Shown here in pieces: positions 1 to 64,000 of a stretch of DNA of 64,000 nucleotides. The position numbers and the translations under genes were made by a program. Origin of the DNA: Chryseobacterium sp. OSA05B (GTDB taxonomy: Bacteria > Bacteroidota > Bacteroidia > Flavobacteriales > Weeksellaceae); assembly GCF_019970065.1 (NCBI RefSeq), contig NZ_JAHXYH010000004.1, positions 248,001 through 312,000 of the forward strand. Direction: 5' to 3'. Positions within the stretch are counted from its first letter, which is position 1; the number at the start of each line of letters is the position of its first letter. The notes below the pieces were generated by a model, which had not been told where the DNA came from, did no database searches, and saw nothing but the letters and a program-made list of their open reading frames with translations.

Positions 1-903
1 TTCCAAAACGGTTACCGTTTTCCTTCTTTATTTGAAGCATTGTCATTCGTTAATAACGGAAATGTAAGAAGAGTAGGCGGGCTCACAAAGGCTAACGATG
101 GACTCGGTTATCTTGAAAATTCCTACACGCTGGCTTCTATAGATCAGTTTATTTCCGCCGTGAATAAAGACGTAGATGCAGGCGGAAACCAGAATCAGTC
201 TGCATTGAAAAGCAGAAATATTCTGACCGCCGCCAATCTGCCGAAATTACAGCCGGAAAAGGTGACGTCTTTTGAAGTAGGCTACAAATCTGCTTTATTC
301 AACAGCAGACTTGTCATCGACTGGGATTTCTATTACAATATCTATGAAGGTTTTCTGGGACAGGTGGAAGTGGCAGTGCCCAAAAATGAAAATATCGGAA
401 GCGATAATGCTGTGTTAGCGATGCTGGACAGAAGTAAGCAGGACCGATACAGGGTTTATACCAACAGTACCAGTAAATACAAAAGTTTTGGAACGTCATT
501 GGGAATTCGTTATAACCTCGTGAGAAATTATAATGTCAATGTAAACGTGTCCTATAACGACCTTATTTCAACCAATACTTCAGATCTTTTTATTACGGCT
601 TTTAATACCCCTAAATGGGCTGTCAATCTAAGCGTTGGAAACAGAGAAATTATAAAAAACATCGGATTTACGGTGGCTGCAAGATGGCAGGACAGTTTCT
701 TATGGGAGAGTCCTTTAGCGTCCGGAAATATTCCGTCCTATTATACCATTGATGCTCAGGCGACATGGAGAATTCCTGAAATAAAAGCGAGTGTTAAAAT
801 TGGAGCGACCAATCTTCTTAACCGACGATATCTTCAATATGCCGCAGGACCTGAAATCGGAGGGCTGTATTATCTGGCATTCACCTATGATCTAAAACTT
901 TAA
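1..903 (+). CDS. TonB-dependent receptor, C-terminal part (5' end outside window)
   Basis: The reading frame is open from base 1, so the gene begins upstream and only about 300 C-terminal residues are seen. The visible part has the alternating aromatic/polar strand pattern of the 22-strand outer-membrane barrel, including an early FQNGYRFPSLFEA-type segment, repeated NxYY/YNL strands, a late 'GATNLLNRRYLQYAAGPEIGG' region and a terminal strand ending in hydrophobic-Leu. It would import a substrate across the outer membrane using TonB energy. It ends 2 bp before a siroheme-synthase/TauE gene, so a role in sulfur assimilation is plausible, but the substrate cannot be read from this fragment. 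Confidence 0.9.
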   Translation, partial: FQNGYRFPSLFEALSFVNNGNVRRVGGLTKANDGLGYLENSYTLASIDQFISAVNKDVDAGGNQNQSALKSRNILTAANLPKLQPEKVTSFEVGYKSALFNSRLVIDWDFYYNIYEGFLGQVEVAVPKNENIGSDNAVLAMLDRSKQDRYRVYTNSTSKYKSFGTSLGIRYNLVRNYNVNVNVSYNDLISTNTSDLFITAFNTPKWAVNLSVGNREIIKNIGFTVAARWQDSFLWESPLASGNIPSYYTIDAQATWRIPEIKASVKIGATNLLNRRYLQYAAGPEIGGLYYLAFTYDLKL

Positions 904-905
904 AT

Positions 906-2435
906 ATGATGAGTAACTCTTTATATCCCATATTCTTAAAGCTCGAGGAATTATCACTGCTCATCATTGGTGGTGGAAATATTGCTCTGGAAAAACTGCA
1001 GTCCGTTTTGGCCAATTCTCCCGGGGCACAGATTAAGCTGGTCGCAAAAGAAATTAGTGATCAGGTAAAGGAACTCAAGCAGAATTATCCCAATCTAACC
1101 CTGCATGAAAGATCGTATACAGATAATGATTTTAACAGTGCAGATTTGGCTATTGTAGCCGTTAATGATATTATCCTGGCCGAGCAGATCCGCAGCAGGG
1201 CCCATCAGAATAATACATTGGTGAATATTGCTGATAAACCAGGTTTGTGTGATTTCTATCTGGGTTCAATTGTCAGAAAGGGAGATCTTAAAATTGCCGT
1301 TTCAACCAATGGAAAATCTCCGACAGTGGCCAAACGGTTACGGGAGATTTTAACAGAAACCATTCCTGATGAAGAAATGGAAGGCTTGCTGGACAATATG
1401 CAAAACATCCGCAATCAGTTAAAAGGTGATTTCACTTACAAAGTCAAAGAACTGAACCGGCTGACCACGGATTATTTAGGTGAAAAAACCATTCAGCCTG
1501 AAGAAACAAAGCTGGAAATGGAAAAACTGATCAACATCACCAAAACAGTACAGAGGAGAGCGAATATCTATCTCGGAATTATAGGCGTTTTCATACTTAT
1601 TGCGGTATTGGCCCTGATCATTTTTCAGTTCAATCTGTCCGGAGATATTCAAAATTTCCTGAGTCAGGACGGGCATATTTTTTACTGGATGCTGCTGGCC
1701 GGTTTTCTGGCTGAAGTCGTTGCCGGATCCATGGGAATGGGATACGGAGTGATCTGTACCACCATTCTCCTGCTTCTGAATATTCCGCCGCCGATAGTGA
1801 GTGCGAGTATTCATTCTGCGGAATCTTTTACATCGGCTGCCGGAAGTATCAGCCATTACAAATTGGGAAATGTCAATAAAAAAATGGTCTGGATCTTATT
1901 TCCTGTGGCGGCTGTGGGAGCTTTTATCGGGGCATTTGCACTCTCTCATTTCGGAGAGAAGTATGCTCACATTGTAAAGCCGGTCATCGCCTGCTATACC
2001 TTGTATTTAGGGATCAATATTCTTAGAAATGCGTTTAAGGGAAAGGATAGAAGAACAGGAAAAAGCATACGGAAAAAAAGAACCAATCTCAGAGTATTGG
2101 GATTGGTTGGCGGATTTATTGATTCTTTTGCAGGAGGCGGCTGGGGACCGCTGGTTACCGGAACCTTGATCAAAGAGGGAAGAACGCCGCGGTATGTAGT
2201 GGGGAGCTCGACCCTGGCTAAATTTTTACTGACTGTTGTAAGCGCTCTAACCTTTATTTTCACCATCGGAATCCATCACTGGAACATTGTGCTGGGGCTT
2301 CTGCTTGGAGGGGTTTTTACGGCTCCTTTCTCAGCGATGTTTACTTCACGGCTTCCTGCTAAAAAAATGTTTGCCATCGTAGGGGTGGTGGTGATTGTGA
2401 TGAGCTTAATTACGATTGTAAGGTCGTTAATGTAA
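906..2435 (+). CDS. Siroheme synthase N-terminal domain fused to TauE/SafE-type permease
   Basis: Residues 1-205 resemble the precorrin-2 dehydrogenase/ferrochelatase half of CysG/Met8: a Rossmann GGGNIALEK loop at 22-30, an NIAD motif around 107-110 and STNGKSP at 133-139. After a charged linker there is a membrane segment (about 220-242), then a TauE/SafE (TSUP) permease with the two characteristic repeats, AEVVAGSMGMGYG near 269-282 and GGFIDSFAGGGWGP near 400. The first half would make siroheme, the cofactor of sulfite reductase; the second would move sulfite or a related anion. Two adjacent ATGs exist (906 and 909). It follows the receptor gene by 2 bp, so they are probably co-transcribed. 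Confidence 0.87.
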   Translation: MMSNSLYPIFLKLEELSLLIIGGGNIALEKLQSVLANSPGAQIKLVAKEISDQVKELKQNYPNLTLHERSYTDNDFNSADLAIVAVNDIILAEQIRSRAHQNNTLVNIADKPGLCDFYLGSIVRKGDLKIAVSTNGKSPTVAKRLREILTETIPDEEMEGLLDNMQNIRNQLKGDFTYKVKELNRLTTDYLGEKTIQPEETKLEMEKLINITKTVQRRANIYLGIIGVFILIAVLALIIFQFNLSGDIQNFLSQDGHIFYWMLLAGFLAEVVAGSMGMGYGVICTTILLLLNIPPPIVSASIHSAESFTSAAGSISHYKLGNVNKKMVWILFPVAAVGAFIGAFALSHFGEKYAHIVKPVIACYTLYLGINILRNAFKGKDRRTGKSIRKKRTNLRVLGLVGGFIDSFAGGGWGPLVTGTLIKEGRTPRYVVGSSTLAKFLLTVVSALTFIFTIGIHHWNIVLGLLLGGVFTAPFSAMFTSRLPAKKMFAIVGVVVIVMSLITIVRSLM

Positions 2436-2809
2436 CCAGCTTCCGGATCTAGGTTTGAGAGATGGAGAGTTTGAGGGTTTGAAAAGTGATGAACTTTATG
2501 ATGTGGGTTTCGGGTTGTCTGAAATCTGGTGTCTGATGTCTCATTTTACTAAAATTCACCATTCACTTGCATAGCAAAATTGACCATTGACATTCCTCAA
2601 TCTCAACCTTAACCGAAAGCCTGATGTCTTGTGTCTGACATCTAGCATCTGAAATTCCGGCTCTTGCATAGCTTATCAGGTGCCGCATATCAGTTATCGA
2701 AATTTTAAATCGGATATAAATATTTGAAAATCAAAATAATGTTAGATTTGTATGTGCCGTATATAAACTTGTTTAGTTTTATTATATTTGAGAAAATCAA
2801 AAAGTTAAA
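2436..2809. repeat. Gene-free stretch with dispersed low-complexity repeat
   Basis: This stretch has no plausible gene. From about 2445 to 2680 it consists of loosely repeated words such as GTTTGAGAG, GTCTGATGTCT, TCTGACATCT and CCATTCACTTGCATAGCAAAATT. The same words in the same order recur at about 23930-24110. Such degenerate intergenic repeats are typical of Chryseobacterium-type genomes. The last 100 bases are AT-rich and probably hold the promoter of the following gene. Confidence 0.6.
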
Positions 2810-3658
2810 ATGTTTCTTACTGAATGTCCTAGAGATGCCATGCAGGGTTGGGGAGAATTTATCCCTACCGGCAAAAAAATAGATTACATCAACTCTCTGA
2901 TGGAGGTTGGCTTTGATGTATTGGACTGTCTGAGTTTTGTTTCCCCTAAAGCAATTCCGCAGATGGCTGATTCTGATGAGGTGGCCAAAAATATTGATAA
3001 ATCCCTGTCTGATACAAAGGTTTCCGCAATCATCGGAAATTATCGCGGTGCTGAAAAAGCATTAAAACATCAGACTGTAGATATTTTAGGGTTTCCGTTC
3101 TCTATTTCGGAAACATTCCAGCACAGAAATACCAACAAAAACCAGGAAGAGGCTTTTGATGAGATCATTAAAATGCTTGAACTGGTTAAAAGTGAAGGAA
3201 AACAGCTGAATATCTATTTCTCCATGGCTTTTGGAAATCCGTATGGCGAAATGTGGAAGTGGGAAGATGTAGATTTTTGGGCCAAAAGATTTTCAGAGAT
3301 CGGAATCAAAGATGTTCTTCTGTCTGATACGACAGGGGTTGCCACTCCTGAAACGATTGCGCTTTTATTCGAAAAAATTCCGTCAAAATACCCTGAAATC
3401 AATTTTGGAGGGCATTTCCATAACCGTTATGAAGATTCTTACTCAAAACTGAAAGCCGCTTACGATAAAGGCTGCAGAAGATTCGACAGTGCCATCAAAG
3501 GAATCGGAGGCTGTCCAATGGCCAAAGATGATCTGGTAGGAAATATGCCTACGGAACAGGTCATCAATTTTATGAGCGTAGAAAAAGCAGAACACAAACT
3601 GAATCTTCTGAATTTTGAAAGCTCATATAATAAAGCGAAGGATATTTTTCATTTTTAA
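2810..3658 (+). CDS. Hydroxymethylglutaryl-CoA lyase-like enzyme
   Basis: The 282-residue protein is a DRE-TIM (HMGL-like) aldolase. It opens with TECPRDAMQGW, where the family has 'E-x-x-R-D-x-x-Q', then SFVSPKAIPQMAD, which matches the HMG-CoA lyase metal/substrate region. Later there are a GGHFHNRY metal-binding His pair and GIGGCPMAKDDLVGNMPTE, the family's Cys-containing signature. It would cleave HMG-CoA to acetyl-CoA and acetoacetate in leucine breakdown. No leucine-pathway genes are adjacent. The start at 2810 is preceded by an A-rich stretch, and the length is normal for the family. Confidence 0.85.
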   Translation: MFLTECPRDAMQGWGEFIPTGKKIDYINSLMEVGFDVLDCLSFVSPKAIPQMADSDEVAKNIDKSLSDTKVSAIIGNYRGAEKALKHQTVDILGFPFSISETFQHRNTNKNQEEAFDEIIKMLELVKSEGKQLNIYFSMAFGNPYGEMWKWEDVDFWAKRFSEIGIKDVLLSDTTGVATPETIALLFEKIPSKYPEINFGGHFHNRYEDSYSKLKAAYDKGCRRFDSAIKGIGGCPMAKDDLVGNMPTEQVINFMSVEKAEHKLNLLNFESSYNKAKDIFHF

Positions 3659-3661
3659 ATA

Positions 3662-4657
3662 ATGGAAAGGATATATATTGTAGCTCTGTTTCTTATTTCA
3701 ACAATTTGTTTTGCGCAAAAGGTTGATAAGCTTTTTAATGAAGAAAAATATGCAGAATTAACCGCTTTAGAAAAAGAAAGTAACAGTTTTACGAATCGCG
3801 AACTTTATTATTTAGGCTTTGCTTTTTTTAGACAGGAAAATGATATAAAAGCGGTTGAGTATTACGATAAAGCATTGGAAAAAGGATTTGACAATCCGGT
3901 AATTTTTTTTCAGAAGGGATTGTCTGAACTGTTTCTTGAGAAATATGATGATGCACTTGTTGATTTTAATATTGCAATTTCTAAACATCCTACGGCTGAA
4001 TTTTATATTGAAAAAGCCCGTGTTTACCGTATAACCAACGATGTCATAAATGAGGAAAAAACATATGCCGAAGGACTTTTGAAATCACTAAAACAAGATG
4101 ACAATTGGTACCTTCAGCTTATAAAGGATGCAGGTAATTTTTATTATGCGCAGACAAAAGATTTTTCAAAGTCTGAAAAGATCTATGCTGATGGTATTTT
4201 AAAATTTCCGCAAAATTATGAGTTGTATGAAAAGAGGATAAAGGCTTTGAACGCAGAAGATAAATTTATCGAAGCAGATCGGATTTTCGAGCAAATGAAA
4301 GATCTGTACTCTAAAAAACTTCTTTCAGAAGACTACATGAAATTTAAAAATGTGCCTGTGGATGAGTTTTCCTGGAATGGGCAGTGGATTAATATTCACA
4401 AATCTTTTGATAAACCCAAAGAATTGCTTGACAGTCTTTATAAAGTTTATTTAATAGATAAAACCGGAAAAAAAATAGAACGTAAGTTTAATATAGAGAA
4501 AACACTTCAGATTGAAAAGACAGATTCTGAATTTGTAATTTGTGAAGAATCCCAAGGTGGTCATACAACTTATCCTATTGGTTTCAAAAATGGAAACTTT
4601 ACCATTAAGGAACTTAGACAGCAGATTGTAAAAATCCTGGACGGTAAAAAGAAATAA
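3662..4657 (+). CDS. Secreted TPR-repeat protein of unknown role
   Basis: This 331-residue protein begins with a signal peptide (ERIYIVALFLISTICFAQ, probable cleavage after FAQ). Residues 25-210 have tetratricopeptide-like helical pairs with alternating Tyr/Leu/Ala positions, for example around LGFAFFRQENDIKAVEYYDKA. The C-terminal third is not recognised and may fold as beta sheet. It starts 3 bp after the HMG-CoA-lyase stop, so the two may be co-transcribed, although no functional link is evident. Confidence 0.75.
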   Translation: MERIYIVALFLISTICFAQKVDKLFNEEKYAELTALEKESNSFTNRELYYLGFAFFRQENDIKAVEYYDKALEKGFDNPVIFFQKGLSELFLEKYDDALVDFNIAISKHPTAEFYIEKARVYRITNDVINEEKTYAEGLLKSLKQDDNWYLQLIKDAGNFYYAQTKDFSKSEKIYADGILKFPQNYELYEKRIKALNAEDKFIEADRIFEQMKDLYSKKLLSEDYMKFKNVPVDEFSWNGQWINIHKSFDKPKELLDSLYKVYLIDKTGKKIERKFNIEKTLQIEKTDSEFVICEESQGGHTTYPIGFKNGNFTIKELRQQIVKILDGKKK

Positions 4658-4674
4658 CTTAAAATATCAATAGG

Positions 4675-4697
4675 AGCGGGTTAAAACCCGCTTTCCT
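4675..4697. terminator. Hairpin after the TPR gene
   Basis: AGCGGGTT (4675-4682) and AACCCGCT (4685-4692) form a perfect 8-bp stem with a 2-nt loop, followed by TTTCC. The T-tract is short, so this may be a terminator or a member of a hairpin repeat family. It is followed by TTTGGCTTTAGCTAAACC, a second small palindromic element lying upstream of the sulfurtransferase start. Confidence 0.5.
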
Positions 4698-4756
4698 GTA
4701 TCAAAACGCATTTGGCTTTAGCTAAACCTATCATTTTAACCCCAAAATCACCAACA

Positions 4757-5593
4757 ATGTCACCCATCATCTCATCATCCGAATTAAGAAACCTTTCAGC
4801 AGAAAACCTCATCCTCCTTGATGCCAGAGTAGGAAAAGACGTCCATCAAACTTATCTGGAAAAACACATCAAAGGAGCCCGTTTCATAGACTTGGATAAA
4901 GATCTGGCTGAGATTGGGGAAGATGCGGCTTTTGGAGGGAGACATCCGCTTCCGGACATCACAAAATTTGCTGAAACGCTTTCAAATCTTGGTGTTTCGG
5001 AAGATGCTCATGTCGTGATATATGATGATAAAAACGGAGCCAATGCAGCAGCAAGAGCCTGGTGGATGCTGAAGTCTTTCGGTTTACAAAATGTTCAGGT
5101 TCTGGATGGAGGATTCCAGGCTGCTGAGAAAAACGGACTAGAATTTTCGTCAGGCGAGGAAACCTTTGAGAAATCTTCGGTTATTAAAAAAGAAGATTGG
5201 CTTCTTCCGGTTAAAGCTTTGGAAACTATTGAAAATGAACTTTTAAGCCATTCTTCAACGGTGGTGGATGTACGAGATGCTTACCGTTATAATGGTGAAT
5301 CTGAACCGATTGATCTCGTAGCCGGACATATTCCTGGAGCCATTAATATTCCTTTTTCTGAAAACCTGGATGAGAACGGAAACTTCCTGAAATCTGAAAT
5401 TTTAAAACAAAAATATACAGAACTTTTAAAAGATAAACCTCAGCATCTTATCATCCATTGCGGATCCGGTGTGACGGCGTGTCATACTATTTTAGCCCTG
5501 AATTATGCAGGTTTTCCTATCCCGGATCTTTATGTAGGCTCGTGGAGCGAATGGAGCAGGAGAGAAGGAAAGGAGATTGCAAGAGAAGTTTAA
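4757..5593 (+). CDS. sseA: 3-mercaptopyruvate/thiosulfate sulfurtransferase
   Basis: This is a two-domain rhodanese of 278 residues. The N-terminal domain has LLDAR, HIKGARFIDLD and YDDKNGANAARAWW-type motifs. The C-terminal domain has VVDVRDAYRYNGE, AGHIPGAINIPF and the active-site loop HCGSGVTACH with the catalytic Cys near residue 235; CGSGVTA is the mercaptopyruvate-sulfurtransferase type of loop. It transfers sulfane sulfur to a thiol acceptor. The ATG at 4757 is chosen because the in-frame TTG at 4712 lies inside a palindromic intergenic element and adds residues foreign to the family. Confidence 0.88.
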   Translation: MSPIISSSELRNLSAENLILLDARVGKDVHQTYLEKHIKGARFIDLDKDLAEIGEDAAFGGRHPLPDITKFAETLSNLGVSEDAHVVIYDDKNGANAAARAWWMLKSFGLQNVQVLDGGFQAAEKNGLEFSSGEETFEKSSVIKKEDWLLPVKALETIENELLSHSSTVVDVRDAYRYNGESEPIDLVAGHIPGAINIPFSENLDENGNFLKSEILKQKYTELLKDKPQHLIIHCGSGVTACHTILALNYAGFPIPDLYVGSWSEWSRREGKEIAREV

Positions 5594-5978
5594 AGACAGG
5601 AAGCGGGAGGCTGGAAGTTACTGACGGGCCTATTATTTCTGGCAGCTTGATTTTAAAAGGCTTCTCATTTATTGAATAACTTTTTTGCTCTCACAGATCA
5701 TACAGATTGAGCAGATTAAAGAAGTAAAAATCTGCGTCATTTGATTCATCTGAGTGAAATTTTAAAACACGTGATGTGTAGCCATTTCTTTCATCAGAAT
5801 CAATGAAATTGCGTCCCTATATAAAACATTACAAAAAAAACATATTTATATAAAAACAGAAAGCCCGGAAATTTTCCGGGTTTTGTATTATTTGATGTAA
5901 AAGTTTTATGTAGCAAAAGAGTGATTTTATGAGCTCTAAAAGCTTCCAACCTCCCGCTTCCATGTTCCTTCCTTCATT
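5594..5978. repeat. Gene-free stretch bounded by an inverted dispersed repeat
   Basis: GGAAGCGGGAGGCTGGAAG (5599-5617) and its near-perfect inverse CTTCCAACCTCCCGCTTCC (5943-5961, one mismatch) bracket this convergent intergenic region. Between them, 5690-5770 carries another degenerate repeat (CACAGATCATACAGATTGAG and AATCTGCGTCATTTGATTC) that resembles words at 11745-11790. A terminator lies at 5861-5886. No gene is seen. Confidence 0.55.
5861..5886. terminator. Terminator between convergent genes
   Basis: CCCGGAAA (5864-5871) pairs perfectly with TTTCCGGG (5873-5880) around one T, preceded by AA and followed by TTTTGTATT. It lies between sseA (+) and the DUF59 gene (-) and could serve sseA. 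Confidence 0.75.
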
Positions 5979-6305
5979 TTAAAGCATTCCTAATTCGAAC
6001 TTCGCTTCTTCACTCATCATATCCTTGTTCCAGCTAGGCTCAAAAGTAAGCTCCAAATCTACGCTTTTCACGCCTTCCACTTCTCCTACCTTGTCTTTTA
6101 CTTCCTGTGGCAGGGATTCTGCAACCGGACAGTTCGGGGTAGTAAGGGTCATGATAATTTTTACATCGCCATCTTCGGAGATCTGTACATCATATATGAG
6201 GCCTAATTCGTAAATATCTACCGGAATTTCTGGGTCGTATACGGATTTTAAGACCTTAATGATTTCCTCACCAATGTCAGCAATTTGATCGTCTGTAAAT
6301 TTCAT
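5979..6305 (-). CDS. DUF59/MIP18-family Fe-S assembly protein
   Basis: The 108-residue protein is a single DUF59 (PaaD/SufT-like) domain. It has VYDPEIPVDIYELGLIY near the N-terminus, the TTPNCPVAESLP motif with the conserved Cys, and a C-terminal V-x-L-x-x-x-P-x-W segment (LELTFEPSW). Family members help mature or transfer Fe-S clusters, often with the SUF system. The start codon is 3 bp downstream of the exonuclease stop, suggesting one transcript with the three upstream minus-strand genes. SUF genes themselves are not in the window. Confidence 0.87.
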   Translation of the reverse strand: MKFTDDQIADIGEEIIKVLKSVYDPEIPVDIYELGLIYDVQISEDGDVKIIMTLTTPNCPVAESLPQEVKDKVGEVEGVKSVDLELTFEPSWNKDMMSEEAKFELGML

Positions 6306-6308
6306 TTT

Positions 6309-7010
6309 TTAATCTAGATTGATATTCCTTTTCAACAAATCTTCCTGGCGCATTCGCCGGAAAACATTTGCCAAAGTTAAGACATCTTTTTCACAATAGT
6401 CAACAATTCGCTGCAAGTCTTTCTCTATGTAGTAGATTGATGAAACCATTGAACCGTCTATATCATCTTTAGGGGTGGGAATTCCGAAGACATGAGCCAG
6501 TAATTCCAGGGATACAAAACTTTTATAGTCCCCAAATTTCCAGAGCTCCATGGTATCGATATGCGGGATTTCCCAGGGCTTTTTCCCAAACATCTGAAAC
6601 GGAACCGGAGGCTGCATCCCATTGATTAGGAAACGTCTGGCGATCCATGGAAAATCAAATTCTTTTCCGTTGTGGGCACAAAGAATGATATTGTTCAGTC
6701 TTGGACTGTTGAAGAGCTCTCCGAATTCCTGAAGCATTTTTTTCTCATCATGACCCGAAAAGCTTTTAATTTTTAAAGTCTCATTCTTTTCTACCATTCC
6801 GATGGTGATGCAGATGATCTTTCCGAACTCGGCCATAATACCTGCCCGGTCATAAAATTCTGCAGCGGTCACCTCATCTTTTCTCTGAAATCTGGTTTTC
6901 TTGTCCCAAAGTTTCTGTTCGGTTTCAGGAAGTTCCTCCCACGAACCGGATCCCGGAACGGTCTCAATATCAAGGAATAAAACTTTTTCTAATGGAATGT
7001 GCTGTATCAT
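6309..7010 (-). CDS. Predicted 3'-5' exonuclease, DEDDy family
   Basis: This 233-residue RNase H-fold exonuclease resembles the PolB-like 3'-5' exonuclease family of Bacteroidota. The first acidic motif is LFLDIET (Asp14, Glu16). The second is in the CAHNGKEFDFPWI segment, and the third is YCEKDVLTL with the Tyr and Asp of a DEDDy active site. It would degrade nucleic acid from the 3' end using two metal ions. There is no polymerase domain. It lies between csaA and the DUF59 gene in a tight minus-strand cluster. Confidence 0.85.
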   Translation of the reverse strand: MIQHIPLEKVLFLDIETVPGSGSWEELPETEQKLWDKKTRFQRKDEVTAAEFYDRAGIMAEFGKIICITIGMVEKNETLKIKSFSGHDEKKMLQEFGELFNSPRLNNIILCAHNGKEFDFPWIARRFLINGMQPPVPFQMFGKKPWEIPHIDTMELWKFGDYKSFVSLELLAHVFGIPTPKDDIDGSMVSSIYYIEKDLQRIVDYCEKDVLTLANVFRRMRQEDLLKRNINLD

Positions 7011-7024
7011 ATGTGTTTGTGTTT

Positions 7025-7372
7025 TTATCCTACCTGCATTCCGTTTTTTACCGGAAGTGATGGTGCTAAAAGGGTAACATCTTTCTTATCTTCTCCATAA
7101 ACGCCCAGTACCAGACATTCACTGAAGAAATTAGCGATCTGTTTTCTGGGGAAATTCACGACAGCCATCACCTGCTTTCCTATCAGTTCTTCTTTCTGAT
7201 AAAGGGAGGTAATCTGAGCCGAAGACTGTTTAATGCCAAGATCTCCGAAATCGATTTCCAGTTGATAAGAAGGGTTTCTTGCTTTTTCAAAATCATTGGC
7301 GGAAACAATTGTTCCGCATCTTATATCTATTTTCTCAAAATCTGTCCAGGATATTTCCGGTTTTATCGTCAT
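7025..7372 (-). CDS. csaA: tRNA-binding protein CsaA
   Basis: The 115-residue protein is one EMAP/Trbp111-like OB-fold domain. DFEKIDIRCGTIVSA starts strand one, ARNPSYQLEIDFG contains the family's 'K/R-N-P-S-Y-x-L' stretch, and VMAVVNFPRKQIANFFSE-CLVLG matches the CsaA core. CsaA dimers bind tRNA or structured RNA and were proposed to have chaperone-like export activity. The gene overlaps the preceding metallopeptidase gene by 4 bp (ATGA), which indicates translational coupling. Confidence 0.9.
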   Translation of the reverse strand: MTIKPEISWTDFEKIDIRCGTIVSANDFEKARNPSYQLEIDFGDLGIKQSSAQITSLYQKEELIGKQVMAVVNFPRKQIANFFSECLVLGVYGEDKKDVTLLAPSLPVKNGMQVG

Positions 7373-7878
7373 GATAATGAATGGATTAAATGTTCTACTT
7401 CTGTTTTTCCTTCTGCATATTTGTGTTGCAGTTCTGATCCTTCGCCCATCCTTCTGTAATATTCCAGCGCTTTGTTTCCAAAGAATTTTTTGTGAAAATC
7501 CGAGACTTCCGGCACCTGTGGAAAAACCTTATGGAAAAGCATTTCATAGTACGCCTGAAATTCCCGCTCATTTTTATCTTCAATGACATGTCCGGGGGCT
7601 TTCTGCCGTACATGAAGCATTTCGTGGGCGACCATATTCAATACGAGGTTCAGATCAAAATCAAATAAATTCCTAGGGATCATTACTTTCTGAGGGCCTC
7701 CCAATTCTCCTTCAGCCGTTAAAAGCATAGAAGTTGGGGAAAGTTCTTCTCTAAAACCAAAGCCGGCAAAGTTTTCATGTTCCAGTTCAAAAGAATGGAT
7801 TAAAAATTTCGCCGCATCCAGTATTTGGTCGTGTTCTTTATAAGCCTCAAGATGTAAATTGATCTGCTCGAAATTCAT
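7369..7878 (-). CDS. Small HExxH zinc-metallopeptidase-like protein
   Basis: The 169-residue protein has a clear zinc-protease helix HEMLH followed by VRQKAPGHVIEDKNEREFQAY, where a downstream Glu could complete the zinc site. No signal peptide or membrane segment is visible, so it is probably cytoplasmic. The family is unnamed to me; a SprT- or DUF-type peptidase is possible. It is the first gene of a four-gene minus-strand cluster (peptidase, csaA, exonuclease, DUF59). Confidence 0.7.
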   Translation of the reverse strand: MNFEQINLHLEAYKEHDQILDAAKFLIHSFELEHENFAGFGFREELSPTSMLLTAEGELGGPQKVMIPRNLFDFDLNLVLNMVAHEMLHVRQKAPGHVIEDKNEREFQAYYEMLFHKVFPQVPEVSDFHKKFFGNKALEYYRRMGEGSELQHKYAEGKTEVEHLIHSLS

Positions 7879-7952
7879 TCAGAATATGTTTTAAACAAAT
7901 GTATTAAAATATTTGAAGTGCTACTTTCTTAAAAATAGAATTTTAGATAGGT

Positions 7953-8109
7953 TTATTCTATCTATAATTACAAAAGAAGCAGATAGTCTCAAAAAAGATA
8001 GTCTTAAATTCCCTAGGAGGTCTTTCTCGAACAAATACCAGTGATCGCAAAAATTATCCCAGCTGGTCACACTGATCTCTCTTCTATTTCTAAAAAGTTT
8101 TTAAAAACG
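7953..8109 (+). pseudogene. Decayed partial copy of the small gene at 9232-9560
   Basis: Bases 7999-8086 align with 9419-9509: both contain CTTAAATT-CC(T)GGAG, an ACTTTCT/TCTTTCT word, AATACC(A/G)GTGAT and GCAAAAATTAT in the same order. The two also share the tail AAAAAGTTTTTAAAAACG (8092-8109 and 9579-9596). In this copy every frame is broken by stops, and about 70 bases before the tail are missing. It is a remnant of a duplicated gene. Confidence 0.6.
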
Positions 8110-8587
8110 ATCAATTTTGTAGTGTTGATTGTAATTCTCTTTTCGTATTGTCTACCTATTTCCCAAAAATGAACAATTTTAAGTAATTAATGTGCTCTTA
8201 TTCTGAATCTAATAAGTATATCACCTTTTGTTAGAGAACTTTTTGACGATAAATTATCACCTATTTTAATTAAGAATCCTAAATTACTAACATTGATTTT
8301 TTTATTTAAAATCCCTTTATTTATCAAGTATTTAGGTCTATTTTGGTGTAAGAAAAATTAATTATAAAACATAAGTGTTTAATAAGTTTATCTTTTGTTT
8401 ACGTTGTTTTTTTTATAGTTGTTTAATTATAAGTGTACAATTACATTTATTTAGGCTTTATAAACGTGTTTAACCTACTAACAGAGCAAGTTTCATGTAA
8501 ATGTGGAAAACTTTTAAGGGTAAAATTCTATCAATTCGTATTTACCTCTTTCTAAATCAGTTCTTTTTTTCGACCTTTGTAACAAAT

Positions 8588-8613
8588 AAACTCGAGATTG
8601 AGCTCTCGAGTTT
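8588..8613 (+). promoter_or_regulatory. Perfect 9-bp hairpin in leader of micro-peptide
   Basis: AAACTCGAG (8588-8596) and CTCGAGTTT (8605-8613) are perfectly complementary, with an 8-nt loop between them. The hairpin ends 13 nt before the ATG at 8627 and could limit ribosome access. It has no T-tract, so it is unlikely to be a terminator. Confidence 0.55.
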
Positions 8614-8626
8614 ACAATTTTCCAAA

Positions 8627-8716
8627 ATGGATTTTTTTAAATCTTTAGTAGAACTTCTAGTGGTTCTTATTAATTTTTACTCAGCGCTTGCAACGCTTTT
8701 TAAGAAAAGCAAATAA
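8627..8716 (+). CDS. Candidate 29-residue hydrophobic membrane peptide
   Basis: The ATG at 8627 opens a 29-residue ORF: a short amphipathic start (MDFFKSLVE), one hydrophobic segment of about 17 residues, and a basic tail ending KKSK. It lies between a leader hairpin and a strong terminator, so it looks like a discrete short transcript. Size and charge pattern resemble type I toxin peptides (Fst/TxpA/Ldr-like), but no homology is recognised. A longer in-frame start at 8501 adds residues with no obvious character, and I consider it less likely. Confidence 0.4.
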   Translation: MDFFKSLVELLVVLINFYSALATLFKKSK

Positions 8717-8731
8717 GAATACGTTCTAATT

Positions 8732-8760
8732 AAAAGCCTCCTTTTTGGAGGTTTTTTTAA
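8732..8760 (+). terminator. Strong terminator of micro-peptide transcript
   Basis: CCTCC and GGAGG with a TTTTT loop form the core (8737-8751). Flanking A and T runs extend the stem to about 10 bp, and seven Ts follow. Confidence 0.85.
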
Positions 8761-9231
8761 TTTTGTTCCACTATATATTTTATATATGTTAGAACAAAAT
8801 CTTCTACAAATGTATTTCAAAAATCTGACGTTTCCTCATCTGTTTCCAAATTTTTTATTGTAAAATTTAGTTAAATTTAATCTTTACTATAACACTATTT
8901 TCTGGAAATCCTTTATTGACAGGTGTTTTTGTGCACAAATTATGCATAAAATATTCTCAAAATATTTATAAAAAAGTTATCCACAGGGATGCTTTGACTA
9001 TCTGAAAATATCCCATATTTTTATTTTAATATGTTTAATATTTATTTTTTTTTACCTAGCTTTTTTAGTGTAACAGATCTTTTTGAGCTAATGTTGTAAC
9101 CTTGCAAAAGTATCTTAAATCAATGATTCACAACTTTTTTATTGACTATTTGAGATTTTTGTAAGTAATCTTCTAAAAAAGTAAAATATAGATTTAGGGA
9201 AGCGAATGTATAATTAAATAAAATTAGAGTT

Positions 9232-9560
9232 ATGAGTAGACAAATTAAAAACCTGAGTTTACAACCAAAGATTATAATAAGTATAGTTTTAATTATAGCA
9301 GCTCTTTTAATTTTTGCTATATCACAAAACAGGTATGTAGAATTTGAAATAACTAATCATTTAAAATTTAAGGCTACTGATTAAGTATCTATGAATATAC
9401 AGATGTAATTTTTACGTTAGATCTTAAATTGCCTGGAGAACTTTCTGGAATAAATACCGGTGATAGCAAAAATTATGAACAGCTGTCCCCGCTAATAACT
9501 CTCCATTATCCAGAACTCGAAGAGATGAATAATATTGCTAAAGAAAATAGGATCTCATAA
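9232..9560 (+). pseudogene. Frameshifted small membrane-anchored protein gene
   Basis: The ATG at 9232 opens 50 codons (to 9384) with one membrane segment (about residues 13-31, IIISIVLIIAALLIFAI) and then stops. Directly from 9381, the -1 frame is open for about 59 codons to a TAA at 9558-9560, encoding LSIYEYTDV and later a KLPGELSGINTGD segment. One inserted base near 9380 would join them into a protein of about 110 residues. The second half is the part that recurs, decayed, at 7953-8109. I do not recognise the family. A 50-residue intact protein is the alternative reading. Confidence 0.55.
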
Positions 9561-9650
9561 TCACTCTCTGAGCTCTAAAAAAGTTTTTAAAAACGTTTAA
9601 TAAAAGAGCCCAACATAAAGTCAGGCTCTTCGTATTAAAAAAAAAATTGG

Positions 9651-10661
9651 TTAAGGATGTTCGTTTCGGGCTTTGATCACGAGATTCACGAGATCTGAAC
9701 CGCCACTTGCAAAGTTTTCACTTGGGTTGTGAGCACTTTGGGTAGCTACAGCGTAAGGAATACCATCCCAGTATCCCCAGAAAGGACCTCCGCTTTGTCC
9801 CGGCCAGATATCTGCTTTATGGCTCATACTTTCATTGTCATCAGCACTCCAGAAATCACCGTCTAAAGCAATGTCTGTTTGATAAGTAGGTCGCTGTCCT
9901 CCGGTTAAATCTCCTGGATAACCGGCATGAGTCCAATAGGGTTTCCCGTCCCATGCGTCAGTGTAGGATTTTGCGCCCATCCAGCCTATGTTGTCTCCAA
10001 TACGTCGGTCCAGAACAATCACTACGTAGTCATATTGAATTTCTGTAGAATCGATGGTAGGTCCGGCTACTTTATATTTGTAATAAGTCAATGTTCCCCA
10101 TGCGCTTCCGTATGGAGCACTTCCGTTATAATACATTGGAGTAAATTTTAACCAGCCAGTGCTGTTATTAGGCTTCCAGTCTACGATATGAGCGCAGGTA
10201 AGAAGATGTCTCGGACCGATCATCACTCCGCTTCCTGAGCCTAATGCGCTTTCCACTTTTCCTACGCATCGCCAAGGATAAGCAGTAGAATTATATACTT
10301 TTCTCTGATCAGGACCGAATATAGTTTTTACCCCTTCTGTGGTTAGGAAAGATTCTCTTTCTATGAATTTTGGTTTACGGTCTTTTTTGGCTTCCAGTTT
10401 GGGCTGGTATTCAAAATCTGAATGGGTAGGATAGAAGTGATCGGTTTCTTGGACTTTTACTTCTGCTGCTTTTTCATTGGCAGGCATTCCTATACTTTTC
10501 ATTCCCTTTGGATAAGATCTCCCGTCAATGGTTTCCATTTCGGGACCTTGGCTGGCTTGTTTTTCGGCATTGGCCAATTTTTCAGATGATTTTGCTTTAA
10601 CGGTTTTAAGTCTTGATACTTCTTCCGCCGTCATAGGTTGATTACTTTCAGTTTTAGACAT
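9651..10661 (-). CDS. Trypsin-like serine protease (V8/glutamyl-endopeptidase-like)
   Basis: This 336-residue protein has an N-terminal region of about 120 residues with no signal peptide, rich in Lys/Glu/Ala. It is followed by a chymotrypsin-fold domain: FGPDQRKVYNSTAYPW (115-130), LLTCAHIV with catalytic His158, YDYVVIVLD with Asp211, and PGQSGGPFW with Ser290. The layout matches the family in which an 'FGxDxR' segment begins the catalytic domain after a propeptide. A dibasic RK at 120-121 is a plausible activation site. It lies 66 bp downstream of a caspase-like gene on the same strand, behind its own copy of a conserved leader. The substrate is unknown; the N-terminal region may be inhibitory. 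Confidence 0.85.
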   Translation of the reverse strand: MSKTESNQPMTAEEVSRLKTVKAKSSEKLANAEKQASQGPEMETIDGRSYPKGMKSIGMPANEKAAEVKVQETDHFYPTHSDFEYQPKLEAKKDRKPKFIERESFLTTEGVKTIFGPDQRKVYNSTAYPWRCVGKVESALGSGSGVMIGPRHLLTCAHIVDWKPNNSTGWLKFTPMYYNGSAPYGSAWGTLTYYKYKVAGPTIDSTEIQYDYVVIVLDRRIGDNIGWMGAKSYTDAWDGKPYWTHAGYPGDLTGGQRPTYQTDIALDGDFWSADDNESMSHKADIWPGQSGGPFWGYWDGIPYAVATQSAHNPSENFASGGSDLVNLVIKARNEHP

Positions 10662-10670
10662 GATGATTTG

Positions 10671-10719
10671 GTTTTTAATTTATTTTTCCTACTCTTTGGA
10701 TGGCTTTTCGGACTCCGCC
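10671..10719 (-). promoter_or_regulatory. Conserved leader element, copy B (before serine protease)
   Basis: Read on the minus strand, this is GGCGGAGTCCGAAAAGCC, then AAAGAGTAGGAAAAATAA and an A/T-rich run before the start at 10661. It aligns with 11581-11627 over nearly its whole length at roughly three quarters identity. It may be a promoter/operator or an RNA leader. Confidence 0.5.
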
Positions 10720-10727
10720 GGTGATTT

Positions 10728-11573
10728 TTATGAGAATATTTTTTGAGAAAATTCTGCAGTGATGCTTTCTGTTTGGTTGATTTGTGCGGCGCCCATAGCA
10801 GCTAAGGCCATCGCAATCTGTTTGTCAAGTGTTTTTCTGACGATATTACCGTTGGTGGCACGTAAAATCTTACAGAAATGATAGGTGAAATAGCCTCGTA
10901 TCTGTCCACTCATATTTCCTTCCATAGAGACCTGATTGTCTTTGGATGCAGCCCATAACGTATGATTCATACCGGCAACGGGTACCAGAGCTTTAGTCAT
11001 GGTCGTCGCTTTTTTTGAACTTTTGGAGGATTGCAATTCGCTGGCGTAGGTCATATAAAATTCATCTTCCAGCATAGGCGGAATGAAACGGGGTGCTTCA
11101 TAAGAGAGTTCCAGATCCAGTCCGAGATCCATTTTTCTGGTTCCGGTTCCTGAATGACAGCAGTCGAAAATAACTTCCAGATTGACCCCTGCTTTCAGTT
11201 TACTGAGTACCGCTTTAAAATCATCATCACGGATGACTCCGGCAGTCGAATAATCGTGTGGACAAATCGCTTCATCCAGTCCGTCTATTTCCAGATCTGC
11301 CCCGATATTGGCGACTCTTGTTCCGTGTCCGGAATAATAGAAGACCAGTGAATCTCCTTTTACACTGCTGTTCACCAATGTTTTAAGGTAGTTTAGTATA
11401 TTGGCTCTTTTGGCATTTTGATTGGTGAGAATTTTAATATTGGCCGGAGCAAATCCGCAAATTACCAAAGTGTTAGCCATATCTCTGGCATCATTTACAC
11501 AACCGTTTAAGTCCGGTCCTCCTGATCCTATAGGTGCATAGTCATTGATTCCTACGACGAGTGCTTTTTTCAT
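10728..11573 (-). CDS. Caspase-family protease (orthocaspase/metacaspase type)
   Basis: The 281-residue protein is a single p20-like C14 domain. ALVVGINDYAP forms the first strand, CVNDARDM follows, FYYSGHGTR carries catalytic His83, and FDCCHSGTG carries the catalytic Cys (probably Cys139 of DCCHSG). The DGLDEAICPHD segment matches prokaryotic metacaspases. No second domain, signal peptide or membrane anchor is visible, so it probably acts in the cytoplasm. Such enzymes cleave after Arg or Lys, often need Ca2+, and are linked to stress death or zymogen activation. The downstream serine protease is the obvious candidate partner. Confidence 0.9.
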   Translation of the reverse strand: MKKALVVGINDYAPIGSGGPDLNGCVNDARDMANTLVICGFAPANIKILTNQNAKRANILNYLKTLVNSSVKGDSLVFYYSGHGTRVANIGADLEIDGLDEAICPHDYSTAGVIRDDDFKAVLSKLKAGVNLEVIFDCCHSGTGTRKMDLGLDLELSYEAPRFIPPMLEDEFYMTYASELQSSKSSKKATTMTKALVPVAGMNHTLWAASKDNQVSMEGNMSGQIRGYFTYHFCKILRATNGNIVRKTLDKQIAMALAAMGAAQINQTESITAEFSQKIFS

Positions 11574-11580
11574 TTCGATT

Positions 11581-11627
11581 AGTTTTTAAAATTTTCCCTA
11601 CTCTGTTTCGGCTTTTCGGGTTCGGCC
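11581..11627 (-). promoter_or_regulatory. Conserved leader element, copy A (before caspase gene)
   Basis: On the minus strand this reads GGCCGAACCCGAAAAGCC, then GAAACAGAGTAGGGAAAATT and an A-rich run, ending about 8 nt before the caspase start at 11573. It is homologous to the leader at 10671-10719 before the serine protease. Confidence 0.5.
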
Positions 11628-12033
11628 TTCATGGATTAGTTTTACAGGACAAAATTCCGTAATTCAACAGAGCGAAAACAGAGGGAAAGAACTGATTGTG
11701 TGGTAGGTAAAACACCTTTTTTGTTGTACTGAAATGGTTTTTTAACCACGGATTGCACAGATTGACACAAATGACTGCGTTGAGGATTCTGGTATTTGGA
11801 GAATAAAAATTCAGTTTAACGCAAAGGATGAGGAAGGCAAAGAGTTCGACTTCGTCGCTGATGAAGCGTGTGGATAAAACGTCCGCTTAGTCGAATCAAT
11901 GAAATTGATTCCTTCTTTGCTCAACTTACGCTATACGGCATTAAAATGGAACTTTGCGTGAAAAACAGGCGTGTTTTTTTTAATTGAATTGTTAAAACTG
12001 AACTATTTTATAGATGATACGATTGAAGGAAAA

Positions 12034-12067
12034 CGAAAAAAACCGGTACATTGTAAAAATCTACCGG
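12034..12067 (-). terminator. Terminator of the NarL-type operon
   Basis: Read on the minus strand, CCGGTA (12067-12062) pairs with TACCGG (12048-12043) and is followed by a run of seven Ts. It lies 58 bp beyond the response-regulator stop. Confidence 0.75.
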
Positions 12068-12124
12068 ATGAGTAATTGAGTTATAATGGTTTTGGACTAT
12101 TTCGATTTAAAAGGAAAAATCAGA

Positions 12125-12769
12125 TCAGTATAAATCATGTTTTAAAGCAAAAAGAACCAGGCCAACCCTGTTTTTGATTTCCAGTTTTGTGAAAACAGAA
12201 TCTCTGTAACCATCGATAGTTTTGGGACTAAGGAACATTTTGTCAGCTATTTCTTTATAGGTAAGCTCGCTGCAGGCCCATTTGATAAATTCCTTTTCAC
12301 GGTCTTTTAATTCGGACAGGAGAGAGGCGGTTTTAAGATCTTCTGTTCTTACTTTCAATAGTTTCTGAGCGACAAAATCAGTATAAAAACTCCCTTTATC
12401 GAATACCGTATCAATCGCTTGAAAAAGAATGGAAGGTTGCATGTCTTTCAGCAGATAGCCTTTTGCCCCTGCTTTCAGCATTTTGATGAGTACTTTTTCG
12501 TCATCTTCCATCGTGAGGGCAATCACTTTGATGTTCGGATGGTGCTCGGTAAGCCATTCGGTGGTTTCTATGCCATTTTTGTAAGGCATATTAATGTCCA
12601 TCAGGACTACGGCGGGTAATTCCGACGCTTTTTCTATGGCTGCAATAAAATCTTCTCCGTTAGGATGATTCATGATCACGCGGTACTGAGGATTTTCCAT
12701 GATCATATTTTCCAGTGCTTTGGACATTAAAGTATGATCATCTACAATGGCTATGGGAATGGTTTTCAT
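12125..12769 (-). CDS. LuxR/NarL-family response regulator
   Basis: The 214-residue regulator has a receiver domain with acidic pair IVDDH, phospho-acceptor Asp in VVLMDINMPYKNG, and conserved Thr and Lys (ALTMEDDE, YLLKDMQP). Its C-terminal LuxR-type helix-turn-helix contains LSPKTIDGYRDSVFTKL. It is activated by the adjacent histidine kinase, with which it overlaps by 4 bp (ATGA). It ends a four-gene minus-strand operon. Targets are unknown; autoregulation is common in this arrangement. Confidence 0.92.
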   Translation of the reverse strand: MKTIPIAIVDDHTLMSKALENMIMENPQYRVIMNHPNGEDFIAAIEKASELPAVVLMDINMPYKNGIETTEWLTEHHPNIKVIALTMEDDEKVLIKMLKAGAKGYLLKDMQPSILFQAIDTVFDKGSFYTDFVAQKLLKVRTEDLKTASLLSELKDREKEFIKWACSELTYKEIADKMFLSPKTIDGYRDSVFTKLEIKNRVGLVLFALKHDLY

Positions 12770-13536
12770 ATGATGTGTTTGTAATAGGTTATTGAGGTTT
12801 GTGTTCCTTTATCAAGCTCCGACTGTATGGAAAATTCTGCGTGGATAAGTTTTGCTCTCAGTTCCATGTTTTTCAATCCCGAACCGTCCTGTATTTTGGT
12901 GGTGTTAAACCCTTTTCCGTTGTCAGAAATATTGATTCGTAGGGTGTTATGGTCATCTTCCAGTTGTATGGATACATTTTTAGCTCTGGAATGTTTTAAA
13001 ATATTATTAATGCTTTCCTGAATGATGCGGAATAGAATTAGTCCGTGTTTGGGCGAAATATCAATATCCTGTTTCTGGGTAACGAATTCTATTTTTAATA
13101 ATTTTAATTTCTGTATCCTTTTTACCTCTCTTTCTATGGATTCCGTCAGTCCGAAATGAATAATCTGCTCGGTGATCAGTGTTTTGGATAAATTTCTGAT
13201 ATCCTGAATGCATTCGCCCAACAATTCACTCAGCTCGTTCAGCTCTTCTCTTTCTGCATTTTTCAGTTTGGAGATCAGCTGATTTTGCCGTAAACGAACT
13301 ACAGAAAGCTTTTGTCCAACGTCGTCATGGAGTTCCTGCCCGATATAATTAAGGGTTTGTTCTTTTATTTCCACCTGCGAAGTCGCAAGTTCTTTTTCAA
13401 ACCGCATGTCTTTTTCTTTTTGCTCGAGCAGGAGGGTCGTTTTCTTTTTGATAAAGACCACATAGATGAAGATCATCGTCAAGACAACGATCAGTAAAGT
13501 AATGGTAAAGGTGATAACCAAATTATTTTCTTCCAT
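12766..13536 (-). CDS. Membrane-bound NarX-type sensor histidine kinase
   Basis: The 256-residue kinase has one N-terminal membrane segment (about residues 8-29), a coiled-coil-like charged linker, a HisKA_3 dimerisation helix with ELHDDVGQKLSVVRLRQ (phospho-acceptor His of HDDVGQ), and a HATPase_c domain with the N box near IIQESINNILKHSRA and the G box SDNGKGF. There is no periplasmic sensor domain. Signal input may therefore come from the membrane protein and lipoprotein encoded just upstream in the operon. Confidence 0.9.
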   Translation of the reverse strand: MEENNLVITFTITLLIVVLTMIFIYVVFIKKKTTLLLEQKEKDMRFEKELATSQVEIKEQTLNYIGQELHDDVGQKLSVVRLRQNQLISKLKNAEREELNELSELLGECIQDIRNLSKTLITEQIIHFGLTESIEREVKRIQKLKLLKIEFVTQKQDIDISPKHGLILFRIIQESINNILKHSRAKNVSIQLEDDHNTLRINISDNGKGFNTTKIQDGSGLKNMELRAKLIHAEFSIQSELDKGTQTSITYYKHII

Positions 13537-13550
13537 ACTTCAAAAGATAT

Positions 13551-14195
13551 TTATCCGCGCCTCTCCTGTTTATTCCAAATTAATCCCAGTACAAGTATTC
13601 CGTTACTGATCAGATTTAGCATAAATAAGATAAAGAAATAAATATGCTGGGAGACGGTGGTTCTGAAATATAAAATCGGGATACTTCCAATAAATAAGAT
13701 CAGTAAAGAGACCGAAATCCAGAAGGGCAAATAATTATTGAGTTCCAGTATTTTATCGGAATTAAAGGTCTGATATAAAAATAAAATAATGGAAAACATG
13801 AGCAAAAGGATATCCGTATACAGCATATTAAATGAAAAATGATGCAGGAGATCATCCTCTACATACAACATCACTACAATATTGACCGCGAAAAGAATCA
13901 AAAGGATTAACTGCAGTTTTTTTAAGAGCGGCCAGTACAATAATTGATAATAATACAGCAGATACAGGAAAAACACGATCATTAAAAAGCCAATCACAAA
14001 AAATATTTCAGTAGAACGGTTCGTAGCTCTAAAATAGAAGTAGCAAAAAATATCGATAAGGGATAATAATACGTATCCTACGATAAAAAATAAATTCTCT
14101 TTCCCGATTTTCCTGTATTTGACGATCATTAGCACCATCACGACAACGGATAAAACCATAGATATTTGCTTTCCGATTTCGATATTCCAGTTCAT
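13551..14195 (-). CDS. Multi-pass membrane protein in two-component operon
   Basis: The 214-residue protein has about seven hydrophobic segments, including residues 10-26, 33-55, 62-80, 88-110, 118-140, 150-172 and 178-205, with few charged residues between them. No enzymatic motif is visible. It lies 14 bp upstream of the histidine-kinase start and 11 bp downstream of the lipoprotein stop, so it is surely co-transcribed. It could be a 7TM-type sensory input module for a kinase that lacks its own sensor, but this is inference. Confidence 0.65.
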   Translation of the reverse strand: MNWNIEIGKQISMVLSVVVMVLMIVKYRKIGKENLFFIVGYVLLSLIDIFCYFYFRATNRSTEIFFVIGFLMIVFFLYLLYYYQLLYWPLLKKLQLILLILFAVNIVVMLYVEDDLLHHFSFNMLYTDILLLMFSIILFLYQTFNSDKILELNNYLPFWISVSLLILFIGSIPILYFRTTVSQHIYFFILFMLNLISNGILVLGLIWNKQERRG

Positions 14196-14206
14196 GACTT
14201 TATTTT

Positions 14207-14770
14207 TTACGGCATATCTGCGGTGGACACTTTAGGTGGCGGAGCGAGATTGGTCATATTCAGGACCTGCATTTCTTTTACGTTTGTATTTTCATCCAAT
14301 GATGTCTCTGTTCTTGACCTGGCCGCTGTGTTGTCTTTTTTCCGGTTTTGAGCAGTAGGTACCAGAAATATGGTCTGATAGCCGGCATATTCCGGTTTTG
14401 CCATTTTGCTTTTTGGATGATTTAGTGGGTATTTCCCCATATAAATTCTGATTCCTGGATTTTTCAGATGCTGTTTTCTGGCGGTTTCTTTTACATATTT
14501 TAGGTAGCCTTCCATATCTTCTACAGAAAACCAATACCAGCGTGAATCCGGTTCTCCGTTTCGGTATTTGGTGAGAACGGCATTGTTGGTTACGGTATAT
14601 TCATCATAAAGTATTCGGCCTTCCTTGTAGCTGATCAGTTTCTTTTTATAGCTGTCACTTACAGGTTCTGTAGGCGGGTTGGAGCAGCGGGTGCAGCTTA
14701 ACGTGCAAAAACTTAAAATAAGAACTGCCAGAAGCGGTCTTAGATTTTTGAATAGAAAAGGAGTTTTCAT
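14207..14770 (-). CDS. Lipoprotein of unknown function, first gene of NarL operon
   Basis: The 187-residue protein begins with a lipoprotein signal (LAVLILSFCTLSC, lipobox LSC), so it is probably anchored in the membrane and faces the periplasm. The rest has short beta-like segments, a region with VSDSYKKKLISYKEGRILYD, and a low-complexity charged tail. No domain is recognised. It heads the operon with the membrane protein, histidine kinase and response regulator, and may take part in sensing. Confidence 0.6.
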   Translation of the reverse strand: MKTPFLFKNLRPLLAVLILSFCTLSCTRCSNPPTEPVSDSYKKKLISYKEGRILYDEYTVTNNAVLTKYRNGEPDSRWYWFSVEDMEGYLKYVKETARKQHLKNPGIRIYMGKYPLNHPKSKMAKPEYAGYQTIFLVPTAQNRKKDNTAARSRTETSLDENTNVKEMQVLNMTNLAPPPKVSTADMP

Positions 14771-15093
14771 TTTTTATGGTTTTTAATTTTATAAAACAAA
14801 ATTAGGGAACTGCTTAACTCTGCAAAAGGGGGAAAACACTGTTTTTACGCTTAATAAATTTACAACATTTTGTTTTGACTTTCAGTAAGATAAATCATTT
14901 AATAACAATGCTTATCCAGTGCGGTTTTCAGACGATAATATCTGACACCTGAACAGCAGTAGGTTGATCTTGCAGTATTTATTGAGGAGTTTTTTCTTAA
15001 AAGAGCAAGCAATTAATTCACAAACCGCTTAAGTATTTTTAATAGTCTACTAATTTAGTAGGCTTATATGATTTATCTCATACGCTCACTTGA

Positions 15094-15122
15094 TTGAGTT
15101 CGTGAATAATTAAATACTTTTG
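15094..15122 (+). promoter_or_regulatory. Possible Bacteroidota-type promoter before micro-ORF
   Basis: TACTTTTG (15115-15122) fits the TAnnTTTG -7 element of Bacteroidota, with TTG at 15094-15096 at suitable spacing as the -33 element. It lies 33 bp before the ATG at 15155. The motif is short, so chance is possible. Confidence 0.4.
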
Positions 15123-15154
15123 ACACAGTTAAAAAAAAGTTAAAATTTATTCTC

Positions 15155-15310
15155 ATGAATAAAAATTCGTTTAATCCTTACGTATGCACCAATAAAGCTT
15201 CATCCACTCAACAGAATTGTTGTGGAAATGGATGCCTTTCACAACATCAATTTATCATTCACGAGATGTGTTTTGATGGGATGATGTGCGGGATGATGAC
15301 CCAGGCATAA
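15155..15310 (+). CDS. Candidate Cys/Met-rich 51-residue micro-protein
   Basis: The ATG at 15155 opens a 51-residue ORF with six Cys (residues 11, 22, 23, 27, 39, 45), arranged as NCCGNGC and MCFDGMMCGMM, plus six Met and three His. No signal peptide or hydrophobic helix is present. The Cys/Met pattern suggests metal binding or a modified peptide, but no family is recognised. A Bacteroidota-like promoter lies 33 bp upstream. It sits about 200 bp before a SusC-type receptor gene. It could be a chance ORF, but the composition is unusual for random AT-rich DNA. Confidence 0.4.
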   Translation: MNKNSFNPYVCTNKASSTQQNCCGNGCLSQHQFIIHEMCFDGMMCGMMTQA

Positions 15311-15507
15311 GCTTCAAAACTCATACATTACTGTAGGAATTCAAGCGAAGTAATTTCAAAATTTCTTTAAGACAGGTAAATCTCCTGTCGGTTTCAACAT
15401 CTTCTATCTGACAATCTCCCCGAAAAGGGAGGAGGGGATTCTTGTTCCCTGATCAGAAGGAAAACACAGTAGTGCATCCATTCAACTTTAAATCTAAAAT
15501 TCATATA

Positions 15508-18462
15508 ATGAGGAGAACACCATGTAAAATTGGTGCATTGGCCATGATTCTATTGGCAGAATTAGCCTTTGCACAGGAAAAAGACAGTATTTCGAAAGAA
15601 CAGGCTATCAAGGAGGTGGTAGTTGTCGCTTTCGGAAAGCAGAAAAAAGAAGAAATAACAGGATCGGTACAGTCTCTGAAAACCAAGGATCTGGCCAATC
15701 TTCAAAACGGAAACATCCTTCAGGGGATCGGAGGGAAAGTAGCTGGGGTACAGGTGGTATCTTCCGGTCAGCCCGGATCGCAGCCTATCATAAGAATGAG
15801 GGGAATAGGTTCCATTAATGCATCAAGTGATCCGTTAATTGTCCTAGATGGAATTCCTTACAACGGAAACCTGAACAGCATTCCGGGATCAGATATAGAG
15901 AGCATTTCTTTTCTTGAAGATGCTTCTTCCAACGCCCTGTATGGCTCCAGAGGCGCAAACGGTGTGATCATCGTGAATACGAAAAGAGGTAAATCCAAAG
16001 GTCTTCACATCGAAGCAGATGTAAAAACAGGGGTGAATTTCAGATCCATCGAAGATTATTCGGTGTATACATCGCCACAGGATTATTATACGGCGTATTA
16101 CAACCGCGCAAGAGTGGGTGAAGTGGCCAGATTAACGCAGCCGGGAGCGGTCCCTTCAGGAGCCAGCCCTCATGATGTAGGTCTTACAGCCCTGAATAAG
16201 TTGGGGTATAATGCTTACAGCGTTCCTTTTAATCAGCTGATAGGAAAGGATGGCGTTTTTAATCCTGATGCTAAATTATTATATCAGGACAACTGGAAAA
16301 AACTGATTTTTAAATCGGGATTACGACGGGAAGCCAGCGTAGGAATCACGGCGAATGGGGATCAGGTGAAATCCTATACTTCATTAAATTATCTGGATGA
16401 TAAAGGATATCTTATTGGATCCGGGTTTGAAAGATTTGGGTTAAGATCCAATCTGGATTATGCGATTACCCCAAAATTAAAGTTGACCAGCAGCCTTTCC
16501 TATACCTACAGTAAGCAGGATTTTGGTGAGACCGGTGGATTTTCCAATCCTTTTCAGTTTGCAAGAAATATAGCGCCTTTTTATCCTGTTTTTCTGAGGG
16601 ATGACAATTATAATATTCTGTATGACAACACGGGACAGGTATTGTACGATTATGGTGACGGGCAGGGACCCAACGGTGCCACGAGATCTTATGCGGTTTT
16701 TGAAAATCCTGTCGGAAATCTTCAGTACGATAAATCGCAGACAACCAATAATATAACGAATGCTAATCTGGGCCTGAATTATGAAATTATTAAAGGATTA
16801 GATTTCACCTATAATTTCGGAGCTTATCTGGAAAACACAAAGAACCTTCAGTTTGGAAACACATTGGGAGGAACGTCTTCATCAGTGGGAGGAAATATCA
16901 ATATGGGGTCTATCTTTAAATATACCTTAAATCATCAACAGTTATTGACCTATCAGAAAAAATTTGATAAACACAGTTTTAATATTCTGGCAGGGCATGA
17001 GCTGAACAAAATAAAAAGTGACGGCTTTTCAGGAACCAAACAGCAGCTCTTATTACCCAATTCGCTGTCTTTTGATAACGCAGTAAGAATAACAGATTTA
17101 TCCGGAAACGGCTATGAATATGCTGTGGAAGGCTATTTTACAAGGTTACTTTATAATTATGACAGTAAATATTTCTTCAATGCCAATATCAGAAGAGACG
17201 GTTCTTCAGTATTTTCTCCGGAGAGCAGATGGGGTAATTTTTACGGCTTAGGGGTAGCATGGAATGTGGCTAAAGAAGACTTCATTAAAGATAATACCGT
17301 CATCAATTCATTAAGACTAAAAGCCTCTTACGGGCAGCAGGGAAATGATAATATCTTGCTGGACGGTTCTTCAAGGGATTATTATGCTTATCAGGATATC
17401 TACGGAATCAATAATTTTGGAGATGACAAACCCGTTCTGTCCCTTAAAAAACAGGGAAATAAAGATTTAAAATGGGAAACTTCCAAAAATCTGAATGCCG
17501 GATTTGAAATTTCTCTTTTAAAAAACCGGATCAATCTGAATGCCGATTATTTTGAAAGAAAAGTCTCAGATATGATTTATGCACTTCCTTTGCCTCCATC
17601 CAACGCCGGTTCCTTTATAAAATACGGAAACATCGGAGATATGATCAACAAAGGAGTACAGGCCAGTCTGAATCTGGAAATTCTCCGTTCAGATCAGTTC
17701 CAGTGGAATGTGTACGGAAATGCGACCCATTACAAAAATAAGATCACTAAACTGCCTGCGGAGCAAAGAAATACAGGTCTCGTAAGCGGTCTGTTTATTC
17801 TTTCGGAAGGCGGTGACAGATATACTTATTATCTGAAAGAATTTGCAGGTGTAAATCCTCAAAACGGTGACGCGCAATGGTATAAAACAGTATTTAACCC
17901 AGCGACACAAAGAGAGGAAAGAACGATTACCAATAATTATAAAGAGGCAACAGACTATAACACCGGAAAATCAGCGATTCCTAAAGTGTATGGTGGTTTC
18001 GGGACAGATTTCACGTATAAAGGGATCAGTTTAGCGGTTAATTTCGCCTACCAGTTTGGAGGCTATGGATACGACGATATCTACAGATCTTTATTCCATT
18101 CCGATACGTATGCTTCCAATTATTCAACAGATTTAAGCAAAACATGGACACCGGAAAACCCGAATGCAGAATTGCCAAGAGTAGATCTGACATCAACCAA
18201 TCAGAACGGAAATTCAACGCTTTACCTGATCAAATCGGATTACATCAGCCTTCAGGATGTTACTTTATCCTATCAGTTGCCGGAGAATTTTGCACAACAG
18301 GCAGGTTTATCAGGTCTGAAAGTGTATGTCACAGGAAACAATCTTTACTTATGGTCTAAAAGAAAAGGGTATGATCCGAGAGCTTCATTAACGGGAGTAT
18401 CAGATCCGTACAGATATTCACTGCTGTCAAGCGTTTCTTTAGGATTTAAACTAAACTTTTAA
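15508..18462 (+). CDS. SusC/RagA-type TonB-linked outer-membrane protein
   Basis: The protein has about 984 residues: a signal peptide (LAMILLAELAFAQ), then directly a short TonB-box-like KEVVVVAFGKQKKEEITGSV and the plug domain with GKVAGVQVVSSGQPG, RMRGIGSINASSDPLIVLDG and ALYGSRGANGVIIVNTK. The barrel follows, ending YSLLSSVSLGFKLNF. The usual 80-residue carboxypeptidase-regulatory-like domain between signal peptide and plug is missing. It would take up glycans or peptides with the SusD partner encoded 5 bp downstream. The ATG at 15508 is preferred to 15442 because it starts a proper signal peptide. Confidence 0.93.
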   Translation: MRRTPCKIGALAMILLAELAFAQEKDSISKEQAIKEVVVVAFGKQKKEEITGSVQSLKTKDLANLQNGNILQGIGGKVAGVQVVSSGQPGSQPIIRMRGIGSINASSDPLIVLDGIPYNGNLNSIPGSDIESISFLEDASSNALYGSRGANGVIIVNTKRGKSKGLHIEADVKTGVNFRSIEDYSVYTSPQDYYTAYYNRARVGEVARLTQPGAVPSGASPHDVGLTALNKLGYNAYSVPFNQLIGKDGVFNPDAKLLYQDNWKKLIFKSGLRREASVGITANGDQVKSYTSLNYLDDKGYLIGSGFERFGLRSNLDYAITPKLKLTSSLSYTYSKQDFGETGGFSNPFQFARNIAPFYPVFLRDDNYNILYDNTGQVLYDYGDGQGPNGATRSYAVFENPVGNLQYDKSQTTNNITNANLGLNYEIIKGLDFTYNFGAYLENTKNLQFGNTLGGTSSSVGGNINMGSIFKYTLNHQQLLTYQKKFDKHSFNILAGHELNKIKSDGFSGTKQQLLLPNSLSFDNAVRITDLSGNGYEYAVEGYFTRLLYNYDSKYFFNANIRRDGSSVFSPESRWGNFYGLGVAWNVAKEDFIKDNTVINSLRLKASYGQQGNDNILLDGSSRDYYAYQDIYGINNFGDDKPVLSLKKQGNKDLKWETSKNLNAGFEISLLKNRINLNADYFERKVSDMIYALPLPPSNAGSFIKYGNIGDMINKGVQASLNLEILRSDQFQWNVYGNATHYKNKITKLPAEQRNTGLVSGLFILSEGGDRYTYYLKEFAGVNPQNGDAQWYKTVFNPATQREERTITNNYKEATDYNTGKSAIPKVYGGFGTDFTYKGISLAVNFAYQFGGYGYDDIYRSLFHSDTYASNYSTDLSKTWTPENPNAELPRVDLTSTNQNGNSTLYLIKSDYISLQDVTLSYQLPENFAQQAGLSGLKVYVTGNNLYLWSKRKGYDPRASLTGVSDPYRYSLLSSVSLGFKLNF

Positions 18463-18467
18463 AAAAG

Positions 18468-19928
18468 ATGAAAACAATAAAATATTTTATAGCAGCTTTA
18501 TCCATCAGCATGATCACCAATAGCTGCGCGAATGATTTAGATACACTTCCGGAAGGCGATATTTCCGGTGAACAATTGAGTAATGACCAGTCGAAACCCG
18601 AAAAAATACTTGGAGGAATCTATCTGGATCTCCGCAGCAACGGGGCTGGCGGTTCTACAGCACACTCTGACTTCGGGATTATGGCCATCAAAGGAGGGTC
18701 TGATCTGATGTCGAATGATGTAATACAGGCTACCAATCAGCATTTGGGAATGTTTTACAACTATGAAGCGACCAATGCCAGCAACTCCGCAGCGGAATTT
18801 GTGTGGACGACTTTTTACGCAAGGATATTTGTGATCAATAAACTTCTGGATGATTTAAAAAACGATACCAAAAACAATAATGCAGCCATCAAAGGGCAGT
18901 TGCTTGCCCTGAGAGCATATTCTTATTTTTATCTGGTTCGTTTCTATGCTAAAAGCTACAAAGACAATCAGTCGGCTCCGGGACTTCCACTGGTGCTGAC
19001 AAGTAATAATCAAAGCCAGGGTCTAGCAAGATCGTCGGTATACGATGTGTATCAGCAGATTAAAAGAGATATTGAAGAATCCATTGTCCTTTTGGATACG
19101 TATGCGCGTCCGTCCAAAGCTCAGATAGACCAAAGAACAGCAAAAGCCATTGCCTCTGAAATATATCTTGAAACGGGAGATTACACTAGGGCCGCGAAAT
19201 ATGCCAATGAAAGCAAGCAGGGAATCGCATTGATGACCGAAAATGATTATACCACAACAGGTTTCTCAAACATCAATAATCCTGAGGTTTTATGGGGCTT
19301 CCATAACACGGTATCTACCATGAGCATCGGAAACTACTACGCTTCATTCTTCTCTATGTTTGATAATACCAACGAAGGCTATGCCGGTGCTGCAAAAATC
19401 TACAAGCTGATCGATAAACGTCTTTATGATGCGATACCAAACACCGATTACCGTAAAAAGGTATTCAATGGAAGTCAGAGCACTGCGTATACCTTCAATG
19501 CCAAGACGAAAAACTATCCTGCTTATGTAAACTGGAAATTTAAAGACCCTACACTTTTTGAGGGAGATTATATCTACGTCAGAGCGTCCTCTCTTTATTA
19601 TATAGAAGCGGAAGCATTGGCCAGACAGGGAAAAGAAGCGGAAGCCAAACAGGTTTTATATGAAATCACGTCTAAAAGAAACAGTGCCTACACTTTATCC
19701 GTTAAAACAGGAAACGACCTCATCAATGAGATCATTCTTCAAAAAAGGATTGAACTTTGGGGGGAAGGCTACGCCTGGTTTGATATGAAGAGACTGGGAA
19801 CACCGTTGGAAAGAATATATCCGGGAACCAACCATACATTCGGAAGGCTGAACCTTTCCCCGGATAAATTTATATTTCAGATTCCTAATAAAGAGATTAA
19901 TAACAATCCTCAGATTATACAGAATTGA
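18468..19928 (+). CDS. SusD/RagB-family nutrient-binding lipoprotein
   Basis: This 486-residue lipoprotein (MITNSC lipobox) has the SusD layout: an N-terminal TPR-like region with NKLLDDLK and KGQLLALRAYSYFYLVRFYAK, DVYQQIKRDIEESIVLLD in the middle, and the C-terminal family motif IILQKRIELWGEGYAWFDMKR followed by NPQIIQN at the end. It caps the SusC barrel on the cell surface and captures the substrate. No glycoside hydrolase or protease is encoded beside it, so the substrate cannot be assigned. A strong terminator follows. Confidence 0.93.
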   Translation: MKTIKYFIAALSISMITNSCANDLDTLPEGDISGEQLSNDQSKPEKILGGIYLDLRSNGAGGSTAHSDFGIMAIKGGSDLMSNDVIQATNQHLGMFYNYEATNASNSAAEFVWTTFYARIFVINKLLDDLKNDTKNNNAAIKGQLLALRAYSYFYLVRFYAKSYKDNQSAPGLPLVLTSNNQSQGLARSSVYDVYQQIKRDIEESIVLLDTYARPSKAQIDQRTAKAIASEIYLETGDYTRAAKYANESKQGIALMTENDYTTTGFSNINNPEVLWGFHNTVSTMSIGNYYASFFSMFDNTNEGYAGAAKIYKLIDKRLYDAIPNTDYRKKVFNGSQSTAYTFNAKTKNYPAYVNWKFKDPTLFEGDYIYVRASSLYYIEAEALARQGKEAEAKQVLYEITSKRNSAYTLSVKTGNDLINEIILQKRIELWGEGYAWFDMKRLGTPLERIYPGTNHTFGRLNLSPDKFIFQIPNKEINNNPQIIQN

Positions 19929-19981
19929 TAAGCAGATCTCGGATTTGTTTTAGAATAGATTGTGATTAAAGAACAGGATAA

Positions 19982-20009
19982 CCGGAGTTTTTAGTACTCC
20001 GGTTTTTTT
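19982..20009 (+). terminator. Terminator of SusC/SusD operon
   Basis: CCGGAGT (19982-19988) pairs with ACTCCGG (19996-20002), followed by seven Ts. Confidence 0.9.
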
Positions 20010-20138
20010 GTGGTTAAAAAAAGCATTCTTCATCCTACAGGTAATCCCGTTTTTCCTACACTTAATCAAAATCATTGTACACTTAATAAGTCCTGATTGT
20101 GGGATTTTATAGCAAGAAGTAATTTCAGACAAAGAATT

Positions 20139-21620
20139 ATGTATATGAAACCAATTTTCAAAAAGCAGTATATGATAGTACTGTGTTCGCTGTTTTTTCT
20201 CTGGAGTTGTGAAGATGAGCTTCAGCAAAATAAAAAAACAGACAATGAGTTATTATTAAAAAAAACTTCGTCAAAGGTGACATTACCCTGTTCCACCCCG
20301 TCCTTATCCAATGGAATGTTGGAATTTACCGATGAAAAACAGTTCTATTGTTACTACGATTACCTGACGGATGTAGCTTCCACACCCAATGAAGACATGA
20401 GTGAAAATGACTTTTTACTGGAAGTAGAACAGGTTTTGGGTCTGAATTCCCTAAGAGCAGATGCGTTTGCAAAATTTGAGCAGAAAAATGCCATCGGCTG
20501 GACTTCTTATCAGGAAATTCCTGAAGAACACTGGATCACTTCCAATATCCTTCGTTCTATTTTAAATGTAAACAGAGAAGTAAAAGTGGGGAATTATGTA
20601 TTGAAGTATATCAATCCTGAATTTATAGTTTCCGTAAAGGCAGACCACCCTGAAGTAATGAAAAAAGTGGAAGCGCTTGGAGATCATCCCACACTGGAAC
20701 AGATATTAGAACTCGATCCGGTGAGAGAAATTATATCTGTGTCTTCTCCTAAAATATTAAAAAGAGAGTTTGGAACCGTTGATTTTGCAGATGCCAAAGG
20801 AATCAGAGGGACGCCCATTCCCCTGCAGATTTTCAGATTAAGCGGTACCGTGTATGAAAACTTTATCTGCGGAAATCCCGGGAAAGTAAAATTTGAAGGA
20901 TTTACCTTAAGCCGCCTGTCCGTTCCCCAGCAGGCCCGATACAGAATTGAATTTAATGACGGAACCAATGCTGCTGCTGAATTTATGCTCCTTCCCAATC
21001 AGTACATTTTGCCGGCTATTGAGCATGTTTATCCGGCTACAAATACCACTTACCATCCTACGATTAAAGTAAAGTCAATCAGTCCATACAGTAATGCAAG
21101 CGCATGGAATGTGGTTCAGACCTATAATGTCTATGTGAGATCGATGGATCAGTCCTGCTCTTCAGATGCAAGAGGAGCACTAAAAGACCTTGTTATTAAT
21201 TCTTCCAATGTATTGCGGGGTAAAGTAGACTATTATAATTGGAGTGCTTTTCCTTTTATTAACCCAAGATCTTCGCTGGCAGGGTGGACAGAGCTGCATC
21301 ATATTGATAACAACGGAAACTGGAACAGAAGAAAAGATAAGAAAACAACACTTTGCGTGAAATTCTTAGAAGGGAAATTGTATCAGGCAAATTTCTCAGC
21401 TCCAATCAATTCCAGTTTTTGTACTGATCCCATTTATCTGCCTGTTGAATATGAGTGCAGATCAAATACCAACCAGAAAAGAATGGAAAAGCACATGGGA
21501 ATGTACAATACCAATACTTATGCAAAAGCTATGTTGTCTTTCCTTACGGTACAGCATGAAGTAGGAACATCAGATGGAGTAAACGGAAGTTTCAAGCAAA
21601 CGATATACGGCTGCCCGTAA
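20139..21620 (+). CDS. Large lipoprotein of unknown function
   Basis: The protein has about 493 residues and begins with a lipoprotein signal (MIVLCSLFFLWSC). The early part carries predicted helices around EMSENDFLLEVEQVLGLNSLRADAF and resembles the DUF-type N-termini of secreted Bacteroidota proteins. The later part is beta-rich, with several Cys (FICGNPG, QSCSSD, FCTD, YECRS) that may form disulfides. No catalytic motif is recognised. The start at 20139 (or the ATG at 20145) is chosen over an upstream TTG because it begins the signal peptide. It has its own transcript between two terminators. Confidence 0.65.
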   Translation: MYMKPIFKKQYMIVLCSLFFLWSCEDELQQNKKTDNELLLKKTSSKVTLPCSTPSLSNGMLEFTDEKQFYCYYDYLTDVASTPNEDMSENDFLLEVEQVLGLNSLRADAFAKFEQKNAIGWTSYQEIPEEHWITSNILRSILNVNREVKVGNYVLKYINPEFIVSVKADHPEVMKKVEALGDHPTLEQILELDPVREIISVSSPKILKREFGTVDFADAKGIRGTPIPLQIFRLSGTVYENFICGNPGKVKFEGFTLSRLSVPQQARYRIEFNDGTNAAAEFMLLPNQYILPAIEHVYPATNTTYHPTIKVKSISPYSNASAWNVVQTYNVYVRSMDQSCSSDARGALKDLVINSSNVLRGKVDYYNWSAFPFINPRSSLAGWTELHHIDNNGNWNRRKDKKTTLCVKFLEGKLYQANFSAPINSSFCTDPIYLPVEYECRSNTNQKRMEKHMGMYNTNTYAKAMLSFLTVQHEVGTSDGVNGSFKQTIYGCP

Positions 21621-21650
21621 TCTGAATTATTTTGATGTTTAATACATAAA

Positions 21651-21674
21651 GGCCCGGCAATTTGCCGGGCCTTA
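21651..21674 (+). terminator. Hairpin after large lipoprotein gene
   Basis: GGCCCGGCAA (21651-21660) and TTGCCGGGCC (21662-21671) form a perfect 10-bp stem. Only TT follows, so termination may be weak. Confidence 0.7.
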
Positions 21675-21922
21675 CTAACAAGATTAAGTGTAAAATTTAG
21701 CCCGTTAAGGCAAAAGGATAATTCAAATATTTTCAGATTTCTATTGAACTTAATCTATGTCTGGGGATTGATAGTATGAGGCATTTATTATTTGATATTT
21801 TCTAATGGTAAATTTTCAATACGGCAAAATTAGGATGACAACGTATTATTCTTTATAAAAAATAGGGTGATATGACTGAATAAGGTGATGAAATGTGTTT
21901 TTTTGATGATGAAACGTTGAGG

Positions 21923-21952
21923 TACATTTTAAATGGCGTATTGTACGTTTCA
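21923..21952 (+). promoter_or_regulatory. LytTR-type operator candidate before the kinase gene
   Basis: TACATTTTA (21923-21931) and TACGTTTCA (21944-21952) are direct repeats with start-to-start spacing of 21 bp, about two helical turns. The same motif at the same spacing lies before the RND operon at 24215-24244. This fits LytTR dimers, which bind two 9-bp direct repeats. The site is 84 bp before the kinase start, which suggests autoregulation. Confidence 0.6.
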
Positions 21953-22035
21953 CCGGCTGTTTTCGCAGGCTCGTTCAAAATAGAAAGATTTCCTATCAAA
22001 TCAATTTTTATATTTACACTTACAAAGTCCCGAAT

Positions 22036-23154
22036 ATGAACAGGATTGCCAAGATCAGAAAAAAAATAACCCGAAACAGGAAAATTATTTCCACCGCAAA
22101 AAGAAGACTGGTGATCTGGCTGGTGGCTATCATTACCTTTTATATTTTTTCCTATCTGATTGACCCGTTTGATCCTGCATGGATGGATTATCTCAACGGG
22201 CCGTGGCAACTTATGGTAGAAGATCTGTTGTGGGTATTCCTTTTCTCTGTCCTTCTGTCGGAGGTGAGTATATTCATCGACAGGACCCTTAATAAGCTCC
22301 TTCCCTGGAGCAATAGAACGGTTAAAAGACTTCTGATACAGTGCGGTCTTCAGATTGTAGGAAGTGTGCTGATCATCATCATCGTCAACTTTATCATAGA
22401 AAGCACCACAGAAAATCTGACCAAACTCGATTACCGCAAGGAATTCACACTTTTAGGGCAATGGGTCGCGACGAATATCATTATTTCACTTATTATCAGT
22501 GCTTTTAATACTGTTGATTATTTGCTCGAAAACTGGAAAAAAACCGCAGAAGAGGCTGCCCAGCATAAACTCAGGGCTTCAAAACATAAGCAGGCCGCAA
22601 TGGCTGCAGAACTTCAGGCGCTTAAACTACAGATAGATCCCCATTTTATCTTTAATAATCTCAGTGTGCTTTCTGAACTTATTCTGGAAGATCAGCAGCT
22701 GGGTTACGAGTATTCCGAGAAATTTGCAAGAGTCTACCGTTATCTTCTCGTTAATTCCGGGAAAGATGTCATTGCTGTAGAAGAAGAATTGAAATTTCTG
22801 GAATCCTATATTTTTCTGATTGAAAAAAGAATCGGAAACGGCGTTATATTTAAGATTGATGTCCAAGAAGAACACCGCAAAATGCACACCGTTCCGTTGT
22901 CTCTTCAGTTGCTGGTTGAAAATGCCATTAAACATAATCAAACCTCAAAAACTAATCCGCTGGTAATAGAAGTTTATACGCTTCCAACTGGAGAACTGGT
23001 CGTTGCGAATACATTTCTACCGCTGATCAATAAACCGGATTCTTCAGGTGTAGGGTTGAGAAATATCAAAGCGAGATATGAGATTCTAGGCTACGGAAAG
23101 CCGGAAATAGAAAAGACAGAAAACAAATTCATTGTAAAACTTCCCCTGATATGA
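22036..23154 (+). CDS. LytS/YehU-type sensor histidine kinase
   Basis: The 372-residue protein has four membrane segments in the first 165 residues (about 30-48, 63-84, 99-122, 139-160). A coiled-coil-like helix follows, then the His_kinase domain with LKLQIDPHFIFNNLSVLSEL (phospho-acceptor His in DPHFIFNNL), LLVENAIKHN as the N box, and a C-terminal GVGLRNIKARYEILG ATP-lid motif. It would phosphorylate the LytTR regulator, whose gene overlaps by 4 bp. The signal is unknown; the RND pump genes downstream suggest that the pair senses envelope stress or a toxic compound. Confidence 0.92.
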   Translation: MNRIAKIRKKITRNRKIISTAKRRLVIWLVAIITFYIFSYLIDPFDPAWMDYLNGPWQLMVEDLLWVFLFSVLLSEVSIFIDRTLNKLLPWSNRTVKRLLIQCGLQIVGSVLIIIIVNFIIESTTENLTKLDYRKEFTLLGQWVATNIIISLIISAFNTVDYLLENWKKTAEEAAQHKLRASKHKQAAMAAELQALKLQIDPHFIFNNLSVLSELILEDQQLGYEYSEKFARVYRYLLVNSGKDVIAVEEELKFLESYIFLIEKRIGNGVIFKIDVQEEHRKMHTVPLSLQLLVENAIKHNQTSKTNPLVIEVYTLPTGELVVANTFLPLINKPDSSGVGLRNIKARYEILGYGKPEIEKTENKFIVKLPLI

Positions 23155-23918
23155 AGATTAATAAGATTTTAATCATCGAAGATGAAAAATTGAATGCAGA
23201 CCGATTGAAAAGGCTTCTTTTAAAACTGAGGCCTCACGTAGAGATTATGTCGGTAGAAGAATCCATTACTTCAGCTGTGGATTGGCTGAATCATCATCCG
23301 GCTCCCGATATGATTATGATGGATGTACGCCTGGCAGACGGTCTTAGCTTTGAAATCTTTAATAAATTTGACATCCGCAGCCCGGTGATTTTTACAACAG
23401 CGTATGACGAATACGCGGTTCAGGCTTTTAAATACAACAGCATAGACTATCTTCTGAAACCGATAGACGAAGATGAGCTTGAAGCCGCATTGAGACGCTA
23501 CGAAACCTTTATAGAAAACGTTCCGTTCGTAGGAACAGCCATTGAAGGGCTATTGAATTATATCCAGCCCAAAGACTACAGAAAACGCTTCCTTCTTGCC
23601 CACCGCGACGGATATAAAACCGTTTTGGCCGAAGATATCCTCTATTTTTACACAGAACTCGGAATCAGCAAAGCAGTACTGAATACCGGTGCCATCGAAA
23701 ACGTTCCTCAAACCCTCGAAGAACTGGAAAGACAGCTGGATCCGAAATTCTTTTTCCGGGCGAACAGACAGTTCATTATCCACATAGACTCTGTAAAACA
23801 GGTTTTGAACCACTTCAATGGAAAACTAAAACTGGAACTCAGAAAACAGCAGCCTGACATGGAAGTCATCGTCAGCAGAGAAAAAGCCTCTGTCTTCAAA
23901 TCCTGGATGGATTATTAA
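23151..23918 (+). CDS. LytTR-family response regulator
   Basis: This 255-residue regulator has a receiver domain with IIEDEK, phospho-acceptor Asp in MIMMDVRLADGLSF, a Thr/Ala switch (VIFTTAYDEYAV) and the Lys of LLKPIDED. Its C-terminal LytTR DNA-binding domain has RFLLAHRDGYKTVLAEDILYF and FFRANRQFIIHIDSV. It is translationally coupled to the kinase. Direct repeats before both the kinase gene and the RND operon are its likely binding sites, so it probably regulates the efflux genes. Confidence 0.93.
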   Translation: MKINKILIIEDEKLNADRLKRLLLKLRPHVEIMSVEESITSAVDWLNHHPAPDMIMMDVRLADGLSFEIFNKFDIRSPVIFTTAYDEYAVQAFKYNSIDYLLKPIDEDELEAALRRYETFIENVPFVGTAIEGLLNYIQPKDYRKRFLLAHRDGYKTVLAEDILYFYTELGISKAVLNTGAIENVPQTLEELERQLDPKFFFRANRQFIIHIDSVKQVLNHFNGKLKLELRKQQPDMEVIVSREKASVFKSWMDY

Positions 23919-24123
23919 AACCAGGTACGGGATTCGGGTTTGAGAGTTTCGGAAAGTTATGAGCTATAAATGATGAGTCATGTAAATCAGATCTTGAAGT
24001 TGGAGGGCTTTTATATTTCACTTATGTAGCAAAATTAACCATTCCCTTCTTAGCCTCAACCTAATAAAGTCTCATGTCTGATGTCTCGTTTCTGAAATCT
24101 GACATCCTGTAAATAATAAACCT

Positions 24124-24157
24124 CCCTCATGATCCGTATTCGTGAGGGATTTTTTTC
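24124..24157 (+). terminator. Terminator of the LytS/LytTR pair
   Basis: CCCTCA (24124-24129) pairs with TGAGGG (24143-24148), followed by A and a run of seven to eight Ts. Confidence 0.8.
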
Positions 24158-24214
24158 AGGGATATACAGCCTTTATCCTCAAAAACAGCACAAAACTTTT
24201 CATTTTCCTTAGTC

Positions 24215-24244
24215 TACGTTTCATCTGCGATTAATTACGTTTCA
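24215..24244 (+). promoter_or_regulatory. LytTR-type operator candidate before RND operon
   Basis: TACGTTTCA occurs at 24215-24223 and again, identical, at 24236-24244. The start-to-start distance is 21 bp, matching the pair before the kinase gene. It is 73 bp upstream of the adaptor start. The T-A-C-G-T-T core fits the general LytTR half-site pattern; the last two bases do not. Confidence 0.65.
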
Positions 24245-24316
24245 CCCGATTTCTTCATCCGTATCCTTATTCTGTGAACTTATTTTGCAAGTGTAAAATT
24301 TAAAATAAATATAATT

Positions 24317-25426
24317 ATGAATTATAAAAAAGGATATTGGGTGCTGTCATTAGCCGTTGTTGTGGGGCTAAGCTCCTGTGGTTCCGGAAACGGTCAGGAA
24401 ACAGCTCAGCAGATGACCGCAGTGCCTACAGATTTTATTCAGTTGAGATCCGGGGATGCAGACATTTCTGCGGGATATCCTGGAAGTATTGAAGGCCAGG
24501 ACAATGTAGATATTAAAGCTCAGGTGACAGGATATCTGGAAGCCGTTTATGTTAAGGAAGGTCAGTATGTGAATAAAGGTCAGACCCTATTCAGAATCAA
24601 CCCTTCTGTGTATAATGAGCAGGTGAATAATAATGAAGCCGCATTGAAAGCCGCCATAGCCGCTCAGGAAACAGCAAGGCTGGAGGTAGAAAAGCTAAAA
24701 CCTCTGGTAGAAGGAAAAGTAGTTTCCGATATGCAGCTCAAAACCGCTCAGGCCAATTATAATGCAGCAGCAGCACAGGCAGCACAGGCGAGATCTTCAT
24801 TAGGCTCATCACGAATCAATGCCAATTTCACTTACATCAAAGCACCGGTAAGCGGTTATATCGGAAGGATTCCAAACAGGGTAGGAAACCTCATCAGTCC
24901 TTCAGATGCTGCTCCATTGACATCACTTTCGAATATCAATACTGTAAATGTCTACTTCTCAATGAATGAAGCTGATTTTATAGCATACAGCAAAAAGACA
25001 GCATCAGGAAAACAGACAGAAAATGTAGAACTGATTCTTGCTGATGGTTCAAAATATTCCTACAAAGGAAAAGTGGAAAATGCCAGCGGGAATTTTGATA
25101 AAAATACAGGAAGCATCCAGATGAAAGCCGTTTTCCAGAATCCGGATAAATTATTGAGAGCGGGAGGAACAGCGAGGGTCTTATTGCATCAGTCTCTGGA
25201 CGGAATTGTAAAACTTCCCAAAACTGCTGTCAAAGATATCCAGGATAAATTCTTCGTTTATAAATTGGAAGGTAAGGATAAGGTAAAAATGTCCCCGATT
25301 GAAATTTCAGGAAGCACATCTCAGGATTATTTCGTGAAAAACGGAGTCAAAGCCGGGGATAAGATCGCCGTGAACAGGATTGACGTGCTTACAGACGGAG
25401 CGCTGGTATCAGCGGATGTGAAATAA
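24317..25426 (+). CDS. RND efflux periplasmic adaptor (membrane-fusion lipoprotein)
   Basis: This 369-residue lipoprotein (VVGLSSC lipobox) has the membrane-fusion layout. The biotinyl-lipoyl half-motif GQDNVDIKAQVTGYLEAVYV is followed by GQYVNKGQTLFRI, an alpha-helical hairpin (about 95-150) rich in Ala/Gln, the second lipoyl half with YIKAPVSGYIGRI and GNLISPSDAAPLTSLSNI, then beta-barrel and membrane-proximal domains. It bridges the inner-membrane pump and the outer-membrane channel encoded next. It is the first gene of the three-gene operon ending at 30018. Confidence 0.93.
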   Translation: MNYKKGYWVLSLAVVVGLSSCGSGNGQETAQQMTAVPTDFIQLRSGDADISAGYPGSIEGQDNVDIKAQVTGYLEAVYVKEGQYVNKGQTLFRINPSVYNEQVNNNEAALKAAIAAQETARLEVEKLKPLVEGKVVSDMQLKTAQANYNAAAAQAAQARSSLGSSRINANFTYIKAPVSGYIGRIPNRVGNLISPSDAAPLTSLSNINTVNVYFSMNEADFIAYSKKTASGKQTENVELILADGSKYSYKGKVENASGNFDKNTGSIQMKAVFQNPDKLLRAGGTARVLLHQSLDGIVKLPKTAVKDIQDKFFVYKLEGKDKVKMSPIEISGSTSQDYFVKNGVKAGDKIAVNRIDVLTDGALVSADVK

Positions 25427-25457
25427 TAGATAATCATTCATTCTTAGAAAATTTAAC

Positions 25458-28400
25458 ATGTTAAAAAAGATAATAGACCGTCCGGTACTGGCAACGGTAA
25501 TATCTCTGATCATTGTCATATTGGGGATTATAGGACTGAACCAACTGGCGGTGACCAGATTCCCGGACATTTCCCCACCCACCATTACCGTTATGGGGTC
25601 TTATCCCGGCGGAAACAGTGAAACCGTAATACGGTCTGTGGTAACACCTCTGGAAGAGCAGATCAACGGAGTGGAAGATATGGAATACATGAAATCTACC
25701 GCCAGTAATGACGGAACCTTTTCCATTTCTATCATTTTTAAACAGGGTGTTAATGCAGATCAAGCCGCGGTTAATGTACAGAACAGAGTTCAGCAGGCCA
25801 CTCCGATCCTTCCTCAGGAAGTGGTAAGAATGGGGCTGACGACTTCCAAACAGCAGAACAGCATGGTAATGCTTTTCAATATTTATACGGATGATAACAG
25901 TAAATACGACGAAACATTCCTGCAGAATTATGCCAATATCAACCTGATTCCTCAGGTCAAAAGGGTAAAAGGAGTAGGACAGGCACAGGTATTCGGTATT
26001 AAAGATTACTCCATGAGAATTTGGCTGAATCCACAAAAAATGGCTTCATACGGCCTCGAACCTGCTGATGTTTCCAATGCCATTGCAGATCACAGTTTAG
26101 AATCTGCCCCGGGAAAATTGGGTGAGGAATCTGATGCAGCGCTGGAATACGTGATCCGTTATAAAGGAAAAAAGAACAAACCGGAACAGTATGAAAATAT
26201 TATCGTTAAAAACGATGGAACCAAGGTTATACGCCTGAAAGATGTAGCCCGTGTAGAATTCGGATCGCTTTCTTACAGTGGAGACAACCTTTCCAATGGG
26301 AAAAATGCGGTAACTGTAGCGATTATGCAGACCACAGGTTCAAATGCCAATGCCATTGAAGTAGGCATTGATAAATCCATAAAACAGCTGTCAAAATCAT
26401 TTCCTCCCGGAATAAAATATTCCAAGGTGATGAGTACAAAAGAAAGACTGGATGAAGCCACCGGACAGGTAAAATCTACTTTGATTGAAGCATTTATTCT
26501 CGTGTTTATTGTTGTATTTCTGTTTTTGCAGGACTTCAGATCTACCATCATTCCGGCAATAGCAGTTCCTGTTGCCATTATAGGAACCTTCTTTTTCCTT
26601 CTGGTATTGGGATTTACGATCAATGTACTGACGCTTTTCGCTTTGGTACTGGCCATCGGTATCGTAGTAGATGACGCCATTGTCGTTGTAGAGGCCGTTC
26701 ACTCCAATATGGAAGGGACAGATCTTTCCGGAAGAGAAGCGACTCACAAAGCCATGAGCGAAATTACAGGAGCTGTTATTTCCATTACACTGGTGATGTC
26801 TGCCGTATTTATTCCGATCGGGTTTATGTCCGGATCAGCGGGGATGTTTTATAAGCAGTTTGCCTATACATTGGCCATTGCCATCATTATTTCAGCGGTT
26901 AATGCCCTGACTTTAACGCCTGCTTTATGTGCCGTATTCCTTAAAAACAACCATTCAGGAGCCGGAGAGCAGCCAAAAGGATTTGGGAAAAGATTCGCAG
27001 TAGCATTCAATGCCGGGTTCAATAATATGACCAACCGCTATGTGAACGGTGTGAGATTTCTGATCGGGCGCAAATGGATAGCAGGAGGTTTGGTAGTGGG
27101 CATTATCGGTGTAGCCGCATGGTTGATGAGCAGTACCCCCAAAAGTTTCGTTCCGATGGAAGATGACGGACTTTTTATGTACACTTTAAGCATGCCGCCG
27201 GGAACAGGTCTGACCAAAACCACTGAAACAGCAGCTAAGATCAATGCTATCCTGAAAAATGTAGAAGGAATTCATGAAAATACATCCATCACAGGATTCA
27301 ATTTATTAAGTAACAGTGCAGGTCCTGCTTATGCGATGGGATTTGTTAAACTTAAACCTAAAAAAGAAAGAGGAAAAGTACAGGATATTAATGAAATCTT
27401 AAATGGGGTGAATGAAAAGCTGGCTTCCATTAAAGAAGGAAGTGTAATGACTTTCAGAATGCCGCCAGTAGAAGGTTACGGAATGACAAATGATGCAGAG
27501 ATTGTGCTTCAGGACCGTATGGGAAGAGATCCTCAGGCACTGAAAGCAAAAGCTGATGAGGTCATCGGGCAACTGATGAAAGTGCCGGAAGTAGGATTTG
27601 CGTATACCATGTTCAGAGCAGATTATCCGCAAATGGAACTTGAAGTGGATGAAGATAAAGCCAAACAATTGGGAGTAAGTATATCCAATCTCTTGGGAAC
27701 AGTTCAAACGTATTTTTCAGGAGATCAGTCTCAGAATTTTTCAAGATTTGGCAAATTTTACAGAGTCAATATCAAGGCAGATGGTATGTTCAGAATGGAT
27801 GAACAGGCTTTCAACGATATTTTCGTGAAAAACAATCAGGGTCAGATGGTTCCGGCGAATACCATGATTACGTTAAACAAAGTCTACGGACCGGAATCCA
27901 CTCAGCGATATAATCTTTATAATTCACTGAACATCAATGTGTCTCCAAAACCGGGTGTAAGTAACGGAGAATTGATGGGGAAACTGGAAAAAACACTGGA
28001 TAAGCTTCCTTCCGATTACAGCTACGAATGGACCGGATTAAGTCTGGAAGAAAAGTCAGCGGGAAATCAAACCATTGCCATATTTGGACTGTGTCTGCTG
28101 TTTGTGTATCTGCTTCTTGCCGCACAGTATGAGAGCTACATCCTTCCTCTGGCGGTAATGCTTTCCATTCCCACAGGAGTGGTAGGAGCATTTCTGGGAA
28201 TAAAAGCCATCGGACTGGATAATAACATTTACGTACAGGTAGGATTGATCATGCTGATCGGGCTTCTGGCTAAAAATGCCATTCTTATCGTAGAATTTGC
28301 AGTACAGCGAAGAAAATCGGGGCTGTCTATTCTGGAATCTGCATTAGAAGGAGCAAAAGCAAGACTTCGGCCCATCATCATGACTTCCCTGGCATTTATT

Positions 28401-28616
28401 GCAGGAATGATTCCGTTGATGATCTCTTCAGGAGGAATGGCTTCAGGAAACAGGTCCATCAGTACAAGTGCCGCGATGGGAATGCTGAGCGGTGTGGTAC
28501 TGGGCGTTTTTGTCATTCCAATATTGTATATGTTTTTTCAATATCTGGATGAGAAATTTTCATCAAAGAAATATAATGAGAAACTGGAAAATCAATCATC
28601 AAATGAAACTATTTAA
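25458..28616 (+). CDS. RND multidrug-efflux permease, HAE1 family
   Basis: The 1052-residue protein has the full AcrB-like topology: first membrane helix (RPVLATVISLIIVILGIIGL), a large periplasmic domain starting FPDISPPTITVMGSYPGG, helices 2-6 with VLAIGIVVDDAIVVVEAVH (the paired Asp of the proton relay), a second periplasmic domain, and helices 8-12 with GLLAKNAILIVEFA. It exports amphipathic compounds with proton antiport. The stop overlaps the channel gene start by 14 bp. Confidence 0.95.
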   Translation: MLKKIIDRPVLATVISLIIVILGIIGLNQLAVTRFPDISPPTITVMGSYPGGNSETVIRSVVTPLEEQINGVEDMEYMKSTASNDGTFSISIIFKQGVNADQAAVNVQNRVQQATPILPQEVVRMGLTTSKQQNSMVMLFNIYTDDNSKYDETFLQNYANINLIPQVKRVKGVGQAQVFGIKDYSMRIWLNPQKMASYGLEPADVSNAIADHSLESAPGKLGEESDAALEYVIRYKGKKNKPEQYENIIVKNDGTKVIRLKDVARVEFGSLSYSGDNLSNGKNAVTVAIMQTTGSNANAIEVGIDKSIKQLSKSFPPGIKYSKVMSTKERLDEATGQVKSTLIEAFILVFIVVFLFLQDFRSTIIPAIAVPVAIIGTFFFLLVLGFTINVLTLFALVLAIGIVVDDAIVVVEAVHSNMEGTDLSGREATHKAMSEITGAVISITLVMSAVFIPIGFMSGSAGMFYKQFAYTLAIAIIISAVNALTLTPALCAVFLKNNHSGAGEQPKGFGKRFAVAFNAGFNNMTNRYVNGVRFLIGRKWIAGGLVVGIIGVAAWLMSSTPKSFVPMEDDGLFMYTLSMPPGTGLTKTTETAAKINAILKNVEGIHENTSITGFNLLSNSAGPAYAMGFVKLKPKKERGKVQDINEILNGVNEKLASIKEGSVMTFRMPPVEGYGMTNDAEIVLQDRMGRDPQALKAKADEVIGQLMKVPEVGFAYTMFRADYPQMELEVDEDKAKQLGVSISNLLGTVQTYFSGDQSQNFSRFGKFYRVNIKADGMFRMDEQAFNDIFVKNNQGQMVPANTMITLNKVYGPESTQRYNLYNSLNINVSPKPGVSNGELMGKLEKTLDKLPSDYSYEWTGLSLEEKSAGNQTIAIFGLCLLFVYLLLAAQYESYILPLAVMLSIPTGVVGAFLGIKAIGLDNNIYVQVGLIMLIGLLAKNAILIVEFAVQRRKSGLSILESALEGAKARLRPIIMTSLAFIAGMIPLMISSGGMASGNRSISTSAAMGMLSGVVLGVFVIPILYMFFQYLDEKFSSKKYNEKLENQSSNETI

Positions 28617-30018
28617 CATCAATAAAATATTTTTTTACGGCGCAATGGTCTCTGTATTGGCATCCTGCGCTGTAAGAAAACCTTATGCAGGAACGGATGT
28701 CAGCATCCCTGCAGCATACAGAGATCCCGTAAAAGTAACCGGAGATACTATCGTTCTCCCCTGGAAGACGTTCTTCAAAGATCAGAAACTTCAGGGATTA
28801 ATAGAAAAAGCACTGGCTAAAAACAATGAAGTTTCCATAGCGCTTAAGAATATGGAACAGCTGGATCAGGCCTATAAACAGGCAAAAAATGCATTGCTGC
28901 CAACGCTTGATTTCAGTGCAGGAGCCAACAGAAGCTGGGCCTCGAAAAACAGCCTTAACGGATCGCTTAATGAGCAGTTCACCGGGAATAAATACATCGA
29001 TGATTTCAGTGCTACCCTCAGGCTTTCCTGGGAAGTGGATATCTGGGGGAAATCGAAAATGCAGAAAGAATCGGCTGCAGCGGGATACTTTGCACAGAAA
29101 GAAAACCTGGATGCCTTAAAAAGCAGAATCATTGTTCAGGTGGCACAAGCCTATTACAATTTAATTAGTCTGGATGAACAGCTGAAAATAGCGGAGAGAA
29201 ATATTGACTTAAGCAATAATACGCTTCAGATGATGAATCTCCAGTTCAAGGCGGGACAGATCAATTCATTGGCAGTACAGCAGTCGGAAGCGCAGAAGAA
29301 AACAGCAGAGCTGTTGATTCCACTGGCCAAACAGAATATTTCTGTTCAGGAAAATGCCTTGAGCATTCTTTGCGGAGAATATCCCGGAAGTATTGAAAGA
29401 GAAGGTTATCTGTCAGAAATGATTCCTGAAAATAAGTTGTCAGAAAGCATTCCTGCCCAGTTATTGAGCCGTCGCCCGGATCTGAAAGCCGCAGAGCTCA
29501 ATGTAATCAGCCTGAATTCAAAAACAGGTCTGGCAAAAGTAGCGATGTACCCAAGCATCAGCCTTTCGCCACAAATCGGGCTGAATTCGAATAAATTTAA
29601 TTCATGGTTTGACCTGCCGGGATCGATCACTAAAACACTGGCAGCCAACCTTACAGCCCCTATTTTTCAAAAGAGAGAGCTGAAAACGGCTTACGAAACG
29701 GCGGTGATAGAACAGGAAAAAGCTGTAATCACTTTTAAGCAATCCGTTATGACGGCTGTAGGTGAAGTTTCTGATGCTATGGCTAAGTCCAAAGGTTCTT
29801 CTGAAAGGTTGGAATTGCTGGAGCAGAGAACGGCTATTTTAGATAAAGGAATCAACGATGCGCTGAAACTGTATAAAAGCGGAATGGCGACCTATCTGGA
29901 AGTTATCACAGCCCAGAATAATAAACTTCAGAATGATCTGGAAGCCGTGAATGTCACCCTGGAAAAACTCAACGCAGAAGTTGATTTGTACAGAGCATTA
30001 GGAGGCGGAACTCATTAA
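28603..30018 (+). CDS. TolC-like outer-membrane efflux lipoprotein (NodT/OprM type)
   Basis: This protein of about 471 residues starts with a lipoprotein signal ending VLASC. Two outer-membrane-efflux repeats follow: ALAKNNEVSIALKNMEQL, RLSWEVDIWGKSK and VAQAYYNLISLDEQL in the first half; SRRPDLKAAELNV, ANLTAPIFQKRELKTAYE and LYKSGMATYLEVITAQN in the second. These are classic NodT/OprM landmarks. It forms the exit duct of the pump. The start at 28603 gives a normal signal peptide; the ATG at 28576 is an alternative. Confidence 0.92.
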   Translation: MKLFNINKIFFYGAMVSVLASCAVRKPYAGTDVSIPAAYRDPVKVTGDTIVLPWKTFFKDQKLQGLIEKALAKNNEVSIALKNMEQLDQAYKQAKNALLPTLDFSAGANRSWASKNSLNGSLNEQFTGNKYIDDFSATLRLSWEVDIWGKSKMQKESAAAGYFAQKENLDALKSRIIVQVAQAYYNLISLDEQLKIAERNIDLSNNTLQMMNLQFKAGQINSLAVQQSEAQKKTAELLIPLAKQNISVQENALSILCGEYPGSIEREGYLSEMIPENKLSESIPAQLLSRRPDLKAAELNVISLNSKTGLAKVAMYPSISLSPQIGLNSNKFNSWFDLPGSITKTLAANLTAPIFQKRELKTAYETAVIEQEKAVITFKQSVMTAVGEVSDAMAKSKGSSERLELLEQRTAILDKGINDALKLYKSGMATYLEVITAQNNKLQNDLEAVNVTLEKLNAEVDLYRALGGGTH

Positions 30019-30041
30019 TTTTATCTTTAAATAAATACAGA

Positions 30042-30076
30042 AAGAAGCTGCAAAATGTAGCTTCTTTTTTGTTTTT
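30042..30076 (+). terminator. Terminator of RND operon
   Basis: AAGAAGCT (30042-30049) pairs with AGCTTCTT (30059-30066), followed by a T-rich tract. Confidence 0.85.
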
Positions 30077-30105
30077 TAGAGGTTAAATATTTAAAAACTA
30101 AGTGT

Positions 30106-30741
30106 TTAGTTTTGGTTGACTGTTGTCGTACCTGAGTTTCTTAATGCTTTCTTTAAACTGTCTGAAAATATTACCAGCCCGGCAGCCATCATGATGATGT
30201 CTTTTAAAACCAATCGGCCGGCCCCTGATAGATAAGGAAACCCGAATTGTGGTGTGGAAAAATCTCCGCCCAGATCAGGAACATATACTTCCGGAGTCGT
30301 TACAAGAAAAGAGAGTGTTACGAAAGACATGATGAAAGTTAAAGCTCCACCCAAAGCTCCAATCTTGGGATACCATATACCGAGCAGCACCAAAATAGCG
30401 ATCATAATAATCATTGTTCCTAATCCGTAAGAAAATGCATAAGTTCCGTTTTGGGTGTGCCAGTCGATGTTTTTCTTGACCGTTTTCCCTTCAGGATTTT
30501 TGTACAATGTATATTCTGAAACCGTTTTTTGTTCTTTGTTAAGTATCTTATGATCTGCATTTTTATAGAAGAAGCTCATAAAAGGGCTGTTGGCCACGAA
30601 AGGAACAATTCCGTCAGCTTCATACCGATAAGCTTTAAGACCTCCGATCCAGGCCATCACGATGAATATGGAGATTCTTAAAAAATGAAGGAAATAAGAA
30701 TCTAATCTGAGAAGATGGGTGTAGAGTGTATTGTTTTGCAT
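30106..30741 (-). CDS. DUF417 (YkgB/RclC-like) membrane protein
   Basis: The 211-residue protein has about four membrane segments. The family core is near the N-terminus: FIVMAWIGGLKAYRYEADGIVPFVANSPFM, where 'WIGxLKxxxYEAxGI-PxVANSPxM' is typical of DUF417. Later segments include GLGTMIIMIAILVLLGIWYP and a C-terminal LSGAGRLVLKDIIMMAAG, also conserved. In E. coli the member RclC protects against reactive chlorine species. An AraC-type regulator gene lies 63 bp upstream on the same strand. The ATG at 30741 is preferred over 30783 because the family begins there. Confidence 0.85.
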   Translation of the reverse strand: MQNNTLYTHLLRLDSYFLHFLRISIFIVMAWIGGLKAYRYEADGIVPFVANSPFMSFFYKNADHKILNKEQKTVSEYTLYKNPEGKTVKKNIDWHTQNGTYAFSYGLGTMIIMIAILVLLGIWYPKIGALGGALTFIMSFVTLSFLVTTPEVYVPDLGGDFSTPQFGFPYLSGAGRLVLKDIIMMAAGLVIFSDSLKKALRNSGTTTVNQN

Positions 30742-30804
30742 CTGATTTATTTTTCCACAAAGGTATTTCACTGCAGAATGCACAAAAATAGAGATATCAG
30801 GACA

Positions 30805-31635
30805 TTACATGGACATTTTGGCTACGATGGAAATGCCTACTTTCTCCCGGTATTTTTTTGGAGAACAACCCACTGATTTCTTAAAATACCGGCTGAAATA
30901 AAATTCATCACTAAATCCCAAATCTGAGGCGATCTCCTTTACTGAACGGTAGGTCAAATGAAGAAGTCTTTTGGCTTCCAGGGTTATTCGTTCGTTGATT
31001 AGCTGGCTGGGGCTTTTATCGAATTCTTTCTTAATGGCTTTGCTCAAGGTACTGTTGGTGATATTAAGCTTCCCACTGTAGAACGACAGTTCTTTTTCGT
31101 CCTTAAAATGAAGTTCCAGCAGTTTTTGAAATTCAGCGGCGTTTTTATTGGGAAGCCTTTCAGTGGATAGTTGTTCCTCCATGCTGCCGCTTTTCTGTTT
31201 GCTGCAGATCGCCAGGATCAGCTGTATGTATGTTTTAATGATGGATTCTGAGAAAAGATGGTTTTCAGAAAGCTCATGTCGGATATGATCAAAAATCCCT
31301 AGAATATATTGATAACTATCTGAGGTCAGCTTGATACCGGGATTGAGATAAATATTATTGAACAAAAGTCCATTGCAGGCCACTTCTTCCTTATGATATT
31401 CTATACAGTAGTCATCGCCGTGAAAGAACAAAATAGAAATTGGATCATCCGTTTCCGAAATCAGCTTTAATTTTTGATAAGGTGTAAGGAAAAGAACAGT
31501 GCAGTCTTCATAAGAATAATTAATCTGATCCACCGAAAAAACACCGGTTCCTTTCAATAAAATTACACCATAATTCTCAGTATTAAAGTCTGAAGGAAAA
31601 ACGGATGCGGGATAGGATTGTATTTGCACTGACAT
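30805..31635 (-). CDS. AraC-family transcriptional regulator
   Basis: The protein has about 276 residues. The N-terminal part is cupin-like (beta-rich, with a YSYEDCTVLFLTPYQKLKL segment and several Cys). The C-terminal domain has two helix-turn-helix motifs, including LNITNSTLSKAIKKEFDKSPSQL and IASDLGFSDEFYFSRYFKKSVGCSPKKYRE, the AraC signature. It is encoded just upstream of the DUF417 gene and is its likely regulator, as RclR is for rclC in E. coli. An in-frame ATG at 31698 would add 21 untypical residues. Confidence 0.88.
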   Translation of the reverse strand: MSVQIQSYPASVFPSDFNTENYGVILLKGTGVFSVDQINYSYEDCTVLFLTPYQKLKLISETDDPISILFFHGDDYCIEYHKEEVACNGLLFNNIYLNPGIKLTSDSYQYILGIFDHIRHELSENHLFSESIIKTYIQLILAICSKQKSGSMEEQLSTERLPNKNAAEFQKLLELHFKDEKELSFYSGKLNITNSTLSKAIKKEFDKSPSQLINERITLEAKRLLHLTYRSVKEIASDLGFSDEFYFSRYFKKSVGCSPKKYREKVGISIVAKMSM

Positions 31636-31828
31636 GGAATAAATATAGGAAATATTCAGGAGTTGAGTGTTTTTTGATGTTAGAAGCTTTTGTAACATAA
31701 TGTTAAATTAAATGGGGAATGAAAAACATGAAATAGAAAAAGTAATTCATTTCAAAATAAAATAAAATTTTTACCATCATATAATCAACGTGTTACAATA
31801 AAATTTCATCCTTTTTTCAAAATCCCAT

Positions 31829-31870
31829 GCAAGATTTCTCAAAAAACGGATTTTATAGATGAGTACTCAA
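31829..31870 (+). promoter_or_regulatory. Promoter-like motif of ECF cassette 1
   Basis: GCAAG-ATTT at 31829-31837 and ATGAGTACTCAA at 31859-31870 recur at nearly the same spacing (30 versus 31 bp) upstream of cassette 2. The proximal element lies 36 bp before the lipoprotein start. It may be the promoter recognised by the cassette's own ECF sigma factor. Confidence 0.5.
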
Positions 31871-31905
31871 TACAATTAATGTTTAATGTTAAAAAAAATA
31901 ATGAA

Positions 31906-32487
31906 ATGAAGAATTTAATAGTACTTAAGGTTATCACCGCCGTTTTGATTATATCCATCATCTTCTCCCTGTTCTCATGCATGAATGAGGACAGGATAGA
32001 AGTACCACCGGTAAAGCTGGAACATGTCAACGGAGATTATAAAGGAAGGCTGATTACGGTTCAGGGAGAGATCAGAGGCGAAAGAGTTGTGGATTTTAAA
32101 ATAAAGAAAGATACCCTTACATTTCCGGAATTTCCGATCAAAGAAATTGTAAAAGCGGTTGTGAAAGATCCGATAAAAACAGAAACAGCATTGGCTGCTA
32201 TGGGAAAAGTGAAATACAAGCTGAATTATACCTCTGTATTAAATGCTGAGAAAAACTGGGTAGAGCTTACTTTCGCACCTAAGGAGCTTGAGCTTCAGAT
32301 CCCGGTAGACGGTGTCAATAAAAAGGCTGTAGTTACCCTGGCGACCAAGCAGAAAGGTTATTTTATAGGATTGGATTATACACTGAGATTCGTTCTTGCA
32401 GCAGAAAAAATCACAGTAAACGGAACAGAACTGGCCCCTTTTGAACCGATTTATTATAATTTTCCATACTGTATAAAGATTAATTAA
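31906..32487 (+). CDS. DUF4840-like lipoprotein, cassette 1
   Basis: This 193-residue lipoprotein (IIFSLFSC lipobox) continues with VNGDYKGRL, FPIKEIVKAVVKDPIKTETALAAMGKVKY and a C-terminal FEPIYYNFPY. It is clearly paralogous to the protein at 35846-36439, sharing V-N-G-D-Y-x-G, TFPEFPIKEI, GKVKY-x-LNYTS and QIPVDGVNKK. The pattern resembles Bacteroidota DUF4840 proteins, an assignment from memory only. It is the first gene of a cassette with an ECF sigma factor and a barrel protein, and may be the main output of that regulon. Confidence 0.7.
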   Translation: MKNLIVLKVITAVLIISIIFSLFSCMNEDRIEVPPVKLEHVNGDYKGRLITVQGEIRGERVVDFKIKKDTLTFPEFPIKEIVKAVVKDPIKTETALAAMGKVKYKLNYTSVLNAEKNWVELTFAPKELELQIPVDGVNKKAVVTLATKQKGYFIGLDYTLRFVLAAEKITVNGTELAPFEPIYYNFPYCIKIN

Positions 32488-32505
32488 TAGATAGATTATA
32501 TGAAC

Positions 32506-32540
32506 AATAGATTGTGTTTTGCCGGATGCAGTCTATTTTT
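32506..32540 (+). terminator. Terminator between lipoprotein and ECF gene, cassette 1
   Basis: AATAGATTG (32506-32514) pairs with CAGTCTATT (32529-32537, one G-U) and is followed by Ts. Cassette 2 has a hairpin terminator at the equivalent place. Confidence 0.65.
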
Positions 32541-32583
32541 GCTTAAAATTTTAACCGGCTGCTAAACCGGACCTGACCCATAC

Positions 32584-33150
32584 ATGGAAGAAAACAAAGA
32601 GCAGATTTTGATAAGACGCCTTCTCACGAAGGAAGAAGCTGCCTGGAAAGAACTTTTCGGAAGCTATTCCGGAAACCTTGCCGGGGTCTGCGCTCGTTAT
32701 ATTCCGGGAAAGGATGATGTTCATGATGTTCTGCAGAACAGTTTTATCAAAATGTTCCGGTCCATTGAAACATTTGAATACAGAGGAAGCGGCTCATTAA
32801 AGGCATGGATGATCCGGATCACCGTCAATGAAGCTTTGAAACATATCAAGCAGCATTCCGGTATGACAACAGATACGGATCTGGCTGAATTTCCGGATAT
32901 CCCCAATGAGGAAGAACCCGATCTGCAGGAAATTCCGCAGGCTGTCATTATGAAAATGATCCGGTTGCTCCCTGATGGCTACAGAACCGTTTTCAACCTG
33001 TTTGTATTTGAGAAGAAAAGCCACAAGGAGATTGCAGAGCTTTTAGGCATAGCAGAAAACTCGTCCGCCTCCCAGTTTCACAGGGCGAAAGGACTGCTTG
33101 TCCAGAAAATTAAAGAATATAAAATGTCAAAAAAAGCACAATATGAATAA
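32584..33150 (+). CDS. ECF RNA polymerase sigma factor, cassette 1
   Basis: The 188-residue sigma-70 family protein has region 2 with DDVHDVLQNSFIKMFRSIETFEYRGSGSLKAWMIRI (the core-binding and -10 recognition helices) and region 4 with LPDGYRTVFNLFVFEKKSHKEIAELLGIAENSSASQFHRAK. It is paralogous to the sigma factor at 36514-37083. Its gene overlaps the following barrel-protein gene by 8 bp, so that protein is the likely regulator of its activity. Confidence 0.93.
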   Translation: MEENKEQILIRRLLTKEEAAWKELFGSYSGNLAGVCARYIPGKDDVHDVLQNSFIKMFRSIETFEYRGSGSLKAWMIRITVNEALKHIKQHSGMTTDTDLAEFPDIPNEEEPDLQEIPQAVIMKMIRLLPDGYRTVFNLFVFEKKSHKEIAELLGIAENSSASQFHRAKGLLVQKIKEYKMSKKAQYE

Positions 33151-34534
33151 TCAGTGGCTAAATGACCTTCACAGGAAAATGGAAGACCACGAAGAGGATA
33201 TTCCGGATGGGCTGTGGGAAGATATAAAAGATGAGCTTTTTTCTGATGGAGAAGAAAACGGAATAGCTGGAGCTATGATATTTGGAGATGATGAAGAAAA
33301 AGAAAATATAAATCCTTCTACTCCAGGTAGAAGATCCCTGTGGTATCGTGTAGGAGGAATTGCGGCCGCTATTGCTATGCTGTTCTTTACCGGAAAATTA
33401 TTGCTGGATATGAATGCAGAGAAGAACAATCCTCAGATTACAAAAAAATCTGAAAATGCTGATGATAATTCCCAATCCAAAAGGAAAATCACAGATCCTG
33501 TATTAGCAGATACCCATTATAAAACAAAGGCTGCTAAGGTTGAAAAATACAGTAATGTTAAAAATATATTGACCGGTAAAACAAGCACTGAGCAAATTTT
33601 AAAAAATATATTAGGACAGGGAATTGATCATGATAAAGTGATCTTAGGATCCCAGGGAAAAGAAAAAGGAGCTGAACTTTTAACGAAGGAAACCCAACCC
33701 ACTAATACCTCTCCTTTAGCCAATGAAAATCCCGTATTAAAAGACAAAAAAGAAGTTGAGGAAATTTTTAATACAGAGCATGAACTTCACGAAAAGATAG
33801 CTGTTGCAGAAAAGCCTAAACTTCCGGGGCGTCAGTCCAAAAAATGGATGCTGAGTATGCTTACAGGAAACGTTTCCTCAAACTCCTCCGAACAGAAGTT
33901 TCCGGGATACGCTTCCATCAGCGGCAGCCCGATGACTTTTAGTGAAATATGGATATCCGGAACGGAAACAGATCCGCTCACTGAAGTTCTGCTGGCCAAC
34001 CAGAGTAAGGAAGTTGAAGCAAGAATCAGACATAAAATCCCTGTGACATTTGGCTTGTCAATGTATTACAATATCGGGAAAAGATGGGGAATAGGAACCG
34101 GGGTCAATTATACGAAACTTACCTCAGAGCTGCATTCCGGAAGCAATTCCAATTATATAAAAGGCGAACAGAGCGTCCACTATATCGGTATTCCTGTTCA
34201 GGTCAATTATAATGTGATTCAGAAAGGAAGATTTACAGGATATGTAACCGGCGGGGTACTTGCGGAAAAAGCAGTAGCAGGAAAGCTTAGGACAAAATAT
34301 ATAGTCAATGATGAAGTGACAGAAACTCAGGACGAGCGCCTGGATGTGAGGCCGATACAATTTTCAGTGAATTCTGCGATAGGTCTTCAGGTGAAAATTA
34401 TTGATAAAATCGGAATCTATGCTGAGCCTGGAATAGGGTACCATTTCAAAAACGACAGCCAGCTGAATACCATTTACAAAGAAAAACCTTTAAACTTTAA
34501 TATGAAGTTCGGGATCAGGCTATTACTGGACTGA
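33143..34534 (+). CDS. Trans-envelope protein: anti-sigma-like head plus barrel domain, cassette 1
   Basis: The protein has about 463 residues. The first 70 are acidic and cytoplasmic-looking (NDLHRKMEDHEEDIPDGLWEDIKDELF). One membrane segment follows (about 72-95, RVGGIAAAIAMLFFTGKLL), then a long charged linker and a C-terminal domain of about 170 residues with alternating strands (FGLSMYYNIGKRWGIGTGVNYTKL, HYIGIPVQVNYNV) typical of PorT/outer-membrane beta-barrel proteins, ending in a strand NMKFGIRLLLD. The head could hold the sigma factor while the barrel sits in the outer membrane. The ATG at 33143 overlaps the sigma gene. Confidence 0.75.
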   Translation: MNNQWLNDLHRKMEDHEEDIPDGLWEDIKDELFSDGEENGIAGAMIFGDDEEKENINPSTPGRRSLWYRVGGIAAAIAMLFFTGKLLLDMNAEKNNPQITKKSENADDNSQSKRKITDPVLADTHYKTKAAKVEKYSNVKNILTGKTSTEQILKNILGQGIDHDKVILGSQGKEKGAELLTKETQPTNTSPLANENPVLKDKKEVEEIFNTEHELHEKIAVAEKPKLPGRQSKKWMLSMLTGNVSSNSSEQKFPGYASISGSPMTFSEIWISGTETDPLTEVLLANQSKEVEARIRHKIPVTFGLSMYYNIGKRWGIGTGVNYTKLTSELHSGSNSNYIKGEQSVHYIGIPVQVNYNVIQKGRFTGYVTGGVLAEKAVAGKLRTKYIVNDEVTETQDERLDVRPIQFSVNSAIGLQVKIIDKIGIYAEPGIGYHFKNDSQLNTIYKEKPLNFNMKFGIRLLLD

Positions 34535-34575
34535 CCGCTATAAAAAAACTAAATCCAACCATTAAATATTTAAAT

Positions 34576-35538
34576 ATGAAAACCAAACTGATTTTTTTGG
34601 CTTTACTATTCATGACCCTAATGAATGTAAAAGCACAGTGTAATCCCACCATTACAAGCCCGAGACTGGGCGTAAAATTTCCGGATAAGATCGTGTTCTG
34701 CAATACCGAAACAGAGACACTTTCTACCCAAACATTCGGAGTTTATCAATGGTACAAACAGGAATGGACATGGCAGACCCCAAACAACAATCCATGGACA
34801 GCAATTCCCGGAGCAACTTCACAAACATTGACAATCAATGGAAACGATGATCAGCTCTATTATTTTAAAGTACAGGTTACTGAGGGTGACTGTACCGCAG
34901 AAAGCCCGGCAGTGATGGCAGATGGATTTGCCTATGCTCTTCCCGCGATGCTCAGCACTTTTACCCCCGGAACTTACGAGGATCTGGGCGAAGGAGAATA
35001 TAATGTCTGTGCCGGAGCATCCGTAAGATTTGATGATGTATTTCCTGATCTTTACGGGAATCATGTGTGGTACAGATGTATTCCCAGCAGCCCGCCGCCT
35101 TCACCGGGAGATCCTTGTGTGGTGAATGGAGTAACCGGAGATTCCTATACAGCGGTAGATTCCGGATCATTCGGATTCTATGCCTGTACCGAGTATTGCC
35201 CGGATCAGTGTGAATTTTTGGGAACAGGAAATTTTGTAAAGCTGAATTTCGGAAACTTTGATTTCTGTACGCTGGCAACAGGCGAAACAAAACGTAAAGA
35301 AAACAGCCTGAAAATATACCCGAACCCTACGGCACAGTTCCTTTATATCGGGAAAGATTCCGACAAAACGTATAAGGAGATCACCATTATTGATATGTCC
35401 GGAAAAGTGACCCTGCAGAAAAACAGCCATCGTTTTAGTGAACCCATTGACGTAAGTAGCTTGGTTCCTGGAAATTATATTATTCTTTCTAAAGACACAG
35501 AAGGAAACACGTACAAGAACAAATTCATAAAAAAGTAA
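34576..35538 (+). CDS. T9SS-secreted protein with type A sorting domain
   Basis: This 320-residue protein has a signal peptide (LIFLALLFMTLMNVKAQ), a central beta-rich region with several Cys and an Ig-like YQWYKQEW...GATSQTLTI pattern, and a C-terminal type IX sorting domain: LKIYPNPTAQFLYIG, then ITIIDMSGKV, VSSLVPGNYIIL and NKFIKK at the end. It should be exported by the T9SS and attached to or released from the surface. It follows the cassette-1 barrel gene by 41 bp. Cassette 2 has no equivalent. Confidence 0.85.
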   Translation: MKTKLIFLALLFMTLMNVKAQCNPTITSPRLGVKFPDKIVFCNTETETLSTQTFGVYQWYKQEWTWQTPNNNPWTAIPGATSQTLTINGNDDQLYYFKVQVTEGDCTAESPAVMADGFAYALPAMLSTFTPGTYEDLGEGEYNVCAGASVRFDDVFPDLYGNHVWYRCIPSSPPPSPGDPCVVNGVTGDSYTAVDSGSFGFYACTEYCPDQCEFLGTGNFVKLNFGNFDFCTLATGETKRKENSLKIYPNPTAQFLYIGKDSDKTYKEITIIDMSGKVTLQKNSHRFSEPIDVSSLVPGNYIILSKDTEGNTYKNKFIKK

Positions 35539-35540
35539 AT

Positions 35541-35620
35541 AGTACACATCCTGAGAGTTAGTTTTTTTTAATCGCTGATAAGCCGGTATAGAGACAGTCT
35601 GTACCGGTTTGTCTTTTTAT
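35541..35620 (+). terminator. Terminator repeat ending cassette 1
   Basis: CCGGTA (35583-35588) pairs with TACCGG (35602-35607), with an inner AGAC/GTCT helix, followed by TTTGTCTTTTT. The whole 80-bp block is almost identical to 39106-39183 at the end of cassette 2. Confidence 0.8.
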
Positions 35621-35763
35621 GGATTACAAAATTGTGTAAAATAGACTTAAAGGATATGGGGATAAACATGTATTAATTCTACTTTGATATCCACATTTAT
35701 TTTTCTTTCGTTAAATAATTATATTGATAATCAGTAATTTATGTGTTTTGTTGGGTTTTTCAG

Positions 35764-35806
35764 GCAAGGATTTGAATTTGTTGCATTTATATAAATGAGT
35801 ACTCAA
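35764..35806 (+). promoter_or_regulatory. Promoter-like motif of ECF cassette 2
   Basis: GCAAGGATTT at 35764-35773 and ATGAGTACTCAA at 35795-35806 match the cassette-1 motif in sequence and spacing. It lies 40 bp before the lipoprotein start. Confidence 0.5.
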
Positions 35807-35845
35807 AGTAAATATTTTTTAATCAACAATTAATTCAAATTTAAA

Positions 35846-36439
35846 ATGAAAAAGTTCATAAACTTCAAAGCTTTATCCATGTTATTAATCTTGCTAAGTT
35901 TTACTTTTAGTGTAACAAGCTGTAGAGATGATGATGATAAAAAACCAAAACCAAATCCTGATACCCTCAAGGTTGAAGACGTAAATGGAGATTATTCGGG
36001 TAAAGTGGTTATATCAAAAGGAACTGTTACCGGTGAAACCAATCTGGTTTTCAGTGCCCAGAAAAATATCATATCCTTTACGGAATTTCCGATAAAAGAA
36101 ATCATTACAACTGTGATCACCGATCCTGTGAAAGCAAATCAGGCATTAACGGCTATTGGCAAGGTTAAATATGAGCTGAATTATACGTCTGCTTTGAATA
36201 AAGAAAAAAAAGAAGTTGAGCTTACTTTTTCTCCAAAGGAATTGACTATTCAGGTTCCCGTAGATGGGGTCAGTAAAAAAGTAGTAGTAACATTTGTCCC
36301 AACAAAGAAAGGAGTGTTTACAAAAGGAAAGACGCAAAATCTGAACTTCGAGCTGGAAGCAACAAAAATTACAGTTGAAGGGACGGCAATAAATCCATTC
36401 GAAAAAATAAAATACAACTTTCCTATGCTGAAGAAATAG
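35846..36439 (+). CDS. DUF4840-like lipoprotein, cassette 2
   Basis: This 197-residue lipoprotein (FSVTSC lipobox, then a DDDDKKPKP charged spacer) is paralogous to 31906-32487. Shared landmarks are VNGDYSGKV, FTEFPIKEIITTVITDPVKANQALTAIGKVKYELNYTS, QVPVDGVSKKVVVT and a C-terminal INPFEKIKYNFP. The acidic spacer after the lipid Cys is often seen in surface-exposed flavobacterial lipoproteins. A hairpin terminator separates it from the sigma gene, so the lipoprotein may be made in excess. Confidence 0.7.
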   Translation: MKKFINFKALSMLLILLSFTFSVTSCRDDDDKKPKPNPDTLKVEDVNGDYSGKVVISKGTVTGETNLVFSAQKNIISFTEFPIKEIITTVITDPVKANQALTAIGKVKYELNYTSALNKEKKEVELTFSPKELTIQVPVDGVSKKVVVTFVPTKKGVFTKGKTQNLNFELEATKITVEGTAINPFEKIKYNFPMLKK

Positions 36440-36458
36440 CCGTAACAAAGAATTGTTC

Positions 36459-36486
36459 AGGTGTGCTTGAGATAGCACACCTTTTT
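36459..36486 (+). terminator. Terminator between lipoprotein and ECF gene, cassette 2
   Basis: AGGTGTGCT (36459-36467) pairs perfectly with AGCACACCT (36474-36482), followed by TTTT. Confidence 0.85.
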
Positions 36487-36513
36487 ACTCATATTAAATT
36501 TGGGATGCGGTAA

Positions 36514-37083
36514 ATGCCTGAAAAAGATAATCCAGAGATAAAACTGTTGACACGTTTGGTTAAAAAGGAACAATCGGCTTGGAAAGAATTCTATAATTCT
36601 TATTCAAGAGAGCTTACGTCCATATGCAGAAGATACCTCAAAGGAAATGATGACATTCATGATATCCTTCAAAACAGCTTTATTAAAATGTTTCACCATA
36701 TAGACACATTTAATTATATGGGAGAAGGCTCTTTAAAAGCATGGATTGTGCGTATTGTGATTAATGAAGTTCTGCAATATATAAGACGTTTTTCAAAGAT
36801 GGAGTTTTCCGCAATGGAAGAAGAAATAATAGATAAAGAAGATGAAGAAGAGCCGGAGCTGTCAGATATTCCCCTGGAGGAACTTATGACCATGATAAAA
36901 TTCCTTCCTGATGGATACAGGATTGTTTTTAATCTCTATGTATTTGAAAATAAGTCTCATAAAGAGATTTCGCAATTGCTTGCCATAAGTGAAGGTTCTT
37001 CAGCGTCTCAACTGCATAAAGCTAAACGGAAACTTATACATGAAATTAATATATACAAACAATTTAAAAAGGAGGCCCTATGA
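36514..37083 (+). CDS. ECF RNA polymerase sigma factor, cassette 2
   Basis: The 189-residue sigma factor is paralogous to that of cassette 1. Region 2 has DDIHDILQNSFIKMFHHIDTFNYMGEGSLKAWIVRI, and region 4 has LPDGYRIVFNLYVFENKSHKEISQLLAISEGSSASQLHKAK. The two region-4 helices are similar but not identical, in line with the shared but not identical promoter motifs. Its stop overlaps the following gene by 4 bp (ATGA), so the barrel protein is translationally coupled. Confidence 0.93.
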   Translation: MPEKDNPEIKLLTRLVKKEQSAWKEFYNSYSRELTSICRRYLKGNDDIHDILQNSFIKMFHHIDTFNYMGEGSLKAWIVRIVINEVLQYIRRFSKMEFSAMEEEIIDKEDEEEPELSDIPLEELMTMIKFLPDGYRIVFNLYVFENKSHKEISQLLAISEGSSASQLHKAKRKLIHEINIYKQFKKEAL

Positions 37084-38480
37084 AAGATAAATGGTTAGCC
37101 GACCTGAAAAATAAGTTTGAAGGTCATGAGGATGATCCACCGGATGGCATTTGGATGAGTATTGAAAAAGAACTGTTTTCGGAAGAAGAAAGCAATGTTT
37201 TTCCGCTGCTGCCTGCTAACGACATTACAGAAAACCAAGATGATAAAAAGCATAATAAGAATAAGCTACGTCGTATAATAGGTACATTAAGTATCGCAGC
37301 TGGAATTGCAGTTTTGGTTTCTGTGGTATTTTTTCGCGAAACGAAAAATGATGCTATTCAAAATCTTACAGAAAGCAGACAACAGAAAATGACTAAAGAG
37401 AATTTGCTGTCATCTTCTTCACCAGATAGCATTAATAAAGACTCTGTTGTTTCGAATTTTGAAGTTCATAAAAAGGATTTCAACCTTAAGAGTCAGATAG
37501 CTCTTGGAAATGAGTTGTTTCATATCATTAAAGCCAATACAACATACGTGTTGCACAATGAACTTTATGACTATTTAAAAATACAAAGTAAAAGTATCGA
37601 ATCTGCGAATCGCTATAATCTTCAAAATAGTGAAGACGACAGTTTAAAGACCGGAGTGCTTGCTGCTTTAGGAAAAAACGATAAAAATAACATTGATTCT
37701 CTAACCACAGTAACATATTCAGGAGAAAACCTGGCTCAAATTGATATTTATAAGAAAAGGGAAAGATTGAACGCCGATCGAAAGTGGTCTCTAGGTTTTA
37801 TTTCCGGGCCACCTATATCCAGTTCTTCCCCTTCTTCCCATCAGCTGGAAGGCTATGTAATGATGAACGGAAATCAGCTGGAGATTCCGGCTGGCAGTGA
37901 AGAAGAAGCGGAAGAGGGGCCATTAGGGGCCATCTTTGCAGGAAATATGTACGAAAATGTAAAAACAGACATCAGGCATCGGCTTCCTGTAAAGCTTGGA
38001 TTATCCGTTTTTTATCAGCTGGATGATCATTGGTCTGTCAGTACAGGAATAACGTATGCCAGGCTTTCTTCAGATCTGTTATCAGGGACTGAAGCGAATA
38101 TGATCAGAGGAGAGCAAACCGTTAAATATGTAGGAGTTCCTGTTCAGATTCATTATAAAATATGGCAGAAAGGAAATACATCTGTGTATGCCGGTGCCGG
38201 TGTTCAGGTGGAAAAACCAATCTCGGGAAAAATGAAAACAAATTATATAGTCAATCATGAAGTAGTGGAGAGTTTTTCAGAGAAACTTAACGTAAACTCA
38301 TTACAAATTTCTTTGAATGCCGGTGGTGGAGTTCAATATAAGGTTTTCAGAAATTTTGGGATCTATTTTGAACCCAGCCTGAGGTATAACTTTAAGGACG
38401 GAAGTGAGATTAGGACCCTCTACAGGGAAAAACCACTGAATCTGAACTTAGAATTTGGAGTACGATATTCCATTCAATAA
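37080..38480 (+). CDS. Trans-envelope protein: anti-sigma-like head plus barrel domain, cassette 2
   Basis: The 466-residue protein has the same plan as 33143-34534: an acidic cytoplasmic head (LADLKNKFEGHEDDPPDGIWMSIEKELF), one membrane segment (about 62-82, IIGTLSIAAGIAVLVSVVFF), a long polar linker, and a C-terminal barrel-like domain (LGLSVFYQLDDHWSVSTGITYARL, KYVGVPVQIHYKI, FGIYFEPSLRYNF) ending in LEFGVRYSIQ. The heads are conserved between the paralogues while the linkers differ freely. That fits a sigma-binding head and a spacer crossing the periplasm. Confidence 0.75.
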   Translation: MKDKWLADLKNKFEGHEDDPPDGIWMSIEKELFSEEESNVFPLLPANDITENQDDKKHNKNKLRRIIGTLSIAAGIAVLVSVVFFRETKNDAIQNLTESRQQKMTKENLLSSSSPDSINKDSVVSNFEVHKKDFNLKSQIALGNELFHIIKANTTYVLHNELYDYLKIQSKSIESANRYNLQNSEDDSLKTGVLAALGKNDKNNIDSLTTVTYSGENLAQIDIYKKRERLNADRKWSLGFISGPPISSSSPSSHQLEGYVMMNGNQLEIPAGSEEEAEEGPLGAIFAGNMYENVKTDIRHRLPVKLGLSVFYQLDDHWSVSTGITYARLSSDLLSGTEANMIRGEQTVKYVGVPVQIHYKIWQKGNTSVYAGAGVQVEKPISGKMKTNYIVNHEVVESFSEKLNVNSLQISLNAGGGVQYKVFRNFGIYFEPSLRYNFKDGSEIRTLYREKPLNLNLEFGVRYSIQ

Positions 38481-38723
38481 ACACAGCCTGTTGAGAACGA
38501 TTTAATGATGAACAAAAGGAATGGTAAAAAATCAACTGACAGACCTTTGATTGTACCAATCCCGGATCTCATCACTGAGCCGTAAAAATATAGTTAATTA
38601 AACCCATATGTAATTAAATGAAGTTAAGTATTTAAGGATTTATTTTTTTTTGAGCCATTTCATTGCTTTTTGAAGTGGCTCTTTTTACCCAATAAAGTTT
38701 CTTCCGAACTAAATAAGAGCGTG

Positions 38724-39086
38724 ATGAAAAAAAATAAAAAAATAGAAAACTGTGCAAATAGTCTATATAATGAATTCCCAAAAGCTGAAGTATTCATTAA
38801 ATACGCTAAAAACATCAACGTTAGTGAAGGAATACTATATGTGGCAGAACAGGAAGATTGCCATTGGTTTTTGGATATTGTGGTTCATAACTGCATCATG
38901 GTGAATGAAATTAAGTATCAAAAATGGCAGCTTTTAAAAAATCCGGATGGTGAAATTTTGGTGGTGGTATCAGACAGGAAAGGCAATAGGTTATTAGAGA
39001 TCAATGTACCCGAAAAAGACTTTTATTTTTCAAGCTTTACGATCTGTAAAATAAGTAATGATCTGCTGATGCCCTGTGAACAATAA
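38724..39086 (+). CDS. Small DUF6876-like protein
   Basis: The protein has about 120 residues and no signal peptide. The central ILYVAEQEDCHWFLDIVVHN followed by KYQKWQLLKNPDGEILVVVSDRKGN and a C-terminal FTICKISNDLLMPCE resembles DUF6876 proteins (YWLLD... W.L ... DGN ... LPSEY), an assignment from memory. It occupies the position in cassette 2 that the T9SS protein holds in cassette 1, and is followed by the same terminator repeat. The start at 38724 is chosen over 38670, whose extra residues look random. Confidence 0.55.
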   Translation: MKKNKKIENCANSLYNEFPKAEVFIKYAKNINVSEGILYVAEQEDCHWFLDIVVHNCIMVNEIKYQKWQLLKNPDGEILVVVSDRKGNRLLEINVPEKDFYFSSFTICKISNDLLMPCEQ

Positions 39087-39105
39087 ATGCGCTGGTTCAT
39101 AAAGT

Positions 39106-39183
39106 AGTGCACATCATGAGTTAGTTTTTTGTTAATCGCTGATGAGCCGGTATAGAGGCAGTCTGTACCGGTTTGTCTTTTTG
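39106..39183 (+). terminator. Terminator repeat ending cassette 2
   Basis: CCGGTA (39147-39152) pairs with TACCGG (39166-39171) and is followed by TTTGTCTTTTT. The block is a near copy of 35541-35620. Confidence 0.8.
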
Positions 39184-39283
39184 TTGAAATTTTTTATAAA
39201 ATGTATACAGAAGCTTAAATCTGTTAATTTTAAAGAATAAATTTTGAAAAATTATATTCTCTATTTTTACCAAAAACACAATC

Positions 39284-40819
39284 ATGCTGGTAAAAATTTA
39301 TGGAAGTGCCATCCATGGAGTGGCGGCACAAACCATTACTATTGAAGTGAATGTAGACACTGGAGGCGTAGGCTATCATCTGGTCGGGCTTCCTGATAAT
39401 GCCATTAAAGAAAGCAGTTACAGAATCTCCGCTGCCTTAAGAAATGTAGGACACAAAATTCCCGGAAAGAAAATCACCATCAATATGGCTCCCGCCGACC
39501 TCAGGAAAGAGGGTTCTGCCTATGACCTCAGCATAGCCATTGGAATCCTGGCCGCTTCAGACCAGATCCTGGCTGAAAATATTCAGGATTACATCATCAT
39601 GGGCGAGTTGTCATTAGACGGAAGCCTGCAGCCAATCAAAGGAGTGCTTCCTATTGCCATACAGGCCAGAGAAGAGGGTTTTAAAGGAATTATCCTTCCC
39701 ATGCAGAATACCCGGGAAGCCGCCATTGTAGACAGCCTTGAAGTGTATGGTGCAGAAAATATCAAAGAAGTAATTGATTTCTTTAACGAAGGAAAACCGA
39801 TCAAAAGAATTGTATTAGACACCAGAAAAGAATTTCAGGAAAAGATCAATGATTTCCCGTTCGATTTTTCAGAAGTTAAAGGACAGGAAACCGCAAAAAG
39901 AGCCATGGAAGTGGCAGCGGCTGGAGGGCACAATATCATCCTCATTGGTCCGCCGGGTAGTGGAAAAACCATGCTGGCCAAAAGAGTTCCGGGAATTTTA
40001 CCGCCTTTAACCCTTAAAGAAGCTTTAGAAACAACCAAAATACATTCTGTAGCCGGTAAAATTGGAACTGAAACATCTCTCATGACTGTTCGTCCTTTTC
40101 GCTCACCTCATCACACGATTTCGGATGTGGCGCTGGTAGGCGGCGGAAGTTATCCTCAGCCCGGAGAAATTTCACTGGCACACAACGGAGTTTTGTTTCT
40201 GGATGAAATGCCGGAATTTAAAAGAACGGTTTTAGAAGTCATGAGACAGCCGCTTGAAGATCGTGAAGTAACCATTTCAAGAGCTAGATTTACCGTCAAC
40301 TATCCTGCCAGTTTTATGCTCATAGCATCCATGAATCCCAGTCCCAGTGGTTTTTTTCCCGATGATCCGGGGAATACTTCGTCCGTTTACGAAATGCAGC
40401 GGTATATGAATAAACTGTCGGGACCTTTATTAGACAGGATCGATATCCATATTGAAGTACAGAAAGTTGAGTTTGAACAGCTTGCCGAAAAAAGGAAAGG
40501 AGAGAAGAGTTCAGATATCCGGGATCGCGTTCTGAAAGCACGCAGTATTCAGAATGAGCGCTATAAAGATTTAAATATCAGCTATAATGCTCAAATAGGA
40601 CCAAAGGAAATTGAGGCATTCTGCAGCCTGGATGACACCTCACTTCACCTTATCAAAATGGCTATGGAGAAGCTGAACCTTTCCGCCAGAGCTTATGACA
40701 GGATCCTGAAAGTAGCAAGAACCGCCGCTGATCTTGAAGGATCTGAACCCATACTTTCCCATCATATTTCAGAAGCCATCCAATACAGAAGCCTGGACCG
40801 GGAATTTTGGAATATATAA
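39284..40819 (+). CDS. YifB/ComM-type Mg-chelatase-like AAA+ ATPase
   Basis: The 511-residue protein has the N-terminal Lon-like domain typical of ComM (KIYGSAIHGVAAQTITIEVNVD, FHLVGLPDNAIKES-type segment, PADLRKEGSAYDLSIAIGIL). The AAA+ domain follows with Walker A GPPGSGKTMLAKR, Walker B VLFLDEMPEF, and the Mg-chelatase C-terminal region (LSARAYDRILKVARTAADLEGS). ComM-type helicases promote branch migration during natural transformation. Length and all motifs are intact. It stands alone on its transcript. Confidence 0.93.
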   Translation: MLVKIYGSAIHGVAAQTITIEVNVDTGGVGYHLVGLPDNAIKESSYRISAALRNVGHKIPGKKITINMAPADLRKEGSAYDLSIAIGILAASDQILAENIQDYIIMGELSLDGSLQPIKGVLPIAIQAREEGFKGIILPMQNTREAAIVDSLEVYGAENIKEVIDFFNEGKPIKRIVLDTRKEFQEKINDFPFDFSEVKGQETAKRAMEVAAAGGHNIILIGPPGSGKTMLAKRVPGILPPLTLKEALETTKIHSVAGKIGTETSLMTVRPFRSPHHTISDVALVGGGSYPQPGEISLAHNGVLFLDEMPEFKRTVLEVMRQPLEDREVTISRARFTVNYPASFMLIASMNPSPSGFFPDDPGNTSSVYEMQRYMNKLSGPLLDRIDIHIEVQKVEFEQLAEKRKGEKSSDIRDRVLKARSIQNERYKDLNISYNAQIGPKEIEAFCSLDDTSLHLIKMAMEKLNLSARAYDRILKVARTAADLEGSEPILSHHISEAIQYRSLDREFWNI

Positions 40820-41241
40820 TTGTGAAATTCATGATAATTCTTAAATTTCAATAATTTCATTGGCTTTATAACCTTCGGTGTTTTTTAAGGATTTCATCTG
40901 GATGTACTTCAATTTCTACTATGTGATTTTCTTGATTCTGCCGATTAGCTGATGAACATCAGTGTTTTTAATTTAATTCTCTGTTTTGGGAAAGTTTACG
41001 CTTATTTAATCTTTTGTGTAAAATATTATGTTAAATTTGATTACCAAATTTTTAAAAATATTGCATTATGAAAGAAAAATCTATTAACGAAATCTGATAA
41101 GATAGTAGTTAAATAATATTCCTGAAGAATTAATCATATTCTTTATCGGTTGAATTGTAATAGACTGTTTTTAAACGTGTTTACGGTTCTGCTATGCAGA
41201 TCATCCCGACCTTTTATTATCAACCAAAACCAAAAACTAAT
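40820..41241. other. Intergenic stretch before the NRPS-like gene
   Basis: It is AT-rich with no convincing gene or repeat. A TAAATTTG word (41032-41039) fits a Bacteroidota -7 element, but a matching -33 element is not clear. A 9-codon ORF at 41068 looks accidental. Confidence 0.4.
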
Positions 41242-44200
41242 ATGCCAAATACATTATCAACACCATCTGGGCAATCCGCCGGTGCGCCGGTTCTTTTATC
41301 TTCAGAGGACCGTGAAAAACTTCTCAATGATTTCAATGCCACAAGCTGGGATTATCCTCAAGAAGAAACACTGGTTTCCCTCTTCAGAAAGCAGGTATCC
41401 CTTAATCCTGAAAATACTGCTGCTGTCTATAAGAACGAACAAATCTCGTATAGGGAACTGGATCAGAAAAGTAATCAACTTGCCAACGCCCTTCTGGAAA
41501 AAGGAATAAAAGAGGGAATGTATGTTCCGGTATGGCTGGATCGCTCATTAGAATGGCTGGTCGCTATTCTTGGAGTCCTTAAAACCGGAGCTGCCTATGT
41601 GCCCATAGATCCGGCTTATCCTGCAAAACGGGTAGAATATATTCTTACAGACACCTCTGCAAAAATTATACTTACCGATCAGCTACGGGGGAATCTGCTA
41701 TTGGCCGGAATAAAGACTGAAGTTTTTTACGTGGATCAGATAGAAAATATTGCTGATTTTTCTTCGGAGCAACCGGATATTTCGCTTCACCAGGATGCAT
41801 TGGCTTATACGATCTACACCTCCGGTTCTACAGGAAATCCAAAAGGAGTAATGATATCCCATCACAGCATCCAGCATCTTGTCACATGGCACAATCATTA
41901 TTTTCATGTGGATCATACCTCACACCTTACGCTTGTCGCAGGACTGGCATTTGACATCTCGGTATGGGAAACCTGGTCGGCACTTACGGCCGGTGCTGTG
42001 ATTTTTATCGCAGATAATGAAGATAGAGTAGAAGCTTCAGAACTGGTGAATTATTACCGTAAAAACCGCATTACCCACGGATTTGTACCATCAGTTCTTG
42101 TTCCTTCTGTCGTCGCTGAAACCAGAAATTATACAGATCTGAACCTTAAATACCTTTTTACAGGAGGCGAAAAATTAAAGCCTGTTCTGAAAAGCGAATT
42201 GAGTTATGAGCTGATCGATTATTACGGCCCTACGGAATGTACAGTGTATGCAACCTTTAAAAAAGTGAAAGACATCAATGGAGCCTATGTTTCTTCCATC
42301 GGGAAACCGGTTGCCAATGCAAAGGCGTATATTTTAGGGGAAAATAATGAACTTCTGCCTGTTGGAGCAGTCGGAGAACTATACATTGGAGGAAATATTC
42401 TTGCTAAAGGTTATCTCAATAATGAAGAGCTTACCGCTTCTAAATTCATTGCCAACCCGTTTAGGGAAAACGAAAAACTGTACCGGACCGGAGATCTCGC
42501 CCGCTGGAAACCTGAAGGGGATATTGAGTTTTTAGGAAGAATAGACAATCAGGTGAAAATCCGTGGATTCCGGGTGGAACTTGGAGAAATAGAGCGCACT
42601 CTTGCCCGTTTGGAAGGGATACAGGAAGCTGCAGTGATCACCAAAGATCATGCGGGTAGCAATAAATATATCGTTGCTTTTATTGTATTTAAATCTGATG
42701 TAAAAGCAGATGCGGCCTGGATAAGACAGCAACTGAAAGAAGACTTGCCTGGCTACATGATCCCTGCGCAAATTGTAAGTGTAGATAAAATACCCCTCAC
42801 AGTCAATGGAAAAACCGACACTCATTTCCTGAAAGAACTGGCAGATAAAGAGGCCAAAGAACTTATTTCTACAGAACCACCTACCAACGAGACCGAGAAA
42901 ATTATTGCCAATATCTGGGCCGAGGAACTGGAACGTCCAGTGATCAATGTTACAGATAATTTCTTTGATATAGGCGGAAACTCTCTGCTTGTTGCGATTG
43001 TTGCTACAGCGTTGAATTCAAGAATTGATACTAAAGTCTATATGCGGGATATTTACCAGTTTCCGGTATTGAAACAGCTCGCAGATGAACTGATCACCAG
43101 AGCCAAAGAAGCCCGTGAAGCTATTCCTGTGGAAGATGTTGAGCCGTATGTTGCTCTTCAACAGGATGTCTACCTTGCTCCGGGAACTGTTTTTGCCGAT
43201 GGTTTTGATCCTAAACAACTGGAACATCCAAAGACGATATTTTTGACTGGAGTAACCGGATTTGTCGGAATTCATCTTTTGCAGGAACTTTTAGATACGA
43301 CGGATGCCAATATTTACTGTCTGGTAAGAGCTCAGGATGAATTTCATGCCGTGGAGAAAATAAACCGATGTTTTAAACAGTATCATATAGAACGAAAAGA
43401 GAATCAGAAACAGAGAATAATTCCAGTCATTGGTGATCTTTCTCTTCCGTTACTGGGCCTTTCTGATGAGGTGTTCAAAAATCTTGCAGGGATGCTTGAC
43501 CTCATTTATCACTCAGGAAGTTCTGTGAATTTTATTGAACCTTATTCCTATATGAAAGCGCCCAATGTAGAAGGATTAAGAGAGATTATTAAACTGGCCG
43601 GAGCCGAAAAGACCAAATGTCTTGCACTGCTGTCTACTATTTCCGTTTACAGCTGGGGACACGTGTTCACTGGTAAAACAGTCATGCTGGAAAGTGATGA
43701 CATTGCCCAGAATCTGATGTCGGTAAGCAAAGACATTGGCTATGTAAGAAGCAAATGGGTGATGGAAGCAGTCGCTGATCTGGCGGCTAAACAAGGTCTT
43801 CCGCTGATCACTTACCGTTTGGGATATGCTATGTGTCACAGCGAAACAGGTGCAAGTGCGCCTTATCAGTGGTGGTCCGGTTTGGTGAAAAACTGTGTAG
43901 AATTTAAATCTTATCCATTGCTAACAGAGTTAAGAGAAGGCTTGATCACAGTAGACTATATGACCAAGGCCATGGCACACATCACAAAAAATAAAGAAGC
44001 GGTAGGGAAGAAATTTAATCTGATCGCCAGACCGGAAACCAATCTTACTCTGGAAAGTTTCTTTGCGCTGTTGAAGAAATATTATCCGCTGATCCTTGAA
44101 GGTCTTCCTTATAAAGAATGGAGAAAACAGTGGGAAGATGACAGTAAAAACCGGTTATACCCTCTGACCAGCCTTTTTAAGGATAATATGCATGAAGGGC

Positions 44201-44349
44201 TTTCTACCGTAGAGCTGTATCAGAATACATATGTTTGGGATTGCTCAAATGTGATACAGTTCTTGGAAAATTCCGGAATTGAGGAACCTGCATTTGATAA
44301 GAAGATGCTTGATGCTTACCTTAACTATTTGGGAATTCCTATCTCATAG
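41242..44349 (+). CDS. NRPS-like adenylation-carrier-reductase (A-T-R) enzyme
   Basis: The protein has about 1035 residues. The adenylation domain (about 20-530) has YTIYTSGSTGNPKGVMIS, FDISVWE, YYGPTECTVY, YRTGDLARW and the catalytic Lys of VNGKTD. The carrier domain (about 555-630) has DNFFDIGGNSLLVAIVA with the phosphopantetheine Ser. The thioester-reductase domain (about 660-1030) has FLTGVTGFVGIHLLQELL (NADPH site), YHSGSSVNF and LLSTISVYSWG with a Tyr-x-x-x-Lys later (YVRSKW). It would activate an acid, load it and release it as aldehyde or alcohol. No condensation domain or partner enzymes are nearby. The start at 41242 is more family-like than 41194. Confidence 0.9.
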   Translation: MPNTLSTPSGQSAGAPVLLSSEDREKLLNDFNATSWDYPQEETLVSLFRKQVSLNPENTAAVYKNEQISYRELDQKSNQLANALLEKGIKEGMYVPVWLDRSLEWLVAILGVLKTGAAYVPIDPAYPAKRVEYILTDTSAKIILTDQLRGNLLLAGIKTEVFYVDQIENIADFSSEQPDISLHQDALAYTIYTSGSTGNPKGVMISHHSIQHLVTWHNHYFHVDHTSHLTLVAGLAFDISVWETWSALTAGAVIFIADNEDRVEASELVNYYRKNRITHGFVPSVLVPSVVAETRNYTDLNLKYLFTGGEKLKPVLKSELSYELIDYYGPTECTVYATFKKVKDINGAYVSSIGKPVANAKAYILGENNELLPVGAVGELYIGGNILAKGYLNNEELTASKFIANPFRENEKLYRTGDLARWKPEGDIEFLGRIDNQVKIRGFRVELGEIERTLARLEGIQEAAVITKDHAGSNKYIVAFIVFKSDVKADAAWIRQQLKEDLPGYMIPAQIVSVDKIPLTVNGKTDTHFLKELADKEAKELISTEPPTNETEKIIANIWAEELERPVINVTDNFFDIGGNSLLVAIVATALNSRIDTKVYMRDIYQFPVLKQLADELITRAKEAREAIPVEDVEPYVALQQDVYLAPGTVFADGFDPKQLEHPKTIFLTGVTGFVGIHLLQELLDTTDANIYCLVRAQDEFHAVEKINRCFKQYHIERKENQKQRIIPVIGDLSLPLLGLSDEVFKNLAGMLDLIYHSGSSVNFIEPYSYMKAPNVEGLREIIKLAGAEKTKCLALLSTISVYSWGHVFTGKTVMLESDDIAQNLMSVSKDIGYVRSKWVMEAVADLAAKQGLPLITYRLGYAMCHSETGASAPYQWWSGLVKNCVEFKSYPLLTELREGLITVDYMTKAMAHITKNKEAVGKKFNLIARPETNLTLESFFALLKKYYPLILEGLPYKEWRKQWEDDSKNRLYPLTSLFKDNMHEGLSTVELYQNTYVWDCSNVIQFLENSGIEEPAFDKKMLDAYLNYLGIPIS

Positions 44350-44370
44350 TTATCTTATTTATAGTGTAAA

Positions 44371-44400
44371 ATACCAGACAGTCTTGCTGTCTGGTATTTT
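44371..44400. terminator. Bidirectional terminator
   Basis: ATACCAGACAG (44371-44381) and CTGTCTGGTAT (44387-44397) form a perfect 11-bp stem followed by TTTT. It lies between the convergent A-T-R and spondin genes. Confidence 0.9.
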
Positions 44401-44430
44401 TATGAATTGAATTAAAAGTCTTTGAGATGG

Positions 44431-45654
44431 TTAATCGATGGTTACTTTAATCACATTCTGTACTGCAGGAACCGGGAAGATGCTTCCCACTTTAGCAATA
44501 GGTTTGCTTTCGCTTTGCGGTGTTCCCCCGAATAAGGACTGTCTGTTTCCTGCGCCGGGATATTGATCCACTCCAGTTCCGGAATCAAAGAGGGTAGTTT
44601 TTGAAGTAAGATCACTTTTTGCATTGGCATCAATGCTTTGTTCATTAGCATAAAACCAATCATTGGAGAAACCAAACATAGTAACATAGGCAATTTTGTC
44701 TCCGGGAGTGGCTGCAAATTGAGTCATCACCTTACTTCCGGGAGCGACAGGTGCGGTTCCGGCTACATAAACTCCTTTAACATTCGGTAAAGTTTTTAGG
44801 CTGTTCTGAAGTTTTGAAACATTTCCAAACTGTGAAATTTCCTTTAAGCCTTTCCCTGCATCCGTCTGTCCCAATTCATACACAGGATTTTTATCACCAG
44901 TGTAAACAACGACCAAAGCTGGGGAAAGACCTGTCATAATGCCGGTGTTTGCATTTAGTTTCATCATCATTTTACTGATATTTCCCATCTGGGCTATATC
45001 TGTAATTTCAGGATTTGATAAAGCATTTGCGGTGAAAAACGGAGCGCTGTTGAGAAGCTGGGATCCGTTGTAATTTGAAACCGCCCATACGCCCGGTGAA
45101 AATGGGGTTTCGTTGGCTGTACCTCCGGAATTGTTGCTGATGGTTAGGGTGAATTCAGAAGAAACGTCGTTGTACGTAAGATTAAGTTTCATCAGTTGAG
45201 AAGCGTTCACATTTGGAACCTGGGCAATAGGTTTGCTTTCCATCTGTCCGGAATTATCATTTTTTGTTCCGTTATCCCACAACAGAATCTGTGAAGAAAC
45301 ATCTCCCGTGACTGCATTTCCATTGTCGTCAAAAAGCTTGATCCCAGGCTGCTTTGATGCAAAAAACCAATCTTTAGAGGCGCCATACATTGTTGCCAAC
45401 ATCAGGGCTTGTGTTTTTCCCGCACTGAATGTAATAGAAACTGATTGCCCTGGCAAAATCACCGGACTGCCTGTTCCCTGAAAACTTCCACTTTCCACAA
45501 AATCTTTTGGAGTGACCACATTTTCAAAAGTGATGGTTCTCTTGACAGCATTGTTATCCATCATCATATTGTCATTATCATCACAAGAGGTAAGAATAAA
45601 CGTTGTCAGTATTCCCGCTGCTAACGACGCTGTTTTGAATAGGTTTTTTTTCAT
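44431..45654 (-). CDS. Lipoprotein with two spondin-like domains
   Basis: This 407-residue lipoprotein (LTTFILTSC lipobox, then acidic DDNDN) has two similar domains, about 37-200 and 205-405. Each contains the spondin pattern: a first strand ITFENVV or related, ALMLATMYGASKDWFFA or IAYVTMFGFSNDWFYA, then LFDDNG/LFDSGT, a QILLWDNGT or GVDQYPGAG segment and ESKPIAQV or ESKPIAKV. Bacterial spondin-domain lipoproteins are common in flavobacteria; their role is not established. It is transcribed alone, convergent with the A-T-R gene. Confidence 0.85.
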   Translation of the reverse strand: MKKNLFKTASLAAGILTTFILTSCDDNDNMMMDNNAVKRTITFENVVTPKDFVESGSFQGTGSPVILPGQSVSITFSAGKTQALMLATMYGASKDWFFASKQPGIKLFDDNGNAVTGDVSSQILLWDNGTKNDNSGQMESKPIAQVPNVNASQLMKLNLTYNDVSSEFTLTISNNSGGTANETPFSPGVWAVSNYNGSQLLNSAPFFTANALSNPEITDIAQMGNISKMMMKLNANTGIMTGLSPALVVVYTGDKNPVYELGQTDAGKGLKEISQFGNVSKLQNSLKTLPNVKGVYVAGTAPVAPGSKVMTQFAATPGDKIAYVTMFGFSNDWFYANEQSIDANAKSDLTSKTTLFDSGTGVDQYPGAGNRQSLFGGTPQSESKPIAKVGSIFPVPAVQNVIKVTID

Positions 45655-45780
45655 AAATAAAATTTTTGTTATTACTATTTGTTACACAAATACTGTCGGG
45701 GAGGTCGGTAAATCCTGACAGGGATTTTATTTATTTGTTTTAATGCGTTGGTAATCAGTTGATTTATTTTTTTTTAATAT

Positions 45781-45840
45781 AACACGTCGAGTTCTGTCGC
45801 TGCGCGTGGCGATATTTGCATCAGACAAAAAGAGAATATG
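45781..45840 (+). promoter_or_regulatory. Conserved 60-nt leader, copy 1
   Basis: The block starting AACACGTCGAGTT and containing TGTCGCTG, CGATATTTGC and AAAGAGAATA recurs at 48020-48078 with about seven differences. It lies 51 bp before the first beta-helix gene. It may be a promoter region or a structured RNA leader; a TCGC/GCGA mini-stem is possible in this copy only. Confidence 0.6.
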
Positions 45841-45891
45841 GCCATATCATTTTTGATCTATCATTCACTTTAATCAAAAAATATTAACAAA

Positions 45892-47916
45892 ATGAAATTT
45901 ACGAACGATTTTTTTTCACCTACCTCTACGGACCCGGCAGATAATTTGGTGCAGCTGGTAGACAGTTATTCTTTAGAAAATGTAAACTATCAGAAAGTGA
46001 CTCACTGGTATCACGAAGCTCATCCTGTAGCGATGACAGATGCTTTATGTGATGGTATAATTTATAGAAAAAGAAATGGAGAATACTATGCACTGACAAG
46101 TTTTCTGGCGGGGAAACCTATTAATATTGAACTTTTCGGAGCAAAAGGAGATTCTACAACAGATGATACCCAGGCATTTTTAAAAGCTGCAGATTTTGTC
46201 AACAGACTTTATGATTTTGTTTCTGTGGATCCTACTGATCCGGACGAAATTTATTCTCTTGAAATGCAATCCGTTACTTTAGTTGGAAACAGCCCTATCG
46301 GATATAAAATCACAGATACAGTTTTATTTAAAAAACCTGTCAACTTTATGGTAGATAAAATCTTTTATAGAGGAACAAGTGATAAAACGGTACTGATCTT
46401 TCAGAATAGTTTTAAAAATACAATTACCACGAATATTTCAGGAACGCCGGGAACCAATGTTTCTTCAGATAATTATGTAGGGATTCTACTTCAGGGTTCA
46501 CAGCATTCTAAAATGTATCTGGGTGCTTCTTTCTTTACCAAAGGAATTGTTTGTGATGCCAATAATTCACCCGGCATATTTTCCGGTTTTGCGTGGAATG
46601 AGATTCAATTAAAATCAATGCAGTCTAATCTTGATGCATTTGTAATCAGAAATAGTAATGATGGCTGGGCCAATGCGAACCGTGTTATTGGTGGTGAATT
46701 TGGATCTTTTACCGGATTTATTGATGTTAGTACCGTTACGCGTAGAAGAACATTTGTTAAATTTGAAAAAGATGCAGCTTCAGAAGGATGTAATTCCTGG
46801 CTTTTCCTTAATCAGTCATTCGAATGGGGGCACGATTTAGATCCTTGGGAAACCCTTTGTTTTGATTTTTTAGCAGCTCCATGCTATGGAATTTCTATTT
46901 CAGAGCCAAGAATTGAAATTAAAACCGGAGAAAGAATAGGCATTTTCCACAGAGGTTCTGAGTTTAATTTTAATTCAAATCAAGTTCATTACCTTACTTA
47001 TTTTACGGATCAGAACGGCATTAAATATGTGGGCGAAAAACCTGTTGTTTTATTGGACGAAGACTTAAGTGGTGACTTAAAAACTAATGGTTCAGATAGT
47101 CATTTTTATGTAAAGAACCTGGAGTCGTTTAATGAACTTACAGGCTTATTCCCCAATGCTGATTATGATAATCAATTCTGTCAGGTTTTTAAAATCAATG
47201 ATCACAATACCAACTTATGGGTACAATGGCACCGTTATCCGCAATTTGTTCTTTTTGATGAGAATAGACAGATTATAACGGATATTGCCTTATTGCAGGC
47301 TCAGATAAATTTACTTGATTTTAGACCTCAGGATTATGGGGTTGACATTTTTACTCCGAATCCTGCGGTGCGAATAATAAAGATAGGAGACAAAGATGCA
47401 GGGGATTATGTGAATAATATGTATTTTATTCCGGAGGCAAAGTATGTAGGAATTATCCAGAGTCCTTTTGAAAATGCAAGATTGAAGGTGATGATCAACA
47501 GAGCAGACAGAGGGAAAATTGAGAAGGTGAAATTCCTTCAGATTCCTGAAGAAACTTTTTCAACGGTTAATGATCCTTCGGATTCAAATATGGTTGGATT
47601 CAACTTCAATACCGGTGAGAAATTCTACAATTTTAATACTCATAAAACTACAGTTATTAAAGAATCTGGAGTAGGAAGCACACTGTCAGGATATACGGTA
47701 GATGCTGTTGTTGGATCAAGAACATTTATCGTAAAGACAGGAGATATGAGTAAACTGTCTCTTGGAACAATATTCTACATTAATACAGCTGGAGGAACTG
47801 TTCGTTTTAAAATTGCAGGAAAAGAAGGAAATAAGATAACAGCTAATATTCCGTCTCATGTCACAGCAAACGATGCGGATATTACTTTCCCAATCTGTAC
47901 TTTTGATACTTACTAA
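45892..47916 (+). CDS. Right-handed beta-helix protein, tailspike-like, without signal peptide
   Basis: The 674-residue protein has an N-terminal region (1-85) with no signal peptide. It is followed by NIELFGAKGDSTTDDTQAFLKAADFV, the pectate-lyase/tailspike start motif 'FGAKGDGxTDDTxA', and then by a long repetitive beta-strand region. The C-terminal 150 residues look like a separate beta domain. Phage tailspikes and polysaccharide depolymerases use this architecture. No catalytic residues can be assigned. It shares leader and terminator sequences with the gene at 48117 but only the motif-level fold with its protein. Confidence 0.65.
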   Translation: MKFTNDFFSPTSTDPADNLVQLVDSYSLENVNYQKVTHWYHEAHPVAMTDALCDGIIYRKRNGEYYALTSFLAGKPINIELFGAKGDSTTDDTQAFLKAADFVNRLYDFVSVDPTDPDEIYSLEMQSVTLVGNSPIGYKITDTVLFKKPVNFMVDKIFYRGTSDKTVLIFQNSFKNTITTNISGTPGTNVSSDNYVGILLQGSQHSKMYLGASFFTKGIVCDANNSPGIFSGFAWNEIQLKSMQSNLDAFVIRNSNDGWANANRVIGGEFGSFTGFIDVSTVTRRRTFVKFEKDAASEGCNSWLFLNQSFEWGHDLDPWETLCFDFLAAPCYGISISEPRIEIKTGERIGIFHRGSEFNFNSNQVHYLTYFTDQNGIKYVGEKPVVLLDEDLSGDLKTNGSDSHFYVKNLESFNELTGLFPNADYDNQFCQVFKINDHNTNLWVQWHRYPQFVLFDENRQIITDIALLQAQINLLDFRPQDYGVDIFTPNPAVRIIKIGDKDAGDYVNNMYFIPEAKYVGIIQSPFENARLKVMINRADRGKIEKVKFLQIPEETFSTVNDPSDSNMVGFNFNTGEKFYNFNTHKTTVIKESGVGSTLSGYTVDAVVGSRTFIVKTGDMSKLSLGTIFYINTAGGTVRFKIAGKEGNKITANIPSHVTANDADITFPICTFDTY

Positions 47917-47940
47917 ACCAATTCATTTAAAATAAACCAA

Positions 47941-47970
47941 AGAGTTCAGGAAATCCTGGGCTCTTTTTTA
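47941..47970 (+). terminator. Terminator after first beta-helix gene
   Basis: AGAGTTCAGGA pairs with TCCTGGGCTCT (wobbles included), followed by TTTTT. It is preceded by AAATAAACCAA, as in the terminator at 50203. Confidence 0.8.
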
Positions 47971-48019
47971 TTGGATGATTGTTTTTGGGATTTTGTACGA
48001 TTTTGTTTCCAAAAAATAT

Positions 48020-48078
48020 AACACGTCGAGTTGTGTCGCTGTGCGTGACGATATTTGCTTCAGATAGAAAGAGAATAA
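48020..48078 (+). promoter_or_regulatory. Conserved 60-nt leader, copy 2
   Basis: This is a near copy of 45781-45840, preceded by the same AATAT and ending 38 bp before the start at 48117. Confidence 0.6.
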
Positions 48079-48116
48079 CCTCTCTGTCTTACAATTAACC
48101 AACAAAAAATATTTTT

Positions 48117-50174
48117 ATGAGTTTTCCATGTATTGTAAAAAACACGATGACAGAGATGAGAAATCTGTCGGCTGCAGAAATAGCAGATCTCCAAAACGGC
48201 ATTTATAAGGGAGTTTGTCTGTTAGGATATTATGAAACAAGAGATACTCCAGGCCCTGTTATTTATCATTTATCTGCTACATTGGGCACGGATGATGGAG
48301 GAAGTATTATCGAAACAGGAGGAATCAAACTGGAACATAATTTCACCCACGATCTGGATGTCAGATACTTTGGGGTAAAAGGAAAAGGAACATACAATGA
48401 TACGCCGTTTATTTTATCATATTTTAATTATGTTAATGCCAATAATCTGTTTTGGGTTATTCCGGGTGGATTTAAAGTTGTTGTAAAACAACCTTTTGAG
48501 ATTGAAGCGAGCGGAAGATGTGACGGAAAATTTATTCTTCGGAATGAGAATGGGGAGGTAAATATAACCATTGCCCGAAGATTTAATGGTGAGGCAGTAG
48601 ATATAAGCACATGGGATACGGTCAAAATGAAACGTGGTAGTTTGGATGTCGGTTTTAGTAATACAGGCGTTGCGAATTTGTATTTTGTTTCTGAAGAGAT
48701 TTTAATTGACCGTGATGATACTCCTTCTGAAACTAGTTATAAAAAGATAGAGTTTATTAGAAGTGTTGACGGTAAATTGACTACTCCTTTAGTTTGTTCT
48801 TACAGACAAGATCCTCAGAACCTTCAGGTACTGAAGGTTAAGAAATACATCTTTGAAGAGCCTATTTCTATAGATAATCTTAGTATTGAAACGGATGGAA
48901 ATCTAAACGAGGCTAAATATTTATTTGTTAATAGAGATAATGTTACCCTTAACAACCCGCAAATTATTAATAAAATAAATAATATGGGAGTAGTTAATGT
49001 AGGAGCTGTAGCTCTTGAAATACAGGAGTGTGCTGACGTTATCATAAATAGTCCTTTCATAAAAGGGTTTAGAAAGGCTGGTGTTGGGTATGGTATTGCA
49101 AATTATTACTCAATAGGTGTCATTATTAATGATGGAAATGTAATAGAATGCAGACATGGATATACAGGCAGAAGCAGTGTAGATGTCACCATCAACAGAG
49201 GTGTTTGGGAAGACGGGATAGATGATCACTGGACAGATAGATTTACAGCCAATAATACCATTGTAAAAACAGGGAAAGGCGCGGCCGCATTTCAATTTGC
49301 AGGCAATGATATTACTCTCAACTCTCCAATAGTCAATGGAAGTGCCAGCATATTCTTTGGGATCAGGTTGGATACGCCCAGCTTAGGGGGAATTGTAAAT
49401 ATAAATAATCCTATTTTTAACACTGAAGATTCTCGTAATCAATCAGCCACAAGAGATATTTATATGTTCTCATATACCAGCCCGGGCGGAAATGTTGGGA
49501 ATGCAATGCTACAAAAGTACGCGGTAGATCCAAAACTTCCTGAGAGCCTTAATATAATCAACCCAATTATTAATACAGATGCAAATATAGTATATGGCTT
49601 TTTTTTAGGTGTTTTGAATAGAAAGTATACTAACATTAAAAACCTGAAAATAACGGATACCATTGTAAATGCAAAGCCTACAACTCAATATACTGCAGTA
49701 CAGATCATTAAAGATAGTGTTAAGCAACAGGAATATAGTACGAATATAGAAATAAGCGGAAGTCTTAAGACAAATGCACTTGCTACTACCGCTGTATATT
49801 TATATTCTATGGATAAGACTGATTATATCCGCCGTGCTAATATATATTTAACCGATTGTTTTGGATATGGAAGAGTGGTGTTTAGTGGAGCGAATCTCGA
49901 AACTCTTATTATGGATGGAGGAGATATTAATAGTTTTAATACTGATTATACTTATGCATCATATGCTGACTGCAACATCCAGTTTAAAAATGTAGAATGG
50001 AAAGGCGGAAGTATTGACAGGTTGACCCATGCTTTGTTCCAAAACTGTGTTTTTACCGGAGATTATGTATTTCCTTCAGCTGACGACGTATCATTGGTTA
50101 ACAATGTAAGATATGCTGGTGTTTCAGGATTACCTCCTAATATTATTAATAGTTTAAGAGCCCCATTTGCATAA
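48117..50174 (+). CDS. Second right-handed beta-helix protein, tailspike-like
   Basis: The 685-residue protein also lacks a signal peptide. The N-terminus (MSFPCIVKNTMTEMRNLSAA, then ...GVCLLGYYETRDTPGPVIYH) resembles phage-tail-associated proteins of flavobacteria. It is followed by DLDVRYFGVKGKGTYNDTPF, a degenerate version of the FGAKGDGxTDDT motif, and a long series of parallel-beta-helix-like strands rich in Asn, Ile and Val (NNPQIINKINN, INNPIFN). Enzyme activity is uncertain. It has the same flanking leader and terminator as the gene upstream, so the two look like alternative cargo in one expression context. Confidence 0.65.
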   Translation: MSFPCIVKNTMTEMRNLSAAEIADLQNGIYKGVCLLGYYETRDTPGPVIYHLSATLGTDDGGSIIETGGIKLEHNFTHDLDVRYFGVKGKGTYNDTPFILSYFNYVNANNLFWVIPGGFKVVVKQPFEIEASGRCDGKFILRNENGEVNITIARRFNGEAVDISTWDTVKMKRGSLDVGFSNTGVANLYFVSEEILIDRDDTPSETSYKKIEFIRSVDGKLTTPLVCSYRQDPQNLQVLKVKKYIFEEPISIDNLSIETDGNLNEAKYLFVNRDNVTLNNPQIINKINNMGVVNVGAVALEIQECADVIINSPFIKGFRKAGVGYGIANYYSIGVIINDGNVIECRHGYTGRSSVDVTINRGVWEDGIDDHWTDRFTANNTIVKTGKGAAAFQFAGNDITLNSPIVNGSASIFFGIRLDTPSLGGIVNINNPIFNTEDSRNQSATRDIYMFSYTSPGGNVGNAMLQKYAVDPKLPESLNIINPIINTDANIVYGFFLGVLNRKYTNIKNLKITDTIVNAKPTTQYTAVQIIKDSVKQQEYSTNIEISGSLKTNALATTAVYLYSMDKTDYIRRANIYLTDCFGYGRVVFSGANLETLIMDGGDINSFNTDYTYASYADCNIQFKNVEWKGGSIDRLTHALFQNCVFTGDYVFPSADDVSLVNNVRYAGVSGLPPNIINSLRAPFA

Positions 50175-50202
50175 TAAATAATTTAATTCAAAATAAACCC
50201 AA

Positions 50203-50231
50203 AGAGTTCAGAATTTTCTGAGCTCTTTTTA
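50203..50231 (+). terminator. Terminator after second beta-helix gene
   Basis: AGAGTTCAGAA (50203-50213) pairs with TTCTGAGCTCT (50216-50226, one G-U), followed by TTTT. It overlaps the 3' end of the convergent YdeI-like gene. Confidence 0.85.
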
Positions 50232-50698
50232 TATTCCCTTTTTCCCCTCCAGAATCATTTCTATCATCTTGATCTTTCTTTTCTCCCTTGTTTCCGGCTT
50301 TTTAGCTTCTTCGATCCAGCGGATGTATTCTTTCCGGTGCGTATAGCTCATCTTATCAAACAGGGATTTTGCATCAGGATTTTCATTAAAAACAGAAGCA
50401 ATATCATCAGCGATTTCCACTCTTCTTTCCTCCATATCTTCAATCAGGGAAACAGAAACTTCATCTCCGAAGCTTTTTCCAAGTTGCTTTCGTACTTCTT
50501 GTGTAAGTCCTAAAATATGACAGTCGGATTTCATTTTAACAAGGCTTCCGCGGTAGTCTACTTTAAGGTCAAATGTTGCTTTAATCCGCACCTGCCCCTT
50601 TTGCTGAACAGTTCCTCTGTAGAAAACGGAAATTCCACAAAAGCGGCGTTCATTTCACCGTTCTGTTGTATGATTGCGTTAAATTCTGTAGGTTTCAT
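50229..50698 (-). pseudogene. YdeI/OmdA-family (DUF1905) gene broken by a frameshift
   Basis: The first 33 or so codons from the ATG at 50698 (MKPTEFNAIIQQNGEMNAAF...) and the frame ending at 50229 are two halves of one DUF1905-OmdA protein. The second half has DEVSVSLIEDMEERRVEIADD, then YTHRKEYIRWIEEAKKPETREKR, the OmdA signature. The frames switch at an AAAAGGGG run near 50600; one extra base would restore a protein of about 155 residues with KRGQVRIKATF at the join. It is either a real frameshift or a sequencing error in a homopolymer. Function: uncharacterised cytoplasmic family, linked to stress resistance in some bacteria. Confidence 0.7.
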
Positions 50699-50723
50699 AG
50701 AGAAAGATTTATAGTTCAAAAAT

Positions 50724-50756
50724 AAAAAAACCGTGAACATACATTCACGGTTTTGT
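50724..50756 (-). terminator. Terminator of DPP7 gene
   Basis: Read on the minus strand, ACCGTGAA and TTCACGGT form an 8-bp stem around TGTATG, followed by seven Ts. It lies just downstream of the stop at 50775. Confidence 0.85.
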
Positions 50757-50774
50757 ATCTAAAAGCAAAAAAGA

Positions 50775-52985
50775 TTATTTTTTGCTTTTTGTTTTCTTAG
50801 GCATTTGAGTAGTTCCTGAATTTTTAGTCTTTGTATCAGGAGGGGTGTTTTCTCCTCTTACAAGCTTTAATTCATCAACCAATCTTCTTGCTCCTGCATA
50901 TTTGTCGATAGTCCAAAGAACGAAACGTACATCTACATTGATCGTTTTCTGCCACTCCTGTTCAAATACGATATCACCGCTTAATGCTTCGCTGTTTCCA
51001 TCGAATGCAATACCGATAAGGTTTCCGTCTCCGTCAATTACCGGAGAACCAGAGTTACCCCCTGTAATGTCATTGTTGGAAAGGAAGTTCACAGGCATAT
51101 ATCCTGCAGCATCAGCATACTGTCCGAAATCTTTAAGGTTATAAAGATCGATCACTCTTTGTGGAAGATCGAATTCCTCGTCACCTTTTTTGTATTTTCC
51201 TACAAGACCGGTCATATCAGTATAATAGTTATCTGTAACACCGAAGTAGTTTCTGTCTTCTCTGATCGGAAGTTTATCTACCGTTCCGTATGTTAATCTC
51301 ATGGTAGAGTTAGCATCAGGGTAGAATTTCTTTTCAGGCATCGCTTTCATTAATCCAGCTAAGAAAAGACGGTTGTTTTTGTTGAAGTTATCATCCACTT
51401 TAGCATACTTCTCAGTGCTCATTTTTTGGTCAGCAACGATTCCGTTGGCGATTTTCCAAAGTGGATCAGCATCTAATTTTAATGCATCAGGATTCAGTAA
51501 AAAGTTTGTAGCAGAAGTCTTATTTGCGAAGATTGAAGAATAAGCTACGTTAGAAAGCGTTTTAGCATCTAATCCTAAAATAGTAGCAGATGCCACTTCC
51601 TTGTTCTTTACTCTGGTTTGGTAAAGATTGGCCATAGAAGCAAGCATTTCTCCCTCCAGAGATGGATTGAAGTTTTCGTAAGCTGCTTTAAGTGCCGCTT
51701 CGGTCTTAGCTTTCATCGCAAGTCTTCCCTGCATGTCCTGAGCTGCGTAAGCTTTAAGGACAGATCCTACCTGCAAAGCAAGCGTAATATATTTTGCATT
51801 TCTTGAGAACTGTGAAGCGTAGTTTCTTTCAACATTTCTTTCAGAAACCTGCTTGTAATAAGCTTCGATATCTTCTAATACACCATCATAAGCAGTATTT
51901 CCAGGCATTACAGACCATTTTCTGTACGTATCCTCAATCTTTTGTTTATCAGAGATCGTTCCGTTTTTATCTACCGCATCGATAGTTCCTTGTCTGTTTT
52001 TCCAGTAGTTGGCTACAGAAGCATATTGAGACGCATAGTTAAGCTGAGTCGCTTTATCTTTGTCCATATACTTTTTCATAACGTCCATAGCAAGTTTGGA
52101 AGCTTCTACCCACGCCGGATAGTCTTTGTTTACCATCTGCTGAATTCCGTAAGAAGTCAGGTAACGGTTGGTTCTTCCAGGGTATCCAAGAATCATAGAG
52201 AAATCTCCAGGCTTGATTCCTTTAAGAGAAACCGGAAGGAAGTGCTTAGGCTTCAATGGAACGTTGCTTGGAGCAAATTCTGCAGGGTTTCCTGCTGCAT
52301 CTCCATATACTCTGAACACGGTGAAGTCAGCTGTATGTCTTGGCCATTCCCAGTTGTCTGTGTCACCTCCGAATTTTCCTAATGATGATGGTGGTGCACC
52401 TACCAGTCTGATGTCTTTGTAATCCTGGTAAACGAAATAGTAGAATTCATTTCCGTTGAAGAAATCTCTTACCACTACCGTGTATTTCCCGTTTTCAGAG
52501 TTTTCAGTCTGGATGGCTTTAGTTTCAGCATCAATAACTGCTTTTCTCTCTGCTCCGGTCATATTGTTATTTAGCTTAGAATTGATTCTCTGCGTAGCAT
52601 CATCCATTCTAACTAAAAATCTTACATAAAGATCTTTTGCGTTAAATTCATCCTTCTGCTTCATTGCCCAGAATCCGTTTTTCAGATAATCTTTTTCAGG
52701 AGTAGAAGCGGCAGCTACAGCACCGTAACCACAGTGGTGATTGGTGAAAATTAGTCCTTTGTCAGAAACAATTTCCCCAGTACAGAAGCCTCCGAAGCTT
52801 ACGATAGCATCTTTTAAGCTTGAATTGTTTACCGAATAAATTTCTTCAGGTGTCAAATGCAGTCCTTCTTTTTGCATATCGACCCCGTTAAGTCTTTTGA
52901 TGAGCATTAACAGCCACATCCCCTCATCCGCTCTCATCTGAGCAAAGCCCAATAAGAAAGTGAACAGTAGAAATAGTCTTTTCAT
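50775..52985 (-). CDS. S46-family dipeptidyl-peptidase, DPP7 type
   Basis: The 736-residue protein has a signal peptide (LFLLFTFLLGFAQMRA), the mature N-terminus DEGMWLL common to S46 enzymes, catalytic His84 in FTNHHCGYG, catalytic Ser645 in TGGNSGSPV, and the full helical domain between. In the S46 specificity position the sequence is AFDGN with Gly near residue 663, as in DPP7, not the Arg of DPP11; this predicts release of dipeptides with hydrophobic or small P1 residues. The enzyme works in the periplasm on peptides from protein digestion. It is monocistronic, with its own terminator. The C-terminal KTKSKK-type tail is unusual and basic. Confidence 0.93.
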   Translation of the reverse strand: MKRLFLLFTFLLGFAQMRADEGMWLLMLIKRLNGVDMQKEGLHLTPEEIYSVNNSSLKDAIVSFGGFCTGEIVSDKGLIFTNHHCGYGAVAAASTPEKDYLKNGFWAMKQKDEFNAKDLYVRFLVRMDDATQRINSKLNNNMTGAERKAVIDAETKAIQTENSENGKYTVVVRDFFNGNEFYYFVYQDYKDIRLVGAPPSSLGKFGGDTDNWEWPRHTADFTVFRVYGDAAGNPAEFAPSNVPLKPKHFLPVSLKGIKPGDFSMILGYPGRTNRYLTSYGIQQMVNKDYPAWVEASKLAMDVMKKYMDKDKATQLNYASQYASVANYWKNRQGTIDAVDKNGTISDKQKIEDTYRKWSVMPGNTAYDGVLEDIEAYYKQVSERNVERNYASQFSRNAKYITLALQVGSVLKAYAAQDMQGRLAMKAKTEAALKAAYENFNPSLEGEMLASMANLYQTRVKNKEVASATILGLDAKTLSNVAYSSIFANKTSATNFLLNPDALKLDADPLWKIANGIVADQKMSTEKYAKVDDNFNKNNRLFLAGLMKAMPEKKFYPDANSTMRLTYGTVDKLPIREDRNYFGVTDNYYTDMTGLVGKYKKGDEEFDLPQRVIDLYNLKDFGQYADAAGYMPVNFLSNNDITGGNSGSPVIDGDGNLIGIAFDGNSEALSGDIVFEQEWQKTINVDVRFVLWTIDKYAGARRLVDELKLVRGENTPPDTKTKNSGTTQMPKKTKSKK

Positions 52986-53071
52986 TTTATAAAATAATTT
53001 TTGTGTCGCTAATTTACTAATTTTTACGATATTCTGTCCCGGAATGGTATGAAAATGGAAGGATAATGCGC

Positions 53072-53506
53072 ATGAAAAAAATACTCCTATCTTTTTTTGC
53101 CGTTTTACTTCTCGGAGTCATTGCCGGTTGTTCTGCTGTCCCTGAAAAGAATCATAGCCTTCAAAGGCAATGGATGCTCGTTTCCTTCGATAAATTTTCT
53201 AAGGAAGAACTGATTAAAAATAAGGCTGAAATCAATTTGACAGGTGTCATGGAGAAAGGGAAAATAAAAGGCAGTGCCCATATGGGATGCAACGGTATGT
53301 TCTTTACTTCTGAATTTAAAAGCGGAGGAAGCGTGAAAATTTCAGGAGTGGGAAGTACCATGAAAGCATGCCAGAATATGGATCTGGAAAACGTATTTAT
53401 TCAAAAGTTCGATAAAATGACCCATTATTCCATAGAAGGACATTTTCTGACCTTATCGGATGACAGCGGAAATACTATGAAATTTGTAGCAGCTGATTGG
53501 GATTAG
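53072..53506 (+). CDS. META-domain (HslJ-like) lipoprotein
   Basis: The 144-residue lipoprotein has lipobox VIAGC. The META-type core includes LQRQWMLVSFD at the start, GSAHMGCNGMFFTSEF (the conserved 'GCN' turn), STMKACQNMDLENVF and LTLSDDSGNTMKF at the end. HslJ of E. coli is a heat-shock-inducible envelope protein; here it is probably a periplasmic-facing lipoprotein of unknown role. The ATG at 53066, two codons upstream, is an alternative start. Confidence 0.85.
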   Translation: MKKILLSFFAVLLLGVIAGCSAVPEKNHSLQRQWMLVSFDKFSKEELIKNKAEINLTGVMEKGKIKGSAHMGCNGMFFTSEFKSGGSVKISGVGSTMKACQNMDLENVFIQKFDKMTHYSIEGHFLTLSDDSGNTMKFVAADWD

Positions 53507-53544
53507 TAACAGTATCTTAATTCACTCGAGTATAAAAATATAAA

Positions 53545-53570
53545 AGTCCGCATAGTGCGGACTTTCTGCT
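53545..53570. terminator. Bidirectional terminator
   Basis: AAAGTCCGCA (53545-53554) and TGCGGACTTT form a 10-bp stem around a short loop, with A-run before and T-run after. It separates the convergent META gene and surface-protein operon. Confidence 0.85.
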
Positions 53571-53588
53571 TGAAATCTGGTTGGGTTA

Positions 53589-54002
53589 TCAGTTTTTTGG
53601 GATTGTTTTCTTTATTTCTTCCAGAGTTGCCGTATTAGGCAAGCCCTGCACGTTTTTATTTGTGTTGTTAGAAATCGGATGAGATGCCTGTCTGTTGGGA
53701 ATAGAAGCTTTAATTTCAGCGAGACTTGCTGTATTGGGAAGTAATTTCCCTGAATTATTCGATGGAGAAGTCTGAGCTTTTGTCTCCTGTTTCTTCACTT
53801 CAAGTCCCTGTTCCGAAGCCAGAGTCGTTACAGCCTGCTTTTTGGGAGCATTTTCCTGAGCCGTTTTGGCCCATTGAGCTTCCCGTTCTCTGAGCTGTTT
53901 CACAACCTGGGCCTGATCTTCAGGTTCGGCAGCTTTCTTATTTTCCTGAGCATAAACACCTATGCTTAATGCTGCAAATGCAATGATATATAGTGATTTC
54001 AT
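53589..54002 (-). CDS. Small secreted protein with repeated LPNTAxLxEIKxxIP motif
   Basis: This 137-residue protein has a signal peptide (YIIAFAALSIGVYAQ) and a charged Glu/Ala/Gln middle with helical propensity (REREAQWAKTAQENAPKKQ). The C-terminal half carries a tandem motif, LPNTASLAEIKASIPNRQ and LPNTATLEEIKKTIPKN. No family is recognised. It starts 6 bp after the stop of the large surface-protein gene and so belongs to the same operon. Confidence 0.6.
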   Translation of the reverse strand: MKSLYIIAFAALSIGVYAQENKKAAEPEDQAQVVKQLREREAQWAKTAQENAPKKQAVTTLASEQGLEVKKQETKAQTSPSNNSGKLLPNTASLAEIKASIPNRQASHPISNNTNKNVQGLPNTATLEEIKKTIPKN

Positions 54003-54008
54003 GATCGT

Positions 54009-56558
54009 TTATTTAATGTTTACCAGTACTTTAATTTTACCAACCGAGTTTTGGTCATAATCCTGAAGTGCTTTTCCGATTACCTGTCCTATTTTTACCT
54101 TTTTAGGATTCGCTTTCATGGCGGTTCCGGACAGGGAAGAGGTCACCAAAAGATCTCCTCTCTTAATTTTTCCACCTTCAAGACATACTTTCGTAGGAAT
54201 AACCCCAATGACTCCCATTGGAACTTTTCCTATTAATTCAGAATCTATATTTTCTTCCGTTAAAAGAACGCCAGGTTTGGTTGCATAAACTCCCGCAACA
54301 AGTGTAGAATAGGGTTTTGATGATTTCTCCACGGTACGGTCAGAATCCGTTGAGATGATTAAAATATCTCCCGGTTCATAGTCTGAAGTAAGACCTTCCA
54401 CGTCAAATGCTTCCGCAACGTCAGCTCCACTGTTTTGCGTTCCTCCGTTGAAGAATCCCATTCCTGATTTATTAATTCTGGCTACATTAGTCCCTACATT
54501 CCTCATAACTAGAATATTTCCGGAGGCTCCTCTGTGATCTATTACAGCAGCAGATCCCGTTCCGTCATTACGAACATCCAGAACAGTTTGTGTATTGGCC
54601 GTATTGAAGTTCGTGAAACGTCCCGCTCTACCAGTCCCGAAATTAGGAACCCAGCCATAAATTGCTGATCCTGTTCCATCTACCGTAGCTTCTACACCAT
54701 CACCAGTATTGGCGGCGTTGGCTGTGATTCCGTTTCCGTTACCTTCTGCTATGGCTATTAATGCGGGTCCGTTTCCAGCCGGGTTGCTGGCATGGAATAA
54801 TCCGGCAAAACCACCGGTTCCTGAAGAAATCCCGTAGATCCCGGCAGTACCGAAGTTGGCAAACTGTGAATTCACTTCTCCTTTTACAGCAGGAGAGGTA
54901 CCTGTTACCCGGTCAACCTTAAAGTTTCCGGCAGTACCGTTACCTACAGTGGTCACCGTTATTACATCGCTTGTATTCGCATCATTAAATATATTGAACT
55001 TTCCGGCCCGGCCTGTTGCAAAAGTAGGAACCCATGCATACAGGGCATTTCCTGCACCGTCGATATTGGTTTCAACACCGTTTCCGTCTTTGCCGGCATT
55101 AGCGGTGATGGCATTTCCGTTACCATCAGTTAAAGAAATTAATGCGGCTCCGTTTCCGGAAGGATTGGAGGCGTAGAATAATCCTGCACGCCCTCCTGTT
55201 CCGGATGAAACTCCAAAAACAGCTGCGGCCCCGAAGTTTCCGAAAATGGTATTTACTTCACCTCTTACCGCTGCGCCTACGCTATTGGTATTGTCCACCA
55301 GGAAAGAGGCAGCATTACCCTGGGTATTATCCGGAATATTTCCGTTACCGTTCGTTTCCACCTCAAATACATTATTGAGTTCATTGGACGCATTAAAGTT
55401 TTCAAAACGTCCCGCACGTCCTTTACTATTGTTTAATCCTACCTGTCCTAAAACCCCGACAGCTGTTCCGGTAGTATTTGTAGAGATAAAACCTCTTACC
55501 CCGTAACCTCCACCATCGTTTCTTCCTACTACGGCTCCGGCAATATCACTGGTTGTTCTGCCTACGACAGCTTCACCGGCTCCGTTATTATCTCCGATAA
55601 TCCCTGCAGAAGTCTGTGCGCTGGTAATTCCGTGTACGGCGAAACCGGTTCCTGTTGAACTTAAAACACCTGTACCGCTTCCTGATGAGGAAACGTTGAT
55701 GACGGTTCCGTTTCCGAGGGTATTCGCGTTTAGGACATTGTTGTTATTGGCATTGTTGAAAATAGATAAACTGGCTGCAATTCCATTGGTACTGGTTGCA
55801 GTAAGACCTGTTCCTGTATTACTATTCGCATAAACTCCTGTTCCTGCACCCGAGGAATTCCCGTAAACTCCGAGGCCGGTGGGAGTGACCCCATAGATGC
55901 CCCATCCGCTTCCTGCCTGGCTTCCCCAGATTCCTATTCCTAATCCTCCGGTTCCGTTATTGATCCCTCTTACTGCACTGGAGAATCCTCCCGGTGCGGT
56001 ACTGTTTACAATTCCGCGTACCGGGGCAATACTGGAAGTCGTTGTATTATTAACCCCTTCCACAGAAGTTCCGTCACCGTCATTGGTGAGGGAGAATAGA
56101 GTGGAAGCATTGTTTACGGTATTGGTGTAAGGTATGGCGAAGGTTCCGCCGGTTCCGCCTGCAGATTTGGCATACATGGCATAAGGTACACTTAATAGCT
56201 GGCTTGTTCCTGCTATGGTATAGTTCGTACCACCGGCCGGATCGGTCTCAGTTTTTAGATAATAGCTGCCTGAAGGCCAGTTGATGGTAGAAAATGTTCC
56301 GGAAAGCACAGTTCCCGTTCCTATTTCCATACTGATAAGTCCATTCGCATTGGTAAGTCCGGTTAATCGTTCCGAATAGACCAGTGTTCCGGCTGGAGAG
56401 CCTTGTAACACACTTACTTTAACAGCGATATTTTGATTGACCAGCAGCTGGCCGGATCCGTTTCTCATGATAGCCTGGTAGCTCATTTTTTCCGGAGCCT
56501 GGGCATGTCCTATAAAGAGGCCCAGCATGATCCCCAGCGAGAGTAATATTTTTTTCAT
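54009..56558 (-). CDS. Large repetitive secreted protein with tailspike-like C-terminus
   Basis: The 849-residue protein has a signal peptide (LLSLGIMLGLFIGHAQ), then APEKMSYQAIMRNGSGQLLVNQNI, a domain common at the start of flavobacterial secreted proteins. A long Gly/Asn/Thr-rich beta-helix-like region follows with imperfect repeats; two units of about 117 residues (around 435-680) share GTGG-AGLF-ASNP-GNG, NGNG-ITANA and FGTGRAG or FATGRAG words. The last 140 residues, from GADVAEAFDVEG, resemble the C-terminal chaperone domains of phage tailspikes. It lacks a T9SS sorting domain itself but lies 4 bp downstream of a gene with one. Confidence 0.7.
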   Translation of the reverse strand: MKKILLSLGIMLGLFIGHAQAPEKMSYQAIMRNGSGQLLVNQNIAVKVSVLQGSPAGTLVYSERLTGLTNANGLISMEIGTGTVLSGTFSTINWPSGSYYLKTETDPAGGTNYTIAGTSQLLSVPYAMYAKSAGGTGGTFAIPYTNTVNNASTLFSLTNDGDGTSVEGVNNTTTSSIAPVRGIVNSTAPGGFSSAVRGINNGTGGLGIGIWGSQAGSGWGIYGVTPTGLGVYGNSSGAGTGVYANSNTGTGLTATSTNGIAASLSIFNNANNNNVLNANTLGNGTVINVSSSGSGTGVLSSTGTGFAVHGITSAQTSAGIIGDNNGAGEAVVGRTTSDIAGAVVGRNDGGGYGVRGFISTNTTGTAVGVLGQVGLNNSKGRAGRFENFNASNELNNVFEVETNGNGNIPDNTQGNAASFLVDNTNSVGAAVRGEVNTIFGNFGAAAVFGVSSGTGGRAGLFYASNPSGNGAALISLTDGNGNAITANAGKDGNGVETNIDGAGNALYAWVPTFATGRAGKFNIFNDANTSDVITVTTVGNGTAGNFKVDRVTGTSPAVKGEVNSQFANFGTAGIYGISSGTGGFAGLFHASNPAGNGPALIAIAEGNGNGITANAANTGDGVEATVDGTGSAIYGWVPNFGTGRAGRFTNFNTANTQTVLDVRNDGTGSAAVIDHRGASGNILVMRNVGTNVARINKSGMGFFNGGTQNSGADVAEAFDVEGLTSDYEPGDILIISTDSDRTVEKSSKPYSTLVAGVYATKPGVLLTEENIDSELIGKVPMGVIGVIPTKVCLEGGKIKRGDLLVTSSLSGTAMKANPKKVKIGQVIGKALQDYDQNSVGKIKVLVNIK

Positions 56559-56562
56559 GGCG

Positions 56563-57045
56563 TTATTTTTTGATGACTTTAAATGTTTTTAGGTTTTCCC
56601 CGCTCTGATTGATCCGGATAATGTATACTGCCGAAGGAAGAGAGGAAAAATCGAGTTCGGATTTTGACTGTGAGATCATAACCTTTTTGATCAGCTTGCC
56701 CTGAGCATCGAACAATTGATATTCGGATCCTTTGTAGGGAGCTGAATTAAAATCGATGTACAGATAATCTCTGACAGGATTAGGATAGAGTAAAATGCCT
56801 TCTTGCTTTGATACGGTTTCACTGGCAGAGAGTGTAGTGATTTCGTAGGCCTGTTGTACACCTTCCGTCATTTGGGAATTGACTCCCTTGTACAGATAAG
56901 TGGTTTGGCCGACACTGTAAGAAACCGAGCCGTTGCTTCCTGATGCATTTGTTCCCGTAGCCAGCACCACAGATTGAGCGTGTAATATACTGACGGCAAA
57001 GGAGAACAGGATGAGAAAGAAGCAGTGAATAGATGTTCTTTTCAT
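56563..57045 (-). CDS. Secreted protein with T9SS type A sorting domain
   Basis: The 160-residue protein has a signal peptide (FFLILFSFAVSILHAQ), a short beta region with SVSYSVGQTTYLYKG, a VQQAYEI segment, and a C-terminal sorting domain: ILLYPNPVRDYLYIDF, YQLFDAQGKLIKKV, FSSLPSAVYIIRI and LKTFKVIKK. The passenger is very small, so the protein may be an accessory or carrier for the repetitive protein downstream. It heads a three-gene operon (this gene, 54009, 53589). Confidence 0.85.
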   Translation of the reverse strand: MKRTSIHCFFLILFSFAVSILHAQSVVLATGTNASGSNGSVSYSVGQTTYLYKGVNSQMTEGVQQAYEITTLSASETVSKQEGILLYPNPVRDYLYIDFNSAPYKGSEYQLFDAQGKLIKKVMISQSKSELDFSSLPSAVYIIRINQSGENLKTFKVIKK

Positions 57046-57144
57046 GTAAATGGTTTTGTGGTTATTAATTGGTTTTCCAAGTTTTCAAATGAAAATTTGT
57101 AGACACTAAATTACCACATATCACAACCGGATAAGAGGAAAATA

Positions 57145-57174
57145 GACTAACGGTAAAAAAAATCGACCAACGGC
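57145..57174 (-). promoter_or_regulatory. LytTR-type operator candidate before surface-protein operon
   Basis: On the minus strand, GCCGTTGGTC (57174-57165) and ACCGTTAGTC (57154-57145) are direct repeats with 20-bp start spacing. ACCGTTAGT fits the general LytTR half-site pattern (W-M-M-GTT-N-R-K). The site lies 100-130 bp upstream of the start at 57045, between that gene and the orphan LytTR regulator. Confidence 0.5.
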
Positions 57175-57205
57175 ACTTTGTTGCAAAAATGTTGGTATTC
57201 AAGGA

Positions 57206-57913
57206 TTAAGGATCGAGAAAAGAGAGGCTGTCTTTGTAGGTTCTGCCTATAGGAAGCCTAATCTGATGGATCAGTTCTATTTCATGGCTGTTTTTTCCGC
57301 GGATGAAATGGCGGGGAACGGCATAGCTGCGGTGTATCCTTACAAAGGAGTCGAAAAAGCTTTTATGGAGCAGATTTCCCAGAGAATCGAGGATGCAGTG
57401 TTTCTTATCGTGAGTGACGAGGCGGGTATAATCTTTTAGGGCTTCAAGGTAAAGAATATCGGTAAGTTTGATCTGAGAAACATGACCGCCTTCTTTTATT
57501 TTAATACAGTTTTCACCGAGAAGGGCATCGAAGCAGTCACATTTTTCCTTCATTTCAAAAAAACTGAAGACTTTCTGCATGGAGGTGTGGAAGCGTTCCG
57601 GTTTAAGAGGTTTGGTGACGAAGTCCAGTACATCAATTTCAAAAGCTTGTGCGGCCAGTTCTGCGTGGGAACTTACAAAGATGCAGGCTGGGATTTTATA
57701 AGCCAGTTTCCTGAAATCCAGACCACTCATGCCGGGGAGCCGGGTTTCGCAGATCAGAAGATCTATAGGAAATTCCAGGTAAGGAACAGCCTTTTCCGCC
57801 GAATTAAAAGACGCAATAACTTCTATATTGTCATATTGTCTGATGTGATGCTGAAGAACCAGTCTGTCCAGTTCATCATCATCAATGATCATACAGTTAA
57901 TACGCGTAATCAT
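57206..57913 (-). CDS. Orphan LytTR regulator with altered phospho-acceptor
   Basis: The 235-residue regulator has a receiver domain with IIDDDELD and VTKPLKPERF (conserved Lys). At the phospho-acceptor position the sequence is DLLICETRLPGMSG: Glu56 stands where other regulators have Asp four residues before the Pro. The C-terminal LytTR domain has CIKIKEGGHVSQIKLTDILYLEA and FVRIHRSYAVP. No histidine-kinase gene is adjacent. It lies directly upstream of the T9SS/surface-protein operon, whose upstream region contains LytTR-like repeats. It may act without phosphorylation. Confidence 0.88.
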   Translation of the reverse strand: MITRINCMIIDDDELDRLVLQHHIRQYDNIEVIASFNSAEKAVPYLEFPIDLLICETRLPGMSGLDFRKLAYKIPACIFVSSHAELAAQAFEIDVLDFVTKPLKPERFHTSMQKVFSFFEMKEKCDCFDALLGENCIKIKEGGHVSQIKLTDILYLEALKDYTRLVTHDKKHCILDSLGNLLHKSFFDSFVRIHRSYAVPRHFIRGKNSHEIELIHQIRLPIGRTYKDSLSFLDP

Positions 57914-58117
57914 GATTTGGGTGTTAGTTTTTATAAGATTTATAATTTTTTATGTTTATTAATTATAAATCAGCTTTATAAAGTTATTAATTTTTTACAA
58001 AAGAAAGTTATTGTAAACTTAAATTAACATTAAAATATGGGGAATACTAAAAATTGATTTTGTTTTTTTTCCTGAAAATTGGTATCTTGTGAAAATCACA
58101 AACATAGACAGAAATTA

Positions 58118-59344
58118 ATGCTAGATAAGAAAGAACATAATTACGAGAAGGCTATTTTGGTAGGGGTTGTCACCCAGAATCAGGATGAAGACAAGCTTAC
58201 GGAATATATGGATGAATTGGAATTTTTGGCGTTCACAGCAGGTGCAACGGTCCATAAACGATTTACACAAAAATTAACCCAGCCGGATTCCAAAACCTTT
58301 ATCGGAAGCGGAAAAGCACAGGAAATAAAAGAGTATGTAAAGGAAAACGAGATCGGAACAGTTATTTTTGATGACGAATTATCTCCTTCCCAGCTGAAAA
58401 ACCTTGAAAGGGAAATAGAAGTAAAAATTCTCGACAGAACCAATCTGATCCTCGATATTTTTGCACAGAGAGCACAGACTTCCTATGCGAGAACTCAGGT
58501 AGAACTGGCCCAATATCAATATCTTTTACCACGTCTGACCAGAATGTGGACTCACTTGGAGCGTCAGAAAGGGGGAATCGGGATGAGAGGTCCGGGAGAA
58601 ACCGAGATTGAAACTGACCGTCGTATCATTCGTGACAGAATTTCCCTGTTAAAGGAAAAACTGAAAACCATCGACAGACAGATGGCCACTCAGCGTAACA
58701 ACCGCGGAAAAGTGGTGCGTGCTGCTTTGGTGGGCTATACCAACGTAGGAAAATCTACTTTGATGAATGCACTTTCCAAGTCCGATGTTTTTGCAGAGAA
58801 TAAATTATTTGCAACGCTGGATACTACGGTGAGAAAAGTGGTGATCGGAAATTTACCGTTCCTGCTTACGGATACGGTAGGATTTATCAGAAAACTTCCG
58901 ACTCAGCTTGTAGAATCTTTCAAATCCACTTTGGATGAGGTTCGCGAGGCGGATCTGCTTATTCACGTGGTGGATATTTCCCATGAAAGCTTTGAAGATC
59001 AGGTAGAATCTGTGAATAATATTTTAATGGAGATCAATGCTCATCAGAAACCGATGATCATGGTATTCAATAAAATCGATGATTTCAGCTACGATAAAAA
59101 AGATGAGGATGACCTTACGCCGTCCACCAAAAAGAATATTTCTTTAGAGGAATGGACCAAAACATGGATGGGTAAATCTAAATATCCTACGGTTTTCATC
59201 TCGGCTCTGACGAAAGAGAATTTCCCGGAAATGAAGAAAATGATCTACGATGAAGTGATGAAGATTCATATCTCAAGATTCCCATACAATGATTTTCTTT
59301 TCGAATATTTCGACAACGACGAGGTAGAAGAAAACAACGATTAA
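58118..59344 (+). CDS. hflX: GTPase HflX
   Basis: The 408-residue protein has the HflX N-terminal domain (AILVGVVTQNQ, LEFLAFTAGATVHKRFTQKL, FIGSGKAQEIKEYV), the GTP-independent linker motif LTRMWTHLERQKGGIGMRGPGE, and a G domain with G1 GYTNVGKST, G3 DTVGFIRKLP, and G4 NKID. HflX binds the 50S subunit and splits stalled or hibernating ribosomes under stress. The ATG at 58118 is preferred to the upstream in-frame start at 58079. The following gene starts at the stop codon. Confidence 0.94.
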   Translation: MLDKKEHNYEKAILVGVVTQNQDEDKLTEYMDELEFLAFTAGATVHKRFTQKLTQPDSKTFIGSGKAQEIKEYVKENEIGTVIFDDELSPSQLKNLEREIEVKILDRTNLILDIFAQRAQTSYARTQVELAQYQYLLPRLTRMWTHLERQKGGIGMRGPGETEIETDRRIIRDRISLLKEKLKTIDRQMATQRNNRGKVVRAALVGYTNVGKSTLMNALSKSDVFAENKLFATLDTTVRKVVIGNLPFLLTDTVGFIRKLPTQLVESFKSTLDEVREADLLIHVVDISHESFEDQVESVNNILMEINAHQKPMIMVFNKIDDFSYDKKDEDDLTPSTKKNISLEEWTKTWMGKSKYPTVFISALTKENFPEMKKMIYDEVMKIHISRFPYNDFLFEYFDNDEVEENND

Positions 59345-59973
59345 TGAAATGTCACTTTTTCCTGTTATTCGTTTTATTTTCGGTTTTTGGGTTCAGCCAG
59401 AAATCAAAAGTTGATTTGAAAGACATTGAAAAAAGCCTTAAAAAGAAAGATTCTCCCTACAATTACGAGAAACTGATTTTTAAATACAAAGGATACCCAA
59501 AATCCCTGGACAGCATTGAAGCCCAGTACCTGTACTACGGCAGAAACTTCAGGGATGATAAAGTTTCGACATCTGATGAGCAGTTCAAAAGCCTTGCAGA
59601 TGCTTTTAAAGAAAGCAATTTTGACGAATGCATCAAACAGGGAAAAATCCTCTATGATAAAGATCCTACGAACCTGGATGTCCTTCTTGTCCTTCTCAGG
59701 GCTTATGATTCAAAGAAAGACGGGAGCAATTTCATTCATCACCTGAACCAGTTCCGTTCACTGACGGAAAGCATAAAAAATTCGGGAGACGGAACTTCTG
59801 AAAAAACCGCGTATCTGGTGAATTCCGTAGGAGACGAATACATCCTCCTGAATATCCTGAATATTGGAAAAGAGTATGTGAGAGGATCAAAGCCAACCAA
59901 GGAAGGGATGTTTGATATCTGGGAAAAAGACGGACATCAGTTATTTATTAAAATACTTTATTTAGACCTATAA
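59344..59973 (+). CDS. DUF4919-like secreted protein
   Basis: This 209-residue protein has a signal peptide (FLLFVLFSVFGFSQ). The rest is helical, TPR-like, with AQYLYYGRNF, FKESNFDECIKQGKILYDKDPTNLDVLLVLLRAYD and a C-terminal FDIWEKDGHQLFIKILYLD. The pattern resembles Bacteroidota DUF4919 proteins (assigned from memory). Its start overlaps the hflX stop by one base, so it is co-transcribed, and the antiporter gene follows by 21 bp. The function is unknown. Confidence 0.65.
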   Translation: MKCHFFLLFVLFSVFGFSQKSKVDLKDIEKSLKKKDSPYNYEKLIFKYKGYPKSLDSIEAQYLYYGRNFRDDKVSTSDEQFKSLADAFKESNFDECIKQGKILYDKDPTNLDVLLVLLRAYDSKKDGSNFIHHLNQFRSLTESIKNSGDGTSEKTAYLVNSVGDEYILLNILNIGKEYVRGSKPTKEGMFDIWEKDGHQLFIKILYLDL

Positions 59974-59994
59974 ATTAATTAAAAAAGACACTTA

Positions 59995-61281
59995 GTGGAG
60001 TTATATTATTCATTTTCAGCCTTAATAGTATTAGCATCGATTTTTGCCTATCTCAATTACAGATTTCTGAAACTTCCCAGTACCATCGGGATTATGGTGA
60101 TTGCCATTGTTGTTTCCATTTTTCTGGTGATGTTTGGAGAAGCCGTGCTTCCACGTACTTTCGGGCATCTTAATAATTTAATGAATAGTATTGACTTCAC
60201 AGAAGTTCTGATGGGTGCTATGCTTAATTTCCTGCTCTTTGCAGGAGGAATCCATATCAATATCAACGATCTTAAGGAGCAGTTCCGGCCGGTCCTTATA
60301 TTTTCTACAGCAGGAGTGGTTATTTCCACATTTGTGGTAGGATTTGGGATGTTTTATCTGCTGCCGTTTTTAGGAATTCAGCTACCATTTATTTACTGTC
60401 TGGTCTTTGGAGCACTTATTTCGCCTACCGATCCGGTTGCAGTTTTAAGTATTCTGAAACAGGCCAATGTATCCAAATCACTGGAGACGAAAGTAGCTGG
60501 AGAATCTCTATTTAACGATGGTATGGCCGTAGTGGTATTTACTGTAGTGTTGCAGCTGGCCATTGGAAAAGAAGTGGATCTTGGGGTTGAAAGCATAGGT
60601 TTACTCCTGATGAAAGAAGCCGGTGGCGGTATTCTTCTCGGTGTCGTATTGGGTTGGATTACTTCCAGACTGATGCGTGAAGTGGATGATTATATAATTT
60701 CCGTTCTGGTAACGCTTTCTGTGGTGATGGGAGGTTATCTTATCGCCAGACAGATGCATATTTCCGGACCGTTGACGATGGTTGCCGCAGGTTTATTTAT
60801 GGGTAATTTTAATGTCAGATTTAAAATGAAGTCTGTCACGCAGGATTATCTCATCAAATTCTGGGAACTGATAGATGAAATTCTGAATGCCGTTTTATTC
60901 CTGTTCATTGGGTTTGAACTATTGATGATCAAAGACTTAAAGCACTTTATGGTTCCGGGTCTGTTGGCCATTGCGGTAGTTCTGATAGCCCGTTTGGTTT
61001 CAATCTGGGTACCTACAAGATTCATGTCTTTACGAACGAGATTTAGTCCGCAGACCATTAAAGTTCTGGTTTGGGGAGGAATCCGCGGTGGAGTTTCAAT
61101 TGCCTTGGCCATGTCTATTCCAAAAAGTGAATACAGCGAAATTATCTTGAGTATCACGTACTGTGTTGTGGTGTTCTCCATTATTGTTCAGGGACTTACC
61201 ATTGCTAAAGTGGCCAATCCGAAAGCGATTGCAAAAGAAGAGGAAGCGCAGGAGACCGTTGCTTTGGATGACCATGCGTAA
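59995..61281 (+). CDS. Na+/H+ antiporter, CPA1 (NhaP) family
   Basis: The 428-residue protein has about 12 membrane segments. Family landmarks are LLFAGGIHININDLKEQFRPVLIFS, FGALISPTDPVAVLSILK (the 'SPTDPVAV' helix break), ETKVAGESLFNDGMAVVVFTV with the ion-binding Asn-Asp, and VLVWGGIRGGVSIALAMSIP. It exchanges cytoplasmic Na+ for protons and helps with salt and pH balance. The start is a GTG at 59995; no ATG fits the first helix. The C-terminal tail is short and acidic. Confidence 0.92.
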   Translation: MELYYSFSALIVLASIFAYLNYRFLKLPSTIGIMVIAIVVSIFLVMFGEAVLPRTFGHLNNLMNSIDFTEVLMGAMLNFLLFAGGIHININDLKEQFRPVLIFSTAGVVISTFVVGFGMFYLLPFLGIQLPFIYCLVFGALISPTDPVAVLSILKQANVSKSLETKVAGESLFNDGMAVVVFTVVLQLAIGKEVDLGVESIGLLLMKEAGGGILLGVVLGWITSRLMREVDDYIISVLVTLSVVMGGYLIARQMHISGPLTMVAAGLFMGNFNVRFKMKSVTQDYLIKFWELIDEILNAVLFLFIGFELLMIKDLKHFMVPGLLAIAVVLIARLVSIWVPTRFMSLRTRFSPQTIKVLVWGGIRGGVSIALAMSIPKSEYSEIILSITYCVVVFSIIVQGLTIAKVANPKAIAKEEEAQETVALDDHA

Positions 61282-61341
61282 TGGAAGATTATTTATATTT
61301 GTTTAAAATTTAATTAATTCCACCCCACCAGGTTGCATCGT

Positions 61342-62061
61342 ATGGGCAATATCATCAAAGAAATACAGGAAGCTCTGGCCGTCCTTTCCATTCCTGAAAA
61401 AGCTGAATTCTTTCCAAGGTTTTTCAAAACAGGAAAAGGAGAATATGGCGAGGGAGATCTGTTTCTGGGCGTAACTGTCCCGGATCAGAGATCTGTAGCC
61501 AAAGCATATTATTCCAAAATAGACTTAGAAGACTTAAGTGTTATATTGTCTTCAAAATACCACGAACACAGACTCACCGCGCTTTTTATGCTGATCTCCA
61601 AGTTTGAAAAAGCAAAAGATAAAGCTCTAAAAGAAGAAATCATTCAGTTTTATCTGGATCATCTTCCGTATGTTAATAACTGGGATCTGGTAGATTCAAG
61701 CTGTTATAAAATCCTGGGACGATACGCCTTTGAAAATGGAAAGGAAGAACTATTGAGAAACCTTTCGGATTCTGAGGAAATGTGGCATAAGAGAATCGCT
61801 GTAGTAGGCACAATGCATTACGTGAAAAAAGGATCTTTTGAACTGACGAAAGAATTCGTGACCAAAAATCTGAAACATCCGCATGATCTGATGCATAAAG
61901 CCAACGGATGGCTGCTTCGTGAAATGGGCGAGAAAAATGAAGCTGAGCTGATTGCTTTTTTAAACAAACACTATCAGGAAATGCCCAGAACCTGCCTGAG
62001 ATACGCCATTGAAAAACTTGATGAACAGGTAAGACAGGATTATTTGAAAGGAAGGATTTAA
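61342..62061 (+). CDS. AlkD-like DNA alkylation repair protein
   Basis: This protein of about 239 residues is built of HEAT-like helix pairs. Catalytic landmarks of AlkD glycosylases are present: NNWDLVDSS (Trp114, Asp118) and MWHKRIAVVGT (Arg151), matching the Trp/Asp/Arg set of Bacillus AlkD. It would excise N3- or N7-alkylpurines. The start at 61342 (MGNIIKEIQ) fits the family; an in-frame TTG at 61333 is less likely. Confidence 0.88.
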   Translation: MGNIIKEIQEALAVLSIPEKAEFFPRFFKTGKGEYGEGDLFLGVTVPDQRSVAKAYYSKIDLEDLSVILSSKYHEHRLTALFMLISKFEKAKDKALKEEIIQFYLDHLPYVNNWDLVDSSCYKILGRYAFENGKEELLRNLSDSEEMWHKRIAVVGTMHYVKKGSFELTKEFVTKNLKHPHDLMHKANGWLLREMGEKNEAELIAFLNKHYQEMPRTCLRYAIEKLDEQVRQDYLKGRI

Positions 62062-62146
62062 AAAAATGGTTGTTTTCAGTGAAATAACAGAGTCTATAAA
62101 GTATTTTCAAACGGAATTAAGTAGTTTTGTGTTTTAAAACTCAATT

Positions 62147-62815
62147 ATGAAAAATTTTCTGAAGCTGTTGGCGCTGCTTCTGCCTTTATTATTGCTGAGC
62201 AGCTGTTTTGATATTTTAGATAAAGTGAATGTCAAAGCCGATGGAACCGGGGAATATTCCATCATTCTGAATGCCAGTAAAAGCAAAACAAGGCTGGCTT
62301 CCATCTCTAAAATGGAAACGATTAACGGGAAAAAAGTTCCAAAAAAGTCTGAAATTGAGAATAAAATCAATGAAGCAGCTAAAATTTTTAAAGGAACGCC
62401 GGGAATCAGCAATGTGAAAACCTCCATGGATTTCGATAATTACGTGATCAAATTAAGCTGTAATTTCAAAAAAATTGAAAATATCAATGCCGGACTGGAG
62501 CAGCTGAAAGCTAAAAAGATCCTCGGTAAAATGATTCCTACCCAGATTTACAGCCAGAGCCTTGAGAAAAAATCATTGACCAGAAACAAGGTGAACACCT
62601 TCAAAGCAGATTACGACAAGATGGGCAAGGCAGACAGGGAAGTCTTTAATGATGCCAAATACACGTCTATCATGCAGTTTGAAAACACGGTGAAATCTCA
62701 AACCAATTCTTCTTACGTACTGGCTCCGAACAAAAAAGCAGTCAAGCTGGAAGCGGATATTTTAGACCTTATTTTTCAAAAGAAACAATTACAAAACACG
62801 ATATTATTTCAATAA
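62147..62815 (+). CDS. Lipoprotein of unknown function
   Basis: This 222-residue lipoprotein (LLLSSC lipobox) begins with FDILDKVNVKADGTGEYSIILNASKSK, a pattern seen in several flavobacterial lipoproteins of unknown role. The middle has charged helices (EIENKINEAAKIF) and beta segments. It is followed by 16 bp and then the DUF4836-like gene, so the two probably form one transcript. Confidence 0.65.
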   Translation: MKNFLKLLALLLPLLLLSSCFDILDKVNVKADGTGEYSIILNASKSKTRLASISKMETINGKKVPKKSEIENKINEAAKIFKGTPGISNVKTSMDFDNYVIKLSCNFKKIENINAGLEQLKAKKILGKMIPTQIYSQSLEKKSLTRNKVNTFKADYDKMGKADREVFNDAKYTSIMQFENTVKSQTNSSYVLAPNKKAVKLEADILDLIFQKKQLQNTILFQ

Positions 62816-62831
62816 ATTCTAACATTCAACC

Positions 62832-64000
62832 ATGAAATCTATAGTACAAAAAACACAAATAATTACTTTCGCTCTTTTTGGTTTTATGCTTGTTTTCGCA
62901 CAGAAAAGCATGAAACTTCCCATTGATGCCGTATTTTATATGGAAATCAACGGAAAGCAGCTTAATCAGAAAATCAATTGGCAGAAACTTAATCCGCTAT
63001 TGCATGAACTGAGCAAGAAAGATAAGGACAAAGAAAAGACCTCGTGGAATGACTATTCCAAAACGGGAATTAAATATGATGCCACGCAGTATCATTATGC
63101 CAGTTTCAATGACTCCATACAAACCTACACGACTCATTTTATTGTAGACAACAAAGAGAAGTTTCAGGAATTCATCCATTCAACCAAGAAAAAAGGACTG
63201 GAAATTTCTAAGAAAAAGAATTATTCTTATGTAGACATAGATGACAATATTTTTGTGGCCTGGAGCAATGACCGTGCTGTTTTGAGTATGGTGAACTATA
63301 CCAAGCCTTATAAAAATATCTGGGCTGATGCTGAAGTGGATAGTGCTGTAGCCGTTGCAGACAGTGCTGCTGTCGCTGTGGACAGTGTGTATGTAGGAGA
63401 ACCCGAAAAACCTTTCGATTATAAGGAAGAAATCATCAATCTGAAAGAGGAGATCAAATATTTAAAAGATAACATCAAAGAAAATAATAAAGAGATCACC
63501 AGAATTCAGAAAGACATCAAGTACCTGGAAAAGAATCATAAATATCCGAAGGAAAACGTAGATACCCAGCATTCTGAAGGTGAACCGGATGTTTATCCGA
63601 AAGAGGAGGAATATACTGAGCCTGCAATAGATTCTGCGTACCAGAAAGAACTGGACTCCATGAATATTGAGAATTTCAAAATAGTAAAGAAAATTGCAGA
63701 AGACCGTTTCGACCTGTATTTCAGTTCCAATTTAGAACTTGAAGTTCCAAAGGCGATGCTGAGCTTCAGAGACCCTAACTCGGATGCGTATGTCTACACA
63801 GATTACGGAAGAATGATGAATGACGGAATCTACGGGAAAATGATGAAGCGTTTTGAATTCGGACAGTTTTTCAGAAATGCATACGATTCCAACTCGTACT
63901 ACAACTTATATTTTGATAAAGACAAAGTGAAGCTGGTGAACAACTATCAGCATAAAAATCCGGGGATCCAGAAAACCATTTCGTCTGTTTACAGGGGTAA
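62832..64000 (+). CDS. DUF4836-like secreted protein (3' end outside window)
   Basis: The frame is open from the ATG at 62832 to the window end (389 codons). It has a signal peptide (ITFALFGFMLVFAQ), then KLPIDAVFYMEINGKQLNQKINWQKLNPLL, which resembles DUF4836 proteins of Bacteroidota (from memory). Around residues 195-235 is a coiled-coil stretch with repeated KEEI/LKDNIKENNKEITRIQKD heptads, and an acidic, Glu/Pro-rich loop follows. The role is unknown. It is paired with the lipoprotein 16 bp upstream. Confidence 0.7.
   Translation, partial: MKSIVQKTQIITFALFGFMLVFAQKSMKLPIDAVFYMEINGKQLNQKINWQKLNPLLHELSKKDKDKEKTSWNDYSKTGIKYDATQYHYASFNDSIQTYTTHFIVDNKEKFQEFIHSTKKKGLEISKKKNYSYVDIDDNIFVAWSNDRAVLSMVNYTKPYKNIWADAEVDSAVAVADSAAVAVDSVYVGEPEKPFDYKEEIINLKEEIKYLKDNIKENNKEITRIQKDIKYLEKNHKYPKENVDTQHSEGEPDVYPKEEEYTEPAIDSAYQKELDSMNIENFKIVKKIAEDRFDLYFSSNLELEVPKAMLSFRDPNSDAYVYTDYGRMMNDGIYGKMMKRFEFGQFFRNAYDSNSYYNLYFDKDKVKLVNNYQHKNPGIQKTISSVYRG

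Follow-up and report, generated by a model that had tools for sequence, protein, structure and literature searches.

How can one polypeptide carry an event at the outer membrane to a sigma factor? The question is raised by the anti-sigma factors Dma and Reo, and it returns in the Chryseobacterium DNA considered here (the window, the whole stretch of 64,000 nucleotides that was analysed), where a lipoprotein gene, an ECF sigma factor gene and a gene for a barrel protein lie together twice, as sets A and B (Table 1). The reading that we favor, with a probability of roughly 0.7, is that both cassettes are signalling units of the Dma/Reo type, that a surface lipoprotein is the main output of each, and that their conserved promoter is probably shared between A and B. 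Its computed basis is the gene order, the topology (modelled for A, by homology for B), the family homology, and the co-occurrence of motif, lipoprotein and anti-sigma factor; from these we infer that the sigma is bound and released, that the promoter is active, that the lipoprotein is exposed at the surface and that the two cassettes cross-talk.

Organization and age of the two gene sets

The initial annotation described two adjoining paralogous sets, and all six genes that it named are open frames where it had placed them. Between A and B the lipoproteins are 50% identical, the sigmas 55% and the barrel proteins 33%, with pairwise E values of 1e-62 to 5e-71 (single comparisons) that are far past chance. 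The description as three-gene sets fits these six genes but leaves out a fourth conserved gene of set A, which encodes a type IX-secreted protein. The order lipoprotein, sigma, barrel, type IX-secreted protein is found in 42 of 43 scanned loci (L029-L071, which include re-fetches of some species seen in another locus set), and the exception, L071, is of a divergent type. The B block ends with a DUF6876 gene, and L005 and L013 have one in their own B blocks as well.

Table 1. Features of sets A and B, in positions of the window
Feature	Position	Strand	Basis and remarks
Promoter-like element A	31828..31869	+	TGCAAGATTT 31828-31837, ATTTTATA 31850-31857, TGAGTACTCA 31860-31869
DUF4840 lipoprotein A	31906..32487	+	PF16128 E 3e-17; lipobox LFSC then MNEDR
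ECF sigma factor A (Das-like)	32584..33150	+	Sigma70_r2 and r4_2; 55% identity to B
Trans-envelope anti-sigma factor A (Dma/Reo-like, predicted)	33143..34534	+	OMP_b-brl_2 E 1e-9, AlphaFold, VIA; head 1-63, helix 64-92, linker 92-228, barrel 235-463
Type IX-secreted protein, C-terminal sorting domain, operon A gene 4	34576..35538	+	PF18962 E 3e-11, TIGR04183 E 6e-12
62-nt terminator-like repeat, copy 1	35562..35623	.	Inverted repeat around GCCGGTA...TACCGG, then T run
Promoter-like element B	35764..35805	+	GCAAGGATTT, GCATTTATA, TGAGTACTCA (35796-35805)
DUF4840 lipoprotein B	35846..36439	+	PF16128 E 2e-16; lipobox VTSC then RDDDD
ECF sigma factor B (Das-like)	36514..37083	+	Sigma70_r2 and r4_2
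Trans-envelope anti-sigma factor B (Dma/Reo-like, by homology)	37080..38480	+	OMP_b-brl_2 E 2e-11; 33% identity to A
DUF6876 gene, last of B block	38718..39086	+	PF21781 E 3e-14; start uncertain, longest frame from 38670
62-nt terminator-like repeat, copy 2	39126..39187	.	Before ComM-type gene; copies 92% identical

The start of lipoprotein A is set at 31906 rather than 31879, where it matches a Met column that is invariant in 36 of 36 alignment rows. Both sigmas match Sigma70_r2 and r4_2 (Pfam, E 6e-12 to 3e-14), and among the NCBIfam matches listed for them only the superfamily model sigma70-ECF exceeds its cut-off. The sigma and barrel genes overlap by 8 bp in A and by 4 bp in B; across loci, 78 sigma-Dma pairs (several loci being re-fetches of one genome) overlap or lie at most 17 bp apart.

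The two sets had been called tandemly duplicated, which is right for their position, since they adjoin, but not for their age. The trees of sigma and of Dma place A and B in separate clades, with a split outside the A radiation that rules out a recent tandem duplication; the lipoprotein tree puts A apart from B and leaves the root open. Among the branches listed, several are flagged as long, which leaves the exact placement of B unsure. Set B is flanked by both copies of the 62-nt terminator-like repeat, which is single in those B-less loci where a match is found.

Predicted topology of the barrel protein

The AlphaFold model of protein A has head helices at residues 4-14 and 24-33, a long helix, a disordered stretch and a barrel that runs to the end (boundaries in Table 1). 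In 10-residue block means, the pLDDT of the barrel is 66-87 for residues 231-290 and 80-94 beyond. The model compares with the barrels of OprF, NspA and OmpA, which have eight strands, at VIA Z 16-17. The topology first proposed, a head, an inner-membrane helix, a long variable linker and an outer-membrane-like barrel, is thus also what is predicted for A, and the soluble periplasmic fold that would have spoken against it is not. The linker, disordered over about 145 residues in the prediction, is variable indeed: in a 40-row alignment, A and B are identical at 9 of 130 linker positions (head core, 20 of 38; barrel, 92 of 230), and none of its 136 columns is conserved at 90% or more. Its length is nevertheless kept at 112-159 residues in all 40 rows, as expected of a tether. 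Conservation is highest in the barrel and the head core. Charge is more positive on the head side of the helix than on the other in 37 of the 40 rows, and hydropathy places the helix of B at 66-84, so that by hydropathy, charge and linker length the predicted layout fits A, B and 38 relatives. On this modelling, the barrel protein appears to be a one-polypeptide trans-envelope protein with one end in the outer membrane and the other in the cytoplasm.

Does the head bind the sigma? An ECF gene lies directly upstream of the Dma-like gene in every annotated Dma-holding locus but L112. There the two are naturally fused, the head is missing, and a hydrophobic helix follows directly after the sigma domain. 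This headless fusion, the gene overlap and the homology to Dma1, Dma2 and Reo suggest that the head would bind its cognate sigma. That homology is drawn via Bacteroidales relatives such as L023 rather than from the B. thetaiotaomicron proteins themselves; the L023 barrel protein (29% identity, E 1e-56 among candidate stretches) has the same layout, and an NF051862 NigD1/NigD2 lipoprotein adjoins its gene. Pfam and NCBIfam recognise no anti-sigma domain in the head, and a PDB sequence search with barrel protein A gives no convincing relative (best E 0.39).

Comparison with known systems

A one-polypeptide design linking the outer membrane to a sigma factor was reportedly published by Pardue in 2024 (PNAS). 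The novelty implied for it in the initial annotation does not hold, since published accounts already describe it for Dma/Das in B. thetaiotaomicron (PMC13088901) and for EcfO-Reo in Phocaeicola (PMC9308784, PMC13114119). Dma shares with the proteins here an N-terminal sigma-control domain, a transmembrane helix, a disordered tether and a C-terminal barrel, and its gene also adjoins an ECF sigma gene; the pathway's own operon is among the most induced genes of the dma2 mutant, and Dma1/Das1 raises a lipoprotein, NigD1. The present case, in Chryseobacterium, differs in having two adjoining cassettes, a DUF4840 output instead of NigD, and a type IX-secreted protein in operon A. For EcfO-Reo of Phocaeicola vulgatus and Bacteroides fragilis, the anti-sigma factor is said to span all compartments (PMC13114119, PMC9308784). 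The EcfO-Reo regulon includes three nigD lipoprotein genes, which may be compared with the lone DUF4840 genes that share the motif here; its output family is another one, and its published inducers are antibacterial toxins and oxygen.

The FecI-FecR-FecA system also has an ECF sigma factor controlled by an outer-membrane event, but divides the work between two proteins, a TonB-dependent receptor and a FecR-type anti-sigma factor, where the Chryseobacterium cassettes have a single polypeptide. A Pfam scan of the cassette proteins finds neither a FecR nor a TonB-receptor domain, which places them outside that system. What this locus adds is a Chryseobacterium form, an explicit promoter sequence and a candidate output, DUF4840. 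The newer parts appear to be the role of the lipoprotein as likely output and its promoter, both absent from the initial annotation. In the literature searched there is no mention of DUF4840, and nothing beyond a review (by its title) that combines Chryseobacterium, anti-sigma factor and ECF sigma.

The upstream motif

Upstream of each set is a promoter-like element that a sequence model finds in the own genome with E 7e-16 (A) and 4e-11 (B); element B is likewise found in L005 and L013. Strong scores occur at these two cassette promoters only, so that either the regulon is very small or the sites of other targets are weaker. Among 19 A-type upstream regions (the window and L005-L022), 17 contain the exact TGAGTACTCA. 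L014 has GGAGTACTCA instead, and L008 has TGAGTACTCA at locus position 4714, missed by the extracted region because this was anchored on an overlong start.

Within the genus, the motif (E <= 3e-5), Dma and DUF4840 co-occur in the same 54 of 78 genomes. The motif lies upstream on the same strand at all 57 Dma places counted, and precisely one is found in the 600 bp before each of the 61 DUF4840 places, with no motif left over. Four of these 61 genes carry the motif with no Dma in the 3 kb that follow them. The model was partly trained on sites from this same genus: among 43 loci, the core equals a training row in 8, is new in 32, and does not match the strict core in 3, of which two still score with the model and L071 does so weakly, behind its Dma gene. 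The counts leave out eight weak matches (E 0.002-0.009), which come from 8 of the 78 genomes; one of these genomes, G039, is without Dma.

The boxes of A and B differ slightly (TGCAAGATTT against GGCAAGGATTT), and A, B and the Myroides sites share GCAAG, TTT/TATA and TGAGTACTC. The box spacing would suit a -35/-10 promoter. The motif is probably a promoter active with the cognate sigma, and the TGAGTACTC part could be the operator of another protein.

The DUF4840 lipoproteins

Both lipoproteins belong to DUF4840 (PF16128; 63.2 and 60.6 bits against a gathering cut-off of 24.4). The AlphaFold model of lipoprotein B (pLDDT block means 95-98 from residue 41 onward) is a meandering barrel, whose best VIA match is 3rwx (Z 9.8), followed mostly by avidin-like entries at Z 7-8. 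Foldseek gives no PDB match at E <= 0.001, and a PDB sequence search gives no convincing relative (best E 0.006, partial). The weak Foldseek matches include LolB- and LolA-like entries (best E 0.008), from which we claim no relationship.

NigD lipoproteins (PF12667/PF17415) are likewise encoded beside Dma/Das, but DUF4840 is another Pfam family, and the NigD of Pfam combines an OB domain and a beta-sandwich in place of a meandering barrel. Neither window lipoprotein has a NigD match in Pfam at E <= 1; NF051862 gives 13.9 bits for B, against a cut-off of 60, and no match for A, which places neither in the NigD family. A structural relationship to NigD is unsupported by the Foldseek search, and the VIA list holds no NigD-named entry, an absence that excludes nothing.

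Acidic residues just after the lipobox Cys are described as surface-export signals in PMC5080379 and PMC6222051. At least two such residues fall within +2..+6 in 30 of 36 DUF4840 lipoproteins, which agrees with surface-exported lipoproteins (LES) by the yardstick of these published signals. Judged by this sequence feature, the DUF4840 lipoprotein is probably surface-exposed. In the phylum search DUF4840 occurs in 7 of 395 genomes, all 7 among the 11 with Dma; in the sampled genomes it is thus found only where the anti-sigma gene is also present.

Proposed mechanism and alternatives

In the mechanism that we propose, the barrel would sit in the outer membrane and the head in the cytoplasm, connected through a single inner-membrane helix and a tether that is long and flexible. 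At rest the head would hold the ECF sigma factor, which would be freed upon outer-membrane disturbance, ligand binding by the barrel, or failed barrel assembly. The freed sigma would then read a promoter of two boxes, TGCAAGATTT and GATTTATA, set about 11-12 bp apart; in Chryseobacterium and Myroides, TGAGTACTC comes after them. From this promoter the sigma would drive its own operon (genes for the DUF4840 lipoprotein, for both the sigma and the anti-sigma factor and, where the set is A, for the type IX-secreted protein) and, in some genomes, lone DUF4840 genes elsewhere. DUF4840 would stand in place of the NigD driven by EcfO in Phocaeicola and the NigD1 of the Dma1 pathway in B. thetaiotaomicron. 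Since the boxes of A and B are nearly the same, the two sigmas probably feed one shared output, for which A and B would be two different sensors.

Could the barrel protein instead be an outer-membrane protein with an uncleaved signal-anchor, merely co-transcribed and without control over the sigma? The lack of a recognised anti-sigma domain agrees with this, but the conserved head core and the ECF gene invariably upstream (fused in L112) speak against it, as does the das2 requirement of dma2 mutant hypervesiculation in B. thetaiotaomicron (PMC13088901), and we regard it as very improbable. A more serious contender, somewhat below even odds, is that the barrel is a sacrificial client of outer-membrane assembly and no ligand sensor, so that the protein reports assembly capacity and not an outside signal: when barrel insertion fails, periplasmic proteases would cut the unfolded barrel or linker and regulated proteolysis would release the sigma. 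That conservation peaks in the barrel and head core fits this, as does the headless fusion of L112, which would need cutting to release a soluble sigma, and a response to outer-membrane stress has been proposed for the Phocaeicola pair (PMC13114119, PMC9308784). On the other side, no linker column conserved at 90% or more offers a cut-site-like stretch.

The promoter has two alternatives of its own. The motif may be an RNA element or the site of an unrelated regulator, as the full palindrome TGAGTACTCA in 42 of 59 genuine sites (61 listed, two in unrelated sequence) and the TGAGTACTC part, not seen in the Bacteroidales cassettes examined, would allow; against this, Rfam at the gathering threshold has no match in 31000-40000 and the two boxes recur in several Bacteroidales cassettes with sigma genes among the genes behind them, and we consider it unlikely. 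It is possible, though doubtful, that the cassettes are insulated, with sigmas that use different promoters and motifs alike through shared ancestry only. ECF paralogues are often specific, and both the slight box differences and the 55% identity of the sigmas point this way. The HTH stretches of A and B (SSASQ.H.AK) are, however, much alike, and the common elements have persisted in A, B and Myroides despite the separate A and B clades, which argues for the shared promoter.

Reach across Flavobacteriales and Bacteroidales

The order-wide search matches 22 of 296 genomes, which all belong to the same genus as the window (one genus out of 90); the Myroides relatives came from a separate search. 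The reach in Flavobacteriales seems narrow, with absences that are soft because the phylum and order searches scored 4-5 candidates per genome.

In Bacteroidales, a PWM whose training set is limited to Chryseobacterium and Myroides sites, and whose gaps are kept to those of training, scores the cassette upstream regions above shuffles with a combined p of 2e-7 (15 regions; likewise for 13 loci), and 8e-6 without L023. Six of the 15 regions have p < 0.05 and nine miss, with L114-L117 at 0.48-0.91. These sequences had been inspected by eye before the test, and an earlier run allowed a gap of 13 (training plus one), chosen after viewing them; the repeat used the training gaps. NigD lipoproteins are frequent neighbours of the Bacteroidales cassettes, and NigD1/NigD2-family members above the family cut-off lie beside Dma/Das in L023, L108 and L109.

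At only slightly less than even odds, we suggest one conserved promoter code for the trans-envelope anti-sigma systems of Bacteroidota, by which a general switch would deploy surface lipoproteins (NigD, DUF4840, lipocalin-like, serpin and further ones) on outer-membrane disturbance, with two sensors and one DUF4840 output in the present case. The promoter predicts new regulon members, including serpin lipoproteins in two Bacteroidales families. A pattern loosened post hoc gives 21 Bacteroidales matches, among them sites before NigD, serpin and lipocalin-like lipoproteins; four, before sigma genes, had guided the pattern, and only six lipoprotein-like targets are new evidence. Just downstream of the other 11 there is no sigma, nor a lipoprotein start that convinces, and several of these matches fall inside coding frames.

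Some single matches may be added. L156, one of the four before sigma genes, lies within its sigma gene when that gene is read as its longest frame. The L160 match, among the 11, is 116 bp before an HlyD-type gene with a lipoprotein-like start, and the fimbrillin-like match of L168 is below the Pfam cut-off. In the own genome, the loosened pattern has a single match, before a dicarboxylate symporter.

The two cassettes and their relatives

We begin by considering the two paralogous gene sets, each encoding a lipoprotein, an ECF sigma factor and a barrel protein, that the initial annotation had placed side by side at 31.8-39.2 kb, an arrangement borne out by the open frames, Pfam and pairwise comparison. 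Set A has a type IX-secreted (T9SS) protein gene in fourth place, and after it a terminator-like repeat; the last gene of set B, coding for a DUF6876 protein, precedes the second copy of this repeat. The window comes from a Chryseobacterium, and among the matches listed the nearest named relative is C. herbae, with a barrel protein 90% identical. The lipoprotein, sigma, barrel and T9SS genes are present in 42 of the 43 loci scanned, the exception being L071, a locus of divergent type. Set B is seen in the window, in C. herbae (L005) and in C. vrystaatense (L013); it occurs in 2 of 17 named Chryseobacterium loci (6-kb flanks) and in 2 of 78 genus genomes, the strain's own and G062. The second cassette of genome G013 is divergent and differs from set B.

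Features of the window and of related loci (L, fetched loci; G, sampled genomes)
Feature	Position	Strand	Remark
Set A DUF4840 lipoprotein	31906-32487
Set A ECF sigma factor	32584-33150
Set A barrel protein	33143-34534
Set A T9SS protein	34576-35538
62-nt repeat, copy 1	35562-35623
Set B DUF4840 lipoprotein	35846-36439
Set B ECF sigma factor	36514-37083
Set B barrel protein	37080-38480
Set B DUF6876 gene	38718-39086		start uncertain
62-nt repeat, copy 2	39126-39187
Divergent second cassette (G013)	L106:6029-10805		DUF4840, extra 174-aa protein, sigma, Dma-like gene, then a lone DUF4840; both DUF4840 genes with their own motif
Broken cassette	G063:C1:2258449-2261156		Dma-like gene in pieces, DUF4840 gene with internal stop, upstream motif still there; genome listed as 75% complete
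Natural fusion	L112:1495-3138	-	ECF sigma factor, hydrophobic helix, linker and barrel, without head domain
Sigma-like and barrel frames	L116:506-1998		228-aa sigma-like frame, then a barrel frame shortened to 269 aa; perhaps a fusion that was broken or altered
Serpin-family lipoprotein-like gene	L154:231-1466	-	directly after predicted Das promoter
Serpin-family lipoprotein-like gene	L167:227-1459	-	directly after predicted Das promoter; Bacteroidales family different from that of L154
Putative RND pump operon	25458-30018	+	1052-aa frame, then outer-membrane efflux-type protein; judged by sequence
DUF417 membrane protein	30106-31698	-	beside AraC-type regulator
1051-aa protein	41194-44349	+	reads like amino-acid adenylation, carrier and reductase type; judged by sequence

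A predicted trans-envelope barrel protein

The proposed topology of the third protein (head, single inner-membrane helix, long variable linker, C-terminal barrel) is what AlphaFold predicts for barrel protein A in a model built on a 40-row alignment: head helices at residues 4-14 and 24-33, a helix spanning 64-92, a disordered stretch over 92-228 and, from 235, a barrel. The block pLDDT is 66-87 up to residue 290 and 80-94 thereafter; the overall values (mean pLDDT 63.9, pTM 0.49) are low because of the linker. With VIA-align, the model matches OprF (Z 17.0, rmsd 2.2, 132 aligned), NspA (Z 16.2) and OmpA (Z 16.0). The linker is 112-159 aa long in 40/40 rows, and its sequence is not conserved: none of 136 columns reaches 90% conservation, and between A and B 9 of 130 positions agree there, as compared with 92 of 230 for the barrel and 20 of 38 for the head core. 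The more positive side of the helix is the head side in 37 of 40 rows. Together, these features fit a tether of about constant length with a cytoplasmic head.

This one-polypeptide layout, here predicted, is common to two published systems. It is described for Dma/Das of B. thetaiotaomicron (PMC13088901), and the anti-sigma factor Reo 'spans all five bacterial compartments' (PMC13114119); P. vulgatus M0N98_03760 is described as periplasm-spanning with a C-terminal barrel (PMC9308784, claimed by PMC13114119 as its own earlier report), and EcfO is required for three nigD genes in P. vulgatus (PMC13114119). Dma-like matches are found in 11 of 395 phylum-sample genomes, six of the eleven being Chryseobacterium, and in 22 of 296 order-sample genomes, every one Chryseobacterium. 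At the loci read outside this genus, an ECF gene lies upstream of the Dma-like gene or is fused to it; in the fusion, L112, the hydrophobic helix directly follows the sigma domain, a layout resembling the description of Dma3. The cassettes are real, comparison supports them well, and their design is a known one.

The DUF4840 lipoprotein and its promoter-like motif

What appears to be new is the putative DUF4840 output, its one-to-one relation to a motif, and a hint of a predicted promoter that would extend across the phylum. Each lipoprotein gene is preceded by TGCAAGATTT - 11/12 bp - GATTTATA - TGAGTACTC, common to A, B and Myroides with small changes. The strain's 5.25-Mb genome has four occurrences of TGAGTACTCA, two at the cassettes and two lacking the first box; a sequence-only motif model gives strong matches there at the A and B sites only (next row E 0.04). 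Over the 78 genus genomes, this model finds 61 sites (E <= 3e-5) in 54 genomes, with eight weaker rows (E 0.002-0.009), one in a 55th genome, excluded from the counts. Dma-like genes occur in the very same 54 genomes, and the motif lies upstream at 57/57 Dma places, counted from 60 rows with the G063 gene (broken into three pieces) and the second copy of G013 (two pieces) each taken as one. The same 54 genomes hold 61 DUF4840 places; at every one of them a single motif lies upstream, 141-230 bp from the matched domain, and none of the strong motifs in the 78 genomes is left unassigned. For four DUF4840 genes (those of G023, G070 and G030, and one in G013), the 3 kb downstream hold no Dma-like gene. 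Seven of the 395 genomes of the phylum sample carry DUF4840; all seven have Dma and six are Chryseobacterium.

The DUF4840 model (block mean pLDDT 95-98 from residue 41 onward) shows a meandering barrel into which two helices are inserted; its closest structural matches are of middling strength (Z 9.8 for 3rwx, mostly Z 7-8 for the avidin family). Acidic residues come after the cysteine in 30 of 36 relatives; since these resemble surface-export signals described in PMC5080379 and PMC6222051, the lipoproteins are likely surface-exposed.

The motif in Bacteroidales

We turn our attention to the six Bacteroidales lipoproteins scanned beside Dma/Das, of which four match NigD models (L023, L108, L109, L111), one matches DUF4840 (L107) and one, L024, has no Pfam match. 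The NigD1/NigD2 cut-off is passed by L023, L108 and L109; L024 matches below it, and L111 does not match that model. A PWM derived from 56 sites of Chryseobacterium and Myroides was applied to 13 Bacteroidales cassettes (15 upstream regions), each region being compared with 1000 dinucleotide shuffles. Using training gaps only, p < 0.05 is reached in six of the 15 regions (L023, L024, L109 sigma side, L110, L111, L113), and Fisher's combined p is 2e-7; counting one region per locus leaves this value unchanged, and omitting L023 gives 8e-6. A first run with a wider gap gave 8e-8. The NigD gene of L023 is preceded by an almost identical two-box element, and the anti-sigma factor of this locus is just 29% identical to A.

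The pattern TGCARNNTTY-N12/13-ATTTA, loosened after the Bacteroidales sites had been seen, gives 21 matches in five Bacteroidales genomes versus 5 for the reversed control. Four lie before sigma genes and are the sites that guided the pattern; six precede lipoprotein-like genes by 23-55 bp (NigD, two serpins from different Bacteroidales families, one lipocalin-like, one Ig-like, one fimbrillin-like), and the remaining 11 look like chance.

Proposed mechanism and history

The most likely scheme is that an outer-membrane disturbance, or the status of the barrel, would be relayed along the tether, that the head would then release the sigma factor, by either conformational change or proteolysis, and that the freed factor would drive its own operon and the DUF4840 genes. 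Cross-talk between A and B would be the default expectation, because their promoter boxes are similar and their HTH stretches alike.

The sigma and Dma trees place A (28 rows) and B (3 rows) in distinct clades, with the A/B split outside the A radiation. In the lipoprotein tree, whose root is left open, one branch parts A from B, Myroides falls among the A rows, and lone lipoproteins of three other genomes cluster with B (support 97/100). The B-less loci that match the 62-nt repeat carry a single copy, which, in loci that hold both the T9SS gene and comM, lies between these two genes; L005, L013 and the window carry two copies flanking B. Because of this distribution, B may either have been inserted, or have been retained by few lineages and lost elsewhere by recombination between the repeats.

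Beside the cassettes, the DUF417 protein is close to the reactive-chlorine resistance protein RclC (NF040476, 262.7 bits versus a cut-off of 275).
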